Part shown: positions 1-56,384 of the stretch, piece after piece
How positions within the stretch are numbered: the first letter of the stretch is position 1
Layout of the letters: the number at the start of each line of letters is the position of its first letter
The notes under the pieces: model-generated
What the model was told of the DNA's origin: nothing
The model's input: only the letters and a program-made list of their open reading frames with translations
Database searches by the model: none
From: Bacteroidales bacterium
GTDB lineage: Bacteria; Bacteroidota; Bacteroidia; Bacteroidales; P3
DNA: 56,384 bases
Reading direction: 5' to 3'
NCBI GenBank assembly: GCA_017479705.1
Contig: JAFVCA010000052.1
Location: 1 to 56,384 of the forward strand
Position numbers and translations under genes: made by a program

Positions 1-44
1 GGGTTGCTCCCCAGCAGAGCCCCGCTATGCTTCAGACTGCGCGG

Positions 45-52
45 CAAAGATA
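45..52 (-). promoter_or_regulatory. Candidate -7 box for a gene left of the window
   Basis: On the minus strand the bases read TATCTTTG, a match to the Bacteroidetes -7 consensus TAnnTTTG. It points off the left edge, so the gene it would serve is not visible. No -33 TTTG lies at the right distance, so this is weak support only. Confidence 0.3.
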
Positions 53-72
53 CAAAACTTTTTTCAATCGGC

Positions 73-132
73 CATCCTGCAATTTGACCTATTGAGACAA
101 AGTACAAAAAATCATCCTGCAATTTGACCTAT
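73..132. repeat. 20-bp direct repeat, two copies
   Basis: The 20-base unit CATCCTGCAATTTGACCTAT occurs identically at 73-92 and 113-132, a 40-base period, in the non-coding stretch before the first gene. Two identical copies at fixed spacing could be a tandem protein-binding site or the end of a longer repeat array; nothing else supports either reading. Confidence 0.8.
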
Positions 133-286
133 ACGCCAAATATTATTAAAACAGAAAGTCAATGCAAAACATAAAACAAGCAATCTGTACCCAGAAATAC
201 GTCATTGCATCAAACCTCTCTGGTCGGCGTGGATAATCGTTCTGATTGGTGCCATCTGCGGTGCAATCTATCTGATTGGTGGCGGC

Positions 287-649
287 ATGTCGCCCTCCCT
301 GTCCAGCCTGTTTCTCTACATGGCGGCGTTAGGAGTGCTGACCCTGCTTTTCATCATCTGTTTCTATCTGTTTGGCGACAGCCGTTTCCCTTACAGCAAG
401 CCGCTCCACCGCCGTTTGGAGCCCACCCACACTTATTATGCCGAGTCGTCGTTGCCACAGCTCACCGAGGCCTTGGAAAAAGGCGACGAGTCAGCTTTGG
501 CCACGGTGAAACGGGTGGCTTCGCCCCAGCTGGTTCTGGTGCGCTACAGTGATGAACCCGAAACAGTCTATTATTCTCAAATCCTCCGCTACGAGGGGAA
601 GAACCTGATTCCCCTCACGGACATCTTTATCAACAATATCAATAAATAG
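287..649 (+). CDS. Small two-helix membrane protein, start unclear (possibly damaged)
   Basis: No family recognised. From ATG 287 the protein is 120 residues, with a hydrophobic helix near residues 8-27 and a soluble C-terminal half. The same frame is open upstream back to about 128 and encodes a convincing further helix (IIVLIGAICGAIYLIGG) preceded by a basic segment, but that extension has no ATG. An ATG at 162 is in a different frame and stops at 236. Either the start is non-standard or a one-base indel has separated the ATG from the body. It sits 7 bases before a second small two-helix membrane protein, so the two are probably co-transcribed. The downstream neighbour is also interrupted, which favours decay or a strain-specific lesion. 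Confidence 0.55.
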   Translation: MSPSLSSLFLYMAALGVLTLLFIICFYLFGDSRFPYSKPLHRRLEPTHTYYAESSLPQLTEALEKGDESALATVKRVASPQLVLVRYSDEPETVYYSQILRYEGKNLIPLTDIFINNINK

Positions 650-656
650 AGTAATC

Positions 657-1091
657 ATGGAAACAATACAATCAATCGATGAATATATTGCCACCCAAAT
701 GGATGGCAAAATAGTGCGGAAGGGCAAGAACCCTCTGCCTTGGATAGTTTTAACCCTTGTCGGCATAGCCCTCATAGTGGTTTGTTTCTCGGTCAGGCTT
801 GCCGACAGTCTGCAAACACTGCTGCTGACCCTCGGCGCAATTGCAACACTTGTGGGCATAGTGCTTTCAGCCTTGTGCCTTTCCAAAACGCTGTGGACCT
901 ACTGCTATCTTCCAACACACAGCCGGGTCAAAAACAGGACGGTGTACCTCTCGTCTGCCGACTACGCCATCTGCCGCGAAGCTCTCGCCAACCAGCATTT
1001 TGACACGATAGGCAAGCGTCAACCGCAGGTCAGTACCAACATGGGTGTCAAACTGCTGTGGAGCACCGACGGAGCTATAGTCCTGATGTAG
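657..1091 (+). CDS. Small two-helix membrane protein, truncated by in-frame TAG
   Basis: Unrecognised 144-residue protein beginning METIQSIDEYIAT, with two hydrophobic helices at about residues 28-46 and 53-75 and a soluble C-terminal part. The reading frame meets TAG at 1089-1091, but the same frame continues without a stop for 31 more codons to TAG at 1185-1187. That extension looks like ordinary protein (AGRFDIGPFEPETEVVRIEG and on). The simplest reading is that the original gene ended at 1187 and an amber mutation shortened it. Read-through is possible but unsupported. With the preceding gene it forms a two-gene unit of unknown function. Confidence 0.6.
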   Translation: METIQSIDEYIATQMDGKIVRKGKNPLPWIVLTLVGIALIVVCFSVRLADSLQTLLLTLGAIATLVGIVLSALCLSKTLWTYCYLPTHSRVKNRTVYLSSADYAICREALANQHFDTIGKRQPQVSTNMGVKLLWSTDGAIVLM

Positions 1092-1195
1092 GCGGGACGT
1101 TTCGACATCGGTCCTTTCGAACCCGAAACCGAGGTTGTTCGGATTGAGGGTGCGGACACCGGCAAGTTGCAATCCCTGCTTAAATAGTCAATCAC

Positions 1196-1230
1196 TGAGT
1201 GGTGCAGAGCCTACGGCTCTGTGCCACTCA
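1196..1230. repeat. Long stable hairpin before the antiporter gene
   Basis: A 16-pair stem (two G-T pairs) with a 3-base loop TAC: arms TGAGTGGTGCAGAGCC and GGCTCTGTGCCACTCA. It begins 9 bases after the second stop of the upstream gene and ends 18 bases before the antiporter ATG. There is no T-run on either side, so it is a REP-like or mRNA-stability element rather than a classical intrinsic terminator. Similar 3-base-loop hairpins occur at 4323-4333 and 54770-54872. Confidence 0.7.
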
Positions 1231-1248
1231 TTCATTATCTTGTGGCCT

Positions 1249-2787
1249 ATGCAGTTAGAATTATTACTTCTGATTTTTTCATCGCTCTTCTTCGCCAGCA
1301 TCCTGGCGGGCAAGGCGGGGAGCCGCTTCGGTGTGCCGGCCCTGCTGCTCTTCCTCGGAGTGGGTATGCTGTTCGGCAGCGACGGATTGGGCATCCGTTT
1401 CGACAATATCAAAACCGCCCAAATGGTGGGCACTGTGGCACTGAGTGCCATCCTCTTTTCCGGTGGTCTCGACACCAAAATAAGCGACATCAAGCCCGTC
1501 CTTAAACCCGGAGTTACATTGGCAACCTTTGGTGTGCTTGTCACCGCGCTGGCTACCGGCGTGGTGCTTTATCTGCTCATGGGCCGCTCTTTCGGTATGG
1601 ACCTTATGTTGTGTCTGCTTTTGGCTGCCACCATGAGCAGTACCGACTCGGCCTCGGTCTTTTCCATCCTCCGGGGCAAAGGGTTGAATCTGAAGCATAA
1701 TCTGCGTCCCACGCTGGAGTTGGAAAGCGGTGCCAACGACCCCATGGCATACGTCCTCACCCTCACCTTCATCACGCTCTGCACCCAAGGCGGCAGCCCC
1801 GACTGGGGGCAGGCCTTGCTGATGTTGGTCACGCAGTTGGTTGTGGGTTTCGTGGCAGGCTGGCTGTTTGGCAAGGGGATGGTGTGGAGCATCAACAAGG
1901 TCAATCTGGACAATGCCGCGCTCTACCCCATCTTGGTGCTGGCTGGCAGTTTCTTTGTCTTTGCTGCCACCTATTACATGCAGGGCAACAGCTATCTGGC
2001 TGTCTATATTGCGGGATTGGTGGTGGGCAACAGCAAGTTTGTGCATAAGCGGTCCACCCGCAACTTCTTTGACGGCATCACATGGCTTGCCCAGCTCTCC
2101 ATGTTCCTCACGCTCGGATTGCTTGTCAACCCCTCCGAACTCAAGCACGTGCTTGTCCCAGGGTTGATAATCAGTGTGGTGATGATTCTTGTGACGCGCC
2201 CGCTTGCGGTCTTCCTTTCACTCGCCCCGTTCAGAAACTATATGCTCAAGGACAGGCTTTTCGTCTCCTGGGTAGGGCTGCGGGGTGCCGTCCCGATCAT
2301 CTTTGCCATCCTCTGTCGCGCTTCGGGGGTGCCACACAGCGAGGAGATGTTCAACATCGTGTTCCTCTGCACATTGGTTAGCCTTGTGGTGCAGGGCACC
2401 TCTCTGCCCCTTGTGGCTCGGTGGTTGGGTGTGTCCGAACCGCCGGCACGCCAGCTCAACAACGCCCCACAGCATTTCGACATCGATTTCCCCGAAGAGA
2501 TAAAATCCTCGTCGACAGAGATTGAAATCAAGCAGCCCATGCTGGCCAAAGGGAGCCGACTGATGGATTTAGGGTTGCCGGAAAAGACCTTGGCCATCAT
2601 GGTGAAGCGGGACGACAACTTTTTCGTCCCCACGGGCAAGACGGTTCTCCACGAGGGCGACCGCCTGATGGTGCTGACCGACAACCAGGAGGAGCTGGAA
2701 GCCAAGCTCCACATCATCGGTGCCATAGAGCCTCCCGCGGAGCCTCCCAAGCGTAGGTGGACAAGCATCTTTTTCGAGGATGAATGA
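1249..2787 (+). CDS. nhaP2: Potassium/proton antiporter, CPA1 family with TrkA-C domain
   Basis: The 512-residue protein exchanges a monovalent cation (K+ or Na+) for protons across the inner membrane. Residues 1 to about 390 form a chain of roughly 12 hydrophobic helices with CPA1 features, including a conserved SSTDSASVFSILR segment and an ELESGANDPMAY segment that supplies the ion-binding acidic residues. The last 110 or so residues are soluble and match the TrkA-C/RCK-C fold seen in NhaP2/CvrA, which senses nucleotides. ATG 1249 was chosen over an upstream GTG/ATG because the first helix starts directly after MQLELLLLIF. The ion specificity cannot be read from sequence. The gene stands alone after a hairpin. 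Confidence 0.9.
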   Translation: MQLELLLLIFSSLFFASILAGKAGSRFGVPALLLFLGVGMLFGSDGLGIRFDNIKTAQMVGTVALSAILFSGGLDTKISDIKPVLKPGVTLATFGVLVTALATGVVLYLLMGRSFGMDLMLCLLLAATMSSTDSASVFSILRGKGLNLKHNLRPTLELESGANDPMAYVLTLTFITLCTQGGSPDWGQALLMLVTQLVVGFVAGWLFGKGMVWSINKVNLDNAALYPILVLAGSFFVFAATYYMQGNSYLAVYIAGLVVGNSKFVHKRSTRNFFDGITWLAQLSMFLTLGLLVNPSELKHVLVPGLIISVVMILVTRPLAVFLSLAPFRNYMLKDRLFVSWVGLRGAVPIIFAILCRASGVPHSEEMFNIVFLCTLVSLVVQGTSLPLVARWLGVSEPPARQLNNAPQHFDIDFPEEIKSSSTEIEIKQPMLAKGSRLMDLGLPEKTLAIMVKRDDNFFVPTGKTVLHEGDRLMVLTDNQEELEAKLHIIGAIEPPAEPPKRRWTSIFFEDE

Positions 2788-3226
2788 AGGTTTCCACTCC
2801 CATAGCCATTCCTTGTCCTGTTTCAGGCCACTTGTACAGGAGTTACCCATTGTTTTGCCTACCTCCCTTGGACAAACACATCCCGAAACGAACGCATCGG
2901 AACCCCAAAGGAGCGACGCAATCCTTGGTCTGCTCCGTTGAATGGAAGGCGGAGCAGAGCTTTGTCCCCTAAATTCTAAACAGGTGTAAAAAGAGGTGTG
3001 GAGGGTTATCCTTGAAGATGCATCGATGTGGCGGCAATGGAGGAAAGGCTTTTTCCATGCCAATCTTCAATGGTTAAATGAGCATTGAGTGTCGGTATTG
3101 AAAAAAAAGTGTATCATTGCATTTATGTTGGGCAGCCGCTTATGGTAGGTATCTATGTAATTACCAGTGTTTATTGATTTGCCAGTGGTTGGATGGGTGC
3201 CCGATGATATAAAAAAGATTGTACTC
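2788..3226. other. Non-coding gap with one small hairpin
   Basis: About 440 bases with no supported gene. A 62-codon open frame at 2784-2972 overlaps the antiporter stop but has no recognisable content. A perfect 8-base stem lies at 2930-2957 (CTGCTCCG and CGGAGCAG, 12-base loop), which may end the antiporter transcript although no T-run follows. A fragment at about 2902-2920 (CCCCAAAGGAGCGACGC) resembles 18176-18192, suggesting a dispersed short repeat. Confidence 0.5.
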
Positions 3227-4324
3227 ATGCAAATGGCTGAAAGTAGAAAAAGAATTGAATGGATTGATGCCTTGAGGGGTTTCACTATGATTTTGGTTGT
3301 CTTCTCGCATGTGGAGATTTCGGGCTTTGGGATGGCTCCCGGCTATGCGGGAATTAATGACTTCTTTCGAACGTTCCGCATGCCGCTGTTTTTCTTTGTG
3401 AGTGGCTTTATTGCTTTTCGCATGCAGGAGTGGGACTGGGGGCTTTGGCGCAATTCTGTGCTGAAAAAGATGAGGGTGCAATTGATTCCGATGCTTTTCT
3501 TTGGTCTGCTTTATGCTGTATTCTTTTATGCCCAACGGAAAGGAGTCACCCCGATGGCTTCTATTGAGGGTTTTTTCAATGATTCCGCGAAGTATGGATA
3601 CTGGTTTACGGAGGTATTGTTGGGGATGTTTCTGATTTATTATACGGCATCGTTTGTGCTTAAGAGGTTTGGATTGGCGGTTCGGCAGGTGTTGCTTTCT
3701 GTTATTGCCATTGGTCTTTATGCGCTTGCTTATAGCAGTGTCACCCAGTTTTCCCACCATCGGGTGGCCAATTGGTTGTGCTTTTATTATCTGTGTTTGT
3801 ATTTCCAGTTTTTTGTGTTTGGGAATATAATTGCTTGCTACCAAAGAAGGGTGTTCGAGGTGTTGCACAACAAGTATGTGTCGGGTGCGGTTTTGCTTTT
3901 GTTTGCTGGTCTTTATATTTTCTATCTTGGCCGTTCGGATGTACAGCATGATTATGTGGTGACGGACTTGTCGAAACTTGCGTTGGAGGCGATACGCTAC
4001 TTGGGGGTGCTGACAACGGTGATGTTATTCCAGAGGTATGAGGCTTCCTTCTCGAAAAAAAACTGGGTTGGAAGAGGTTTGCAGTTTATTGGGGGGCGTA
4101 CTTTGGATGTGTATTTGTTGCATTATTTCTTCATCCCGGCGATTCCTGCCATTGGGGTGTATCTCAGTACTACAGGTTCGATGGTGTTAGAGTCGGTAGT
4201 TGTATTGCTGTTCTCGTTGCTGGTTATAGGGTTCTGCCTTGCGGTGAGCAGTATTATCCGCATCAGCCCGTGGCTGGCGTATTGGCTGCTGGGCGTGAAA
4301 CAGTCGATGGCGGGCAAGGAGTAG
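3227..4324 (+). CDS. Acyltransferase family 3 membrane protein
   Basis: The 365-residue integral membrane protein begins RKRIEWIDALRGFTMILVVFSHVEI, the characteristic opening of acyltransferase-3 (OafA/WbbC/fucose-4-O-acetylase-like) proteins: a DxLRG motif and then a conserved histidine in helix 1. About ten hydrophobic segments follow to the C-terminus. Such proteins O-acetylate sugars of lipopolysaccharide, capsule or peptidoglycan using cytoplasmic acetyl-CoA. The in-frame GTG at 3167 was rejected in favour of ATG 3227, since the family motif begins soon after. It is monocistronic and convergent with aspA, whose terminator lies between them. It could serve the polysaccharide locus in trans, but nothing here proves that. 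Confidence 0.8.
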   Translation: MQMAESRKRIEWIDALRGFTMILVVFSHVEISGFGMAPGYAGINDFFRTFRMPLFFFVSGFIAFRMQEWDWGLWRNSVLKKMRVQLIPMLFFGLLYAVFFYAQRKGVTPMASIEGFFNDSAKYGYWFTEVLLGMFLIYYTASFVLKRFGLAVRQVLLSVIAIGLYALAYSSVTQFSHHRVANWLCFYYLCLYFQFFVFGNIIACYQRRVFEVLHNKYVSGAVLLLFAGLYIFYLGRSDVQHDYVVTDLSKLALEAIRYLGVLTTVMLFQRYEASFSKKNWVGRGLQFIGGRTLDVYLLHYFFIPAIPAIGVYLSTTGSMVLESVVVLLFSLLVIGFCLAVSSIIRISPWLAYWLLGVKQSMAGKE

Positions 4325-4360
4325 CCGACGGCTGTGTGGATGGACTTCCTTTATGGGACA

Positions 4361-4398
4361 TAAAAAAAGAGCCGTAGATGGCGGAGGCCATCTACGGC
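4361..4398 (-). terminator. Intrinsic terminator of the hydrogenase-aspA operon
   Basis: A perfect 12-base stem (GCCGTAGATGGC at 4371-4382 and GCCATCTACGGC at 4387-4398) is followed on the minus strand by TCTTTTTTTA. It lies about 30 bases after the aspA stop. It is a textbook rho-independent terminator for the minus-strand operon and may also block plus-strand read-through from the acyltransferase gene. Confidence 0.9.
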
Positions 4399-4426
4399 GG
4401 GGGTTATTTAGAACGATGAAAGATGC

Positions 4427-5842
4427 TTAGAGCTTGATTTCGATGGGCTGGAGCATGTTTTCGGGCTTGAGGATTTCGTCAAGCTGTTCTTTGGTGAGGA
4501 GTTTGTGCTCAAGGACGAGCTCGTAGACGCCGCGGCCGGTCTCGCTGGCCTCTTTGGCAATCTTGGTGCTCTGCTTGTAGCCGATGATGGGGTTGAGCAT
4601 GGTGACGATTCCGATGCTGTTCTGGACGAGCTGGCGGCAGCGCTCCTCGTTGGCGACGATGCCTTCGATGCAGAGGGTGCGGAGGGTGTCAAGGCCGTTC
4701 TCTAACAGGTGGACGCTCTCGAAGAGGGTGTAGGCGATGACGGGTTCCATGACGTTGAGTTCCAACTGGCCGTTGTCGCTGGCGATGGTGATGCACATGT
4801 CGTTGCCGATGACTTTGTAGCAGACTTGGTTCATCACTTCGGGGATGACGGGGTTGACCTTGCCGGGCATGATGGAGGAGCCGGGCTGGCGTTCGGGCAG
4901 GTGGATTTCGTTGAGGCCGCAGCGGGGACCGGAGGAGAGCAGACGGAGGTCGTTGCACATCTTGTTAATCTTCAGTGCAAGGCGCTTCATGGCGGAGCTG
5001 TACTGAATCATGCAGCTGGTGGCGCTGGTGGCTTCGATGAGGTTGTCGGCAAGGGTGATGTTCCAGCCGGTGACTTTGCGAAGGGCTTTGATGCAGGCAT
5101 CGCTGTAGCCGGGTTTGGAGCAGATGCCGGTGCCGATGGCGGTGGCTCCCATGTTGACGGTGAGGAACTCGTCGGCAGCATTGCGGAGGTTGGCCACTTC
5201 ACCACGCAGGGCAGCAGCGAAACCGCTGAAGGTCTGGCCGAGGGTCATGGGAACGGCGTCTTGCAGCTGGGTGCGGCCCATCTTGATGACGTGTGCGAAC
5301 TCCTTGGTCTTTTTGTCGAGGGAGTCGATCATCTTTTCGAGATGGGGCATGAAGGCGAGGTGCTCAAGGCACATGGCCATGTGGATGGCGCAGGGGTAGG
5401 CGTCGTTGGTGCTCTGTGAAGCGTTGACAACGTCGTTGGGGGAGCAGAATTGGTATTCGCCGCGTTTGTGGCCCATTTTTTCAAGGGCGAGGTTGGCGAT
5501 GACCTCGTTGGCGGCCATGTTGGTGCTGGTGCCGGCGCCGCCCTGGATCATGTCGATGGGGAACTGGTCGTGGAAACGTCCGGAGATGAGTTGGTCGCAA
5601 GCCCAGCAGATGGCGTCACCCTGTTCGGGGGTAATCATGCCGACCTCGACATTGGCCATGGCGGCAGCTTTCTTGGTGATGGCCATGCCTTTGATGAAGT
5701 TGGGGTAGTTGGAGAGCAGGTTGCCGCTGATGTGGAAGTTGTCTATTGCACGGCTGGTTTGCACACCGTAGTAAACTTCTTCGGGAACTTCCTTGGAGCC
5801 GAGAAGGTCACTTTCTGTACGGAAATTTTTCTTGTTAGTCAT
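4427..5842 (-). CDS. aspA: Aspartate ammonia-lyase
   Basis: Cytoplasmic homotetrameric enzyme converting L-aspartate reversibly to fumarate and ammonia. The 471 residues match the usual length of about 470-480. The aspartase/fumarase signature GSSIMPGKVNP is present around residue 325, with the GAGTSTNMAANEVIAN active-site segment near 102. Aspartase is preferred over fumarase C because of overall sequence character and length. It starts 22 bases after the [FeFe] hydrogenase stop, on the same strand and with no terminator between, so it is probably the last gene of the hydrogenase operon. The fumarate it forms could feed fumarate reductase, an electron sink that competes with hydrogen release. 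Confidence 0.93.
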   Translation of the reverse strand: MTNKKNFRTESDLLGSKEVPEEVYYGVQTSRAIDNFHISGNLLSNYPNFIKGMAITKKAAAMANVEVGMITPEQGDAICWACDQLISGRFHDQFPIDMIQGGAGTSTNMAANEVIANLALEKMGHKRGEYQFCSPNDVVNASQSTNDAYPCAIHMAMCLEHLAFMPHLEKMIDSLDKKTKEFAHVIKMGRTQLQDAVPMTLGQTFSGFAAALRGEVANLRNAADEFLTVNMGATAIGTGICSKPGYSDACIKALRKVTGWNITLADNLIEATSATSCMIQYSSAMKRLALKINKMCNDLRLLSSGPRCGLNEIHLPERQPGSSIMPGKVNPVIPEVMNQVCYKVIGNDMCITIASDNGQLELNVMEPVIAYTLFESVHLLENGLDTLRTLCIEGIVANEERCRQLVQNSIGIVTMLNPIIGYKQSTKIAKEASETGRGVYELVLEHKLLTKEQLDEILKPENMLQPIEIKL

Positions 5843-5864
5843 TGTTGTTATTTGATTTTATTTG

Positions 5865-7313
5865 TTAGTCTTGGTTCATTGTCATTTTGTACAGGCGGAC
5901 GGAGCCATCGATGGTTTTCTCTTTGGCTTCGTTGCCGTATTGGTCGACGTCGAAGACGTTGCGCGGGGAGTGGGTGATGCAGAGGGGACCGCCGATGCAG
6001 CCGCCGTCACATGCCATGCCTTCGAAGAAGTTGGCTGTGGCCTTTTTGGCGCGGAGCAGGGTGAGCTGGGTGCGGCATTGGTCTATGCCGTTCATGGCGA
6101 TGGGTTTTACGCCTTCGATGCCCAGTTTTTCGGCTACGTAGGCCACGCCTTGTGCCAGGCCGCCGCTCTTGGCGAATATGCGGCCGTAGTAGGAGGCGTT
6201 GTCGAGAATGGTGTCCTCGCATTGAGTGGTGTCGATACCGCGGGCGTCGACAAAGGCTTGCAGTTCCTCGAAGCTCATGACGCTGTCAATCAGGCCGCCG
6301 GTCTTGGCCAAGGTGTACTCGCCTTTCTTGGCAGCGCAGGGGCCGATGAAGACGACGCGGGCTGTGGGGTCGGAGTGCTTGATGAGCTTGGCGGTGGTGA
6401 CCATGGGGGAGACGGAGGAGGAGATGGCGTCCTTGAATTCGGGGAAGTTCTTCTCGACGAAACTGACGAAAGCGGGGCAGCAGGAGGTTGTCATGACGGC
6501 ACCTTCGCCTTTCTCGCGGAATTCGCGGGCTTCGTTGTAGAGGGTGATGTCGGCACCGAGGGCGGCTTCTACAACCTGATGGAAGCCGAGTTTCTTGATG
6601 GCTGTGACCACTTGGGTGATACGCCCGAATCGGCACTGGCTGACAATGGCCGGAGCGATGACGGCGTAGACGCGGTAGCGAGTGTTATTTTCGGATTCTT
6701 GCAGAAGTTTGATAATGTCGAGTACCAGGCTGCGGTCGGTGATGGCACCGAAGGGGCATTTGTACACGCAAGCACCGCACGAGATGCACTTGTTGTTGTC
6801 GATTACTGCCTTGTCGTCCTCGTTGATGCTGATGGCTTTCACTTTGCAGCTTTGCATGCAGGGACGTTTCTGGGCGATGATGGCGCTGTAGGGGCATGCC
6901 TGGGAGCATTTGCCGCATTCGATGCATTTGGATTTGTCGATGACGCAACGGTGGTCGACGATGGTGATGGCACCGCGGGGGCAGACGTCTTTGCAGGCGT
7001 GCATCAAGCATCCACGACAGGCAGGGGTTACCATCATGCCCGCCGAGGGGCATTCGTCGCAAGCAGTTTCCATCACCTGCACGGGGTTGGGATTGTCCTT
7101 GTTGCCACCCATTGCCATCTGGATGCGTTCCTGTACGATGGCGCGCTCCTTGTAGATGCAGCAGTTCAGCTCCGATTTCGGGCCGGGACTGATGATTTTG
7201 GGTATTTCCATATAGGCATCATCAAGCCCCCCTTCATAGGCGCGGCGTATCACCTCTTTCAGTACTTTGTACTTAATCCATTGTACGTTGGTGTCGAATA
7301 ACTTCTGTTCCAT
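5865..7313 (-). CDS. [FeFe] hydrogenase, probably group B catalytic type
   Basis: Cytoplasmic iron hydrogenase of 482 residues. An N-terminal region of about 75 residues precedes a cysteine-rich part with several ferredoxin-like [4Fe-4S] sites (CRGCLMHACKDVCP, CIECGKCSQACP, CISCGACVYKCP). The H-cluster domain keeps all ligands: L1 TSCCPAF near 278, L2 GPCAAKKGE near 325, L3 MACDGGCIGGP near 435. The proton-relay cysteine of TSCCP is present, so it should be catalytic, either making H2 or oxidising it. The architecture fits group B, the form common in gut anaerobes, better than the electron-bifurcating group A3, whose HydB/HydC partners are absent. ATG 7313 was chosen over TTG 7322, which overlaps the phosphatase stop. 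No HydE/F/G maturases lie in the window. Confidence 0.88.
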   Translation of the reverse strand: MEQKLFDTNVQWIKYKVLKEVIRRAYEGGLDDAYMEIPKIISPGPKSELNCCIYKERAIVQERIQMAMGGNKDNPNPVQVMETACDECPSAGMMVTPACRGCLMHACKDVCPRGAITIVDHRCVIDKSKCIECGKCSQACPYSAIIAQKRPCMQSCKVKAISINEDDKAVIDNNKCISCGACVYKCPFGAITDRSLVLDIIKLLQESENNTRYRVYAVIAPAIVSQCRFGRITQVVTAIKKLGFHQVVEAALGADITLYNEAREFREKGEGAVMTTSCCPAFVSFVEKNFPEFKDAISSSVSPMVTTAKLIKHSDPTARVVFIGPCAAKKGEYTLAKTGGLIDSVMSFEELQAFVDARGIDTTQCEDTILDNASYYGRIFAKSGGLAQGVAYVAEKLGIEGVKPIAMNGIDQCRTQLTLLRAKKATANFFEGMACDGGCIGGPLCITHSPRNVFDVDQYGNEAKEKTIDGSVRLYKMTMNQD

Positions 7314-7318
7314 AAATG

Positions 7319-8485
7319 TCAATCGTAGTTTACTGTAACTTCTTTACCCATGCGACGGAGGTTCTCGGCGATGTGCTCAACGAGTTTCAGTTTCATGGTA
7401 ATGTCTATGTCCAAACCTTGGTGGGCGGCATTGACGTTTTGCCCCACAAAGAAGACGACGTGCGTCGCCTCTTCGAAGATGATGTTTGCCAGCAGCGAGC
7501 CACCGTCCTTCTTGCTGTAAGTTTTGGGCGTGAGGTCCTTGGTGGAAACATATTTCTCAGACAAGGTCAGCAGTCGGCGCAGGGTGATAACCCCTTCGGT
7601 GGTGAGGTCGATGCCATCAATGAAACCAATGGGAGGCACGTCGCGGTCGGGGAAATCGAAACTGGTTTTGAGTTGCTTGCCTGTGCAGCGGGCTACAATT
7701 TGGGAACTGGTGCCACCGCACACGATGCGCTTGTCGGCTCCCTGCAAGAAACGCTCTACATAGAACTGGTCTTTGTCCTTGTCCACCGGGGGGCCCACCA
7801 TGATGTGCACCTCCATGCGTGGGCGCACGCGGATGGCTGCCACGGTGGTGTCGTCGCCGGGACGGTCAAGATAAAGGTCGTTGCATGCGGACGCCAGCAG
7901 ACATGCCGCGGCACGGGCGGACATGTGGCTATTGACGTTGTTGTCCAAATGCTCCATGATTTCCTTCCTCTGCCAGCCAAAATTCAGTATCTGGCCGATG
8001 CCGGCATGTATGGTGCCATCGCTCATCACAAACACCATGTCGCCAGGCGCGAGTTCCAACTCGGTGTGGAACACCTGCTTGCCGCAGATGGTGTGGGGTT
8101 CGCGATTGGGGAAATTCTGTGTGTGGCCATTGTGGTACCAGATGGCTTCGGGGTTGTCGAATTCAAACAGGTGTCCGTGTCCGTTTTTGTCAACGTGGAT
8201 TACGGAGAATGTGCTGTAGGCCAACTGGCGCTCCTTGCAAACAGGCAGAGTTTGAATGATGGTTTCCACGCACTCCTCGATGTCGGCTTCGTTAGCCACC
8301 ATGGTGCAGAGAATTTTGCTGGTGAGTGTGGCCAGTATGTTGGCTTTCACCCCACTGCCTAAGCCGTCGGCCAGTACAAGGGTGGTGTAGTCGCCTCGCA
8401 CGCACATCTCCACATTGTCGCCGCAAAGCTCTTCACCCACATGGTTCAGCGACGTGAATCCGTATTCAATGCAGAGTTCCTTCAT
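7319..8485 (-). CDS. SpoIIE/PP2C-type serine phosphatase linked to hydrogenase
   Basis: The 388-residue protein starts with a PP2C-like SpoIIE phosphatase domain at about 1-225. Metal-binding motifs are visible: LADGLGSGVKAN near 39, SDGTIHAG near 154 and GDDTTVAAIR near 209. The remaining 160 residues are an extra domain, starting VHIMVGPPVDKDKDQFYVERFL, that I cannot assign. There are no membrane helices, so it is cytoplasmic. It overlaps the sensory-hydrogenase gene by 4 bases (ATGA) and ends 5 bases before the catalytic hydrogenase, implying tight co-expression. PP2C phosphatases beside PAS-containing [FeFe] hydrogenases are a known arrangement in which the phosphatase is thought to be the signalling output. 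The target phosphoprotein is unknown. Confidence 0.85.
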   Translation of the reverse strand: MKELCIEYGFTSLNHVGEELCGDNVEMCVRGDYTTLVLADGLGSGVKANILATLTSKILCTMVANEADIEECVETIIQTLPVCKERQLAYSTFSVIHVDKNGHGHLFEFDNPEAIWYHNGHTQNFPNREPHTICGKQVFHTELELAPGDMVFVMSDGTIHAGIGQILNFGWQRKEIMEHLDNNVNSHMSARAAACLLASACNDLYLDRPGDDTTVAAIRVRPRMEVHIMVGPPVDKDKDQFYVERFLQGADKRIVCGGTSSQIVARCTGKQLKTSFDFPDRDVPPIGFIDGIDLTTEGVITLRRLLTLSEKYVSTKDLTPKTYSKKDGGSLLANIIFEEATHVVFFVGQNVNAAHQGLDIDITMKLKLVEHIAENLRRMGKEVTVNYD

Positions 8486-10200
8486 TCTTTGTCCTCCGTG
8501 GCCACCGATGTGCGCAGCATTTTCTTCAGGTTGAGCAGGGCCACCTTGGTCTCGGCAGTAGTCTCGCCTAACAGCGAAGCAATCTCCTGTGCCACGCGCA
8601 TTTGTTTCATAATGAGCTCGTCGGTAGTGCTGATGGTCTCCAGTTTCACCTTGTCCAGCTTCTTGTCGTAGTTCACCTGTTCCGAGATGTCCTTCATCAG
8701 GCCGAACAGCAGGTTCTGTTCACTCAGCAGGCTTACCGTCAGGCTTACATAGCGGTTTGTGGCACCAATGTGCAAGCACTTGTTCTCCACCCGCATCTTT
8801 TTGTTGTAGGCATCATAGAACTCCATGGGCGGGAAGAACTCGGCAAGGGGGCGCCCAACATTGCTCTCGGGGTTGCCCGTCATGCCCAGCATCTTCATAG
8901 CTGTGGCGTTGGTGTCGACGATGTTCATGTCAGAGTCCACCAGTATCACGCCTTCGGGCGAATTGCGGACAATGTCCACGGCCAGGCTCTCAGCACGTTT
9001 GCGCATGTAAGGCAGGCAGATGTCTATGTCGGCATAGCCGTTCACTACGGCCCAGGCCTTCTCGCGGCAGGTGTTGTAGCCACAGGCTCCGCAGTTCAGC
9101 TCGTCCTGTTTGGTGAACTTGCCTGTGCGGTGCAGCACCTCCTCAATCTCCTTCTCGCTGGCGGGGCGGCTGTGGGAGCGCAGACGCGGATAGGCCACGC
9201 TCAGCGACACGCCGGCATCGGGTGCGGGACCGTTGGGGCGGGAGGCCATCTCGTGTTCCACATAGGCCGATATATCGTCCTCGGCTTTCAGCATGCCGCC
9301 TTCGTGCTTGATGGAGCAGGGGCCGGCAATGCAACCTCCGGGGCATACGTTCATCTCGATAAAGACATGATTCAGAGTCTCGATTTGCTCCAGCACATCT
9401 GCCAAACGGGCGGCACCGTCAATGGCCATATAGCGGTAGCCTTCCGGCAGGGCGTCGAACGAGCGGATGATACCTCTCGTCACGGGGAACGCCTTGGCGC
9501 GGTTGGCGTTCTGATTGTCGTTTTCGATGCTCAGGTGGTTGATGCTTGCCAGGTCGATACCGTTCTCTTCAAACAACGTGTGCAGCTCTTCGAAGGTCAG
9601 CACAGCGTCGATATTGTGCTCGTCCGCCTCGCGTTTCTTGGCAATGCAGGGTCCGATGAAGACAACCTTCATGTTGGGGTCGTTGCGGCGCAGCATCTTG
9701 GCATGGGCCACCATGGGCGAATCGACAGGAGCCAGGTAGGGCAGCGCCTTGGGGTAGTACATCTGTATCAACCTGCAAGCGGCCGGACAGGCGGAAGTGA
9801 TGAAGTTGCGCATCTCGCCCTTGGCCAGCACGCGCTTGTACTCCTCCACCACGGCTTGGGCTCCCACGGCCGTCTCCTCGGCAATGGCAAACCCCAGTTT
9901 GGCCAGCGCAATGCGCAGCGTGGAGAAGTCCTCAAGCTGCAAACTGCTGATGAACGAGGGCGCCACCGTGGCGGCAACCTTCGCACCCGAAGCAAGCAAC
10001 TCCCGCACCAGCGGCAACTCGCTGTGTACAATCTTGGCATTTTGCGGGCAAACCATCGTGCAGTGTCCGCACAAAATGCAGTGTTCTTCAATAATTTGAG
10101 CGTGATGAGACTTCACTTCAATGGCCTTTACGGGGCATTCACGCACACAACGGTAGCAATCCTTGCATTGCACCGTCTTAAATTCAAGATAGTCTGACAT
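8482..10200 (-). CDS. Sensory-type [FeFe] hydrogenase with Fe-S and PAS domains
   Basis: The 572-residue soluble protein has a two-cluster [4Fe-4S] ferredoxin domain (CKDCYRCVRECP, CILCGHCTMVCP), then an H-cluster domain, then a four-cysteine Fe-S motif of the RnfB/ACS type (CGACGYNTC with a later C, about residues 375-405), then a PAS domain (about 415-520) and a helical tail. L1 reads TSACPAA: the proton-transfer cysteine is alanine while the cluster ligand remains. L2 (GPCIAKKRE) and L3 (NVCPGGCIAGP) are intact. This cysteine-to-alanine change is known from HydS-type sensory hydrogenases and predicts slow turnover suited to H2 sensing. The next gene is a phosphatase, which favours a group C sensory role. 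It follows the ferredoxin gene by 13 bases. Confidence 0.87.
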   Translation of the reverse strand: MSDYLEFKTVQCKDCYRCVRECPVKAIEVKSHHAQIIEEHCILCGHCTMVCPQNAKIVHSELPLVRELLASGAKVAATVAPSFISSLQLEDFSTLRIALAKLGFAIAEETAVGAQAVVEEYKRVLAKGEMRNFITSACPAACRLIQMYYPKALPYLAPVDSPMVAHAKMLRRNDPNMKVVFIGPCIAKKREADEHNIDAVLTFEELHTLFEENGIDLASINHLSIENDNQNANRAKAFPVTRGIIRSFDALPEGYRYMAIDGAARLADVLEQIETLNHVFIEMNVCPGGCIAGPCSIKHEGGMLKAEDDISAYVEHEMASRPNGPAPDAGVSLSVAYPRLRSHSRPASEKEIEEVLHRTGKFTKQDELNCGACGYNTCREKAWAVVNGYADIDICLPYMRKRAESLAVDIVRNSPEGVILVDSDMNIVDTNATAMKMLGMTGNPESNVGRPLAEFFPPMEFYDAYNKKMRVENKCLHIGATNRYVSLTVSLLSEQNLLFGLMKDISEQVNYDKKLDKVKLETISTTDELIMKQMRVAQEIASLLGETTAETKVALLNLKKMLRTSVATEDKE

Positions 10201-10213
10201 GTATTTTTTTAGT

Positions 10214-10513
10214 CTAATTCAGATTTAGTTTAGGGTAGATTTCGGTAGCAAAAAGCTCTTCAGCATTTTGAGCATTGACATTGTGGAGGATAAACCCTTC
10301 GGGGCAGGTCTCGACCTGAGGCCCCTTTGCGGCGGGCTCATCGCCTTCGCATAGCACAGTCACCCCTTTGGCGCAGTGTCCCAGGCAGAAACTTGCCTGT
10401 AGGTCAACCAAGTCCTCAACATCGTACTTCTTCAGCACTTCCTTGAAGGCTTCGATGACTTCGTATGATCCTTTTAAGTGGCATGAACTGCCAACACAAA
10501 CTTTGATGGTCAT
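10214..10513 (-). CDS. Thioredoxin-like [2Fe-2S] ferredoxin (NuoE/HydC-like)
   Basis: A 99-residue protein with the thioredoxin-like 2Fe-2S pattern: CVGSSCHLKGS near residue 6 and CLGHC near 43, a four-cysteine CX4C...CX3C layout as in NuoE and HydC C-terminal domains. It should carry one electron at a time in the cytoplasm. As first gene of the run ferredoxin, sensory hydrogenase, phosphatase, hydrogenase, aspA it is a natural electron partner for one of the hydrogenases. No NuoF-like flavoprotein is present, so it is not a NADH-linked bifurcating complex as encoded here. Confidence 0.85.
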   Translation of the reverse strand: MTIKVCVGSSCHLKGSYEVIEAFKEVLKKYDVEDLVDLQASFCLGHCAKGVTVLCEGDEPAAKGPQVETCPEGFILHNVNAQNAEELFATEIYPKLNLN

Positions 10514-10835
10514 ATTGTTGTTTTTTTATCGTATATATTGTGGCTGGGCCTTGAGGCGGAGCCGTTTGTTTCCATGTTTGGGACGTACCGTTTCCCATAT
10601 TCGGCAAAGATGTATTGGGGTAGTAGGGGCGATGCGGTGTTGTTGCAGTGTGGGCATATATAGTTGTTGGGCCGTCTCTCTTTCGGTTTGAAAATGAGTA
10701 AAAAGGTAACTTGTCCATTTTGATGGAATAAGGCACCTTTTTTTTATTTTTTGCATATTTCTGCCACCGTCGAAATGGTCTTTACCTCCTCAACGTGTGG
10801 CACTTGTCAATGTCCTCTCCTCTTTTTTATAATTG

Positions 10836-10866
10836 CAAAAATACAAAATAAACGCAATATACAAAA
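10836..10866 (-). promoter_or_regulatory. Candidate promoter of the hydrogenase operon
   Basis: On the minus strand TATTTTTG (10836-10843) fits the Bacteroidetes -7 box TAnnTTTG, and TTTTG (10862-10866) lies 18 bases upstream, close to the usual -33 spacing of 19. The start site would be near 10828, leaving a 5-prime leader of about 310 bases before the ferredoxin ATG. The region is very AT-rich, so chance matches are possible. Confidence 0.4.
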
Positions 10867-10905
10867 TAAAACTTTTCTATATGAGCATATTTTGTTGATA
10901 TACAG

Positions 10906-10923
10906 TGATAAAAAATTTTATCA
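10906..10923. promoter_or_regulatory. 18-bp perfect palindrome, possible operator
   Basis: TGATAAAA-AA-TTTTATCA is a perfect inverted repeat between rex and the hydrogenase operon, about 80 bases upstream of the candidate start site. It has the size of a dimeric repressor or activator site. It does not match the usual Rex box (TTGTGA with TCACAA), so assigning it to the neighbouring Rex protein is only a guess. Confidence 0.4.
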
Positions 10924-11068
10924 TTCAAACTTTTTTTATCGAATATGCCGCCGCAAAATCATATTTTCTTCATTTCTGAAGTATTTGTGATGGACGGGTG
11001 CCTAATGGGTTGGCTTGCTTTCGGGTAATCTATCCTCCAAAGTCAGGAATAGGAGCTGAAGCATCCGT

Positions 11069-11707
11069 TCAGCTGCGACGCAATAGTTCGGCTGTGAGTG
11101 CAGCCAGCGAGGCGGCAAGATTCTCGTTCTTGACCAGGATGTTGTCGGGTAGATTGATGGTGGTTGGGGCAAAGTTCCAAACGGCTTTCACACCCCCGGC
11201 CGCAAGCAGGTCCGCAGCGTTTTGTGCCTCGTTGGCGGGGACGGCGATGATTCCGATCTTGATATGTGTGCGCCGCAGGAAGGACACCAATTTTGACACA
11301 GGCAGAACAGGCTTGTCGGCAATAAACTTGTCGCGGACGGTCTTGTCGAAACCGGCAACAATGCCCAACCCATAGTTGGCAAATCCGCCGTACTGCATCA
11401 GCACATGGCCCAGTGCCCCTACGCCCACAAGCACCGCTTCGTCATAGTGGTCGTAGCCTAGGTACATCTTCAGGTCATTGAGCAGCGTGTCGATTTTGAA
11501 ACCCAGCTTGGGCCGTCCGGGCTCGGAGCAGATGCTGGCTATATCCTTGCGCACTTGCACGGGATTTATTGACAGGCTTTCGGCTATCGCCGTTGCCGAG
11601 ATATACTCCTCGCCCAAGGCCTGTCGCTCCTCAATGATGCAATAGTAGGAGGGAAGCCTGCTTAGGGTAGACTTCAAGATTATCAGTGAGTTCTGCTTGT
11701 CTTTCAT
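11069..11707 (-). CDS. rex: Redox-sensing transcriptional repressor Rex
   Basis: A 212-residue homodimeric repressor that binds DNA when NADH is low and releases it when the NADH/NAD+ ratio rises. The N-terminal winged helix (about 1-80) includes SATAIAESLSINPVQVRKDIA as recognition region; the Rossmann domain carries VLVGVGALGHVLMQY, the GxGxxG-type NADH site, near residue 92. ATG 11707 gives the usual length; the 49 extra upstream codons of the open frame look non-coding. A -7 box TATCTTTG lies 27 bases upstream. It precedes the hydrogenase-aspA operon on the same strand, so that operon is the obvious candidate target, in line with Rex control of fermentation genes elsewhere. Confidence 0.92.
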   Translation of the reverse strand: MKDKQNSLIILKSTLSRLPSYYCIIEERQALGEEYISATAIAESLSINPVQVRKDIASICSEPGRPKLGFKIDTLLNDLKMYLGYDHYDEAVLVGVGALGHVLMQYGGFANYGLGIVAGFDKTVRDKFIADKPVLPVSKLVSFLRRTHIKIGIIAVPANEAQNAADLLAAGGVKAVWNFAPTTINLPDNILVKNENLAASLAALTAELLRRS

Positions 11708-11734
11708 GGCTGGGGGTGTTTCCTTTTGAATGTG

Positions 11735-11742
11735 CAAAGATA
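11735..11742 (-). promoter_or_regulatory. -7 box of rex
   Basis: TATCTTTG on the minus strand, exact for the Bacteroidetes -7 consensus, 27 bases before the rex ATG, which leaves a leader of about 20 bases. No matching -33 element is seen. Confidence 0.5.
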
Positions 11743-11954
11743 CATCTTTTTTTTCTGTCAGTAATAAAAAAGTTGCCGCTATCCCTCTGCTGAGGGGGAC
11801 AAATGCGCGGGGCAGACCCTTTTTTCCTCCCCTGTCGCTCCAATACTTCTGCACCCATTGTCCTTCATTACCGCTACATTTTCCCTTTCTGGTTGGGGGA
11901 ACTGAGATGTCCTGTGTGGGATGACGATTGCAGAAGGAGTGGGCGTGCGGTGGA

Positions 11955-11996
11955 ATAAAAAAGGTGCCACAACCGTTTGGGAAGGCTGTGGCACCT
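11955..11996 (-). terminator. Terminator at the end of the polysaccharide operon
   Basis: Stem AGGTGCCACA (11962-11971) with TGTGGCACCT (11987-11996) is followed on the minus strand by TTTTTTATTCC. It lies 25 bases beyond the aminotransferase stop and marks the 3-prime end of the long minus-strand polysaccharide operon. Confidence 0.88.
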
Positions 11997-12021
11997 ATGG
12001 TGTTCAGGCATTGCTGTTTGT

Positions 12022-13152
12022 CTATGCCGTATGGGGCGAGGCCACGAGGTCGATAATGCGGTTCAGGTCGCCGTCGGACAGCAGGTGGTGCATGGGGAGG
12101 CAGATGACCTCGTTGGCAATGCGGGTTGCGTTGGGCAGGTTCTCAGGGGCTGCGCTGGGCAGGGCGCGGTAGGTGTCAAACTGGCTGATGAGCGGGTAGA
12201 AATAGCGACGGCTGAGGATGCCATGGCTTTTCAGCTTGTTATAAAGGTCGTCGCGCGTCATGCCGTACTCGTCGGCGTTGACAAAGATGGGGAAGTAACT
12301 ATAGTTGTGTTTCACGCCGGGCATGTCGTCGAAGAAGCGGATACCGGGGACGGACCGCAGGGCGTTGCGGTAGCGGACGGCAACCTGATGGCGGGCTTCG
12401 ATGCAGCGGTCCACCTGTTGCAGGTTGAGCAGCCCGATGGCGGCGCGAATCTCGTCCATCTTGCCGTTGATGCCGGGTGCGACAACCTCTGTCTCGCTCT
12501 CGAAGCCGAAGTTTTTCAGGTAGTCGATGCGCCTCTTCATGCTCTCGTCGTGCATAATCAGTGCTCCGCCTTCGGCAGTGTTGTAGACTTTGGTTGCGTG
12601 GAAACTGAGGGTGGACAGGTTGCCCCAATTCAGGATGGATTGTCCGTCCACCTCGACCCCGAAAGCATGGGCGGCATCGTAGATGATGGGGAGCCCGTAT
12701 TTGTCGGCAATTTGTTGGATGCGTGCACCGTCGCAGGGCTTTCCGTAGCAGTGGACAGGCATGATGGCTGTGGTGCGCGGGGTGATGGCGGCTTCGATGC
12801 GGTCTGGGTCAAGGCCGCAGTTGCTTGGGTCTATGTCCACAAATACTGGTTTCAGCCCGTTCCACCAGATGCTGTGTGTTGTGGCCACAAAGCTGTACGG
12901 GGTGGTGATGACCTCCCCGCTGACACGGAGGGCCTGCAGGGCTGTGAGCAGCGGGAGGGTGCCGTTGGTGAAAAGGCTGATGTATGGCACCTTGAGGTAT
13001 TTGCACAGGGCATCCTCCAGCTGCTGGTGGAATTTGCCGTTGTTGGTAATCCATTGGGCGGCCCAGATTTCCTTCAGCAACCGGTTGAGGTCGTCGGGGT
13101 CGGGCAGCAACGGCGAGGTGACGGTGATGGGCTTTTCGTTTTCCACTGCCAA
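12022..13152 (-). CDS. DegT/DnrJ/EryC1 sugar aminotransferase, VioA-like
   Basis: PLP enzyme of about 376 residues that transfers an amino group, normally from glutamate, to a keto-sugar nucleotide. The Schiff-base lysine lies in SFHATKVYNTAEGG near residue 187, with NGTLPLL and DAAHAFGV as further PLP-site motifs. The opening ITVTSPLLPD and WITNNGKFHQQLE segments resemble VioA-type enzymes making dTDP-4-amino-4,6-dideoxyglucose. No dTDP-glucose synthesis genes are here; they would be housekeeping rml genes. GDP-4-keto-6-deoxymannose from Gmd is an alternative substrate, giving GDP-perosamine. The start is TTG 13152 or GTG 13146, just past the wzc stop. It is the last gene of the operon. The amino sugar could accept the acyl groups discussed for the 33-38 kb genes. 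Confidence 0.82.
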   Translation of the reverse strand: MAVENEKPITVTSPLLPDPDDLNRLLKEIWAAQWITNNGKFHQQLEDALCKYLKVPYISLFTNGTLPLLTALQALRVSGEVITTPYSFVATTHSIWWNGLKPVFVDIDPSNCGLDPDRIEAAITPRTTAIMPVHCYGKPCDGARIQQIADKYGLPIIYDAAHAFGVEVDGQSILNWGNLSTLSFHATKVYNTAEGGALIMHDESMKRRIDYLKNFGFESETEVVAPGINGKMDEIRAAIGLLNLQQVDRCIEARHQVAVRYRNALRSVPGIRFFDDMPGVKHNYSYFPIFVNADEYGMTRDDLYNKLKSHGILSRRYFYPLISQFDTYRALPSAAPENLPNATRIANEVICLPMHHLLSDGDLNRIIDLVASPHTA

Positions 13153-13161
13153 AACGGGTGT

Positions 13162-15687
13162 CTATTTCTTGAACTTGAATATTTTGGCCAAGGGGTTCTT
13201 GCTTCCCTTTTCCTCCTCTTCGGGATTGTAGCCATAGCCGTAGCCATAGCCGTATCCGTAGCCATAACCATAGCCGTAGCCATACCCGTAATGGTTGCCG
13301 TAGAGGGATTGCTTCTCGTATTTGACGTCGTTAAGGATGATGCACATGCTGGGGAAAGCCTTTTCTTTGTACAGGCGTTCAACGTCAAGGAGCATGCGCT
13401 TGTCGAATTTGCGGGCGCGAATCATGAAGCAAGTGTGGTCGGCAACACGTTTGATGAGGTCGGTGTCGACAACCATGCCCGCGGGTGAGGCGTCGATGAT
13501 GATGTAGTCGTAACGTTTCCGCAGTATCTCAAAGAGTTCGTCGAAGCGGGAAGTGCTGAGCAATTCGGCAGGGTTGGGCGGGATGGGCCCCGAGAAGAGC
13601 GCGTCGACGCCCGGAGCAACAACACCGTGCTGAATGAGCTTGTCAATATCGCCTTCTTTCTCTGTCAGGTAATTGACCAAACCCGGTTTGTGGCGGCTAT
13701 AGAAACGGTGGGAGAGGGACCCTTTGCGGAGGTCGATGTCCATAATCAATACCTTCTTGTCGGTAAGGCTTATGCATGCCGCCAGATTGCTGGTTGTAAA
13801 GGTTTTGCCTGAACCAGGCATGAGGGAGGTGAAGAGCAGCACCTTGGCCTGGCCCTGCTTGCCGCTGAGGAATTCGATTTTGGCACGCAGGTGTCTGAAG
13901 GATTCGGCTATGCCTTCACGGTCGCTACCGGCAACAATAATGTTGTCCGGCACCTTTAGAGCCTCCTTGTTCCGTCTGCCCTTCTTCTTGTCCTTCTCCA
14001 CCTTGCCGAGGTCGCTTTCGGACAGGGCGGGTATCTCGCACAGGAAGGGGATCGTCGTGGCAGCCTCGATGTCGGCATAGGTCTTCACCTGAGTGTCGAA
14101 GAGGCGTTTCAGCAGGTAGAACACCACGGGGATTATCAGGCCGATGATAAAGCCCATAAAGGTGATGTGCTGTGTGTTGGGATACACCGGCGAGTTGTCG
14201 ACCAAGGCGGCGTCAATCACCTTGGCGCTGCCTTCTAATGAGGGCTGGCTGATCATCAGCTCCTCGCGCCGGGTGAGGAGGGAGACATACAGCTGCTCCT
14301 TGATCTTCTGGTTGCGCTCCATACCCTCCAAGTAAATCTGCTTCTGCGGGACGGATCGCATCTTGATGGAGGCCGAATTGGCCGTGTTGCGCTCATTCAT
14401 GATGCGCTGCTCCAACGAGGCTATGTACCCCTCAGTCATGCTGGCCAAATCCTGCTGAAGCTGGCGTTGGTTCTCAATCGTCTTGGCCGCCACGGGATTG
14501 TTCACCGTTCCGGACTCAATATAACGGGCCACCGACTGGGCATTCTGGTTATACGTGTTCAGGTACTGCACAATGACGGGATTGGTCATGCTGCCGATGG
14601 GGATGATGCGGCTGCCATCGTTCGAGCGGACGGCGGCAAGGAGCATGCGCACCATCTCCAACTCCGCCTGTAGCCGCTTCGCCTCTTGGTCGGACTGTAG
14701 CGTGGTGTGAATATACGACTCGCCTACCGATGCTGATGTCACCACATCGTTGCTGCTGCGGTAATTGGCCATGGCGGACTCCTGCGCGTCAAGGTCGCCG
14801 CTGATAATGTTGATACGCTCGTTAATGTAGTTGTACGTGTCGGAAATGATGCGCTTCTTGTCGTTCACCGCGCCATCGTTATATACACGGATCAGGGCGT
14901 TGATAAAATCCGCGCACCGCTGCGCGGACCCGTCGCGCATGTTCAAGTTCAGAATCGTGTTCCGCTCGCTGTCGCGGTTCACGCTCAGCTTGCCGCGGTA
15001 ATAGTCCGCCACAGCCTCCACAGGTCTGTTGCGGATGATAATGTCTTGACCAATATATTCCTCTTCGAAAGCCCAGGTCTTGCGGATGGAGAGCCGTCCC
15101 ATGGGGGTGATGACAACCTTGTCAAAGGGGATATACAGCGAGTGATGTCCCGCAGAGTGCAGCAAAGCATAGTTCTTGTCAATAATGGACACGGTCATCT
15201 TGCCTGGCAGCGAGAAGCCGTCGTCTTTATCGGCAGTAACAATCTCGATGGGCGAGGAGCGGTAGAGGTCTTTGTCACGATGGATAAACCGCGTTTTTGT
15301 AGAGTATGACATGTTGAGGTTCAACTCCTCCACCACTTTGCGGATAGTGGTCTTGGAGGTGAGTATCATAATCTCATTGTTGATCGTGCTGGAATAGAAG
15401 GACCGCAAGCCAAGGGTGGAGCGCAACGTGGCCTCGCGCGTGTCGTCGTCGCTGATGCCAAGCTCGTTGCCACTGCGTATCAGAATCTTGGCATGGCTGG
15501 CGAAACTCTTCTCCTGCCTCCGGGCATAGAAATTGGCCACCACAGCCCCCACCACGGCGAAGAGCAGCAGCCAATGGATGTTGCGCAGCAGAAGGAAAAC
15601 AATATCCTTGATGCGGAAAGTGACGGACTGCTTATCGTCAAGAAACGAAAGGTCAGTCTGAATCGGTTCAGTATTTTTGTCGGCCAT
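13162..15687 (-). CDS. wzc: Polysaccharide co-polymerase and tyrosine autokinase (Wzc-like)
   Basis: The 841-residue inner-membrane protein controls polysaccharide chain length or export. A Wzz-type domain opens with a helix near 33-50; a large periplasmic part with GNVR-like coiled coil follows, and a second helix near 500-520. The cytoplasmic BY-kinase has Walker A PGSGKTFTTSN near 620, A-prime VLIMDIDLRKG near 645 and Walker B YDYIIIDASP near 745. After the kinase comes an unusual run (YG)10Y, then an acidic and a lysine-rich tail. The tyrosines are presumably the autophosphorylation cluster. It follows the Wza-like lipoprotein by 34 bases. Its presence alongside an ABC exporter is notable. 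Confidence 0.92.
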   Translation of the reverse strand: MADKNTEPIQTDLSFLDDKQSVTFRIKDIVFLLLRNIHWLLLFAVVGAVVANFYARRQEKSFASHAKILIRSGNELGISDDDTREATLRSTLGLRSFYSSTINNEIMILTSKTTIRKVVEELNLNMSYSTKTRFIHRDKDLYRSSPIEIVTADKDDGFSLPGKMTVSIIDKNYALLHSAGHHSLYIPFDKVVITPMGRLSIRKTWAFEEEYIGQDIIIRNRPVEAVADYYRGKLSVNRDSERNTILNLNMRDGSAQRCADFINALIRVYNDGAVNDKKRIISDTYNYINERINIISGDLDAQESAMANYRSSNDVVTSASVGESYIHTTLQSDQEAKRLQAELEMVRMLLAAVRSNDGSRIIPIGSMTNPVIVQYLNTYNQNAQSVARYIESGTVNNPVAAKTIENQRQLQQDLASMTEGYIASLEQRIMNERNTANSASIKMRSVPQKQIYLEGMERNQKIKEQLYVSLLTRREELMISQPSLEGSAKVIDAALVDNSPVYPNTQHITFMGFIIGLIIPVVFYLLKRLFDTQVKTYADIEAATTIPFLCEIPALSESDLGKVEKDKKKGRRNKEALKVPDNIIVAGSDREGIAESFRHLRAKIEFLSGKQGQAKVLLFTSLMPGSGKTFTTSNLAACISLTDKKVLIMDIDLRKGSLSHRFYSRHKPGLVNYLTEKEGDIDKLIQHGVVAPGVDALFSGPIPPNPAELLSTSRFDELFEILRKRYDYIIIDASPAGMVVDTDLIKRVADHTCFMIRARKFDKRMLLDVERLYKEKAFPSMCIILNDVKYEKQSLYGNHYGYGYGYGYGYGYGYGYGYGYNPEEEEKGSKNPLAKIFKFKK
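13228..13290 (-). repeat. Hexanucleotide repeat encoding the (YG)10Y tail
   Basis: Sixty-three bases made of TAC/TAT alternating with GG-N glycine codons encode eleven tyrosines and ten glycines without interruption. The units are near-identical 6-mers, a slip-prone array that can gain or lose Tyr-Gly pairs without shifting frame. Synonymous variation between units indicates it is not a very recent expansion. Confidence 0.9.
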
Positions 15688-15721
15688 AATATAAAGGTGT
15701 ATTATTTATGTTATGCGAATG

Positions 15722-16507
15722 TTACTTCTTAAGCAGATTGATGATAGTCAGAACCAGCGTGATGGTTGACATGGCCGTCGTGGCCCACATGCTGACGAAG
15801 TTGCGAGCCTCCATACGGGTGGTGGAAGTGTTGTAATTCTGTGTGATGATAAAATCGTTCTGTTGCAGCATAAAGAAAGGGTCCTGGAAGACTGACGACG
15901 AGCGGGGGTCAAGATAGCGCATAACCATCTTGCCGTCAATTTCGCGCATTACGGCAATCTTGTTACGGCTGGTATAAATGCTCAGGTCGCCGCACAAAGC
16001 CAGGGCTTCGAGGAACGTGCAGCGCTCGTTGGTAATCGTGATGGACTTGCCGCCCTCGGCGCCGAGGAAGAAAATCTTAAAGTTGGCGAATCGGACCATC
16101 ACAACGGCCTGGTTCAACAGGTTCTCGCTTTCCAGCCGGTGCTTGATGTTGTCCTGCAATTCCAGTCGGGTCATGCCTGCCACATGGATGTTTCCAAGCA
16201 CGGGGAACTGTATGTCGCCATTGACGTCGACAAGGTAGGCACCGCGTTGGGCACCGGAACTGCCGATGCTTTTCGAGCTGATGTTAAAAGGCTTTGCAAG
16301 ATCCTCCTCGCCGGAGGGGCCGAAAACAAATATGTCCAATTCGTCGTAGGGACATATCTTGGCTTGGAACTTGTTTTCGAGCTCAATCTGGCTTCCGTGC
16401 CGCATGTCCTGAAGGTAGTTTACCTGGCTTGGCGTCACGCAGGATGTGAGAGCCAGCGTCCCACACAGGGCTACTAATAAGAGGGGTCGTATTAATCTCA
16501 TTTTCAT
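15722..16507 (-). CDS. wza: Polysaccharide export outer-membrane lipoprotein (Wza/OMA-like)
   Basis: The 261-residue protein begins with a lipoprotein signal peptide whose lipobox is LTSC (cysteine near residue 23). A Poly_export domain follows (YDELDIFVFGP, then YLVDVNGDIQFPVLGNIHVAGMT), and a SLBB-like part near 145-190. The last 25 residues are hydrophobic (SMWATTAMSTITLVLTIINLL), as expected for the amphipathic/transmembrane end. It would form the outer-membrane channel for the glycan, partnered with the Wzc-like protein encoded next. It is shorter than E. coli Wza (about 380) but normal for Bacteroidetes homologues. The start is ATG 16507; a second ATG two codons on is possible. Confidence 0.9.
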   Translation of the reverse strand: MKMRLIRPLLLVALCGTLALTSCVTPSQVNYLQDMRHGSQIELENKFQAKICPYDELDIFVFGPSGEEDLAKPFNISSKSIGSSGAQRGAYLVDVNGDIQFPVLGNIHVAGMTRLELQDNIKHRLESENLLNQAVVMVRFANFKIFFLGAEGGKSITITNERCTFLEALALCGDLSIYTSRNKIAVMREIDGKMVMRYLDPRSSSVFQDPFFMLQQNDFIITQNYNTSTTRMEARNFVSMWATTAMSTITLVLTIINLLKK

Positions 16508-16581
16508 TGTTTATTTTGTTATAACGTGTGTGTTGGTATTATTATTGTATCATTGAAAATTAAAATTTAGGGGAGAGGCTG

Positions 16582-17388
16582 TCACCTCTTCCAGTATGCA
16601 GCCACAAGCCGGTTGTACACATTGGCCACAAACTTGTTGTCCTTTGCCAAGAGTTTCAGCCTGTTGCGGAGGTATTCCCTCGTGTGCAGCCAGTACCATT
16701 GTGCCAAGCTGTCGGTCCAGAGGGTATGGGCAAGGATCATGGCTTTGTCAGGGAAAGAGCCTGAGTTGATGCTCCCGACGATTTCGGCGGTGGAATGGAA
16801 GGCAAGCCGGAAGGGGCTTTCCACAATGTCGCGTGTGGCAAAGCGTCCGCCATCCCAGGCGTACCCAGTGTCGGTCAGATAGTAGATTTGCTTGAAGTCG
16901 ATGGAAAGATACGGCTCGCCAATCAACCCGTAGTCGGCGAGTGAATGGTTCTTCCACAGCAGCCGGTTGTCGTATTTGGAGGTGGAACTCCCATGCATGC
17001 ACACCGTTCGTACCGGATAGTAGGTCTGGAAGTAGGCCAGGTTGCTCTTGAATGTATCCATGGCCGTTTCCTCGTCGCCTTTGGCCACGGCCAGGTCCTC
17101 ATAGTGGTAGCCCACCTCGTGCCCCATTTCCACAATTTCTTTGATGACTTCCGGCACGTTGCTTTGCTTCACGATGCGGAAGAAATACGTTGCCCGGATG
17201 CCAAGTTCTTTTTCCACACGCGCTATGGCCAATGCGTTCCAGGCCAGCTCGTCCACATCGTGCCGCATGGTGACCGTCTTCCCTTCAAGGGGCGCGGTAA
17301 TAAATTCCTCGAACGTCTGAAACCGATAGCCGGATTGTTGCAGGGCGAGGAGCAGTTGCTTATATGCTTTCAGGGTGAAATCACGCAT
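16582..17388 (-). CDS. NodB-like polysaccharide deacetylase family protein
   Basis: A 268-residue cytoplasmic-looking protein. It has MRHDVDELAWNALAIARVEKELGIRATYFFRIV, a divergent NodB start with the metal aspartates, then MGHEVGYHYEDLA, the HxxxH-type zinc site, near residue 105, and CMHGSS further on. Members remove N- or O-acetyl groups from sugars, but in glycan loci many act on intermediates of unknown structure. ATG 17388 (MRDFTLKAYKQLL) is preferred; the 23 codons upstream overlap the previous gene and look unlike protein. It follows the hexapeptide transferase gene by 37 bases. One of four NodB-type proteins in this locus. Confidence 0.75.
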   Translation of the reverse strand: MRDFTLKAYKQLLLALQQSGYRFQTFEEFITAPLEGKTVTMRHDVDELAWNALAIARVEKELGIRATYFFRIVKQSNVPEVIKEIVEMGHEVGYHYEDLAVAKGDEETAMDTFKSNLAYFQTYYPVRTVCMHGSSTSKYDNRLLWKNHSLADYGLIGEPYLSIDFKQIYYLTDTGYAWDGGRFATRDIVESPFRLAFHSTAEIVGSINSGSFPDKAMILAHTLWTDSLAQWYWLHTREYLRNRLKLLAKDNKFVANVYNRLVAAYWKR

Positions 17389-17425
17389 AAAACTCGGTTT
17401 TGGGTTTGCACTGGTGGGGGCTTCC

Positions 17426-17962
17426 TCACACCGATGCTTTCTTGTCAAAGGGCTCAAGCAGGGGGCTCAGGTCCTTCACCACCTTGGCGGGTACACCGGC
17501 AACGAGCACGCGGGACGGCACATCCTTGGTGACGACGGCCCCTGTGGCCACAACGGATTCATCGCCGATGGTCACCCCGGGCACTATGGTTACATTGGGC
17601 ATAATCCATACCCCCTTGCCGATGGTGGTCTTTTTTATGTCGCGGGGATAGATTTTCTTCAGGATGGTGTCCGACGGGATATTGGCATGTGCGGTGATGA
17701 TGGCGCGGTCGCCGATGGACGAATAGTCGCCAATGGTAATCTGGTCCGTAAACACACGGTCGAATATCACCTCGTGGCCTATGTATACGCCTTTGCCGAT
17801 GTTCACTCCGCGCCATCGCTGCATCACCGTCCGCCACGACTTGACGGGAGTGATGAATATCAGTTTATCAAGGAAGAACCGCCATAGGAATTTGATGGCG
17901 TACCATACTTTGCCCCAGGGGCTGTCCAATCCGTAGAATTGTAACACTTCTTTTGCTGGCAT
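17426..17962 (-). CDS. Hexapeptide-repeat O-acetyltransferase
   Basis: The 178-residue protein has left-handed beta-helix repeats from about residue 54: VNIGKGVYIGHEVIF, ITIGDYSSIGDRAII, TTIGKGVWIMPNVTIVPGVTIGDESVVATGAVVTKDVP, ending in AGVPAKVV. This is the LbetaH acetyltransferase fold. A histidine in ITAHAN may be the catalytic base. The N-terminal 50 residues contain hydrophobic segments and may contact the membrane. It probably acetylates a sugar hydroxyl of the glycan from acetyl-CoA. It stands just upstream of a deacetylase gene. Confidence 0.82.
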   Translation of the reverse strand: MPAKEVLQFYGLDSPWGKVWYAIKFLWRFFLDKLIFITPVKSWRTVMQRWRGVNIGKGVYIGHEVIFDRVFTDQITIGDYSSIGDRAIITAHANIPSDTILKKIYPRDIKKTTIGKGVWIMPNVTIVPGVTIGDESVVATGAVVTKDVPSRVLVAGVPAKVVKDLSPLLEPFDKKASV

Positions 17963-18193
17963 GTTTCAATGGATATTTGATAAGAGATAAAAATGGAAGT
18001 CAAAATGGGCAATACAAAAGTGGGCAACAATACCTTTCGCCCTCTTTGATTCCCCAGTGTATCAATAAAGATCGGTAACTCTGGCTCCGCTTCTTTCTGT
18101 TTCGTCGACCCTCGTATGTGCAATCATTCGCCCATTCAAAATAGGAGAAATGTTATGGAATTGTCCCGCAGGCGACCCCGAAGGAGCGAAGCG

Positions 18194-19141
18194 TCAGGAG
18201 ACGATTGGCGCACCAGCGGTCGGCCTACTTCCCTCGTAGAGGTCCCGACAGGTGGTGAACTTGAAGCCCTTCTGTTGGAAAAACTTCAATTCCCGCTCAA
18301 ACAGCGGGAGGGCTTTTTCGCCGAGGTTCTTCACCTTCAGCCTGTGGCGCAGCACGTCGGCCAGGAGGTAGGAGATGTAGTTGTCGGTGCGGCGTTGGAT
18401 TTTGGTGGTCTCGCGGTCCTCGTCGATAAACTCGTTGGGATGGGTGAGGAAGACGAACTGGCGGCCCGTGCAGAGGGTTTCCCAGTAGAGGGCGGTACGG
18501 GTCAGGCGGTTGAGGGCGGGCGCAATGCGCATGAAGGTGCCGATATAGGGGAATCCGAAGGCGGAGATGGGCACTTCCATGATGTCCGAGTTGCCGCGTT
18601 GGAAGATGTTGTCCGGGTTGGTGAAGTAGTGTCGTCTTGGGGCAGTGAGCCAATGCAGCTTTTTCAACGCCCCGAATGAGAACATCATGTCTAACCGTTG
18701 GGACGAGACGGAGCTGTCCACCTTGAATCCCGCCTCCTGCATGATGGTGGGGAAGGTCTTGTCGACCCGCGCTGCGGGGGCCCGGAAGGAGATGACCTCT
18801 TCCCCGATGATGTCCTCCAAAATTTGTTTGGACTGCTTGAGGTGGGCGAGTTGCTGGCGGGGCGTGAGCACGTCGAAGGCTTGGTCCACCTCGTGCGTCA
18901 AGCCGTGCGAGCCGACTTCATGGCCCCGTTGGTGCGCCATTTTCACCACGTCGGGGTACAGCTGGGCAATGTGGCCGGTGTAGAAGAATGTTGCTTTGAC
19001 TTGGTATTTGTCGTACAGGTCGAGCAGCCGTGGCATTCCTTGGGTCAGGACGTATTGGCCGGTCTTGTCCCGCAGTTTGTGGTTGAGGATAGAGGTGGTC
19101 TCTACGTCGTTGGTGATCAGGCAGATTTTCTCCTTGGGCAT
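18194..19141 (-). CDS. NodB-type polysaccharide deacetylase
   Basis: The 315-residue protein carries classical carbohydrate esterase 4 motifs: TNDVE near residue 11 (metal and catalytic aspartate), RGHEVGSHGLTHE near 72 (zinc histidines) and SFRAPAARV near 118. The remainder is a family-specific C-terminal extension ending near a LTHPNEF motif with a further catalytic histidine. No signal peptide is seen, so it would act in the cytoplasm on lipid-linked or nucleotide-linked sugars. The gene is separated from its neighbours by about 230 bases downstream and 134 upstream. Confidence 0.82.
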   Translation of the reverse strand: MPKEKICLITNDVETTSILNHKLRDKTGQYVLTQGMPRLLDLYDKYQVKATFFYTGHIAQLYPDVVKMAHQRGHEVGSHGLTHEVDQAFDVLTPRQQLAHLKQSKQILEDIIGEEVISFRAPAARVDKTFPTIMQEAGFKVDSSVSSQRLDMMFSFGALKKLHWLTAPRRHYFTNPDNIFQRGNSDIMEVPISAFGFPYIGTFMRIAPALNRLTRTALYWETLCTGRQFVFLTHPNEFIDEDRETTKIQRRTDNYISYLLADVLRHRLKVKNLGEKALPLFERELKFFQQKGFKFTTCRDLYEGSRPTAGAPIVS

Positions 19142-19150
19142 GGGTCAGCG

Positions 19151-19258
19151 AAATTGAAAGGTGAAAAGCAATTGAAAGGTGAAAAATGAAAATTGAAACG
19201 GGACTCACACATTAACACATTAACGAATTAACACATTCCCACATTCACAAATTCACCG
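19151..19258. repeat. Intergenic repeat cluster
   Basis: This gap contains AATTGAAAGGTGAAAA twice, then AATGAAAATTGAAACGGG and a run of CACATTAACACATT-type units. The same words recur between many genes of the locus (20830, 24472, 26700, 27945, 29450, 32455, 36400, 41180, 46650). Confidence 0.7.
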
Positions 19259-19275
19259 TTCTGAATGGTATGTTG

Positions 19276-20298
19276 CTACAGGTTGGTGAGCAAGTCGGTG
19301 AGGGTGGCATTGATGTCGCCGGTGTGGGCGTAGTATTTCTCCCGTTTTTGTTGCCATTCGGCCTTGTGGTCCTGCGCGGCCAGTTCCTCGGCTTTTCTTA
19401 TCGCCTCAGCGGGGTCGGCAATGTTGAAGAGCATGCCGTAGGTCTCCTGGAGCATGATGAAGTTGGACATGTCGTTGGGGCCCACAAAGGAGTTGGAGCG
19501 GATGGCGGGTGTGCCTACAAGTGCGGCCTCGGTGGCCATGGTCTGTGAGTCGCCCACATAGAGGCTGGCGGCGCTGAGAACATGGTGTATGAGTGCTGCC
19601 GGGGTGGGCAGTTGGTATTTGGCAAGGTGTTCGGGGAGGGGTTTTTCCGACGAGATGTAGACGGTCATGTACTTGGAAACGGTGCGGACCAGTTCTTCTT
19701 TCTGCTGGAGTGTGAAGCCGGACCGGCCTACGTCGTGGTTGGCCTGCCAGCCCACAAAACGGAGAATGGCGTAAGGTTGGGCGAGGTTGTAGCGCTGGAG
19801 GATGGAGGGATCGGCCTGAAAGACGGTGGGGGAGAGGTAGCAGTCCTCAAAGAGACCGGGCATGCGGATATGCTTCGAGCCGTAGTCCAATTTGAACGAC
19901 TGCGCCGTGATGACTTTGGTGCAGATGGGTACCACGAAACGGTTGTTGAGCGGAATGACTTCCGAGTCGATGAAGATGATTGACTTTCGGTGCATCAGCT
20001 TGGCGGTGAAGGTGCCGTACCAGGAGCCTTTCGATACGTAGAAGTCGGGTCGGAACCGGCGCGCTATTGCCAAATAGTTCTTGATGATGGCAAAGGTGCC
20101 CAGAATCTTGGTTGTCATGCTCTTGTGGTGCTTGCCGAAGATGGTGTAGGGGACCCCTTCCTCCTCCAGCACCTTGAGCAGCACGTCTTTGTCCCGTGCA
20201 AGGACAAGGATTTCGTGGCCTTGCTTTTGCAGGGCCTGCATGATGTATTTGAATTGATAGTAATGCTTGGGATGGTTGAGCTCGAAGATATATTTCAT
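19276..20298 (-). CDS. DUF354 family protein, GT-B-like
   Basis: The 340-residue protein matches DUF354: an N-terminal KYIFELNHPKHYYQFKYIM segment, a RDKDVLLKVLEEEGVPY segment, then YAILRFVGWQANHDVG near residue 180, YISSEKPLPEHLAKY near 222, and HHVLSAASLYVGDSQTMATEAALVGTPAIR near 245. The last part resembles the nucleotide-sugar pocket of GT-B enzymes such as MurG and UDP-GlcNAc 2-epimerases. No biochemical role is established for the family; within this locus a glycosyltransferase function is the best guess. No membrane segments are seen. Confidence 0.78.
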   Translation of the reverse strand: MKYIFELNHPKHYYQFKYIMQALQKQGHEILVLARDKDVLLKVLEEEGVPYTIFGKHHKSMTTKILGTFAIIKNYLAIARRFRPDFYVSKGSWYGTFTAKLMHRKSIIFIDSEVIPLNNRFVVPICTKVITAQSFKLDYGSKHIRMPGLFEDCYLSPTVFQADPSILQRYNLAQPYAILRFVGWQANHDVGRSGFTLQQKEELVRTVSKYMTVYISSEKPLPEHLAKYQLPTPAALIHHVLSAASLYVGDSQTMATEAALVGTPAIRSNSFVGPNDMSNFIMLQETYGMLFNIADPAEAIRKAEELAAQDHKAEWQQKREKYYAHTGDINATLTDLLTNL

Positions 20299-20332
20299 AT
20301 AATCAAGAATTGAAAATCAAAACATTCGGACT

Positions 20333-20824
20333 TTAGTTATTATCCGCGGTGTAGGTTTTGACCACTTTGGCTGGCGAACCCACAGCGACGCTGTATGGAG
20401 GAACGTCGTGGGTGACAAGGCTTCCGGCCCCGACGATGGCTCCTTCGCCAATGGTGACTCCCGGCATGATGATGCTGCCGATGCCGATGTGGCAGTTGTC
20501 CTTCAGCACCACTTTGGCGGTCTTGAAAGGCCAGTTCTTGCCTTGGATGCCGGGGTAGTAGTAGTCCATATCGCGTTTGTGGCAGATGATGATGACCCCG
20601 TAGGTGATGTATACGCCGCTGCCGATTTCGATGAGTTCGGGGTTGTGGTCGTCCAGTACCACGTGGCGCGATATGTGAGTGTGCTTGCCGATCTTCACGC
20701 CCCGCAGCCGGTGGATGGCGGTGGTGAGCTGGTAGGGGAAGGTGAACATGGCAATGTCCGAGAGGGTATGTGTCCAGATGCCTTTGAGGATGGACTTCAC
20801 AGTGCGGTGTTCAACATATTCCAT
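20333..20824 (-). CDS. Hexapeptide-repeat acyltransferase
   Basis: The 163-residue left-handed beta-helix protein has repeats VKIGKHTHISRHVVL, IEIGSGVYITYGVII, NCHIGIGSIIMPGVTIGEGAIVGAGSLVTHDVP and the ending VGSPAKVV. CHKRD in the middle carries the likely catalytic histidine. It resembles serine/maltose O-acetyltransferase-like enzymes of O-antigen loci. It may acetylate the glycan or, given the acyl-activation genes elsewhere in the operon, use another acyl donor. Confidence 0.82.
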   Translation of the reverse strand: MEYVEHRTVKSILKGIWTHTLSDIAMFTFPYQLTTAIHRLRGVKIGKHTHISRHVVLDDHNPELIEIGSGVYITYGVIIICHKRDMDYYYPGIQGKNWPFKTAKVVLKDNCHIGIGSIIMPGVTIGEGAIVGAGSLVTHDVPPYSVAVGSPAKVVKTYTADNN

Positions 20825-20829
20825 CTTTC

Positions 20830-20938
20830 GAAAGTGTTAATTCGTGAATGTGTTAATCCAATTGAAAAGTGAAAATTGAAACGGGGAGCGGACATGGTTG
20901 CTGCATTTCAATTCGTAAGGTTTTCAATTTTCAATATG
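20830..20938. repeat. Intergenic repeat cluster
   Basis: The gap between the acyltransferase and opine dehydrogenase genes holds GTGAATGTGTTAATCCAATT, GAAAAGTGAAAATTGAAACG and a reversed TTTTCAATTTTCAAT, the same word set as in other gaps of this locus. It contains no open frame. Confidence 0.65.
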
Positions 20939-20948
20939 AACGTGCCTC

Positions 20949-22154
20949 TTAGTCAATGCAGTCCTCGATGGTGTGGAAGCCGTAGTAGGCGGGTATGCCT
21001 GACTTCATAGGTTCTTTCAGGTCCGGGCTGTCTATGAGCAGGTGGTTGTCGGGACCGATGATGTCTTCTTGGCGTACAAGTTGTGCCCAGCGCAGTATCT
21101 CGTCAATGGTGGGGGTTAGGATGCCCAACTGCTCGGCCATCCATTTGGCTATGCAGTTGCCGTAGTAGATGTCGTCGAGGAAAAAGCGGCTGGTGCGGTC
21201 TATCTCCCAAAGGCCGTCGCTGTTCTGAACGATGGGCGTGCCGATGGAGGTGAGGGTTTGCGAGGTGACGAAAGATTCTTTGATGTCGGTGTTGTGCGAC
21301 TGGTAGGAGAAGCGCTCCAGGGCGAGGTAGTCCATCATGTAGCGGAAGTCCTTTTCGGGATGGAGGGCTTTGATGGCGTTGCGCACCAAGGAGTATTCCG
21401 CATCCAGACTGGAGAGGAGTTGTGCCGAGAGGTCGTCATAGTCCTTGTAGAACCAGGGTACATCCTCCCTCTTTTTCCAGGTGCGGCCGTGCACTTTATA
21501 GAGGCCTAAACAGCGAGAGGTGTGGATGATTTGGTTGTCGACAGAAAGTGTGAGGGAGAGGAAGTTGCTGCATTGTTCCACTTTGCCTTTCCCGAACCAG
21601 TGGTAGCAGATGTGCTCCAGCAGTTCGTTGTTGATGGTGGGGAAGTATTCGGCGGGAGAGCAGGCGGCATAGTTGGCGGCTTTGCAGCCGTAGGTGACGC
21701 CCCTCTTGCCATATTGGATGATGCGGCAAATCCATGGGATGAGTCCGAAAGCGAAGGAGACGACATTGTCCAGCCCGTACACGGCTTTCACCTCGTCAAT
21801 CATCCAGTTCCAGCCACCCTGGCCGTAGACGGTGCCGATGAAAACGGTCTTGTCCTTGTTGATGAAGGGTGCAATGGTGTGCAGTGCCACACGGTATTTG
21901 TGAACCGGCATGCAGAAGACGATGTAGTCGGCATGGGGAATGAGGTCTTTTGGATTGTCCGAGGCGGCCTGTAGGGTTCCGGAATAGGTGCCGAGAATCT
22001 CACCTTGAGGGTTGTGCCACTCAAGGTCTATCTGGTTGTGCCATTGCGCGGGCCGGGAAGTGTAGATAGATACGTCGAAGATGGAGTCTTTGAGGAAGGG
22101 TATTAGCGTGTGGGCGCTGCTGCCGCCCCCACAGATGACAAGTTTTTTCTTCAT
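20949..22154 (-). CDS. Octopine/nopaline (opine) dehydrogenase family protein
   Basis: The 401-residue enzyme opens with a Rossmann motif KLVICGGGSSAHTLIPFL and continues with the family's alpha-helical substrate domain from about 190 onward (SNFLSLTLSVDNQIIHTSRCLGLY). Opine dehydrogenases reductively condense a 2-oxo acid such as pyruvate with the amine of an amino acid using NAD(P)H, giving N-(1-carboxyalkyl) amino acids. Bacterial O-antigens are known to carry N-(1-carboxyethyl)lysine or alanine amides, so an opine substituent on this glycan is plausible. The gene overlaps the upstream PaaK-like ligase by 4 bases, so the two are translationally coupled. Substrates cannot be read from sequence. 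Confidence 0.8.
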   Translation of the reverse strand: MKKKLVICGGGSSAHTLIPFLKDSIFDVSIYTSRPAQWHNQIDLEWHNPQGEILGTYSGTLQAASDNPKDLIPHADYIVFCMPVHKYRVALHTIAPFINKDKTVFIGTVYGQGGWNWMIDEVKAVYGLDNVVSFAFGLIPWICRIIQYGKRGVTYGCKAANYAACSPAEYFPTINNELLEHICYHWFGKGKVEQCSNFLSLTLSVDNQIIHTSRCLGLYKVHGRTWKKREDVPWFYKDYDDLSAQLLSSLDAEYSLVRNAIKALHPEKDFRYMMDYLALERFSYQSHNTDIKESFVTSQTLTSIGTPIVQNSDGLWEIDRTSRFFLDDIYYGNCIAKWMAEQLGILTPTIDEILRWAQLVRQEDIIGPDNHLLIDSPDLKEPMKSGIPAYYGFHTIEDCID

Positions 22155-23554
22155 AAGTTTGGATATTGATATTCGGATATGCAGTAGTCCTCCTTCCCAG
22201 AGGGGAGGCAGGGTATCTCGTCAACAAAGAGGAGGCTGACATCAGAGCCCTTGAAGTGGTTGCAATAGTTGTCCTTGATGTAGTTGAATTGTTCTTTGGG
22301 TTCGTCCTTCTTTTTGAGTTTGAGCAGTACGGAGATGTCGCCGTTCCGATCCTGACGGATTTGGTATTTGTCGATTTTGTTATATAGCTCTTGGTGTGCG
22401 GGAATTTGGAAGTTGAGGTTGGGGTAGAGCATGATGGGGAGCATGGTAGGTGAGATGGGGGTTCCCTGCTTGTTGTAGAGGAGGCGTCCGGCACGCCCCA
22501 TCACCTCGCCGATGAGCCGTGTGTTGCGGCCGCAGGAGCATCGCTCCTTCTTCAGGTAGGCCATGTCGCCTACATGGTAGCGCAGGAAGGGGAAGGCGTA
22601 GTTGTCCAAATCCGTGGTACAGACCTGCCCAATCTCGCCGTCGGGGAGTGGGTGGCCTTCCTTGTCCGTGATTTCTATGATGCAGGATTCTTCGGTGATG
22701 TGGAAACCTTCGTGGCAGGGACATTCGTGGGAGAGGATTCCACCGTCGCCGGCACCGTAGGCGTCGTACACCGGGGCATGGAACACCTCCTCAATCTTGC
22801 GGCGGTATTCGCCTACCAGAACCTCGCCTGTGGTCAGGATGGCCTTGATGGGGCAGAGGGGGAGGCCATGGCTTTCGATGTATCGGGCCAGAATGTAGAG
22901 CGAGGAGCCGTAGCCCCTCAGCGCCGTGGGGCGCAGCTTCATCAAGGCCTCGTAGTGGCTCTGCATACACTCGTCCGTAACATCCGCGCTGCTGAATTTA
23001 TAGTTGCGCATAATAATCCTGTCATATAGGCCTTTGAATGACAGGAGCGACTTCTTCTGATTGATGGAGTTGCCGCCGAGGGAGAAGATTTTGTCGCCGA
23101 GGTGGATGCCGTACCACTCCCACGCCCTCAGCGTGGAGGCTTTCCAGCAGCTCCATTCGCGGGCGTCGGTGCAGAAGTTGAGAGGGGTGCCTGTGCTGCC
23201 CCCTGTCGAGCTTTTCCGCAGCCGTTTGGGATCCACAGAGGTGCTGAACATCTGCTTGTAATTGTCGCGGATGGTCTGCTTGGTGAGGGGTGGCAGCACC
23301 TTCAAATCCTCGCGGCAGCGTATTTGTTCCGGTTTCACCCCGAGGCTGTCGAAGAGTTGCCTGTAGTAGGGCACCGTCTCGTAGCAGTGGTGAATGAGCT
23401 TTTGCAGCTTCGTGTTCTGCAAGGTGCGGATTTCCTCTTCGCTAAGGCGGTCTTGGCTTCGCATGCGTTTCAACTCGCGGCCTACGCAGCTGTGGTTCAC
23501 CCAGTCGCCAAGGGGGAGAAAGAGATATAAGTCAAGAATGTTATAAAGCGTCAT
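22151..23554 (-). CDS. PaaK/CapK-like adenylate-forming ligase
   Basis: The 467-residue protein belongs to the phenylacetate-CoA ligase-like branch (CapK) of adenylate-forming enzymes. The phosphate loop SSTGGSTGTP is near residue 133; YGAGDGGILSHEC near 274 and the TTDLDNYAFPFLRYHVGD motif near 337 follow, with SGKEDY near the C-terminus. CapK-like genes are common in capsule loci, but their acid substrates are mostly unknown. ATG 23554 is favoured: it overlaps the upstream glycosyltransferase stop by 14 bases, and the 44 codons beyond it are low-complexity and antisense-like. Coupling to the opine dehydrogenase suggests the ligase activates a carboxyl group that the opine product carries. 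Confidence 0.82.
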   Translation of the reverse strand: MTLYNILDLYLFLPLGDWVNHSCVGRELKRMRSQDRLSEEEIRTLQNTKLQKLIHHCYETVPYYRQLFDSLGVKPEQIRCREDLKVLPPLTKQTIRDNYKQMFSTSVDPKRLRKSSTGGSTGTPLNFCTDAREWSCWKASTLRAWEWYGIHLGDKIFSLGGNSINQKKSLLSFKGLYDRIIMRNYKFSSADVTDECMQSHYEALMKLRPTALRGYGSSLYILARYIESHGLPLCPIKAILTTGEVLVGEYRRKIEEVFHAPVYDAYGAGDGGILSHECPCHEGFHITEESCIIEITDKEGHPLPDGEIGQVCTTDLDNYAFPFLRYHVGDMAYLKKERCSCGRNTRLIGEVMGRAGRLLYNKQGTPISPTMLPIMLYPNLNFQIPAHQELYNKIDKYQIRQDRNGDISVLLKLKKKDEPKEQFNYIKDNYCNHFKGSDVSLLFVDEIPCLPSGKEDYCISEYQYPNL

Positions 23555-24470
23555 AGATTTTGATGATTTTCTGCGCAATGCTGTGTGTTGTGATGCCGTA
23601 TTCGATGATGCGCTGCCGCCCCTTGGTGCGGCGGCCGAAGTCCAGTGCCTGGCGAATGCAGGTGGCGAGGGCTGCGATGTCGCCAACAGGTGCTACGTAT
23701 GTTCCCTCAATACCGCGGGTAATCCAGCTAACGTCGCCCACATCGGTACTGACAATGGGGCAGTTGACCGACATGGCCTCTTTGATGACATTGGGAGACC
23801 CTTCCGAAACCGATGTCAGCAGCAGCACGTCCGCGGCGCATAGGTGGCGCGCCACTTCGTTGTGCGGACGGCCGTAGACCGGCAGCAGCACTGCCTTCGG
23901 GTCTTCGAGGGCGCGGACGGCCTCCTCCGCCCAGTCGAAACGTTTCTCGGGGCGGGCAGGGTCCGAGCACCATACAATGTATTTTTTTCCTCCGTCAAAG
24001 CCGCACTGCCTTCGGGCCTCGTCGTGGGGGATGATGGAAAATTGGTCCAGATTCACCCCGTTTGGGATTACGGGTAGTTGAAGACCTAACTGGTCCGCCG
24101 TGCGCTGGGACTTCACAATCGTTGCATCCCATACATGCCTGATGCAGAAGCGCACCCAACGTCTTTTGAAGTTCCTGTGGGGGAAGCTGCCCAGAATGGA
24201 GACTACCACCTTGGTGCGGGAGAAGAGCGTGGCCAGCGTGGCGAGGATGCCGCACACGGAATAATGTGCATGAACCACGTCTGGGCGTTCTTGGAGGATG
24301 ATTTTGCGCAGTTGGGGTATCGTTCGGGCGTAGGCTTTCCATCCCTTGCCGCGGACTGGGAAAAGAATCATCTCCAGCCCCTCCCGGCAAAGGGAGTCAT
24401 ACTGCGACTGGACAAAGGGGCTGACGGAGCCGACACTTTTATTGCCACTGGCCACAAAGAGAATCTTCAT
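23541..24470 (-). CDS. GT4-family glycosyltransferase
   Basis: The 309-residue GT-B retaining glycosyltransferase has PDVVHAHYSVCGILAT near 64, PVIPNGVNLDQF near 135, and the donor-site block SVSEGSPNVIKEAMSVNCPIVSTDVGDVSWI near 222. It is cytoplasmic and acts on lipid-linked glycan at the membrane face. It is shorter than the usual 350-380 because the N-terminal domain is compact. The sugar is not predictable. Its stop overlaps the start of the PaaK-like ligase. Confidence 0.88.
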   Translation of the reverse strand: MKILFVASGNKSVGSVSPFVQSQYDSLCREGLEMILFPVRGKGWKAYARTIPQLRKIILQERPDVVHAHYSVCGILATLATLFSRTKVVVSILGSFPHRNFKRRWVRFCIRHVWDATIVKSQRTADQLGLQLPVIPNGVNLDQFSIIPHDEARRQCGFDGGKKYIVWCSDPARPEKRFDWAEEAVRALEDPKAVLLPVYGRPHNEVARHLCAADVLLLTSVSEGSPNVIKEAMSVNCPIVSTDVGDVSWITRGIEGTYVAPVGDIAALATCIRQALDFGRRTKGRQRIIEYGITTHSIAQKIIKIYDAL

Positions 24471-24471
24471 A

Positions 24472-24606
24472 ATTAATAATTAGAAACAATTGAAAGTGAA
24501 AGGTGAAAAGTGAAAATTGAAAGAGGTGCACCACCGCGGGTAATAAAACTCACACATTAACACATTCCCACATTCACGCATTCACAAACGCATTCCCACA
24601 TTCAAG
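24472..24606. repeat. Intergenic repeat with GC core (inverted copy)
   Basis: Bases 24513-24555 read AAAATTGAAAGAGGTGCACC then ACCGCGGGTAATAAAACTCACAC. The reverse complement closely matches 27990-28032 and 41217-41260. Flanks are CACATTAACACATTCCCACATT units. The element is therefore present in both orientations between genes of this locus. Confidence 0.8.
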
Positions 24607-25630
24607 CATTCTTGAGGTTGTTCCAATACCACTCACAGGCGTGGGCAAAACCGTTAAGGGCATCGAATTCCGGATGGTATCCCAACACACTTTGCGCCTT
24701 TGCAATGGAAGCTTGTGAGTGGGGGATGTCGCCAGGACGGTTGTCACGGTAGGTGGGTTGGATGGAGGCAATCGTGGGGTCGAAGTGCGACAGGTTGGTT
24801 CTCAGACAGTCGAAGAGGGCGTTAAGGGTCGTGTTGCCACCAAAAGCCACATTGAAGACAGTATCGCGGGGGCTGTCGGTAGGCAGCGATTGATTGTATG
24901 CGGCAAGTTTTTGACTGAGTTCTTGCGAGGGAATAAGAGCGGCTAAACGGTTGGCTTGAATCACATTGTCGATATAGGTGAAGTCGCGCGAGTAGGTGCC
25001 GTCACCATTAATAAAGGGCGACTCGTGGTTGATAAGTGCTTTCACCCAGAGTGGGATTACCGCTGCGTAGGCTCCGTTTGGGTCCTGCCGACGGCCGAAG
25101 ACGTTGAAGTAGCGCAACCCAATGGTTTCTATGCCGTAGAGGTTTGAAAAGACATTTGCATACAGCTCGTTGACAAACTTTGTGATGGCGTAAGGTGAGA
25201 GAGGACGGCCAATAAGATGCTCCCTTTTTGGCAGCACAATGCTGTCACCGTAGGTCGAGGAGCTGGCGGCGTAGACAAAACGCCTGACACCCGCATCGCG
25301 TGCTGCGACCAGCATGTTGAGGAATCCATCTATGTTGTTGGCGTTGGTGTTGATAGGGTCGTTGATGCTGCGGGGAACGCTGCCCAGTGCAGCCTCATGC
25401 AGCACCACGTCGCAGCCCGCCACAACGTGGCGGCACGTCTCCAAGTCCCGAATATCCCCTTCAACAAAGTGGAAATTGGGAAGTGAAAGCATTGGCTCGA
25501 TATTATGTTTGAAACCCGTTGAGAGGTTGTCCAAGCAGGTTACATCGTATCCTTCTTTGGAGAAAAATTCACACAGGTTGGATCCGATAAATCCGGCGCC
25601 ACCAGTGATGGTTATTTTCGTTACTTTCAT
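24602..25630 (-). CDS. UDP-N-acetylhexosamine 4-epimerase (WbpP/Gne-like)
   Basis: The 342-residue extended SDR enzyme has the NAD motif GGAGFIGSNLC near 10, SSSTYGD with catalytic serine near 127, and catalytic YAITK near 150. The N-terminal layout and VPRSINDP segment resemble WbpP and TviC, which interconvert UDP-GlcNAc(A) and UDP-GalNAc(A). It would supply UDP-GalNAc or a related donor to the glycan. A UDP-glucose 4-epimerase role cannot be excluded. It stands alone between two repeat-bearing gaps. Confidence 0.85.
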   Translation of the reverse strand: MKVTKITITGGAGFIGSNLCEFFSKEGYDVTCLDNLSTGFKHNIEPMLSLPNFHFVEGDIRDLETCRHVVAGCDVVLHEAALGSVPRSINDPINTNANNIDGFLNMLVAARDAGVRRFVYAASSSTYGDSIVLPKREHLIGRPLSPYAITKFVNELYANVFSNLYGIETIGLRYFNVFGRRQDPNGAYAAVIPLWVKALINHESPFINGDGTYSRDFTYIDNVIQANRLAALIPSQELSQKLAAYNQSLPTDSPRDTVFNVAFGGNTTLNALFDCLRTNLSHFDPTIASIQPTYRDNRPGDIPHSQASIAKAQSVLGYHPEFDALNGFAHACEWYWNNLKNA

Positions 25631-25681
25631 ATTGTTTTACTGTGATGTTGAATGGAAATAAGCATTTGCCATTCCCCTTTT

Positions 25682-26689
25682 TTATTTGCCAAGCCTTTTT
25701 TTTATCTGCTCAAAGTCGTCTCTGAGACCGTTGGGTGAACACCGCTGCCATGCTTTGTTGTCGGGTTCGTAGTTGGCTTCGATGACCACCCAGCCATTGG
25801 GAGTGAGGGACATGTCCCACCCCACAAAACGAATGTCATGCAGTTTCGCGGCCATTTCGCAGACAATGTTGCGGAGTTCCGCCCAGTGGGGAATGGAAAC
25901 TCCGAGGAGAGGGACGTTGGTGTCAGGATGGGTAGTGAAAGATGTGTTGTTTTTACTGATGGCACGTTGGGTGATGCCCGTTTGCGCATCGATGGTCACC
26001 GAAATGCCGCCAGCACTGTAATTGTCCACCACCGAGTCACCCCGGCCGATTCGCCATGTAGGCCAGATGGCTTCTATCCCGTCGTCATATCGGACAGTGT
26101 TGATGCGTATAGTGTTCACCGATGCAGGATGCACAGCGGCCATAAAGTCCGATTGAATCACCTTTTCTTCTGCCATGTAACCGTCTGTATAGGTAGATAA
26201 AAGATCCTCAAGAGATTCGTCGTCATATTTTGATGAGTCGACCATTTGTACCCCCCTGCCTTCGCACTCTCCAACAGGCTTAAGGATAACAATTCCATGG
26301 GTGCGAACGAAATCAATAAACTCCTGTTTGCTCTGCGGTTCTGCTGCTTCCCTTTCATCCACGGCCAAAATGTCCCGATGGTAATAATCTTTAAAATATA
26401 GGTAGCATTTCCTCTTGTCGCTCAATATGGACGTATCGGTCACATTGTTCACCTGTCTCAGAAAAATGATATCTTCCTTGCGGGGTACAAGCTGGTGCCG
26501 TTCCCGCTTTGACAAATCAAGATAGTTATAATACTCCATCTCATCCAACGAGAAATGCTGGACGAAGTAAGCACGGGCAAGGATGGCATAGTCCCGCAGT
26601 TTTGACAGAAGGGTGGTTCTTGGTTGGCGTCGGATGTAGCTCTTTGCCCATTTGTCAAAACGGTCAATCTTCTTAATCAGTGAATTCAT
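25682..26689 (-). CDS. Sugar-transfer-associated ATP-grasp protein
   Basis: The 335-residue protein matches the ATP-grasp subfamily found in glycan loci: KQEFIDFVRTHGIVILKPVGECEGRGVQMV around residues 125-150 (ATP-binding lysine and glycine loop), MAEEKVIQSD near 171, TIRINTVRYDDG near 196, and GWDMSLTPNGWVVIEANYEPDNKAWQ near 290 carrying the Mg-binding Glu/Asn. ATP-grasp enzymes join a carboxylate to an amine or thiol through an acyl-phosphate. In this locus it could attach an amino acid to a sugar carboxylate or extend a peptide-like decoration. Its substrates are unknown. Confidence 0.82.
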   Translation of the reverse strand: MNSLIKKIDRFDKWAKSYIRRQPRTTLLSKLRDYAILARAYFVQHFSLDEMEYYNYLDLSKRERHQLVPRKEDIIFLRQVNNVTDTSILSDKRKCYLYFKDYYHRDILAVDEREAAEPQSKQEFIDFVRTHGIVILKPVGECEGRGVQMVDSSKYDDESLEDLLSTYTDGYMAEEKVIQSDFMAAVHPASVNTIRINTVRYDDGIEAIWPTWRIGRGDSVVDNYSAGGISVTIDAQTGITQRAISKNNTSFTTHPDTNVPLLGVSIPHWAELRNIVCEMAAKLHDIRFVGWDMSLTPNGWVVIEANYEPDNKAWQRCSPNGLRDDFEQIKKRLGK

Positions 26690-26695
26690 CCCTTT

Positions 26696-26842
26696 TTAAT
26701 TGTTAATTAGTTGATTGATTTGCGAATGTATTAATCCGATTGAAAGGTGAAAATAATTGAAAGATGAAAAGTGAAAATTGAAACACGGCTAAATAATTAA
26801 AAATTGACTCACACATTAACATATACACGCATTTCCATCTTT
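26696..26842. repeat. Intergenic repeat cluster
   Basis: The gap contains TTAATCCGATTGAAAGGTGA, AATTGAAAGATGAAAAGTGA, AAATTGAAACACGG and GACTCACACATTAACATATA, the same short words found in the other gaps of this locus. No gene is seen. Confidence 0.65.
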
Positions 26843-27940
26843 TCAATTCTGAATTTCACTATACAGAATATTGAGGGCTCTGATGTGACTCTCAATGCTG
26901 TAAGTCTCCCTCACCTCGTAGGCACTTTGGAGGGCTCGTGCCTCATAGTCCTCACGGCGGGACAGGAAGTCCTTGAAGGCTGTCAACAACGACTCTTCAT
27001 CATCCGTCTGGTACAGCGTGGCCCATCGTCCGTTCTGCGTTATCTCCTTCATGGTGCACCAGTCGTTCACAAAAGTGGGTACGCCGCATGCAATGGCCTC
27101 CACCACTGCCAGTCCGAAACTATCGTGACGGGTGGAATAGACAAAAGCGTCCATCTTGCTCAGAATCTCGGGTACATTGTCGCACAGCCCAGCAAACGTA
27201 ACCTCCCCGTTCAACCCCTCTTCGTTGCAATACCTGATGCATTCGTTGTACAACTCCATCTCCTTTGGGCGTGCAGCCCCCACAAAGGTGAAATGAAAGT
27301 CAACCCCCTCCAGTTTCAGCAGTCTGAGGAATCGGCAAACAAGCAAATGGTTCCGCCCTTCGCCAAAACTGCCCACCATGCACATCTTGAGGATCTCCTC
27401 ACCCTTAGCTTTAACACCAGCGGCGGTGCACCGCCGCATGGAGAACTTGTCTAAATTGATGCCGTTATGGACGACTGTCAGCTTCTCGTCACAACCAAAG
27501 ACTCCATGCTTCACAAACGCCTCCTTCAGACCCTCGCTGACAAAGACCACCCTGTCGCTCCCCTTGAAAATAAAACTCCTGAGCGTGCGTGGAGCCTTGA
27601 CAAAACCAAAACCATGGAATGTGGTCACAACCTTCACTCCCGTAAACCAAGAGCAAACAATCGCTATCATAGCATTCAGAGAGGTTTGAGCATGGAGGAT
27701 ATGGATGCCGTTCGCCTTGATAGCCCTGCACAGCCTCCATATATAAACAATCCAACTCCTTTTGCGGGGGACTCTTATCATCTTCGCACCTGTCGAAACC
27801 ATCTGCTCCGAAAGCACCCCATCCTTTCGGTAAAGACACACCGCCTCGAACGGTAGGGAAGCATGACGGGAAAGAACATCAAGAGCCAACGTCTCGGCAC
27901 CGCCACGGTTCAAGGCTCCGAAAAACAAAGCTACAGACAT
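26843..27940 (-). CDS. GT4-family glycosyltransferase with internal palindromic insert
   Basis: The 365-residue GT-B enzyme has an N-terminal LFFGALNRGGAETLALDVL acceptor loop, VVHNGINLDKF near 157, MVGSFGEGRNH near 193, and donor-site STRHDSFGLAVVEAIACGVPTFVND near 274. Between the two lobes the sequence RRCTAAGVKAKGEEI is encoded by an 18-base perfect palindrome (27420-27437) resembling the GC core of nearby intergenic repeats, as if a copy had landed in the linker without breaking the frame. Otherwise typical; the sugar is unknown. Confidence 0.88.
   Translation of the reverse strand: MSVALFFGALNRGGAETLALDVLSRHASLPFEAVCLYRKDGVLSEQMVSTGAKMIRVPRKRSWIVYIWRLCRAIKANGIHILHAQTSLNAMIAIVCSWFTGVKVVTTFHGFGFVKAPRTLRSFIFKGSDRVVFVSEGLKEAFVKHGVFGCDEKLTVVHNGINLDKFSMRRCTAAGVKAKGEEILKMCMVGSFGEGRNHLLVCRFLRLLKLEGVDFHFTFVGAARPKEMELYNECIRYCNEEGLNGEVTFAGLCDNVPEILSKMDAFVYSTRHDSFGLAVVEAIACGVPTFVNDWCTMKEITQNGRWATLYQTDDEESLLTAFKDFLSRREDYEARALQSAYEVRETYSIESHIRALNILYSEIQN
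27420..27437. repeat. 18-bp perfect palindrome inside a glycosyltransferase gene
   Basis: GCGGCGGTGCACCGCCGC is its own reverse complement. It resembles the core GGCGGTGCGCCGC at 28010-28022. It lies in the interdomain linker of the GT4 gene and encodes in-frame residues. Confidence 0.8.
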
Positions 27941-28049
27941 CTACAATTTTGAATGTGTTAATCCAATTGAAATGTGGGAATGTGTTAATGCGTGAGTTTT
28001 ATTACCCGTGGCGGTGCGCCGCTTTCAATTTTCAATTCGTCAATTAATT
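27941..28049. repeat. Intergenic repeat with GC core
   Basis: Bases 27990-28032 contain GCGTGAGTTTTATTACCCGT, then GGCGGTGCGCCGC and TTTCAATTTTCAATT. Near-identical to 41217-41260 and, inverted, to 24513-24555. Preceded by GAATGTGTTAATCCAATTGA units. Confidence 0.8.
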
Positions 28050-29447
28050 TTATAGTATACCACGCGCGCCCAATTTAAACACTGCCCAGCCGATAACCAG
28101 CACGGGGACAATCACAAACCAAATCTTTAGCCACTGATAGTTCTTCGCATTCAGCAGCGTCACCCCATACGCTGCAATAATCAGCAGGAACGGTAGACCC
28201 GGCAGCAGGAACCGCTCGGCATTCGCAAAACCGCTCATGCATATCACACCCAGATATGACACCACAAAGGCTCCAATCATCGACAGGTTCCGCCAGTTCC
28301 GTTTGACGAAGACTGCACTGAAGAGTGCCAGCAGTACAAACCCGCCCAAGAAAGTGCGCACATAATTGCCGCCGCTTATCAGCTGCTGGTTATATTGCTC
28401 GTCCACATCCACCATTGTGGGGAACGGAAGGACAAACATAATAGGTGCCATCACCGTGCCAGTTGCATACTTGGCCCATTTCGCACCCTTTCTTATCTGG
28501 TGTTCGCGTTTGGCTGCCTGGTTCTCGTCGCGGTGGTTCCAGTACCGCTCGGCATCGTTAGCTATTGAGCCTCCTGCCATCACCAGCAAACCCATCACCG
28601 CCCAGAATATAAGCACGGTTTTGTTCCAGCGGCTCATCACTGTCTGGTTGGAGAACACCAAGGCAGTCATGATGGCAAAAACCACAGTCACCCCCAAAAC
28701 AGTGCGGAATGTAAACAACGACAAGGCCAGAACCACCACAAGCAGAATCTTCCAAACTGAAATCCGCTTGCTCCGCAAGAGGTCGTCAGCCCGTTCCAGT
28801 GCAGCAATTGTCAAGAACAGCATCTCCGTCTCCTTAAGGTGCAGACCGCAGTACATGATCAGGTTCGGTGCTAAGCAGCAGAAAATGCCGGCCATTCGGC
28901 CAGCCTCTCCTCCTAAGTTGCGTTTCGCCAGTCGGTAGACCAACACGCAGCTGAAGGCACTCATCAACGCTTTGAGCACACGCGCTACAAAGATATTTGG
29001 GCCAACAATATAGTACAGAACTGTTAGATAGAACGCATATCCCCGGTCGCTCAATTCCGTGTGATTCAGACGTTCCATTGCCCGGCTCCATCCAAGATCC
29101 AGATACCATTCAGCCGCCGAATGGTAGCCGAACGAGTCGCTCGCGCCAAACTCAAAGGGTATTCCTGTCTTGATGAAGTAGTATATGTACGAGAAAACCA
29201 CCCACACCAGCCGGAATATCAAAGCTGTGGTGAATAGCTTCCGCAAAAACACTTTCTCGTCGCAGTCCATCCACCGCCGGGTGTAGCGTGCAGACAGTCC
29301 GAAAAACATCACTACCCACGTGATACCTATGATGAGGAAATCAAGCCCCATCATATATTTCATAAATATCACGCTCACCACCGCCAACGACAGCAAGTAA
29401 ATCGTGATAGCCTTTGTTGATATTTGTTTGGGAAAGAAGGGTATCAA
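28050..29447 (-). CDS. Polytopic membrane protein, GT-C glycosyltransferase-like
   Basis: The 465-residue protein has about ten to twelve transmembrane helices. A hydrophilic loop after helix 3 carries GASDSFGYHSAAEWY, and later segments read YAFYLTVLYYIVGPNIFVARVLKALMS and CGLHLKETEMLFLTIAA. This pattern of acidic first loop, helical bundle and LKETEML segment resembles the ArnT/PMT-type GT-C enzymes that use polyprenyl-phosphate sugars at the periplasmic face. A Wzy-type polymerase is the main alternative. The open frame begins with TTG 29447 directly after an in-frame stop; no nearby ATG precedes the first helix, so the start is uncertain. Confidence 0.65.
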   Translation of the reverse strand: MIPFFPKQISTKAITIYLLSLAVVSVIFMKYMMGLDFLIIGITWVVMFFGLSARYTRRWMDCDEKVFLRKLFTTALIFRLVWVVFSYIYYFIKTGIPFEFGASDSFGYHSAAEWYLDLGWSRAMERLNHTELSDRGYAFYLTVLYYIVGPNIFVARVLKALMSAFSCVLVYRLAKRNLGGEAGRMAGIFCCLAPNLIMYCGLHLKETEMLFLTIAALERADDLLRSKRISVWKILLVVVLALSLFTFRTVLGVTVVFAIMTALVFSNQTVMSRWNKTVLIFWAVMGLLVMAGGSIANDAERYWNHRDENQAAKREHQIRKGAKWAKYATGTVMAPIMFVLPFPTMVDVDEQYNQQLISGGNYVRTFLGGFVLLALFSAVFVKRNWRNLSMIGAFVVSYLGVICMSGFANAERFLLPGLPFLLIIAAYGVTLLNAKNYQWLKIWFVIVPVLVIGWAVFKLGARGIL

Positions 29448-29529
29448 TTAAATTAAGAATTAAAAATTAAAAACAATTGAAAGGTGAAAAGTGAAAATTG
29501 AAACAGGATGAAGGTGTGGTCGGCACATT
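29448..29529. repeat. Intergenic repeat cluster
   Basis: AAACAATTGAAAGGTGAAAA, GTGAAAATTGAAACAGG and reversed CATTTCAATTTTCAATCGG. Same word set as the other gaps. Confidence 0.6.
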
Positions 29530-30510
29530 TCACATTTCAATTTTCAATCGGATGAGCATTTGTTTGAGGTTGGAGGCGGCTTTCATGAGCCGGTATTTTG
29601 AGCGTTCGAGCCAGCGGGGTGAGTGGTATTTCTTGAAAACTGCTGTGGGCTGGTTGGACCAGTCCACTTTTTCCAGTAATGTCATTGCGTCATGATGATA
29701 TTTGTCAGACAGGTAGTATCGGAACAAACCTCCGCATCTGAGTCTGTCCAACAGGTATTTCAGGTCTGCATTCCGTTTCTCCTCCTCTTCCAGATAGTCA
29801 AGGTTCCAAAGCATGTGGCTGGCTGGCGGATGCAGTCTTCTTGTGGCTCGCTGGCCTACAGGAACATCTTGGAAATAGTTTGACAACGGTCTGTTCTCGA
29901 ATGCTATCTTGTATTTCAGGGCCAGCCTAATCCATAGGTCGAAATCTTCGCCCAGCGTGAGGTGCTCCTTGAATCCGCCGACATCGGTTATGGCGGTCTT
30001 GAGTATTACGGATGAGCTGGAGCTGACGGGCATGCAGAGAGTGCGGGCGTAGACTTGGCAGTAGTTGATGTAGCCCCGCTCGAAGCCGGGGGGGACTCCG
30101 ATGGGGGCGACCCGTCGGTGGCCGTTTTTCACCAAATAGAAACCGGAAGCATAGACCGCTGCGTCGGGGTAGTCGCCTATGAGCTGTTCCATCCGGTTGA
30201 GGAATGTGGGTTCCCACCAGTCGTCGGCGTCAAGGAGGCAGATATATTCTCCTTTGGCGGCGGCTATCCCTATGTTGCGAGCGGAGCCGACGCCGCCATT
30301 TTCTTTGTGTATGACTTGACAGTTTTTGAGTCCTGCGAGTCGTTGGGAGGCGATTGCGTAGGAGTCGTCGGTGCTTCCGTCGTCCACGACGATGAGTTCC
30401 ACGTCGGGTCGTTGCCCGATGGGTTGGGGCTGTTGCGCAAGTACGCTCTCCACAGCACGCAAGATGTAAGCGCGCTTATTGTAGAGGGGTATGACGACGG
30501 AGTATTTCAC
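29530..30510 (-). CDS. GT2-family glycosyltransferase
   Basis: The 326-residue inverting GT-A enzyme has SVVIPLYNKRAYILRAVESVL at the N-terminus, VELIVVDDGSTDDS near 38, and the DxD-type metal site LLDADDWW near 94. A GEDFDLWIRLALKY segment near 196 holds the general base. The C-terminal hundred residues are helical. The start is GTG, overlapping the previous stop by 4 bases (GTGA), so it is translationally coupled to the next GT2 gene. Confidence 0.9.
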   Translation of the reverse strand: MKYSVVIPLYNKRAYILRAVESVLAQQPQPIGQRPDVELIVVDDGSTDDSYAIASQRLAGLKNCQVIHKENGGVGSARNIGIAAAKGEYICLLDADDWWEPTFLNRMEQLIGDYPDAAVYASGFYLVKNGHRRVAPIGVPPGFERGYINYCQVYARTLCMPVSSSSSVILKTAITDVGGFKEHLTLGEDFDLWIRLALKYKIAFENRPLSNYFQDVPVGQRATRRLHPPASHMLWNLDYLEEEEKRNADLKYLLDRLRCGGLFRYYLSDKYHHDAMTLLEKVDWSNQPTAVFKKYHSPRWLERSKYRLMKAASNLKQMLIRLKIEM

Positions 30511-31328
30511 AGTTTTCTTTTCTCGATTTTGAAGAGAACCCGCTCTATCAGTTGGACGATGCGGAAGGCCAAAGGGTGGCGGTGCAGGCGGCGCATAAAG
30601 ATGACGTCGTCGGCAAAAGCGTCGTAGTCCGCCAGCACCAGCGGAGGCAGCGTGGCTTGCAGCACGTCGCGTTTCTCCCGCGCAATGAGGGCGCGGTTTC
30701 TGCCGTCGCCCTCGCTGATGCCCGTCATATCGAAATAGACGGTGTCAACGTCGACGTGCAGTGGCTGTATTTGGCCAAGGGCTACGACTTTCATGAACCA
30801 TGCCCAGTCCGAGCAGATACGCAGGGTTTCATCGTACATCCCGAAACGGTCAAAGAGCTCCCGGCGGATGCAGGTACCGACGTGGTCCAGCGTGCCGCGA
30901 TAGAAACTGAACATAGTGAACCGTGCGTGGCTTACGCGGTTCCGCTGTGTGCGTCCGTCGGGCCAGATGTTGATGGTGGTGCCGTAAAGGATGGGGGGAT
31001 TGCCGTGCTGTTCCAATTGCACAAGCAGCTGCTGCAGCACAGAGGCCCCCGTGAGCCAGTCGCCGGAATTGAGCATCATCACATACTCCCCTTTGGCCAT
31101 GCGGATGCCTTTGTTCATGCCGTTGTAGATGCCGCTGTCGGGTTCAGAGACCCATCGGAGGGCGGGATGTTGGCGGTATTTGCCGATGGTTTCTAAACTG
31201 CCATCGGTGCTGGCACCATCCACGACGATGATTTCGAAGTCGGTGGCGGTCTGAGTGGCGATGCTGGCAAGGGTTTTTTCCAGCCCTTGGGCATTGTCCT
31301 TGTTTACGGTTACGATGGAGAGTTTCAT
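30507..31328 (-). CDS. GT2-family glycosyltransferase (WcaA/WcaE-like)
   Basis: The 273-residue GT-A enzyme starts KLSIVTVNKDNAQGLEKTLASIATQ, with IIVVDGASTDGS near 34 and EPDSGIYNGMNKGIRMAKGEYVMMLNSGDWL near 63-92. The ExDxGIYdAMNKG motif is typical of colanic-acid WcaE-type transferases. It overlaps both neighbours by 4 bases, so three genes (30.5-32.4 kb) form a coupled block. Confidence 0.9.
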   Translation of the reverse strand: MKLSIVTVNKDNAQGLEKTLASIATQTATDFEIIVVDGASTDGSLETIGKYRQHPALRWVSEPDSGIYNGMNKGIRMAKGEYVMMLNSGDWLTGASVLQQLLVQLEQHGNPPILYGTTINIWPDGRTQRNRVSHARFTMFSFYRGTLDHVGTCIRRELFDRFGMYDETLRICSDWAWFMKVVALGQIQPLHVDVDTVYFDMTGISEGDGRNRALIAREKRDVLQATLPPLVLADYDAFADDVIFMRRLHRHPLAFRIVQLIERVLFKIEKRKL

Positions 31329-32440
31329 GGTTGGGATTGGATGATGTGGCCGAGGCGGTCGGAGGTGATGAATTCGCTGTCAGGCCAGAGGCGGAGGATT
31401 TGGCTGAGTAGTTGCCGGAGGGCGGGGAGGTTGCGGTCGGTGTTCCGTTTGTCGATGGAGCCGATGTAGTTGACGCGGTGGGAGCAGATGTTGGCCGCTT
31501 TGCCCCAGCGGAAGGCTATCTTTATGTGGCGGAGGCATTCGCCCACGTTGTCCGCATCGGGTTTCAGCGAGGGCTCAAAGAAGCAGTTCCGCATCAGGTA
31601 GGGCATCCCGTGGGGGCTTCTGGTCCCTTGGAAGCAGCGCCGCTTCAGGATAGTTCCTTGGTCGTCGTCAATAGGGATTTTTTGGCACACGGTGCCTTGC
31701 AGGTATTTTACCCCCGCCGCTATGAGGTGTGGCTCGATGGCTGGGTTCCACTCGTAGGTGGGGGCAATGAAGCTCTCGGATCGGTAGCCGAACAGAGAAC
31801 CGAAAAGGTCTGCCCCTTGGCGGATGATGTCCCCGTATGCCTCAATGTCGGCGGGCAGACTTGAATTGAAGGCTCCTAAGTAGTATTGCTTGATGGTGGG
31901 TGCGGAATCCTGCGTCAGCCCGAAGGTACCCAATTGGAAGGCAAGCAGCGTGGCCGGCTCGGCGGCACGGAGGGCGGCGAGCCATTTCTTGACATTGAGG
32001 TGTTCCCTGCCATGAAGTTGGGGGTGGAAGAGTTTTGAGTCCATGCCTTGCTGCCAGAGGGCGAAGGCACCGGCGTGGCGCGGGCTCTTGGCGAGGGTGG
32101 CGGTGAAAGGCTCGTAGTGGTAGGTTTCGAAGTCGCTGGCCGCTATCTTTTCGAAGTCGGGATTAGCAGTGACAGTGTTGGCGGTGATGACTGCGGGATT
32201 GCCTTTGCAGTCTTTGACGGAGTTGAGCACTTCGAACAGGTTGCTCAGGTCGTCGGCGGTGGCGAGGTTGTCGTATTGGCAGTAGGGGTCGCGGTCCACC
32301 CGCACGCCGTGGGCAAGGAAACGGTTATAGACCTCGGCAGAAGGCATTCGGATGCTTCCCCAGTCGTCGGATTCTATCACGATGAGATGCCTTCGGGTGC
32401 GCCAGCCGGGGATATTGTAGAAGTCTTTACGGGTGAGCAT
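31325..32440 (-). CDS. Divergent polysaccharide deacetylase-like protein
   Basis: The 371-residue protein has HLIVIESDDWGSIRMPS near residue 18, resembling the NodB metal aspartate pair, FHPQLHGREHLNVKKWL near 136 with potential zinc histidines, ESFIAPTYEWNP near 215, and NICSHRVNYIGSI near 327. This layout is a variant of the CE4 barrel seen in Bacteroidetes glycan loci. No signal peptide. Its substrate is unknown. It is translationally coupled to the downstream GT2. Confidence 0.7.
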   Translation of the reverse strand: MLTRKDFYNIPGWRTRRHLIVIESDDWGSIRMPSAEVYNRFLAHGVRVDRDPYCQYDNLATADDLSNLFEVLNSVKDCKGNPAVITANTVTANPDFEKIAASDFETYHYEPFTATLAKSPRHAGAFALWQQGMDSKLFHPQLHGREHLNVKKWLAALRAAEPATLLAFQLGTFGLTQDSAPTIKQYYLGAFNSSLPADIEAYGDIIRQGADLFGSLFGYRSESFIAPTYEWNPAIEPHLIAAGVKYLQGTVCQKIPIDDDQGTILKRRCFQGTRSPHGMPYLMRNCFFEPSLKPDADNVGECLRHIKIAFRWGKAANICSHRVNYIGSIDKRNTDRNLPALRQLLSQILRLWPDSEFITSDRLGHIIQSQP

Positions 32441-32509
32441 TTGGTAAAACCCAGAAAATTAAAAATTAATAATTAAAAAATTGACTCACGAATTGACTCA
32501 TTCACACAT
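32441..32509. repeat. Short intergenic repeat remnant
   Basis: AAAATTAAAAATTAATAATTAAAAAATTGACTCACGAATTGACTCATTCACACATTC-like words, a degenerate version of the locus repeat. Confidence 0.45.
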
Positions 32510-33271
32510 TCAAAAAGATGGGCTGTCGACGCATTTTCGGTCAATCCCGTTGATGTATCTGTAGTTTGACCTTCCGTCGCTCAGCACGGGCGTGACGCCC
32601 AACATTTTCAACCACTGCTGTGTAGATGGGTTGAAACGCCCCCAGGGGTAGGCGAAGTATGGAATAAAGGCTGGATGCTTTTCCAACAGCTTTTTGCTCT
32701 CCACTATCGAGGTGACGAACTGCTGTCGGGTCATCGTGGAGTGGTCGACGTGTTCAAACCCGTGCATCCCGATGGTAACTACTGGCGAGACGATTTGTTC
32801 CAGTTCTCCTTGGGTGATGTATTCAGGTTTTTCTGTATAATGGTCTCTCTTGCTTACACCGTCCAAATATTTGGCATTGAGGAACAAGGTGATGGGGATG
32901 TTTTCGGTCTCGAGGTATGGCAGGATGGAGAGCACGGTTCGCATCCCGTCGTCGCAGGTGAGCACAGCATACCTCTTTGAGCGGAACAGGTCGGTCTTCA
33001 GTTTATGGTGGGCTTCCGGCAGCGTGATGAAGGTGTAGCGGCGTTTGAGGGCGGCTATGCGCTCTTTGAAGTCCGCCGTCGAGCTCCAGTCCCCTCTCAG
33101 GCATTGGGAGGGGTCAAAACTGTCCGAGACGGCATGGAACACAAACACTTCAATGGGGCAAACACCAAAATGGTTCGCAAGGCGTTTGAGCCTTTTCGTT
33201 ATTTTCTTGATGTAGCGATTGGGGTTCACGGCAGGGGGATTGATGTCAAACAAAGCAGTCGCCGTCCCCAC
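32510..33271 (-). CDS. NodB-type polysaccharide deacetylase
   Basis: The 253-residue protein carries YAVLTCDDGMRTVLSILPYLE near 101 (CE4 aspartates, here CDDG), TIGMHGFEHVDHSTM near 166 with the HxxxH zinc pair, and PYFAYPWGRFNP near 204. The N-terminal 60 residues hold EVFVFHAVSD, as in WbmS/PgaB-like deacetylases. It has no signal peptide. The start is uncertain: GTG 33271 overlaps the GNAT gene by 26 bases, while a TTG at 33253 is the next choice. Confidence 0.8.
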   Translation of the reverse strand: MGTATALFDINPPAVNPNRYIKKITKRLKRLANHFGVCPIEVFVFHAVSDSFDPSQCLRGDWSSTADFKERIAALKRRYTFITLPEAHHKLKTDLFRSKRYAVLTCDDGMRTVLSILPYLETENIPITLFLNAKYLDGVSKRDHYTEKPEYITQGELEQIVSPVVTIGMHGFEHVDHSTMTRQQFVTSIVESKKLLEKHPAFIPYFAYPWGRFNPSTQQWLKMLGVTPVLSDGRSNYRYINGIDRKCVDSPSF

Positions 33272-34316
33272 CCTGTGAAATGGGGTCTGCGGGCAGGGCG
33301 AATTGTGAGGGGTACGAGAATGAAATCTGGTCGATGCGGTATTTGGAGAACACCCTGTTGTGCAACAGGTAGTCGCTCAGGTTGGGGTCGCGGGTGGTGA
33401 AACAGGGGTTGCCAAGGTGCAGGATATGCTCCAAAATGGAATTAAAGACCTCACCGCTGTATTCCCCGTCATAGTAAAGATACTTGATGGACAAGTCCTG
33501 TTCTGAGTTTCGGATGATGTAGTAGCCGACCATCTCCCCGCCGACCATCACCTTTACGCCTTTCATCCAGTAGAGGGCATCGCAGTCGCCGAAAGTGTTC
33601 GCGTCGGAGGTTCTGTCGCACAAGGGGGTGCGGTGCTTGAAGGGGTATTGGAGTATCCAATTGAGCGTCTCCCGGGTACGGGAGATAAGGTCCTTCGATG
33701 CGTGCGGGGTTATATAATGGTAGGTGGTTTGGTCAATGAAGTCCTGATACTGGATGGTGTATCTTGATTTTTGGATTTTTTCTTTGAGCAGGGGGTTGAT
33801 GTTGCGCAGCAGGGTCTTGGCTCCCTCCCGGTAGGACACCATCTTGCCGACGGGTCCTTGAGGGTAGACCCGGGTGCCGAACCGATACTCTTTAAGGTAG
33901 GTCAGGCGGTGTCCCAGGTTGTTGAAGATGGCCACAGTCTCCGGGGCTCCCATCGTGTCGAGGCAGTTCTCCGTCCCAAACTGTTCGCCGAGCGTCCGCA
34001 TCAGCACTAACGGGAACCCTTTTCCTCTGTGCGCGGGCTCGCACCACAGGGTGCTGAACCACCAGTATTTGTTCCCGTGTATGAGTTCGGGGAAGGCAGC
34101 GGTGTAGGCTATGGCTTCACCCCCCGTAAAGACCGCAGCCACCAACGGGTCGTCTGGGGTGGTGTAGGGGTTGTTAATCAGAGCCCGCGCCCTTGTCGTA
34201 GAGATGATTTTCGCGTCGAGCCCTGCAGCGGACTTGCCACTGTCGAGCCATTGGCTCACCTCTGCCGCGGTGAAGGTTTTGATTTCTATGTCGCTGTAAT
34301 CAATCATTCGCTGCAA
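33246..34316 (-). CDS. Two-lobed GNAT-family acyltransferase, paralogue A
   Basis: The 356-residue protein has a GNAT fold in its first half: YWWFSTLWCEPAHRGKGFPLVLMRTL near 82-107, with the RGKG pyrophosphate-binding loop for CoA or phosphopantetheine. The second half (about 185-340) has a similar secondary pattern (ALYWMKGVKVMVGGEMVGYYIIR, LSIKYLYYDGEY) and is probably a second, degenerate GNAT lobe. It ends QGGDGDCFV. A paralogue with the same layout and ending lies at 35285-36328. It overlaps the acyl carrier protein gene by 8-17 bases, which suggests that the acyl donor is the carrier protein. The acceptor would be an amino sugar or amino acid. ATG 34307 is an alternative start. Confidence 0.75.
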   Translation of the reverse strand: MQRMIDYSDIEIKTFTAAEVSQWLDSGKSAAGLDAKIISTTRARALINNPYTTPDDPLVAAVFTGGEAIAYTAAFPELIHGNKYWWFSTLWCEPAHRGKGFPLVLMRTLGEQFGTENCLDTMGAPETVAIFNNLGHRLTYLKEYRFGTRVYPQGPVGKMVSYREGAKTLLRNINPLLKEKIQKSRYTIQYQDFIDQTTYHYITPHASKDLISRTRETLNWILQYPFKHRTPLCDRTSDANTFGDCDALYWMKGVKVMVGGEMVGYYIIRNSEQDLSIKYLYYDGEYSGEVFNSILEHILHLGNPCFTTRDPNLSDYLLHNRVFSKYRIDQISFSYPSQFALPADPISQGGDGDCFV

Positions 34317-34560
34317 GATGCTGCATGGTGATGTCTATGATGGCTCCCATGGTTTGCATTTTGATGATTTCGAGTATCTTGAACTTGATGTTGAAGGTGG
34401 TTTCGATCTCGGTGAGCAGTTGGGTGTAGGTGAGTGAGGTCCAGGCAGCGAGTTGGTCGGGGCCGAGAGAGTCCGTGATTTGCAGGGTCGGGTCGCCGAA
34501 TACCCGTTGTGCCACCGTCTGTATGGTCTGGCTGATGTCGTTACGTGAAAGGTTGTTCAT
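34300..34560 (-). CDS. Stand-alone acyl/peptidyl carrier protein
   Basis: The 86-residue protein fits the four-helix carrier fold. The core WTSLTYTQLLTEIETTFNIKF corresponds to the usual DSL-containing helix, with Ser42 as the expected phosphopantetheine site although the aspartate before it is threonine. It is a specialised carrier, not the fatty-acid AcpP, which would carry DSLD. Its partners are probably the adenylating enzyme at 36.5-38.0 kb, which would load it, and the GNAT proteins on either side, which would unload it. No phosphopantetheinyl transferase is in the window. Confidence 0.82.
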   Translation of the reverse strand: MNNLSRNDISQTIQTVAQRVFGDPTLQITDSLGPDQLAAWTSLTYTQLLTEIETTFNIKFKILEIIKMQTMGAIIDITMQHLAAND

Positions 34561-34598
34561 TCTGAATGTGTTAAGCGGAGAACCTCCGCAGGTATTAA

Positions 34599-35183
34599 TT
34601 ATTTGAGGAGTGGATTTTTGCGTATGTTGCCGGTGTTGAGGAAGTGGACGAGGTCCATCATCTCATACCACCGCAGGGCGTGGTGCAGGGGACCGTATTC
34701 GAGCAGTTCGGTAGGGTGGTAGTCCGGGTGGGTGATGGCGAATTCAGAGGGCTGGTGCGTGCCGCTGAGGGTGGTGAGAATGACCTTGTGAGGCCATTGA
34801 ATGCGGTTGAACGCGGCGGCTTGTTGCGGCGTGCAGTTGTCGCCATCCATCAGGATGACGATGTTGTCCCAGTTGACGCGCCCTTTGCGTTCCTCCCATT
34901 TTGCGGCAGCCTGCTCCTGTGTCTTGTAGTGTGAGAAATAGACAGTCACGGGGCCATAGTCCCCCTCGAGGGTGGCAACAGGGTAGTTCCATTGTGAAGG
35001 GATGAAGGTGAGGGGCAGGGAGAGGTAGTGGCGCAGGTGGTTGCAGAAGGTGAAAAATTGCTCATGGTCGCGGATGCCGCAATTGATGGTGGGGGAGAGG
35101 AATTTCAGCCCCAGATCGTGGTAGACGATGCCGCCGATGCAGGTGTTTGTGATGAGCGAGAAGTTGCGGTTGCGCAGCCGCAT
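34599..35183 (-). CDS. DUF1919 polysaccharide-locus protein
   Basis: The 194-residue protein begins MRLRNRNFSLITNTCIGGIVYHDLGLKFLSP, a clear DUF1919 opening, and continues with INCGIRDHEQFFTFCNHLRHYL and KVILTTLSGTH. Proteins of this family are found in exopolysaccharide loci and have no proven reaction; glycosyltransferase- or phosphotransferase-like roles have been suggested. ATG 35183 is preferred: codons upstream to TTG 35261 are made of the locus intergenic repeat (ACACATTCACGAAATAAAAC) and look non-coding. It lies between the two GNAT paralogues. Confidence 0.78.
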   Translation of the reverse strand: MRLRNRNFSLITNTCIGGIVYHDLGLKFLSPTINCGIRDHEQFFTFCNHLRHYLSLPLTFIPSQWNYPVATLEGDYGPVTVYFSHYKTQEQAAAKWEERKGRVNWDNIVILMDGDNCTPQQAAAFNRIQWPHKVILTTLSGTHQPSEFAITHPDYHPTELLEYGPLHHALRWYEMMDLVHFLNTGNIRKNPLLK

Positions 35184-35284
35184 GCGACTCGCCAGCCTCA
35201 AGGTGTGCACGGCTATTTTCGTGAATGTTTTATTTCGTGAATGTGTTGATGTGTTAGTCAAGTTTGAATGTGTTAAGTGGAGCG

Positions 35285-36328
35285 TTATACGAATGCGTCG
35301 CCATCGCCTCCCTGCGCTGCGGCGTGGGGAGGGAGGGGAAACGAGGTCGGGAGTGAGTAGGAGATGGGGATGGTGGTTGCTTTGCTGAAGATGCCAAGGC
35401 GGACCACGTAGTCCGAGAGATCCTTGCTGCGGGTGGTAAAACTGTGTGCTTGAAGTTGGAGGATGTGCCCGATTATAGAGCCGAAGGCCGCCTCCTTGTG
35501 TTCCGGGCAGTAGTAGAGGTATTTGATGGAGAGCTCGCTGTCGGCCTGTCGGATGATGTAGAATGCAACAGGTTTGTTGTCTCGGATGATTTTCACTCCG
35601 CTTATCCAGTATCTGCCGACGTTGTCGGGAAATGGATTGGTGGATGCAGTGCGGTCCGCAAGTGGCGCCGTGTGCAGGAAGGGGTGCTGCATGATCCAGT
35701 CCAACATTTCCGCACTCCGTGGCAGCAGGTCTTTCCCCGAATGGGTGTGGATGAGTTGTGCGGTCTCAGGGTCGATGTTGTCGACGTATTGGATTGTGTA
35801 GTCTTTGGTCTCGGGTTGTGCTTTGAGGCGTTTGCGTCTGCTGAGCGGCTTCCAGCCGCGGTGCAGACTGTAGGAGGCAATTTGTTTCAGCGTGGGGTGC
35901 TTGAAGGTGGCAAGGGTGTGCTTGTATTGCGGGAAGTAGTGGGTCTGATGGCCGAAGTATTTGAAAATCTCAATGGTCTCGTCGGCGGCCCATGAGTCTA
36001 AGCAGCGGGCTGGTGTGTAGTGCTCCATCAGCGTCCCGACGGCTATGAGTGCGTAGCCTTTCCCTCGGTGGTCGGGGTGGCACCAGAGGGTGCTGAACCA
36101 GTAGTAGAGCTCCCCGCCCACACGGTCCGGGAAGAGGGCGGTGAAGGCCACGGTCTCCCCCTCTGCAATAACGGTGGCCACAACGGGGTCGTCGGGTTTG
36201 GCGTAGGGGTTGTGTACAATGGCTCGCGCACGTGTCCGGGTGATGACGGACTCGCTGAGCCCCGACCCGTCGTCGCCCTCAAGCCATTGGCCTATCTGGC
36301 CGACGGTGAATGTCCTAATCTCTACCAA
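35285..36328 (-). CDS. Two-lobed GNAT-family acyltransferase, paralogue B
   Basis: The 347-residue paralogue of the protein at 33246-34316: YYWFSTLWCHPDHRGKGYALIAVGTL near 78-102 is the GNAT acyl-CoA loop, NVGRYWISGVKIIRDNKPVAFYIIR and LSIKYLYYCPEH mark the second lobe, and it ends QGGDGDAFV. The pair must derive from one duplication, now separated by DUF1919 and the carrier protein. Two transferases with one carrier could attach the same acyl group at two positions or act in sequence. The start appears to be TTG 36328 or GTG 36325, since MVEIRTFT aligns with the IEIKTFT of the paralogue. Confidence 0.74.
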   Translation of the reverse strand: MVEIRTFTVGQIGQWLEGDDGSGLSESVITRTRARAIVHNPYAKPDDPVVATVIAEGETVAFTALFPDRVGGELYYWFSTLWCHPDHRGKGYALIAVGTLMEHYTPARCLDSWAADETIEIFKYFGHQTHYFPQYKHTLATFKHPTLKQIASYSLHRGWKPLSRRKRLKAQPETKDYTIQYVDNIDPETAQLIHTHSGKDLLPRSAEMLDWIMQHPFLHTAPLADRTASTNPFPDNVGRYWISGVKIIRDNKPVAFYIIRQADSELSIKYLYYCPEHKEAAFGSIIGHILQLQAHSFTTRSKDLSDYVVRLGIFSKATTIPISYSLPTSFPLPPHAAAQGGDGDAFV

Positions 36329-36339
36329 TTTTGTTTCTA

Positions 36340-36460
36340 TTTAGATTCTATTTAGATTCTCCTTTGATTGTGGATGAGAAATAATGAGGAGATAAAGTAA
36401 AGGTGTTAATCCAATTGAAAGGTGAAAATCGAAAATTGAAACGGGATGCAGACATGGTTG
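36340..36460. repeat. Intergenic repeat cluster
   Basis: Starts with a tandem TTAGATTCTATTTAGATTCT, followed by GTTAATCCAATTGAAAGGTG and AAAATTGAAACGGGATGCAG, the latter closely similar to 20880-20895. No gene. Confidence 0.6.
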
Positions 36461-38005
36461 TCACCTCTCCTTTTCAATTCGTGGCAGTAACGTGTTTTTC
36501 AGGGCCGTGCGGTCTATCTTTTCCGACTTGTTGGTAGGGAAGCTCTTCAGGAAGACTATCTTGGAGGGGAGCATGTAGTGCGGCAGCCTCTCTTGGAGGT
36601 ATTGTTTCAAGGGGGTGGGGTCCGAGGTCCCGCTCTCCACGAAGAGGGCAATCTCCGTCAGGCCTGTAGGGTTTGAAAAGGCGATGGCCACCGTCCGGTA
36701 TTGGCCGGAATAGAAGACCCGTGCATGGTATTCTATCTCGCCCAGTTCCACGCGGTAGCCCTGTATCTTGGCTTGCTGGTCAATGCGTCCGTAGTAAAGG
36801 ATGTTGCCGTCCTCCAACTGTGAGCATAGGTCGCCTGTGCGGTAATAGCGGGTGCTGGGTCCGTCGAATTGCAGCTGGGTGAATGCCGCCTGGTTCCGCT
36901 CGGGGTTGTTCCAATAGCCTTGGGTGATTTGGCCGCCGGCAATGCAGAGTTCCCCCTTCTGCCCACGGGGCAGGGCATGGCCCTCCTCGTCAACGATTAC
37001 TGCATGGACATTGGCAAGGGACTTCCCGATGGCTACCACACCGTTGGCGGAAAGGTTTTCGCCGTGGCGGCTCAGGTGGTAGCACGTGCAGTAGATGGTG
37101 CCCTCCGTGGGACCGTAGAAGTCATAGATTTCTGTGTTGGGCGCACAGGTAAACCAGTCTTCTATCAGGTCTATGGGGCAGGCTTCGGCCGTCAGGATTG
37201 TGGTGCGGAGGCTCTCTGTGCGCAGCTGGTCAAAATAGGGCCTGAGGTAGGTGAGCATGGATGGAGCCATGGCGGCGGAGGTGATGCCCTGCTCCATTAG
37301 CAGCGAGACGGCGTAGACGTACTTCACCTGCCCGTAAGGGATGGTGTAGACGCACGCGCCGCGCAGCAGGGCGGTCAGGAAGGCCTGGATGCTGACGTCG
37401 AAAGTGAGGTCGAACGCCTGTAGGCAACGGTCGTCGGGTCCCATGGCAAAGCCCGTCTGCCAGAATGAGTCGATGAAGGAGGCCAGGTTGAGCCTTGAGA
37501 TGCACACGCCTTTCGGGGTTCCCGTGCTCCCTGACGTGAAGAGGATGTATGCCAAGGTGTTGTCCTCTACCTCGAGGGGTGGGAAGTCCTCCTCTGTTGT
37601 CGGCAAGTGCGTGGAGCAGAGGGTTTGCACCCCTTGGCCCCGTGCAGCGGCCACAAGCGAGTGGCCCTCGGCAGCGTGGAGCAGCAGCCCTGCGCCAGTC
37701 TGGTCTATAATGTTCAGGTTCCTCACATCAGGCTGTAGGGGGTGGAGGGGGACGTAAGCCAAGCCCTCCCACCACAGGGCGATGATGGAGGCGTAAGTGT
37801 CGATGTGGTCATTGACCAGCAGGGCCACCGTCTGCCCCATGGAGTGGAACTGGCGGACTGCCGCACGGATGGAGCGGACCCTTTCGGCAAGATGGCCGTA
37901 GGTGTAGAGCTGACCGCCGATGCAGAAGGCTGGCCGGCCGGCACTCCGTTGCATGGCCTCGCTGAGCGGGAGGATTATTTGTTGGGAGAATGTAATTGCT
38001 GGCAT
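36461..38005 (-). CDS. NRPS/DltA-like amino-acid-adenylating enzyme
   Basis: The 514-residue stand-alone adenylation domain has AMP-binding motif ILFTSGSTGTPKGV near 160, A4 AFDLTFDVS near 205, A5 YDFYGPTEGT near 302, A7 YYRTGDL near 388, A8 YYGRIDQQAKIQGYRVELGEIE near 404, and catalytic lysine in TNKSEKIDRTALK near the C-terminus. The aspartate of FDVS aligns with the A4 aspartate that binds the alpha-amino group in amino-acid-activating domains, favouring an amino acid substrate. Such enzymes form aminoacyl-AMP and load it on a carrier protein, as DltA does. ATG 38005 is preferred over an upstream start because MPAITFSQQI opens the fold; it overlaps the GT2 stop by 31 bases. Confidence 0.85.
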   Translation of the reverse strand: MPAITFSQQIILPLSEAMQRSAGRPAFCIGGQLYTYGHLAERVRSIRAAVRQFHSMGQTVALLVNDHIDTYASIIALWWEGLAYVPLHPLQPDVRNLNIIDQTGAGLLLHAAEGHSLVAAARGQGVQTLCSTHLPTTEEDFPPLEVEDNTLAYILFTSGSTGTPKGVCISRLNLASFIDSFWQTGFAMGPDDRCLQAFDLTFDVSIQAFLTALLRGACVYTIPYGQVKYVYAVSLLMEQGITSAAMAPSMLTYLRPYFDQLRTESLRTTILTAEACPIDLIEDWFTCAPNTEIYDFYGPTEGTIYCTCYHLSRHGENLSANGVVAIGKSLANVHAVIVDEEGHALPRGQKGELCIAGGQITQGYWNNPERNQAAFTQLQFDGPSTRYYRTGDLCSQLEDGNILYYGRIDQQAKIQGYRVELGEIEYHARVFYSGQYRTVAIAFSNPTGLTEIALFVESGTSDPTPLKQYLQERLPHYMLPSKIVFLKSFPTNKSEKIDRTALKNTLLPRIEKER

Positions 38006-38925
38006 TTGCGTTGCTTGATGATGAAAAGTGCGAATTTGGCGGCGGCGTGCAGGTCGTGCGATGTGAGGAGATGTTCCCAAGTCATTCTGACGGCCTTTTT
38101 CTTGTCGTGTTGGGCATAGTAGGTGATGCAGGAAGACAGGGTGTTGAGGTAATTCCTTTCGGCCAACGGAGTGCGGTTGACTTGGTAGAACTCACGGTCT
38201 ATGGTGTACGACGTTTCACAGTATTTGCCGTTGGAAATCATGCTGTTCACGCCCCCGGCGTGGTAGCGGTACACTCCGCCCACAAAGCTGAAGAGGCGGC
38301 CTTTGCCGACGGTGAGGAGGTGGTAGATTTCGTGCATGTCGCGGTAGTGCTTGTACTGCTTCTGCCACTGCGGCGTGAAGTTGCTGCGACGGAACACCAT
38401 GGTGAGCGGCTGCGTAATCCACCGCTCAAAGAACATGTCAAGGCTGATGTCCACCGCCTCCTCGCCGTGGGCGAAATAGCGGCCGCAATAGTCGCCGCTC
38501 AACGCACCGGTGTAGGTGTTGAGGTGCTGGCAACGGTGGAAACAGACGGAGTAGTCAGGGTGTGCCTCCATGAAGTCCACCTGACGTTGTAGTTTGTTCG
38601 GGTCGGTCCAGTAGTCGTCGCCTTCGCAGTAGGCTATGTATTTTCCACGCGCACGCTTGTAGTTGAACTCTATGTCCATACGGCCACCGTAGCCTTGTTG
38701 GTATTTGTTCTGCGTCTCGTAGAGGGGGAACACGATGTCAGGGTACCGCTTTTCGTATTCCCGCAGGATGGCTTCCGTGTGGTCGGTGGAGGCGTCGTCG
38801 TGAATCAGGATTTCGAAGGGAAAGGAGGTCTGTTGCATCAGGAATCCGTCAAGGCATTGGCGGATAAACTGCTCGTGGTTGTAGGTGAGGCAGCAGATGC
38901 TAACAAGGGGTGTTCGGTCACTCAT
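37975..38925 (-). CDS. GT2-family glycosyltransferase
   Basis: The 316-residue GT-A enzyme has PLVSICCLTYNHEQFIRQCLDGFLMQQT at the start, EILIHDDASTDHTEAILREYEKRYPDIVFPLYE near 38, and KYIAYCEGDDYWTDPNKL near 95 with the DDYW metal site. It belongs to the common O-antigen GT2 subfamily that starts with TYNHE. ATG 38925 overlaps the ATP-grasp stop by 8 bases; the longer open frame has poor N-terminal sequence. Confidence 0.9.
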   Translation of the reverse strand: MSDRTPLVSICCLTYNHEQFIRQCLDGFLMQQTSFPFEILIHDDASTDHTEAILREYEKRYPDIVFPLYETQNKYQQGYGGRMDIEFNYKRARGKYIAYCEGDDYWTDPNKLQRQVDFMEAHPDYSVCFHRCQHLNTYTGALSGDYCGRYFAHGEEAVDISLDMFFERWITQPLTMVFRRSNFTPQWQKQYKHYRDMHEIYHLLTVGKGRLFSFVGGVYRYHAGGVNSMISNGKYCETSYTIDREFYQVNRTPLAERNYLNTLSSCITYYAQHDKKKAVRMTWEHLLTSHDLHAAAKFALFIIKQRKCQQLHSPNK

Positions 38926-40147
38926 ATTCGATGACGAAATGGTTGTCGACTTGTTCTTCCAACAGGGCCATGGCTTCAGGGCTGTCGGTACAGGCAATGT
39001 AGTAGCCTATGCGGTTGCCGCCGTCGGTGGGGCGTTGGATGCGGTCGCCCTCTTTGAAGTTGAGCTGCCAGTGGAGGATGGCTTTTTGAGCGTCGAGGAA
39101 GTCACGGCCTTTGATGCTTTTTACAATTCCGCCCTCTTCTGTGGTGTCGAAGAACTTGACCATGGCCACGCGGTTGTTCCGCAGGGTCTGCGGGTCGATG
39201 ACGGTGGTGACGGGGTTGCCGACAAACATGTCGATGAGTATTCGGTAGTTGTCGATGCCGGTGAGGGCGGGAACGACATGGGAGGAGAGGAGTCCTCCAC
39301 CTCCGCGGGCTCCTATTTCCAACAGGTAGAACTCGCCGTTTTCGTAGCGGTATTCGGCATGGGTGAATCCGAAGGGCAGCCCGGAGAGTTCTACAAACTG
39401 GTTGTTCACGGCCCGTAGGCGGTCATAGTCGTAGCGGGGGTTGGAGTAGGAGAAATAGAGGTAGTTGTCCAAGTTCTTGTTGTAGGAGAACTGCTGCTTT
39501 TCCGATATGGCGAGGCAGACGTGGCCTTGAGGCAGACGGATGCCGTCCACGGAGAATTCGGCTCCAGAGATGAATTGTTCGCAGATCACTGCGTGGCGGT
39601 GGTGGGAGAAGGAGATGGATTGGTCAAAGAGGGCTACCAGCTGCTCCTCACTTTGGATGGTGAATACGCCACGGCTGCTGTTGGCGTCGATGGGTTTGAT
39701 GACTATCTTTGGAGCAGCGTCTGTATTCGTGGCCTTCAACCCGTTATAATACGCGACGGCCTCTGCGACGGTTTCGCATACCTTGTATTTTGGGCAGGGG
39801 AGCCCGTGGTCACGGCAGAAGTCGCGCATCAGCGATTTGTCAGTATAGAGGCGAGCCATCTCTTCGGTCTGGGTGGGAAGCCCCATCCGCGAGGAGACAT
39901 AGGCAAGGGTTGGGGTCGCAATGTCGCATTCGTCTGACATGACGGCTTTGACGTTGAGCTTTTTTGCCGCGGCAAGCACGGCCTCGCAGTCCAGAATGTC
40001 GGAGTAGACAATCTCGTCGGCATATTTGAATGCAGGGGCGTCGGGGTATGGGTGAACTACGGCCACACGGTATCCCAGCTCCTTGATTCGTTTAATCAAA
40101 GGAATCTGCCACACCGTCCCCGGCAGCACCATGATACAGTTGTCCAT
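38918..40147 (-). CDS. ATP-grasp ligase (carbamoyl-phosphate-synthase/PurK-like)
   Basis: The 409-residue ligase has a preATP-grasp Rossmann domain (ELGYRVAVVHPYPDAPAFKYADE), then ATP-grasp parts: KIVIKPIDANSSRGVF near 147, AVICEQFISGAEFSVDGI near 187, and EFYLLEIGARGGGGLLSSHVVPALTGIDNY near 274 with the Mg-binding Glu. This subfamily forms amide or peptide bonds between amino acids or hydroxy acids. It ends with a C-terminal domain of about 80 residues. It sits between a GT2 and an unrecognised gene. It could make the dipeptide or amide that decorates the glycan. Substrates are unknown. Confidence 0.85.
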   Translation of the reverse strand: MDNCIMVLPGTVWQIPLIKRIKELGYRVAVVHPYPDAPAFKYADEIVYSDILDCEAVLAAAKKLNVKAVMSDECDIATPTLAYVSSRMGLPTQTEEMARLYTDKSLMRDFCRDHGLPCPKYKVCETVAEAVAYYNGLKATNTDAAPKIVIKPIDANSSRGVFTIQSEEQLVALFDQSISFSHHRHAVICEQFISGAEFSVDGIRLPQGHVCLAISEKQQFSYNKNLDNYLYFSYSNPRYDYDRLRAVNNQFVELSGLPFGFTHAEYRYENGEFYLLEIGARGGGGLLSSHVVPALTGIDNYRILIDMFVGNPVTTVIDPQTLRNNRVAMVKFFDTTEEGGIVKSIKGRDFLDAQKAILHWQLNFKEGDRIQRPTDGGNRIGYYIACTDSPEAMALLEEQVDNHFVIEYE

Positions 40148-40150
40148 CTA

Positions 40151-41173
40151 TCAGATTATTTTGTTTATTCTTTGCAGATTAATGGTATCCTCTGTGGTGA
40201 GGTTTTTCTTGAAAGTCCCGTCGCCGTTGGCGATTCCGAGGATGGTGTGTGCGTCGAGGTAGTTGTCCACAACGATGTCGCCCGGATGGCCGAGGTATCC
40301 CCCGCTGACGACGGGGATGCCCCCGACAGTTGTGCGCCCAAGGCGCGAGGAGATGAGTTGGGTGGTTTCCATGAGGTTGACTACGGTGCCGGAGATGCCG
40401 GCACGGTCGTCAGAACGATAAATGTGTGCGCCGTTTCCGCGCTGGTTCTCGATGAACGATTGCGAGAAATTCTGGGTTCCGATGTCGTAAATGTATTTGA
40501 AACGTATGGCGGAGAGTTGGTCCAGCCAAGGGGTGGTATGCTGGATTTCGCAGCCAATGAGCACGTCAAGGTTTGAGTAGGAGGTGCTGTCCACGAGGTG
40601 GATGTGTTCGGATTCTATGGTAATGGTTCCGTGGGCTATGGGGAATTGGGGATTGGGGTACTCCTCTTTCAGCAGACATACGTCTATGCCCTTGTTGATT
40701 AGTTCCAGCAGCATCTGTGTGGCCAAAGGGTTGCGGCCTGTGAGCAGACGGGTGCATTCAAAGAGGTTTTTTTCGCAGTTTGTTTTCTCTATCTCCATCA
40801 TGAATGCGATGGCTGATGAGGTCCATGTGGCATAGTCGCTGTAGTAGGCTACGGACATTCCCTTGCTCTCCGCCAGCTGTTGGGCCGCGAGGCACAGCTG
40901 CCGGCTGTTGCTGCGCTTGTTGTCTGTGTCTATCATCACGGTGTCCACAATGCCCTCGGATTCCGCAATAATATAAGGGAGGTATTGCTCGTCGCCCAAA
41001 GCGACGAAGCCGATGATGTTGGTGATGCTTTCGCGCACGGAGGGGACGCGCGGGGTTGTGTCTTCCTCGCGGGTATGTTGAAGCAGGATGAGCACGGAGC
41101 GCTTGTTGGTGATTGTAACCAGGCGTTCCATCTCATGGATCATCTGTTTGAAACTGTCTTTAAAATCGGTCAT
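40151..41173 (-). CDS. Unrecognised 340-residue protein, possibly Rossmann-like
   Basis: No family recognised. The protein has no signal peptide or membrane helix. One segment near 140, NLFECTRLLTGRNPLATQMLLELINKGIDVCLLKEE, looks like a beta-alpha-beta nucleotide-binding unit but lacks a clear GxGxxG. A second conserved-looking segment, SSRLGRTTVGGIPVVSGGYLGHPGDIVVDNYLDAHTIL, is near 278. It sits 3 bases before the ATP-grasp gene and follows the aldolase gene across a repeat-bearing gap, so a role in making the small-molecule substituent is possible. A dehydrogenase is one guess. Confidence 0.6.
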   Translation of the reverse strand: MTDFKDSFKQMIHEMERLVTITNKRSVLILLQHTREEDTTPRVPSVRESITNIIGFVALGDEQYLPYIIAESEGIVDTVMIDTDNKRSNSRQLCLAAQQLAESKGMSVAYYSDYATWTSSAIAFMMEIEKTNCEKNLFECTRLLTGRNPLATQMLLELINKGIDVCLLKEEYPNPQFPIAHGTITIESEHIHLVDSTSYSNLDVLIGCEIQHTTPWLDQLSAIRFKYIYDIGTQNFSQSFIENQRGNGAHIYRSDDRAGISGTVVNLMETTQLISSRLGRTTVGGIPVVSGGYLGHPGDIVVDNYLDAHTILGIANGDGTFKKNLTTEDTINLQRINKII

Positions 41174-41267
41174 AGCTGAAATTGGAATGCGTTAATGCGT
41201 CAGTGAATGCGTGAATGTGTGAGTTTTATAACCCGCGGTGGTGCGCCGCTTTCAATTTTTCAATTGT
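41174..41267. repeat. Intergenic repeat with GC core
   Basis: Bases 41217-41260 read GTGTGAGTTTTATAACCCGC, GGTGGTGCGCCGC and TTTCAATTTTTC, matching 27990-28032 with few changes. Preceded by GAATGCGTTAATGCGTCAGT. Confidence 0.8.
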
Positions 41268-42284
41268 TTAAAAGGTTTTGTGTGAGTAGGCTGGAGTGAA
41301 TTCAAACTTCATACCTTCTTTAAGGCGTTTGGCTGCAAACTCGAAAAGTTCCTCAGACGGGTTGATGACGTTGATTTTGCATACTTCGGCCATCAGTGAG
41401 TCGGGGTCGATGCCATATTTGTCAGAGACTTTTTCGAGCAGGGTGGTGAAGGAGTCGTGGAAGTTGACGATGCCGACATTGATTTCCCGCTTGGAACTGC
41501 CTTTGGGCATGAGGTTGCCGATAACTTCCTCAGCGGTGGTGGCTAAGGAGAGGGCGTTGCAGGTGGTAGGCATGAGGTGGGCTTTCTGGAGGATGGCTAC
41601 GAGTGACTCTAATTGGGCGTTGCCGGCTCCGCGTCCCACGCCTTTCATGGTGCCGTCGACGAAGGTGGCTCCGGCCTCGACAGCGGCAAGGCTGTTGGCA
41701 TTGGCGAGGAGGAGGTTGTTGTGGCCGTGGAATCCAACATGGATATCGTAGAACTCCTTTATGGCTTCAACGTATGCCGCCACCTGCCGAGGGAGCATGC
41801 CGCCAGCGGAGTCCACGATGTAGATGCAGTCGGCTCCGGCGTCGACTATTTTTTCAGCCATGAGGGTCAGCTGGTAGCGGCTGATGGCGTAGGTCTTCAT
41901 GACGTTGCAGCTGACGAAGAGGCCTATGGATTTGGCGTTGCGGATGTGTTTGAGGGCGGAGTCGATGTCGTTGGCGTTGGCTCCAATGCGAAGGAATCCG
42001 CCGCCGTGGTCTTTGAACCATTTCATGTCGTCCTTTGTGCCATAGAAAAAGAACATGCCCAGAAGGGAGTCTCCCTTGCATGGTAGGCAGATGTCCATAA
42101 AGTCATTGTCGGTGAATGGGAAGTCGAACTTGTGGTAGGCCCCTAAGCCGAAGTTGTTGCCAATCTCAATGTAGGGAATGCCCGCGGCGGAGAGTGTGGA
42201 GACGATTTTCCGCAGCGCGTCGGGCGTCCATTTGTTTTTGGTGACGTATCCGCCGTCGCGTATGGTGCAGTCTAATATATTCAT
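41268..42284 (-). CDS. DRE-TIM aldolase/synthase (HMGL-like, MhpE-related)
   Basis: The 338-residue TIM barrel of the HMG-CoA-lyase superfamily starts MNILDCTIRDGGYVTKNKW, with catalytic arginine and metal aspartate in the first strand, HVGFHGHNNLLLANAN near 198 with the metal histidines, and DGTMKGVGRGAGNAQLE near 224. Members include 4-hydroxy-2-oxovalerate aldolase, isopropylmalate and citramalate synthases; this one lacks the synthase regulatory domain. The usual partner acetaldehyde dehydrogenase is absent, so a dedicated role in forming or cleaving a 2-oxo acid is likely. ATG 42284 fits the barrel start; the open frame upstream overlaps the GT2 gene. Confidence 0.82.
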   Translation of the reverse strand: MNILDCTIRDGGYVTKNKWTPDALRKIVSTLSAAGIPYIEIGNNFGLGAYHKFDFPFTDNDFMDICLPCKGDSLLGMFFFYGTKDDMKWFKDHGGGFLRIGANANDIDSALKHIRNAKSIGLFVSCNVMKTYAISRYQLTLMAEKIVDAGADCIYIVDSAGGMLPRQVAAYVEAIKEFYDIHVGFHGHNNLLLANANSLAAVEAGATFVDGTMKGVGRGAGNAQLESLVAILQKAHLMPTTCNALSLATTAEEVIGNLMPKGSSKREINVGIVNFHDSFTTLLEKVSDKYGIDPDSLMAEVCKINVINPSEELFEFAAKRLKEGMKFEFTPAYSHKTF

Positions 42285-42303
42285 GAGGTTTTGGAAGAAT
42301 GGG

Positions 42304-43350
42304 TTATTGCATGACGAGCCGATATAGTTTGTCCAAGGTCTTATCGTCTTTGTGTGAAGCACTCCTGATTTGTTTATACAGGAGGAGGATTCTTGCTATT
42401 CGAAACTTACTCCGAACTCCTTTTTGGCCGTTTGCATAGTATTTGGAGATGAACCCGTCAAATTGTTTGATATATTGAAGGGTTGTGTCTTGTAGGCGGA
42501 TTTTGCGGAGGATGGATTCCTTTGCAATGTGCACGAGGTTGAGGTTGGGTTGTGCGAGAAGGAGGTTCTTGAATTTGGGGAACAACTGGGCATGGTGGAA
42601 GGGAAGCATGGCGTAGAGCAGTTCACGGTCCCACCCTTTGTCTGAATTGCTTATGCTTGTCCCGTATTGGACCCATACGTAGTCGGCTCTGTCTATAAAA
42701 ACAACTTTGCCCAGCTGGAGGTGGTGGTATGTAATGACGGTGTCGTCATACCATTTGCCGTATTTTTCAGCGGGGTTTTCCTCAGCATTCCGCCGAATCA
42801 TGTATGTGGGGTTGACACCGATCAAATCGTTCTGAATAATAGCGGAGTAGTCAAGGACTGCACCGTCTTTCAGGATTGGGTGACGAGGCCAGGCGTAGCC
42901 GGTCTCTAATGGCGAACGGTCTTTGACTTGCCAAACCCGTTGTTGGCACATGGCACATTCGGGGTGGCTCCTCAGGGCGTTTAACTGGGTCTGGTATATG
43001 TCGTCGCTCCGCAGGTAGTCGTCGGCGTCGATGTTTACAAAGAATTCCCCCTGCGCATGCTTGTACACGGTGGCTTTGTTCCATCCGCAGCGTTCGGAGC
43101 GCGTCAAGGGGTGGCATTCGTCCGAGTTGCAGAGGATGCCGTGTATTACGGGATGTTTTTTCTCGTATTCCTCAATAATCTCCCAAGTGCCGTCGTCTGA
43201 ACGGTCGTCGGAGACGATGACTTCGTAGGGGACGTCGATTTGTTGTTTCAGAATACTGTCCAAGCATCGCGCAATGTAGTCGCGCTGGTTGTGAGAGATT
43301 ACAAGTATGCTCAGAATTATATCCTGCCCGTGCATTGTTTCTATTGCCAT
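42304..43350 (-). CDS. GT2-family glycosyltransferase
   Basis: The 348-residue GT-A enzyme has ILSILVISHNQRDYIARCLDSILKQ near 10, YEVIVSDDRSDDGTWEIIEEYEKKHPVIHGI near 40, and EFFVNIDADDYLRSDDIY near 98 with the DADD metal site. The C-terminal part is helical and basic. ATG 43350 (MAIETMHG) overlaps the ABC ATPase stop by 10 bases, indicating coupling to export genes. Thirty upstream codons of the open frame are rejected. Confidence 0.88.
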   Translation of the reverse strand: MAIETMHGQDIILSILVISHNQRDYIARCLDSILKQQIDVPYEVIVSDDRSDDGTWEIIEEYEKKHPVIHGILCNSDECHPLTRSERCGWNKATVYKHAQGEFFVNIDADDYLRSDDIYQTQLNALRSHPECAMCQQRVWQVKDRSPLETGYAWPRHPILKDGAVLDYSAIIQNDLIGVNPTYMIRRNAEENPAEKYGKWYDDTVITYHHLQLGKVVFIDRADYVWVQYGTSISNSDKGWDRELLYAMLPFHHAQLFPKFKNLLLAQPNLNLVHIAKESILRKIRLQDTTLQYIKQFDGFISKYYANGQKGVRSKFRIARILLLYKQIRSASHKDDKTLDKLYRLVMQ

Positions 43351-44579
43351 TGGGATTGCAGAACGACTTTCGACGCTCTGTCGTATGGTGTGATGCGTTG
43401 GATGAATGTGGTGTTCTGGCTTACGGAGAAGCGTAGACAACTGAGTACCATGTCATACATGGTATAGGGGTTGCCCAGCCAGATGCTCGACATGTAGCAG
43501 CCGGGGGCGAGGTTGATGTTTTTTATCCGGCAGTGGACGGTCTTTTTCTCGCCTTTGCTGAGGTGTGGAATGTGGAATTCGTCGTCGTAGTTGGAGACGT
43601 GGGCTATTTGTTTGCCTAATTCGTCTGTGATGTCGAAACTGATGTCGACTATATCTGCTTCGCTTAGTGATTCTATGTCTACTTCTATGTCCAGACTGTC
43701 GCCCAGTGAGATGTTTTCTTTGCTCAGGCGGCAGTCGCGCACCCGCACGGCGCCGTTGCCGATGCGGTTGAAGTCGCCGACGGTTTTCATGCTGCCAAGG
43801 TAGTAGTCGACCACGTCTTCTACATTGCCACGCATTTCAACGTATCCGTTTTTGAGCAGTATGCCTGTCTTGCACAGTTGTCGGATGCTGGCCATGTTGT
43901 GGCTGACGAAGAGGACTGTGCGCCCTTCGCCCTGGCTGACGTTCTGCATTTTGCCGATGGCTTTCTTCTGGAATTCGGCATCGCCGACGGCGAGGACTTC
44001 GTCAACCACAAGGATTTCGGGTTCGAGGAAGGCTGCCACGGCAAATCCGAGACGGACGGTCATGCCGGAGCTGTAACGTTTGACGGGGGTGTCTATGTAG
44101 CGTTCGCAGCCGCTGAAGTCGACAATCTCGTCGAGTTTTCGGGTGATTTCAGCTTTGGTCATGCCGAGGATGGCTCCGTTGAGGTAGATGTTTTCGCGTC
44201 CCGTCATTTCGGGGTGGAAGCCAGTGCCGACTTCGAGGAGGGAGCCGATGCGTCCGCGGGCGCGGATAGTGCCTGTGGTGGGTCCGGTGACTTTGGAGAG
44301 GAGCTTGAGGAGGGTGCTCTTGCCCGCTCCGTTGCGGCCTATGATTCCCACCACGTCGCCCTGCTCAACTTTGAAGTCAATGTCCTTCAGTGCCCAGACG
44401 TATTCGCTGTCGGCTTTGGTGGCGCGGTCGTTGACGGAGCCGATTTTCAGGTAGGGGTCTTCTTTGCCCAATATGTTGATGGTCCACCAGCGTTGGATGT
44501 CGTGGCTAAGGGTTTTGGTGGAAACGAGGCCAAGCCGGTATTGCTTTGATACGTTGTTGAATTCGATTGCTGTTGCCAT
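43341..44579 (-). CDS. wzt: Polysaccharide ABC exporter ATPase with C-terminal glycan-binding domain
   Basis: The 412-residue Wzt-type ATPase has Walker A GIIGRNGAGKSTLL near 80, the signature YSSGMTVRLGFAVAA near 167, Walker B EILVVDEVLAVGD near 186 and SHN near 224. After about 255 residues comes a beta-rich domain (LSLGDSL-type strands, VDIESLSEADIVDISFDITDELGKQIAHV) like the Wzt-C immunoglobulin fold that recognises the chain terminus in O-antigens such as E. coli O8/O9a. This implies the polymer is capped, or its end modified, before export. It pairs with the permease at 46.8-47.6 kb. The fucose genes lie between the two. Confidence 0.93.
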   Translation of the reverse strand: MATAIEFNNVSKQYRLGLVSTKTLSHDIQRWWTINILGKEDPYLKIGSVNDRATKADSEYVWALKDIDFKVEQGDVVGIIGRNGAGKSTLLKLLSKVTGPTTGTIRARGRIGSLLEVGTGFHPEMTGRENIYLNGAILGMTKAEITRKLDEIVDFSGCERYIDTPVKRYSSGMTVRLGFAVAAFLEPEILVVDEVLAVGDAEFQKKAIGKMQNVSQGEGRTVLFVSHNMASIRQLCKTGILLKNGYVEMRGNVEDVVDYYLGSMKTVGDFNRIGNGAVRVRDCRLSKENISLGDSLDIEVDIESLSEADIVDISFDITDELGKQIAHVSNYDDEFHIPHLSKGEKKTVHCRIKNINLAPGCYMSSIWLGNPYTMYDMVLSCLRFSVSQNTTFIQRITPYDRASKVVLQSQWQ

Positions 44580-44585
44580 AATGGG

Positions 44586-45527
44586 TTATCTTTCGGCTCT
44601 GATGGGGTTTTGCAGAAAATCTTGGTAGGCCATGCGAAGGCCGTCGGCCAGTTCGGTTCGGTAGGTCCAGCCTAATTGCGCGGCTTTGCTGACGTCGAGG
44701 AGCTTGCGCGGGGTGCCGTTGGGTCGGGTGGTGTCCCAAAGGATGCGGCCTGTGTAGCCCACGGTTTCGGCCACTAATTGGGTGAGCTCTTTGATGGTGA
44801 TTTCTTTGCCTGTACCGGCGTTGACGGTTTCGTCGCCTTCGTAGTGGTTCATGAGGAAGAGGCAGAGCTCTGCCAGGTCGTCCACGTAGAGGAACTCGCG
44901 CAGCGGTGTCCCGTCGCCCCAGCAGACGACTTCTGCCGCGCCAGTGGTTTTGGCTTCATGGAAGCGGCGGATGAGGGCGGGGAGCACGTGGCTGTGCACC
45001 GGGTGGTAGTTGTCGTTGGGGCCGTAGAGGTTGGTGGGCATGACGCTGATGTAGTGGGTGCCGTACTGGCGGTTGATGTATTGGCAGTAGCGAAGGCCAG
45101 AGATTTTGGCCAGGGCATAGGCCTCGTTGGTGGGTTCGAGGGAGGAGGTGAGGAGGCAGTCCTCGCGCATGGGCTGTGGTGCTAAACGGGGATAGATGCA
45201 GCTGGAGCCAAGAAAGAGCAGTTTCTTGCAGCCGTTCTGCCAGGCGGCGTGGATGACGTTCATTTCGAGCATCATGTTCTGGTACATGAAGTCGGCAGGT
45301 GCGGTGTTGTTGGCCACGATGCCACCCACTTTCGCCGCAGCGAGGAAGACGTACTTCGGTCGCTCTTGGGCAAAGAAGTTGTTGACGGCGGTTTGGTTGC
45401 AGAGGTCTAATTCGGCATGTGTGCGCAGCAGGAGGTTGTTGTAGCCTTTGCGTTGCAGTTCCCGCACAATGGCGGATCCCACCATGCCGCGGTGTCCGGC
45501 AACATATATTTTTGCGTCGAGGTTCAT
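44586..45527 (-). CDS. fcl: GDP-L-fucose synthase
   Basis: The 313-residue SDR epimerase/reductase turns GDP-4-keto-6-deoxymannose into GDP-L-fucose with NADPH. It shows [16 protein letters not shown] near 8, the [16 protein letters not shown] segment near 108 with catalytic Ser and Cys region, and YALAK near 137. The length is typical. It overlaps gmd by 4 bases (ATGA) and so the two are coupled, as in most fucose pathways. Confidence 0.94.
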
Positions 45528-46645
45528 TTGACGATTCCTTTCTCCAAGTATTCGGCCAGATTGCAGCGCACTTTAGTGGCTGCATCGTCGGAGGCCACTT
45601 TGGCCATGTCGTTCTCCACCATGAGTTTGACCAGCTGTTCAAACGATGTCTTTTTGGGGTTCCAGCCCAGTTGCCGAGCGGCTTTTGCGGGGTTGCCCAA
45701 CAGGTTGACCACGTCGGTGGGGCGGTAGAAGTCGGGACTGACGGCAACGAGTTCTTTGCCAATGAGGTCACTCGCAGCGGGCATAGAGGAGTCGACCGCT
45801 GTGCAGATGCCCCTTTCGTTGGGACCCTCTCCCTCCCAGCGCAGCTCTATCCCGGCATAGTGGAAAGCCAACTGGCAGAACTCGCGCACGGTGTGCTGCT
45901 CGCCGGTGGCTATGACGTAGTCGTCCGGGTGCGGGCATTGCAGTATCATCCACATGCACTCTACATAGTCCTTGGCATATCCCCAGTCGCGCAGCGAGGA
46001 GAGGTTGCCGAGGTACAGTTTCTGCTGCTTGCCCTGGCGGATGCGGGCTGCGGCAAGGGTAATCTTGCGCGTCACGAAAGTTTCGCCGCGCCGTTCGCTC
46101 TCATGGTTGAAAAGGATGCCGTTGCAACAATAGATGTTATAGGCGTCGCGGTATTCCTTGACAATCCAGTAGCCATAGAGTTTGGCCACGGCATAAGGAC
46201 TGTAGGGGTGGAAAGGGGTCTCCTCATCCTGCGGCACCTGCTCCACACGCCCGTAAAGCTCGGAGGTGCTGGCCTGATAGATGCGGCAACGGTCGGCAAT
46301 GCCGCATTGGCGCACGGCTTCGAGTATTCGCAACACCCCTGTGGCATCCACGTTGGCCGTGTATTCCGGAGCGTCGAAACTGACTTGCACATGGCTTTGG
46401 GCTGCAAGGTTGTAGACTTCATCCGGCATGACATTGCGCATAATCTGAATGATGCTCAGCGTGTCGCCCATGTCGCCGTAGTGCAGGTGGAAGTTCTTAT
46501 GGCCTTCCAAATGAGCTATGCGCTCGCGATAGTCCACGGACGAGCGGCGTATGATACCGTGCACGTCATAGCCTTTCTCCAACAGAAATTCGGAGAGGTA
46601 GCTGCCGTCCTGCCCTGTGATGCCGGTAATCAGTGCTTTTTTCAT
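45524..46645 (-). CDS. gmd: GDP-mannose 4,6-dehydratase
   Basis: The 373-residue SDR dehydratase converts GDP-mannose to GDP-4-keto-6-deoxymannose. NADP motif [28 protein letters not shown] near 3-30, STSELYG near 128, and [13 protein letters not shown] near 150 with catalytic YxxxK. The product is used by the adjoining fucose synthase and might also feed the DegT aminotransferase at the end of the operon. ATG 46645 was chosen; the upstream frame to 46699 is within the intergenic repeat. Confidence 0.95.
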
Positions 46646-46771
46646 GAGGGCTGGTTTTGAATGTGTTAATGTGTTAGTGCTTGAATACGCAGATTTCAAT
46701 TTTCACTTTTCACTTTTCAATTTAATCGGTGCGCCGCTTTCACTTTTCACTTTTCAATTTCCCAGGTTATT
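46646..46771. repeat. Intergenic repeat cluster
   Basis: Contains TTTGAATGTGTTAATGTGTT, TTTCAATTTTCACTTTTCAC, TTAATCGGTGCGCCGCTTTC and another CACTTTTCACTTTTCAATTT. It includes the GGTGCGCCGC core of the elements at 27.99 and 41.22 kb. Confidence 0.7.
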
Positions 46772-47641
46772 TTAGACGGTGTCCATGAAGCTTTTCTGCG
46801 TCTTGTTGAAGATGACTATGCCAAAGCCAATAAGCGCGACCATGAAGAGGAAGCTGTAGGCCAACCATCCCCACCCGATGAACTCACCGGCCCCGAGGAA
46901 TCCGTACTTGAAGGTTTCGAGGACTGGCGTTACGGGGTTGAGGCGCATGACGGTGTACATGTCTAATCCGGCCACCATCTTCCCTTTCACCAAGCTCAGC
47001 GGGTACACAATGGGTGTGGCGTACATCCACAGGTGAACAATGAATGAGAAGAGGATTTGCAGGTCGCGGTACTTAGTAGTCATGCTGGAGATGATGACGC
47101 CGAACCCCAATGCCAACCCTGCCATCATGACCACCAGCAAGGGGAACAGCAGGACATACAGGTTGACATGGGCTGCGCACCCCACAATGCTATAGATAAG
47201 GTATACTATCAGGAACAGCGACAGCTGGATGCCGAAGCGCAGCAGGTTGGAGGTGACGTTGGCCACGGGTACGATAAGACGGGGGAAATAGACCTTGCCG
47301 AACAGGCCGCTGTTGCTGACAAAGGTGTTGGAGGTTTTGTTCAGGCAGTCAGAGAAGTATTGCCACATGCAGGTGCCGGCCAGATAGAACAGGGGCTGCG
47401 GTATGCCGTCGGTACCGATGCCGGCAATGCCGCCAAACACCACCATGTACATCACGACGGTCATTACGGGCTGTATGATGAACCACAGCGGGCCCAGAAC
47501 TGTTTGTTTGTATTGGGTGATGATGTCGCGTTTTACAAACAGCGTGGCCAAATCGCGGTAGTGCCACAACTCTTTGAAATCGACTGCCAACAACTTGTCT
47601 TTCGGTTTGATGACTGTTGTCCATTCTTGCGTCTCGTTCAT
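46772..47641 (-). CDS. wzm: Polysaccharide ABC exporter permease
   Basis: The 289-residue ABC-2-type permease opens with a cytoplasmic helix, LWHYRDLATLFVKRDIITQYKQTVLGPLWFIIQPV near 25-60, the classical signature of Wzm/TagG/RfbA proteins. Six membrane helices follow. With the Wzt-like ATPase it would transport the undecaprenyl-linked polymer across the inner membrane. It lies third in the operon, after the UpxY-like regulator and initiating transferase. Confidence 0.93.
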   Translation of the reverse strand: MNETQEWTTVIKPKDKLLAVDFKELWHYRDLATLFVKRDIITQYKQTVLGPLWFIIQPVMTVVMYMVVFGGIAGIGTDGIPQPLFYLAGTCMWQYFSDCLNKTSNTFVSNSGLFGKVYFPRLIVPVANVTSNLLRFGIQLSLFLIVYLIYSIVGCAAHVNLYVLLFPLLVVMMAGLALGFGVIISSMTTKYRDLQILFSFIVHLWMYATPIVYPLSLVKGKMVAGLDMYTVMRLNPVTPVLETFKYGFLGAGEFIGWGWLAYSFLFMVALIGFGIVIFNKTQKSFMDTV

Positions 47642-47659
47642 GAACCTTTCAGAATAAAA

Positions 47660-48844
47660 TCAGTGTGAATGTTTATGATGTATAAGGATGTTCCCAACTA
47701 TGCCCCAGAAGTATTTCCAGTCGGTGCGCAGCGGGTGCTTCAGATAGGCTTCGACGTAGCGGCGTTCCGATTCCTGTATCTCTTCCAGTGTTTCGGGTTG
47801 TTTCTTCTCGTAGTAGAGCGGTGGCAGCAGTCCCGGCTTGGTCTGTATGCGCAGCTGCTGCATCTCCGGTGTGTAAAGGTCGAAGAATTGGCGGGACAGC
47901 GGCCGCACCCCCACCAGTTTCATCTCCCCCTTCAGCATGTTCACCACCATCGGCAACTCGTCCAACCACGTCTTGCGCAGTATCGCGCCGAGGGTGTTCA
48001 CCCGATAGTCGTGATAGAATTTCCCCGTCTTGTCTAATCGGCGATGCTCGTACACATACTCTTGCAGGTACTCGCTGTAGGAGTACATGGTGCGGAACTT
48101 GTAGACCGTAATCATCTTGCCGTCCTTGCCCACGCGCTCCAGCTTGGCTATGGGCGACGAGCTCGGTGTCCCCTCGGTAATGGGGTCCTTCGCTTTGCGG
48201 GCAATGATGCGGAACTCGCCGTGGATGGTGCTTTCATACACCACTTCAAACCCCGCGTGATACATGCGCCCCAGTATCTCCACGCGGTGGAACGTGCGGT
48301 TGCGCCCTTTGGTCACGGCAAAGTAGATGCCTTTCAGGGCCTTGATTTTGGGGAACACGCGGTGCCAGACGTAGTGGAAACCGTAGTAGATGCGGTTGAT
48401 GCCCCGCGGAAGCACGCGGTAAATCACCGCCTTCTTGACCGACGAGGTGCGGCAGTTGCACACCAGGTAGCCCCCATCGGAGAGGTGGTGGTTGGCGTTG
48501 GCCAGAAAAACGTCAAGCTCATAGATGGTATGCAAGGGGCGCATCACAAGGATGGCGTGGTACGGCTCCCCGTTTTTGCGGGTGGGGATGGGGTCGCCGC
48601 CGTTGTTGCGGATGTCCCAAAACAACGTTGTGGGCGCAAACTCGTTGCGGTGGTCTAAGCACCAGCGGTACACCTGTTTGATGGGCATACCCTCCACCTC
48701 CACGAACATCTTTCTCACGTCCTCGTCTTCAATCGATTCCGGGTCGATGGTGTCGCACCCTTCGCTCCCCACTTCGGTGAAGTTCTTTCCGGGGTAGTAG
48801 TACCGCTCCTTGAGGGGGTCTAAGGGGAACAAGGGTCGTCTCAT
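47660..48844 (-). CDS. Initiating sugar-phosphate transferase fused to a methyltransferase-like domain
   Basis: The 394-residue protein ends in a bacterial sugar transferase domain (about 240-394): RVGKDGKMITVYKFRTMYS, YRVNTLGAILRKTWLDELPMVVNMLKGEMKLVGVRPLS and RIQTKPGLLPPLYY. These transfer a sugar phosphate to undecaprenyl phosphate. Residues 1 to about 225 lack the usual membrane hairpin and instead resemble a Rossmann methyltransferase-like fold (HAILVMRPLHTIYELDVFLANANHHLSDGGYLVCNC, FEVVYESTIHGEFRIIARKAK). The catalytic half also lacks the reentrant helix that normally precedes the RVG motif, so how it reaches the membrane is unclear. It follows the UpxY-like gene by 3 bases, where initiating transferases commonly stand. 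Confidence 0.82.
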   Translation of the reverse strand: MRRPLFPLDPLKERYYYPGKNFTEVGSEGCDTIDPESIEDEDVRKMFVEVEGMPIKQVYRWCLDHRNEFAPTTLFWDIRNNGGDPIPTRKNGEPYHAILVMRPLHTIYELDVFLANANHHLSDGGYLVCNCRTSSVKKAVIYRVLPRGINRIYYGFHYVWHRVFPKIKALKGIYFAVTKGRNRTFHRVEILGRMYHAGFEVVYESTIHGEFRIIARKAKDPITEGTPSSSPIAKLERVGKDGKMITVYKFRTMYSYSEYLQEYVYEHRRLDKTGKFYHDYRVNTLGAILRKTWLDELPMVVNMLKGEMKLVGVRPLSRQFFDLYTPEMQQLRIQTKPGLLPPLYYEKKQPETLEEIQESERRYVEAYLKHPLRTDWKYFWGIVGNILIHHKHSH

Positions 48845-48847
48845 GGT

Positions 48848-49393
48848 TTATAGTTCAATGCTGTAGTTGTTTATAACGGTTTGGGAGAGAAATCTCGATG
48901 TTGTTGCCGGAGCCGTCACGGGCTCCAGAAACTGCGGATGGATGTAGGTCGTGGCCAATGCCGCCACACCGCGGATGCTGACCACCAACCGGCGGTCCTT
49001 CTTTATCCTTACGATGTGCCCTTCCGCTCCTTTGAACGGGCCGTCGGTCACTCGCACCCGGTCGCCCCGGTGGTATTCCGGCCTGTCGTCGCCAAGATAG
49101 GTAAGCCCCTGTTTCCCTGCGCTGCACACAAACATGAAAATCTCCATTTCGTGGTTCGGAATAGGGGAGGGCTTGCGCGTCAAAGGGTCGCGGTAAATCC
49201 AGAGGCGGGAGAAGAAGTCCTGCTCAAAGTGGGCAAGGTAGTCGTCGGTTGTTTCCAAAAATACCAGTGAGGAGATTATCTCGGGGATGAAGTGCACGAC
49301 GCTGTCCGTCGCCAGCCGCTCGCGTATGGGCTGCACTCGGTTGTATTGCACCTTTGCCGCGTACCATCTTTTCTCCGTCGGTGCTGTTTCCAT
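48848..49393 (-). CDS. UpxY-like NusG-family antiterminator
   Basis: The 181-residue protein has an N-terminal NGN domain (KRWYAAKVQYNRVQPIRERL) and a KOW motif (YHRGDRVRVTDGPFKGAEGHIVRI) near 112-137. Specialised NusG paralogues of the UpxY/RfaH type prevent premature termination in the long operon they head, as shown for Bacteroides capsules. It is the first gene of this locus. ATG 49393 is preferred to the 41-codon-longer start, since the extension overlaps the leader. No UpxZ partner gene is seen. The leader from the promoter is about 200 bases. Confidence 0.88.
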   Translation of the reverse strand: METAPTEKRWYAAKVQYNRVQPIRERLATDSVVHFIPEIISSLVFLETTDDYLAHFEQDFFSRLWIYRDPLTRKPSPIPNHEMEIFMFVCSAGKQGLTYLGDDRPEYHRGDRVRVTDGPFKGAEGHIVRIKKDRRLVVSIRGVAALATTYIHPQFLEPVTAPATTSRFLSQTVINNYSIEL

Positions 49394-49552
49394 ATCTTTG
49401 TTTCGGATGCTTTTGTTTTGTCTATTTCCCCATTTTTCGGGGGACAATTTCTCCTCTCCCCCACAGGGATGTGTGAGGGCTCTGGAAGATTTGGGGCTAT
49501 CATTCTGCCCTTTCAACGCTTGTCCCTATCCAAGGACACAGGGCGTAATCCA

Positions 49553-49607
49553 CCAAAATTCTGCTTATTATAGATATAATAACCCAAAATTCTTATCTGC
49601 AAAGATA
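49553..49607 (-). promoter_or_regulatory. Promoter and operator-like region of the polysaccharide operon
   Basis: Minus-strand TATCTTTG (49600-49607) is an exact Bacteroidetes -7 box. Just downstream, about +11 to +28, lies a perfect palindrome TTATTATA-GA-TATAATAA (49565-49582) flanked by a direct repeat CCAAAATTCT (49553-49562 and 49584-49593). No inverted repeats of the type that flip Bacteroides capsule promoters were found, so the promoter appears fixed. Confidence 0.5.
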
Positions 49608-49854
49608 CACTTTTTTTCTTGATTTAGGATTTTTTTGTCTGTTTTTCTGCGTTTTTTCGTTCCGTGCTCGCCGCACCGTTTCCCTTCCGTCGTCTCTTGC
49701 CGCTCTCTTCGCTCAGGTTTGGGAACTCGTTTGTCCTTTGTAGTTGGGATAAATGTTGAGTAAATGGTGGGTATATGAGCGCGAAGTGGCGAGGGTGGAG
49801 CGGGGATGCTGTCGACTCTTTTCGAGCCTTGTCATTGCCGTCCCCAGGAGCAGA

Positions 49855-49895
49855 AACAGCATCCGCCCCAGGTGTTCCCTGTGGCGGATGCTGTT
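49855..49895 (-). terminator. Hairpin terminating the peptidase gene
   Basis: Perfect 13-base stem AACAGCATCCGCC (49855-49867) with GGCGGATGCTGTT (49883-49895) and a 15-base loop, 37 bases after the peptidase stop. No T-run follows on the minus strand, so efficiency as an intrinsic terminator is uncertain. Confidence 0.65.
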
Positions 49896-49932
49896 CGGGC
49901 GGCGGCAGGGGGCGCCGCCAGCGCGGTATGGG

Positions 49933-51564
49933 TTACAGGCCGAGGGCTTTCAGGCCTTGGTTGTAGCGGATGTCGCGGGGGATGTTGTGGGTGCTGATCA
50001 TGTTCAGGTCTTCCTGGAGGTCGGGACGGATTTTGCCGTTCTTGGCGGAGTAGCTGCGGGCAAACTCGATGTCGCCTTCGCCTTCCACTTGCAGGATCAG
50101 GGCTGCCCAGCTCTTCATGGCTGCCTCGGCCTTCTCCACATCGACCACATATTTGCCTTCGCCATTGCGAGTGAAGGCGCCGTTGTCTTGCAGGTAGTTG
50201 AAGCACATCATGTTGGCGATGCCGTGGGCCTCGGTGGCACCGAAGCGCACGCTGCGCAGGATGCCGGCAATGAAGGTGACGAAGGCGTCCTCCTTGGTGC
50301 AGTTGGTGATTTCGCCCATCTCAATGAGGCGGGTGGTGAGGAACAGGCCGCAGATGTCGGCTTTGGCCTCTTCCCAGGGACTGTACTGGCTGCCCAGGGC
50401 TTCGCGGAGGCTCTTGCCGTCGGTGACGGTCTCTTTGATGCCGAGGCCGTGGGCCACCTCATGGAAGCAGACGTTGCTGAAGAAGGCGTTGAAGTTGACG
50501 TTGTCCAGCTGGCTCTTGTCGACGAGCAGCTCGGCAATGGGCATGAGGATGGTCTCGAACTTGGCCTGCATGGCGTTCTTCAGTTGCAGACGGCGGGCAC
50601 CTTTCTCCTTGTGGATGCGCTCGTCGTTGGGCAGGTTGATGGCAATGGTTTTCGAGCCCGCGTTGCAGTCGCCGGCGTAGTAGATGACGTCATACACGTT
50701 CAGGTCGCTTTCGGCACCGGCCATGGCGGGTTTATACTTCGGGTCGCAGGGCAGCTCGCTCTGCAGCTGGGGCAGCATCTTGACGAACTTGGCCAGGTCG
50801 TTGCTCCACTTCTCGTCCTTCACCAAGATGAAGGATTCGTAGCTGGTCTTGCTGCCATAGAGGGCGTCGTCGTAGTTCTCAATGGGGCCCACGACAAAGT
50901 CCAGTCGGCTCTGTTTCATGTCCATCCAGGCCAGGTCGCTGGCGTAGTAGTCGTCGGTCATGAGGGCTTTGCGGCGCTCGGTGAGGTACTTCTTCAGTCC
51001 GGCGTCTTCGGCCAGGTCGATGGCCACGCCCATCAGGCTGTCCACTTTGGCCAGACGGTCGGCATACTCCACGTGGTAGGGCACCACTTTGAGGGCGCCG
51101 TTGGCGTCGCGGCGGATGACGGTGTACTGGCTGCTCTTCTCCGGGTCGGCCAGGGCGTCATACTCCTCGGCGGTCATGTCGAGGGGGTAGAAATTGCAGC
51201 CTGCGGGGCGTTCGCCGTAGCCGGGGATGAAGGGGCGCTCCTCGCCCAGGCGGTCCCAGGCGCCGTACTGGATCATGGCAAAGGCCTTTACGGCGGGGTC
51301 GGTGATGGTGTCGAGGTTGGCACGGTTTTCGGGTCCGAAGTACTGGTCCCAATAGAGGTCGTCCATGATGTCGGCAATCTGGATGAAGACGGGGAGTAGC
51401 TGCTTTTCTTTTTCGGTCAGCACACTCAAATCGGTGGTCAAAGTGAACTCGGCATACTCGTCAACTTTCTGTTGAATTTCCGATTTTTCTTCCGTTTTGT
51501 TGCCCTTGCAACCCACTGCAGCGAGCATTGTGATGGTCATAATTGATAATGCTAATCTTTTCAT
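49933..51564 (-). CDS. Dipeptidyl-peptidase III-like (M49) lipoprotein
   Basis: The 543-residue protein has a lipoprotein signal with lipobox AAVGC (cysteine at about 19), so it is anchored in the envelope. The zinc motif near 365 reads VCFHEVAHGLG, a five-residue HExxH rather than the HExxGH usual in eukaryotic DPP III, followed about 30 residues later by the second motif EEAKADICG. This matches the bacterial M49-related group. It would cleave dipeptides from oligopeptides in the periplasm. The gene is monocistronic, with a promoter box at 51607 and a hairpin after it. Confidence 0.83.
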   Translation of the reverse strand: MKRLALSIMTITMLAAVGCKGNKTEEKSEIQQKVDEYAEFTLTTDLSVLTEKEKQLLPVFIQIADIMDDLYWDQYFGPENRANLDTITDPAVKAFAMIQYGAWDRLGEERPFIPGYGERPAGCNFYPLDMTAEEYDALADPEKSSQYTVIRRDANGALKVVPYHVEYADRLAKVDSLMGVAIDLAEDAGLKKYLTERRKALMTDDYYASDLAWMDMKQSRLDFVVGPIENYDDALYGSKTSYESFILVKDEKWSNDLAKFVKMLPQLQSELPCDPKYKPAMAGAESDLNVYDVIYYAGDCNAGSKTIAINLPNDERIHKEKGARRLQLKNAMQAKFETILMPIAELLVDKSQLDNVNFNAFFSNVCFHEVAHGLGIKETVTDGKSLREALGSQYSPWEEAKADICGLFLTTRLIEMGEITNCTKEDAFVTFIAGILRSVRFGATEAHGIANMMCFNYLQDNGAFTRNGEGKYVVDVEKAEAAMKSWAALILQVEGEGDIEFARSYSAKNGKIRPDLQEDLNMISTHNIPRDIRYNQGLKALGL

Positions 51565-51606
51565 TTTGAATTGTTTTAGTATAGCTTGATAAAAATTCTT
51601 TCAATG

Positions 51607-51614
51607 CAAATATA
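51607..51614 (-). promoter_or_regulatory. -7 box of the M49-like gene
   Basis: TATATTTG on the minus strand, 42 bases before the ATG. It lies back to back with the tRNA promoter. No -33 match is seen. Confidence 0.5.
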
Positions 51615-51622
51615 CATTTTTT

Positions 51623-51653
51623 TTTGCTATTTCTAAAAAAAGGTGTACCTTTG
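51623..51653 (+). promoter_or_regulatory. Promoter of the tRNA-Ser gene
   Basis: TTTG at 51623-51626, exactly 19 bases, then TACCTTTG at 51646-51653. This is a full match to the Bacteroidetes -33/-7 promoter (TTTG-N19-TAnnTTTG). The tRNA starts 54 bases downstream of the -7 box. Confidence 0.75.
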
Positions 51654-51707
51654 CATCCGATTTCAGCCGAGAAAAAGACTCATAACTGACTGAAAAAATC
51701 AACCCAC

Positions 51708-51795
51708 GGAAAGGTGCTCGAGTGGTTGAAGAGGCCCGCCTGGAAAGCGAGTAAGCGTTAAAAGCGCTTCAAGGGTTCGAATCCCTTCCTTTCCG
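51708..51795 (+). tRNA. tRNA-Ser (anticodon GGA)
   Basis: An 88-base type II tRNA. The acceptor arms GGAAAGG (51708-51714) and CCTTTCC (51788-51794) pair perfectly, followed by discriminator G. The anticodon loop CTGGAAA carries GGA for UCC/UCU. A long variable arm (GTAAGCGTTAAAAGCGCTT region) and T-arm AAGGGTTCGAATCCCTT are present. CCA is not encoded. One mismatch appears in the anticodon stem as I align it. Confidence 0.93.
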
Positions 51796-51799
51796 CTGA

Positions 51800-51834
51800 A
51801 AGAAAGACGTTGCAGCTGCTGCAACGTCTTTCTT
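51800..51834 (+). terminator. Terminator of the tRNA-Ser gene
   Basis: Perfect 14-base stem GAAAGACGTTGCAG (51802-51815) with CTGCAACGTCTTTC (51819-51832), 3-base loop, extended by two A-T pairs and followed by TTGTTGT. It begins five bases after the tRNA 3-prime end. Confidence 0.88.
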
Positions 51835-51990
51835 GTTGTAGGGTCTGCCTGATAGGAAAAATTGTAGTCTCCAGATTGCAAAATATTCGTATCTTCTATC
51901 ACTGGCCAGACGTGCAATGGTCACGTGGGTGAGGCTATGGTAGCAGGTCTTCCTGATAAATCTGCATCCTTTATCGTGCAAAAATAGCAA

Positions 51991-52018
51991 AAAACTGCAC
52001 CGTATAGTGTGCAGTTTT
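51991..52018. terminator. Perfect 10-bp hairpin before the first ATPase gene
   Basis: AAAACTGCAC (51991-52000) and GTGCAGTTTT (52009-52018), 8-base loop, flanked by A-rich and T-rich sequence on either side, so it can act as a bidirectional terminator. It lies 13 bases upstream of a -7 box and could instead be an operator. Confidence 0.55.
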
Positions 52019-52030
52019 GATTATTATTCG

Positions 52031-52038
52031 TATCTTTG
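52031..52038 (+). promoter_or_regulatory. -7 box of the first ATPase gene
   Basis: TATCTTTG, exact for the Bacteroidetes -7 consensus, 18 bases before ATG 52056. No -33 match at the standard spacing. Confidence 0.5.
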
Positions 52039-52055
52039 CATCGAAAAATAGTATT

Positions 52056-53234
52056 ATGGAAACCCTTATAGATTCTTATAAAATATTGCTGCACAGGGTG
52101 GATACATCATTCATCCGTTATTTGCACGACCAGATTAATTGGAAGTCAAGGCTCATTTCTATTCTTGGTGCCAGAGGTGTAGGTAAGACTACGCTTCTTT
52201 TGCAACACATCAAGCTATACGATGACCCGGCACAGTCATTGTACGTACTGGCCGATGATTTTTATTTCGCAGAACACAGACTGTTCGATTTGGCAAAGGA
52301 TTTTTATCAGCAAGGAGGCAAAAAACTTTATATTGATGAGATTCACAAATACAAGAATTGGTCTATTGAAGTAAAGAACATTTACGATAAGTTGCCCGAT
52401 TTGCAAGTAGTATATACGGGTTCTTCTGTTTTGGAATTGGAACAAGGCGGTGCTGACCTGAGCCGTCGTAAGATTGAATATCTTATGACTGGACTTTCCT
52501 TGCGGGAGTATATCAACATTTCGCACAACCTAAATCTGCGTCCTTATAGCCTGACCGAAATACTGAATGGCGAGGTCGACTTCCCGATGGATTCATTGCG
52601 TCCCTTGCAACAGTTGTCCAATTATTTACAAGAAGGGTACTATCCTTTTTTCAAGGAAGACGACTATTCTATGCGATTGAATGGCATATTGAAGCAGACG
52701 GTAGAGTTCGACATACCCCAGTTTGCTGATTTCAATACTGCTTCGATACAAAAACTAAAAAAACTCCTCTTCATGCTTGCGCAGACAGTCCCTTTCAAGC
52801 CTAACTATTCAAAATTAGGGAGGGATCTTGATATTAGTCGCAATGCCCTGCCAACATATATGCATCTGCTGGAGAAAGCTGGGTTAGTTAGTCTCCTGCC
52901 GGAGAAGAGTGGTGGCATCAAGCTGTTGGAGAAGGTAGACAAGGTATATCTGCAAAACCCCAATATCGCTTATGCGATCTCCACCTCCACGCCAGACAAA
53001 GGTTCCATTCGAGAGAGCATCTTCTATGCATGGATGAGGGTGAAACATTATGTCACCGCATCACCTGTTGCGGACTTTGAGGCCGACGGATATACTTTTG
53101 AGATAGGTGGGAAAAACAAAACCCGCCGACAAGTGTCTACTATAGACCCGGCGAAAGCCTACGTGGTGAGGGACGACATCGAGCACGCCGCCCTCCACAA
53201 CATCCCCCTCTGGATGTTCGGGTTCCTGTACTGA
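52056..53234 (+). CDS. AAA-family ATPase with DUF4143-like C-terminal domain
   Basis: The 392-residue protein has Walker A ILGARGVGKTTLL near 36-48 and Walker B KKLYIDEIHKYKNW near 91, followed by the sensor segment VVYTGSSVLELEQG. The C-terminal half holds a winged-helix-like part (YSKLGRDLDISRNALPTYMHLLEKAGLVSLL) and a nuclease-like end (DGYTFEIGGKNKTRRQ). This is the AAA_14/DUF4143 family, very abundant in Bacteroidetes, with unproven function. Some have been linked to mobile or defence contexts. ATG 52056 suits the -7 box upstream. Confidence 0.87.
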   Translation: METLIDSYKILLHRVDTSFIRYLHDQINWKSRLISILGARGVGKTTLLLQHIKLYDDPAQSLYVLADDFYFAEHRLFDLAKDFYQQGGKKLYIDEIHKYKNWSIEVKNIYDKLPDLQVVYTGSSVLELEQGGADLSRRKIEYLMTGLSLREYINISHNLNLRPYSLTEILNGEVDFPMDSLRPLQQLSNYLQEGYYPFFKEDDYSMRLNGILKQTVEFDIPQFADFNTASIQKLKKLLFMLAQTVPFKPNYSKLGRDLDISRNALPTYMHLLEKAGLVSLLPEKSGGIKLLEKVDKVYLQNPNIAYAISTSTPDKGSIRESIFYAWMRVKHYVTASPVADFEADGYTFEIGGKNKTRRQVSTIDPAKAYVVRDDIEHAALHNIPLWMFGFLY

Positions 53235-53242
53235 CGATGTGT

Positions 53243-53312
53243 ACCCTTCGGTCACACGACTCATATCAAAGTTGGAGGGGTCAGGACTTTTCAGGCTACT
53301 ACAGTGCCGATG
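53243..53312 (-). pseudogene. Relic of a DUF285 repeat gene
   Basis: On the minus strand the codons read CSSLKSPDPSNFDMSRVTEG, matching the end of the DUF285 protein at 54.9-56.4 kb (CSSLTSLDLSHFDMSSVTNK). A stop codon lies five codons upstream and the similarity ends after about 70 bases, so this is only a fragment of a former repeat gene lying between the two ATPase genes. Confidence 0.7.
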
Positions 53313-53431
53313 GTGCTAACGCCCCATAACTCGACACCAAGAAAAATTGAGGACAGTTACAATAATATTGCAACATATACGTTAAATGATTTGCGAATTA
53401 TTTACATCTATAGGTTGAGATATTGTACAAT

Positions 53432-54706
53432 ATGGACAAGCAAATCATTAAAAGAATCATCACCGAGCGGCACCAAGAGGTTCGCGTACGGCAGTTGACA
53501 TTGCGTAGCCATCATGTTTTCGAGAATAAGATGAACTATGTGTTGGTGGGCATTCGCCGTGCCGGCAAGTCGTGCCTCATGATACAGGATATGCAGCAGC
53601 AAATCGCACAAGGCCTTATCACATTGGAGGATTGCCTTTATGTCAACTTTGAGGATGAAAGAATACGGGATATGGAGGCTTCCGAATTAGGAATCTGGTT
53701 AGACTGCTATGCTGAGATGTTTGGTACTCGCAAACCATATATCTATTTGGACGAGATACAGATAATTGACGGCTGGGAGCATTATGTACGTAGGCTGGCC
53801 GACCAGCAATATAGGGTCATGGTGACCGGCAGTAACGCTAAGATGTTGAGTAGCGAGATTGCCACCACTTTGGGAGGTCGGTTTGTCATCAGAGAGGTGT
53901 GGCCCTTCTCTTTTGAAGAGTATTTGAATTATCATGACATCTCACTCGAAAGCAACTGGCTCTACACCCCCAATATATTGCACCAGGTGGCACACCTTAT
54001 GGATTCATACTTCTCATACGGAGGATTTGCCGAGAACTTCAACCTGACAGACAAGCGAGAGTGGTTGAACAGCCTATATCAAAAAATACTTTTGGGCGAC
54101 ATCGTTGCCCGCAATGGAATCCGCAACACTCGCGTCATACGCCTTTTGGCCAAGAAGATTGCTGAATGTGTCACCCAGCCCGTTTCTCTGTCACGTCTGC
54201 AGAATATTGTGAAATCAACGGGCGATTCTGTAAGCCTTGCTTCGGTGAAAGACTACTTGCAGCATTTTGAGGACAGCTACCTTACTTTCTCGCTTTCCAA
54301 CTTTGTCTCGCCCATTTCGGAGAAAGAGACCATCAAGAAACGCTATTTCACCGACAACGGACTGCTGAACAACTTCTTGTTTGGGGGAGAAGAGAAGTTG
54401 TTGGAGAACCTTTGTGCAATACATCTGCTCAGGCAATTATCCAATAGCGACGAGCCACGGGTTTATTACTATAACCGCAACATCGAAGTCGATTTCTATG
54501 TGCCAGAAATAGATTTGGCGGTTCAGGCCTCGTGGGATATGACGAGTTTCGAAACCCGTGAGCGAGAACTGGGGGCATTGGCCGCGCTGCATCGCATAAG
54601 ACCCCTTCGGCAAGCCGTCATCGTGACACGCGACCAAGAAGAACATTGCCAGATGGGGACATTGCCTATAGAAGTAGTACCCATTTGGAAATGGCTGCTG
54701 CAATAG
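53432..54706 (+). CDS. AAA-family ATPase with DUF4143 domain
   Basis: The 424-residue protein has Walker A LVGIRRAGKSCLM near 36, Walker B PYIYLDEIQIIDGWEHYVRRLAD near 101, and sensor MVTGSNAKMLSSEIATTLGGRF near 131. The C-terminal DUF4143 region includes a winged helix (QNIVKSTGDSVSLASVKDYLQHFEDSYL) and a PD-(D/E)xK-like core (NRNIEVDFYVPEIDLAVQASWD). It is a distant paralogue of the preceding ATPase but not a recent duplicate. ATG 53432 preferred to TTG 53423. Function unproven. Confidence 0.88.
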   Translation: MDKQIIKRIITERHQEVRVRQLTLRSHHVFENKMNYVLVGIRRAGKSCLMIQDMQQQIAQGLITLEDCLYVNFEDERIRDMEASELGIWLDCYAEMFGTRKPYIYLDEIQIIDGWEHYVRRLADQQYRVMVTGSNAKMLSSEIATTLGGRFVIREVWPFSFEEYLNYHDISLESNWLYTPNILHQVAHLMDSYFSYGGFAENFNLTDKREWLNSLYQKILLGDIVARNGIRNTRVIRLLAKKIAECVTQPVSLSRLQNIVKSTGDSVSLASVKDYLQHFEDSYLTFSLSNFVSPISEKETIKKRYFTDNGLLNNFLFGGEEKLLENLCAIHLLRQLSNSDEPRVYYYNRNIEVDFYVPEIDLAVQASWDMTSFETRERELGALAALHRIRPLRQAVIVTRDQEEHCQMGTLPIEVVPIWKWLLQ

Positions 54707-54769
54707 CCCTTACACTGCAAGCTGTCAAAGGGTGCCATTCATTATGGACTCCTACGGCGGTGGGATAGT

Positions 54770-54872
54770 AGCGTGTCTTCGACACGCTGGGTGTGGTCGA
54801 CAGGAAACCCCACACTGCGCTCCCTGCGGTCGCTTAGTGTGGGGTTAATAGGATGCCGTGCCTCCGGCACGG
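54770..54872. repeat. Three consecutive hairpins (REP-like)
   Basis: Hairpin 1: AGCGTGTC-TTC-GACACGCT (54770-54788). Hairpin 2: AACCCCACACT with AGTGTGGGGTT (54806-54846). Hairpin 3: CCGTGCC-TCC-GGCACGG (54856-54872). They fill the gap between two convergent genes and may act as terminators on both strands. The short-loop design resembles 1196-1230 and 4323-4333. Confidence 0.75.
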
Positions 54873-54905
54873 TCAGACTGCAAAGGTATTCCGTTGGCAA
54901 TTACC

Positions 54906-56384
54906 TTACTTCGATGTGGGTCTCACCCAAGTGAAGGTCACGCCGCTTGTGGGTAGGCTTGTGCCAGACTGCAATTCCGTCTGCACTGCCGCCGGGCAGG
55001 TAATGGTGCAGGCATGAGAATTGTAAGCGAGACCACTGCACATGCTGGACTTATTGGTAACACTGCTCATGTCAAAGTGAGAGAGGTCGAGGCTTGTCAG
55101 GCTGCTGCAATTGAAAAACATTCCACTCATATCCATCACATTCTCGGTGTTGAAGTTGGAGACATCAAGGCTCGTCAGGCTGCTGCACCCAACAAACATA
55201 TTGTGCATACTCGTCACATTCGCGGTGTTGAAGTTGGAGGGGTCAAGGCTTGTCAGGCTGCTGCAACCATAAAACATATTGTTCATATCCGTCACATTCG
55301 CGGTGTTGAATGTAGAGAGGTCGAGGCTCGTCAGGCTGCTGCAACCACCAAACATGTTATTCATATCCGACACATTGGCGGTGTTGAAGTTGGAGAGGTC
55401 AAGGCTTGTCAGACTGCTGCACCATTCAAACATCCCGCCCATATACGTCACATTCCCAGTGTTGAAGTTGGAGACATCGAGGCTTGTCAGGCTGCTGCAA
55501 TTGAAAAACATTCCACTCATAGCCGTCACATTCTCGGTGTTGAAGTTGGAGACATCAAGGCTCGTCAGGCTGCTGCAACCACCAAACAAGTATGTCATAT
55601 TTGTAACATTCTCAGTGTTGAAGTTGGAGACATCAAGGCTCGTCTGGCTGCTACAGTAGAGAAACATATTGCCCATATTCCTCACATTCGCGGTGTTGAA
55701 GTTGGAGAGATCGAGGTTCGTCAGGTTGCTGCACCAGCCAAACATATAACTCATATCCGTCACATTCGCGGTGTTGAAGTTGGAGAGGTCGAGGCTTGTC
55801 AGGCTGCGGCATACGGCAAACATCTGCCTCATATCCGTCACATTCGCGGTGTTGAAGTTGGAGAGGTCGAGGCTTGTCAGGCTGCTGCAACTACCGAACA
55901 TACTGCTCATATCCGTCACATTAGCGGTGTTGAAACCTTCACCAAAGTCAATCTGCTCTAATGAGGATTCAAATTGATATGTATTGTCATTGTATCTACC
56001 ACGGAACATTACACTACTATATGGATTGGCATTAATCATGCTGGCACTGGTGGATACTCTCCAGGTGGTGCCGTCCAAGTTGCCATAGATGGGGACAGGG
56101 GAATTACTGGTGGAAAGCAGTGTGCCGGAGGAAACGCTGCTGTTGTATCCAAATACGACAGCGGTAGCATTGTCAGGGATGGCGGCATTGAAGGTCGATC
56201 CGTCCACCAGTTCGGCGGCGAGGATTTGGGTCAGTTGGTCTACGTTGAGGGTTACGGTGGTGTAGGTGTTGTGGCGCAGGGATACATTGCTTTTGGTTAG
56301 TTCGAAGTAGTAGCCGTTGGTGGTGGTGAGGGTGATGGTGACGTTATCGGTGGGGAAGGAGGGGACGTAGATGTCGAAGGCGGA
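54906..56384 (-). CDS. Surface protein: fimbrillin-like region plus DUF285 repeats (partial, 5-prime end missing)
   Basis: The frame is open from the right edge (56384) without a start, so the N-terminus and any signal peptide are outside. Visible residues begin with a fimbrillin-like segment (FELTKSNVSLRHNTYTTVTLNVDQL), then a short linker, then eleven 26-residue repeats of the form FNTANVTDMSSMFGSCSSLTSLDLSN and a degenerate twelfth, ending in a 40-residue tail (TITCPAAVQTELQSGTSLPT). DUF285/BspA-like repeats form a leucine-rich-repeat-like solenoid typical of adhesins. Fimbrillin-type leaders suggest outer-membrane lipoprotein secretion. The repeats are highly similar at DNA level (78-base period), so copy number may vary. 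Confidence 0.88.
   Translation of the reverse strand, partial: SAFDIYVPSFPTDNVTITLTTTNGYYFELTKSNVSLRHNTYTTVTLNVDQLTQILAAELVDGSTFNAAIPDNATAVVFGYNSSVSSGTLLSTSNSPVPIYGNLDGTTWRVSTSASMINANPYSSVMFRGRYNDNTYQFESSLEQIDFGEGFNTANVTDMSSMFGSCSSLTSLDLSNFNTANVTDMRQMFAVCRSLTSLDLSNFNTANVTDMSYMFGWCSNLTNLDLSNFNTANVRNMGNMFLYCSSQTSLDVSNFNTENVTNMTYLFGGCSSLTSLDVSNFNTENVTAMSGMFFNCSSLTSLDVSNFNTGNVTYMGGMFEWCSSLTSLDLSNFNTANVSDMNNMFGGCSSLTSLDLSTFNTANVTDMNNMFYGCSSLTSLDPSNFNTANVTSMHNMFVGCSSLTSLDVSNFNTENVMDMSGMFFNCSSLTSLDLSHFDMSSVTNKSSMCSGLAYNSHACTITCPAAVQTELQSGTSLPTSGVTFTWVRPTSK
55083..55935 (-). repeat. 78-bp tandem coding repeats
   Basis: Eleven consecutive 78-base units within the surface protein gene. Some pairs share long identical blocks, for example those encoding MSGMFFNCSSLTSLDVSN-like units near 55110 and 55505. 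The pattern is typical of repeat homogenisation by recombination. Confidence 0.85.

What the first reader, a model, noticed from the sequence alone, without database searches (positions are those of the whole stretch)
32510..42284. Carrier-protein aminoacylation module embedded in a glycan locus
Within 10 kb of one operon lie an amino-acid-type adenylating enzyme with the A4 aspartate (36461-38005), a stand-alone carrier protein with Ser42 (34300-34560), two two-lobed GNAT proteins (33246-34316, 35285-36328), an ATP-grasp ligase (38918-40147), a DRE-TIM aldolase (41268-42284) and an unrecognised protein (40151-41173). Known parallels are DltA/DltC D-alanylation and ACP-dependent N-acylation of amino sugars. 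I infer that an amino acid or hydroxy acid is made, activated, loaded on the carrier and moved to a sugar by the GNATs. The combination with an aldolase and ATP-grasp ligase is one I do not recognise as a described system.
Basis: partly seen in the sequence, partly recalled or inferred. Interest (0 to 1): 0.82.

Follow-up and report, generated by a model that had tools for sequence, protein, structure and literature searches.

The report
Aminoacyl-carrier cassette in a glycan locus
An uncultured Bacteroidales bacterium carries a small gene cassette that probably activates an amino acid, parks it on a carrier protein and attaches it to a surface sugar, while the neighbouring aldolase, dehydrogenase-like and ATP-grasp genes look like a separate module.

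Summary
Module 1: adenylating enzyme, carrier, GNAT. Adenylator and GNAT occur in the same 13 of 99 genus genomes, carrier alongside, and the trio recurs in 5 of 34 GNAT loci from other families. A4 aspartate and A10 lysine are kept in 18 of 18 adenylators, the carrier serine in 19 of 19 carriers. Module 2: aldolase, unrecognised protein, ATP-grasp. It is in 6 close loci, 2 of them without module 1; 9 of 13 module-1 genomes lack a full aldolase. The adenylator pocket reads the same with and without the aldolase, so the aldolase probably does not feed it. The unrecognised protein is probably a divergent shikimate-dehydrogenase-like protein, fused to the aldolase in a distant genome. Best reading: a DltA/DltC-like pair whose aminoacyl group goes to a sugar amine through a GNAT instead of an MBOAT; relatives G069 and G036 have MBOAT versions. 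Amino acid and glycan are unknown. A role in type IX linking sugars is open.

The parts
36461..38005 (-). Module 1: stand-alone amino-acid-type adenylating enzyme (ADOM), 514 aa
   Evidence: PF00501 4e-58; TIGR01733 over cut-off; A4 Asp and A10 Lys kept in 18 of 18 aligned; pocket code DVQAITFIYK by motif mapping
34300..34560 (-). Module 1: stand-alone carrier protein, Ser42 expected to carry phosphopantetheine
   Evidence: PF00550 below cut-off; serine kept in 19 of 19 aligned carriers; overlaps the next GNAT by 17 bases
33246..34316 (-). Module 1: GNAT acyltransferase a, 356 aa; start codon uncertain
   Evidence: PF00583 just below cut-off; RGKG loop invariant in the 3 rows of A3; family in 13 of 99 genus genomes
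35285..36328 (-). Module 1: GNAT acyltransferase b, 347 aa, paralogue of a (45% identical); start codon uncertain
   Evidence: PF00583 over cut-off; A3 alignment; two copies also in G057 and G018 loci, one copy in the other cassette loci
34599..35261 (-). Optional companion of module 1: DUF1919 protein, function unknown
   Evidence: PF08942 4.1e-39; in 5 of the other 12 genus cassette loci: L016, L079, L083, L086, L087
32510..33271 (-). Polysaccharide deacetylase downstream; candidate maker of the free amine; start codon uncertain
   Evidence: PF01522 2.6e-15; 0-1 gene downstream of the trio in the 13 genus cassette loci, but also present in two loci without the cassette
41268..42284 (-). Module 2: DRE-TIM aldolase-like enzyme (ALD), 338 aa
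   Evidence: PF00682; nearest solved relatives are 4-hydroxy-2-oxovalerate aldolases, but the residue aligned to their His21 is Tyr13
40151..41173 (-). Module 2: probable divergent shikimate-dehydrogenase-like protein (UNK), 340 aa
   Evidence: distant relative L012 hits PF01488 over cut-off; profile to PDB shikimate dehydrogenase E 0.048; fused to ALD in G372
38918..40147 (-). Module 2: ATP-grasp ligase of L-amino-acid-ligase type (GRASP)
   Evidence: PF13535, PF18603 over cut-off; next to ALD-UNK in the window and 5 of 5 close loci
37975..38925 (-). GT2 glycosyltransferase between the modules, part of the backbone
   Evidence: PF00535; directly before the adenylator in the 13 genus cassette loci
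42304..43338 (-). GT2 glycosyltransferase upstream of module 2; start chosen by me
   Evidence: PF00535; syntenic in L016-L020
28050..29447 (-). Membrane protein of the locus backbone, used as control marker
   Evidence: 48 of 99 genus genomes at E<=1e-60

Best explanation
Genes 36461-38005, 34300-34560, 33246-34316 and 35285-36328 form an aminoacyl-carrier cassette. The adenylating enzyme makes an aminoacyl-adenylate from one amino acid (shown: A4 Asp and A10 Lys kept; inferred: activity; unknown: which amino acid). It loads the amino acid as a thioester on a phosphopantetheine arm at Ser42 of the carrier (inferred). One or both GNATs move it in the cytoplasm to a free amine of a sugar intermediate of the surface glycan (inferred). 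The amine is perhaps uncovered by the deacetylase encoded next door, since no sugar aminotransferase was found in the locus (inferred, weaker). It works like DltA/DltC, but with a soluble N-acyltransferase where Dlt has a membrane O-acyltransferase. The aldolase, shikimate-dehydrogenase-like protein and ATP-grasp ligase form a second, exchangeable module that makes another acid and attaches it without a carrier (inferred).
For: Adenylator (over 800 bits) and GNAT are in the identical 13 of 99 genus genomes; carrier and at least one GNAT follow the adenylator in all 13 loci, their mutual order varying. The locus backbone marker is in 48 of 99, so the cassette is an addition to a wider locus. 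Independent recurrence of adenylator, carrier and GNAT, at 36-41% adenylator identity, in 5 loci from four other families. Catalytic residues kept. Genus relatives of the adenylator (611 and 633 bits) sit with a carrier and an MBOAT in G036 and G069. A PF01522-type deacetylase lies within 3 kb of the GNAT in 26 of 34 order-level loci. No sugar aminotransferase family among 40 window proteins given to Pfam, which include 31 of the 34 locus genes. The modules separate in both directions and the adenylator pocket does not change with the aldolase.
Against: In 29 of 34 order-level loci the GNAT has no adenylator in the stretch fetched, though several contigs are short, so the GNAT family is not tied to carriers and may use CoA thioesters. 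One further genus GNAT copy (L081 in G037, 6.2-kb contig) has neither adenylator nor carrier on its contig. The 13 genomes are 13 of the 15 closest to the window by the backbone marker; within those 15 the chance that two genes miss the same two genomes is about 1 in 105, so the genus count alone is modest evidence. The window carrier scores below the Pfam cut-off. No structure could be predicted. The deacetylase is also present without the cassette. No chemistry was tested.
Confidence: 0.65

Rival explanations
1. One pathway: aldolase and unrecognised protein make an amino or hydroxy acid, the ATP-grasp enzyme processes it, the adenylator loads it and the GNATs transfer it.
For: All genes share one run; 4 of 5 aldolase genomes in the genus sample also have the cassette (hypergeometric 9e-4, not corrected for kinship). 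L088 keeps a 36-residue aldolase trace. An ATP-grasp relative lies inside the cassette in L079.
Against: Two loci have module 2 and no trace of adenylator, carrier or GNAT at E 1; 9 of 13 cassette genomes lack a full aldolase; the adenylator pocket code is the same either way.
Confidence: 0.07
2. The cassette makes the N-aminoacyl linking sugar by which type IX secretion cargo is anchored to LPS, a carrier-dependent alternative to the Wbp/Vim pathway. This is a special case of the best explanation, not exclusive of it.
For: PorU sortase over cut-off in 96 of 99 genus genomes. Known linking sugars are N-seryl, N-glycyl and N-alanyl sugars (PMC7468200, PMC11969387; passages read). In other families a FemAB-like protein lies within 4 kb of the GNAT in 18 of 34 loci and a VimE-like deacetylase within 5 kb in 9 of 34. 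VimA matches the FemAB family TIGR03019 (PMC7468200 section 20).
Against: The cassette is in only 13 of 99 genomes although nearly all have PorU; the window's own incomplete genome has only weak PorU matches. VimE-like (96 of 99) and FemAB-like (95 of 99) genes are in the genus core, all VimE-like matches below the cut-off. In G000 the single VimE-like and FemAB-like matches lie on contig C14, not in the window. Only 2 of 17 FemAB-like members match TIGR03019.
Confidence: 0.12
3. The adenylator activates a non-amino carboxylic acid (for example a hydroxy acid) and the GNATs make an N-hydroxyacyl sugar.
For: ACP-dependent N-acylation of amino sugars with hydroxy acids is known (recalled, no call).
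Against: The A4 aspartate that binds the alpha-amino group (role recalled) is kept in 18 of 18; TIGR01733 is over cut-off.
Confidence: 0.1
4. Carrier and adenylator feed a short peptide or lipid unrelated to the glycan.
For: The best-scoring solved relatives of the adenylator are mostly NRPS domains.
Against: No condensation domain among the 40 window proteins scanned; the cassette sits in the same glycan locus in all 13 genus loci.
Confidence: 0.04

Closest known systems
DltA/DltC of the D-alanylation (dlt) pathway
   Same: stand-alone adenylator plus stand-alone carrier; TIGR01734 matches at 229.7 bits
   Different: below the TIGR01734 cut-off of 559.85; no MBOAT among the window proteins scanned; GNATs instead; pocket residue T where the Dlt-like genus relatives have C
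Wbp/Vim linking-sugar pathway (VimE deacetylase, VimA aminoacyl transfer)
   Same: logic of deacetylation followed by N-aminoacylation of a sugar (PMC7468200, passages read)
   Different: no adenylator or carrier is mentioned there (terms absent from the main text); no VimE-like or FemAB-like match on the window contig
XrtA/PEP-CTERM exopolysaccharide clusters (TIGR03098 ligase, TIGR03006 deacetylase, TIGR03019 FemAB)
   Same: similar cast in some order-level clusters: deacetylase, FemAB-like, adenylator, carrier; window adenylator matches TIGR03098 at 182.7 bits
   Different: far below the TIGR03098 cut-off (592.35); TIGR03019 matched only 2 of 17 FemAB-like members
4-hydroxy-2-oxovalerate aldolase / acetaldehyde dehydrogenase pair
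   Same: ALD is homologous to the aldolase (197.6 bits); an aldolase-like half is fused to a UNK-like half in G372
   Different: below the 286-bit cut-off, residue aligned to His21 is Tyr; the partner is shikimate-dehydrogenase-like

Membership tests
Dlt D-alanylation system | DltA over the equivalog cut-off | tested here: not met
   229.7 bits against 559.85
Dlt D-alanylation system | carrier with phosphopantetheine serine | tested here: met
   Ser42; 19 of 19 aligned; the modification itself was not testable
Dlt D-alanylation system | MBOAT acyltransferase DltB in the operon | tested here: not met
   no PF03062 among 40 window proteins; present in the G069 and G036 relatives
Wbp/Vim linking-sugar pathway | VimE-family deacetylase in the locus | tested here: not met
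   the only NF053580 match in G000 is on contig C14, below cut-off; none on the window contig C19; none for 32510-33271 or 31325-32440
Wbp/Vim linking-sugar pathway | aminoacyl sugar linked to cargo C terminus | not testable with these tools
   needs mass spectrometry
amino acid adenylation domain (TIGR01733) | score over cut-off and A4 aspartate | tested here: met
   321.6 against 317.4; Asp in 18 of 18
non-ribosomal peptide synthetase | condensation domain | tested here: not met
   no such family among 40 window proteins
4-hydroxy-2-oxovalerate aldolase | TIGR03217 over cut-off | tested here: not met
   197.6 against 286
4-hydroxy-2-oxovalerate aldolase | catalytic His21 | tested here: not met
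   aligned residue is Tyr in all 7 rows of A4 against His in the 4 solved relatives shown; the role of His21 is recalled
4-hydroxy-2-oxovalerate aldolase | metal-binding Asp and two His | tested here: met
   D10, H186, H188 invariant in A4; the role is recalled
shikimate dehydrogenase superfamily (UNK) | profile match | tested here: inconclusive
   none directly; through relative L012 PF01488 2.5e-7 and PDB profile E 0.048
L-amino-acid ligase (GRASP) | ATP-grasp plus LAL_C2 domain | tested here: met
   PF13535 46.3 and PF18603 45.4 bits, both over cut-off

The most novel reading that the evidence does not exclude
The adenylator-carrier-GNAT cassette is a carrier-dependent route to N-aminoacyl linking sugars for type IX secretion cargo. 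It would be a counterpart for species such as Prevotella intermedia, whose N-alanyl-deoxyhexose linker has no known pathway according to PMC11969387.
Probability: 0.12. Interest if true: 0.85.

Novelty: new variant of a known kind. Interest (0 to 1): 0.5.

Why it matters
N-aminoacylated sugars occur in O-polysaccharides and anchor secreted proteins in Bacteroidota, yet PMC11969387 (passages read) calls the pathway that puts alanine on a deoxyhexose unknown. A compact, conserved adenylator-carrier-GNAT cassette in a glycan locus gives a concrete candidate that can be tested in vitro. The same adenylator family with an MBOAT or with a GNAT in one genus would show how one activation pair is rewired from exported esters to cytoplasmic amides.

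Tried and rejected
Rejected: one pathway for all seven genes (see the module separation). Rejected: UNK as orphan or chance ORF; it is conserved at 57-85% in 5 further loci. Borderline UNK hits in G528 and G530 were set aside; the G528 hit lies in a reading frame that looks like a peptidase (by eye), and G530 was not examined. UNK in plasmids: no match. GNAT in viral contigs: no relative. Structure of UNK or GNAT: not possible, prediction switched off. C-terminal half of the GNATs: no Pfam match in 4 of 4. PorU as discriminator for a type IX link: useless, nearly universal. Literature: ten searches; among the titles and abstract openings listed I saw no paper on an adenylator-carrier-GNAT cassette for glycan aminoacylation. 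Five of the ten listed only a part of their hits (20 of 159, 20 of 981, 15 of 63, 15 of 35, 15 of 21), and the library lacks most subscription papers. Alignment A2 contained a wrong row and was not used. The specificity code could not be assigned to an amino acid; the position mapping rests on motifs and on recalled PheA numbering.
Full report
What is there. The finding lies in what I took as a same-strand run of 34 genes with gaps from -31 to +231 bases. By Pfam the run holds a bacterial sugar transferase, an ABC exporter with a Wzt C-domain, epimerase/dehydratase genes that I read as GDP-fucose and amino-sugar synthesis (by eye), glycosyltransferases, a Wza/Wzc-type exporter pair and deacetylases. 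Three neighbours were not named: a GT2 (37975-38925), a DUF1919 gene (34599-35261) and a polysaccharide deacetylase (32510-33271).

Two modules. UNK (the unrecognised protein) was searched in 148 relatives: 5 matched, window included. A pattern scan of one genome for each of 84,980 species gave 6 loci, five of them close. tblastn of all locus genes against these shows the order GT2-ALD-UNK-GRASP-GT2 in the window and all five close loci. Adenylator, carrier and GNAT follow in the window, L016, L017 and L018. In L019 and L020 none of the three is found at E 1 in the 21 kb held, and the second GT2 is followed by the deacetylase. In 99 genomes of the genus the aldolase (over 600 bits) is in 5, of which 4 have the cassette; 9 of 13 cassette genomes lack it. 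tblastn on the nine corresponding loci finds one trace, 36 residues at 50% in L088, perhaps a remnant. Where the aldolase is missing, an ATP-grasp relative stands before the GT2 in L083 and L087 (44% identical) and L086 (31%); in L079 a 32% relative lies inside the cassette, between DUF1919 and the carrier.

Cassette co-occurrence. A GNAT profile found 13 of 99 genus genomes. An adenylator profile at E<=1e-60 found the same 13 at over 800 bits, two more at 611 and 633 bits (G036, G069), and domains inside frames of 1395-2419 residues; weaker matches were not listed. In all 13 the carrier and at least one GNAT follow the adenylator, with 0-1 gene before the deacetylase; the order of carrier and GNAT varies. 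If genomes were independent the chance of identical sets would be 1.6e-16. They are not: the backbone marker is in 48 of 99 genomes, and the 13 are among the 15 closest to the window by that marker, G028 and G047 being the two without the cassette; within 15 the figure is about 1 in 105. One extra GNAT copy in G037, on a 6.2-kb contig (L081), has neither adenylator nor carrier.

Independent recurrence. In 247 genomes of the order, 35 including the own genome have the GNAT; I fetched all 34 others. Adenylator, carrier and GNAT stand together in 5 of 34 (L097, L100, L111, L119, L121; four families), and carrier with GNAT in one more (L122). With queries taken from L100 and L119, a deacetylase of about 330 aa lies within 3 kb of the GNAT in 26 of 34, a FemAB-like protein within 4 kb in 18 and a VimE-like deacetylase within 5 kb in 9, one of those weak. 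So elsewhere the GNAT mostly lacks an adenylator; short contigs (for example L089, L094, L101, L106, L113, L120) limit this count.

Chemistry readable from sequence. A4 Asp and A10 Lys are kept in 18 of 18 adenylators and the carrier serine in 19 of 19 carriers. Mapped by motifs to recalled PheA numbering, the pocket reads DVQAITFIYK in 8 of 13 genus enzymes, 3 with and 5 without the aldolase; the other 5 differ at one or two positions. Outside the genus it reads like DAHKLGVINK, and in G069 and G036 DLMLLCVIFK and DLFLLCVIFK. Those two sit in operons with a carrier and an MBOAT protein (PF03062 9.9e-19 and 5e-15), as in the dlt system; the next gene looks DltD-like by eye but has no Pfam match. 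I recall, from no call, that a cysteine in the DltA pocket matters for D-alanine; it was not in the paper passages read (PMC13231372). The three pockets suggest three substrates; none could be assigned.

The acceptor. No sugar aminotransferase family appeared among 40 window proteins given to Pfam, 31 of the 34 locus genes included; the other three were read by eye. With the deacetylase neighbours this favours an amine made by de-N-acetylation. It is not proof: the window deacetylase also occurs without the cassette and is only distantly similar to the one in other families (31% over 68 residues).

Module 2. ALD is closest to solved 4-hydroxy-2-oxovalerate aldolases, but scores 197.6 against a cut-off of 286, and the residue aligned to their His21 is Tyr in all seven aligned sequences, while the presumed metal ligands are kept. 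UNK has no direct family match. Its relative in G144 (24%) matches shikimate dehydrogenase over the cut-off, and the family profile reaches PDB shikimate dehydrogenase at E 0.048. In G372 one 681-aa frame joins an ALD-like and a UNK-like half; an ATP-grasp protein 26% identical to GRASP is encoded 2.7 kb away. I infer that ALD and UNK act in sequence and GRASP attaches the product by ATP-driven amide formation.

Type IX link. PMC7468200 (passages and section 20 read) reports N-seryl and N-glycyl linking sugars, VimE as putative deacetylase and VimA as presumed aminoacyl transferase; the terms adenylation and acyl carrier do not occur in its main text. PMC11969387 (passages) reports an N-alanyl-deoxyhexose linker in P. 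intermedia, without VimA or VimE, and calls the alanine transfer pathway unknown. In PMC13086638 (passages) those two terms do not occur either. The genus has PorU over cut-off in 96 of 99 genomes, the window's own incomplete genome only weakly. A VimE-like gene is in 96 of 99 (none over cut-off), beside what look by eye like type IX core genes in the three loci looked at of six fetched, and a FemAB-like gene is in 95. Because these are core and the cassette is not, the cassette is unlikely to be the general linker pathway of the genus; it may be an alternative one.

Verdict. The cassette is real and conserved, and works, on present evidence, like a DltA/DltC pair feeding a GNAT. It fails two tested defining features of dlt and is not filed there. 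The larger seven-gene system is not supported.

Noticed in passing
L022:10503-12548 (G372): Single 681-aa frame joining a DRE-TIM aldolase-like half and a UNK-like half, in a locus whose other genes look like nonulosonic acid genes by eye.
   Followed up: partly
L030 (G646), 8795-16528: Aldolase next to what look by eye like acetaldehyde dehydrogenase, a thiamine-dependent enzyme and CDP-dideoxyhexose genes: possibly a branched-sugar locus.
   Followed up: no
L126, L128, L131: A VimE-like deacetylase (sub-cut-off NF053580) lies beside what look by eye like PorP, PorK, PorL genes in three genus genomes, one of them the window's own.
   Followed up: partly
L096, L102, L109, L114, L118, L119: VimE-like, FemAB-like, deacetylase and GNAT form a recurring cluster in other Bacteroidales families; function unknown.
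   Followed up: partly
L136:9212-14045 and L137:9183-14277: Dlt-like operons (adenylator, carrier, MBOAT, a DltD-looking protein without Pfam match) in a Gram-negative Bacteroidales genus.
   Followed up: partly
L088:5428-5526: 36-residue trace of the aldolase N-terminus (50% identical, E 5.6e-4) in the variable slot of a cassette locus: possible remnant of a lost module 2.
   Followed up: no
L079:9057-10319: ATP-grasp relative (32%) inside the cassette, between DUF1919 and carrier.
   Followed up: no
window 20949-22154: Octopine/nopaline dehydrogenase family gene (PF02317) in the glycan locus, overlapping a CapK-like gene by 4 bases; seen in the G057 locus but not in the G017 and G028 stretches.
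   Followed up: no
window 31325-32440: 371-aa conserved protein with no Pfam match over cut-off; looks by eye like a deacetylase.
   Followed up: no
window 48848-49516: KOW-domain, NusG/UpxY-like gene at the head of the run; possible operon-specific antiterminator.
   Followed up: no
L012:15360-16106 and L088:5989-6756: WbqC family genes (PF08889) beside the UNK relative and in the variable slot of a cassette locus.
   Followed up: no
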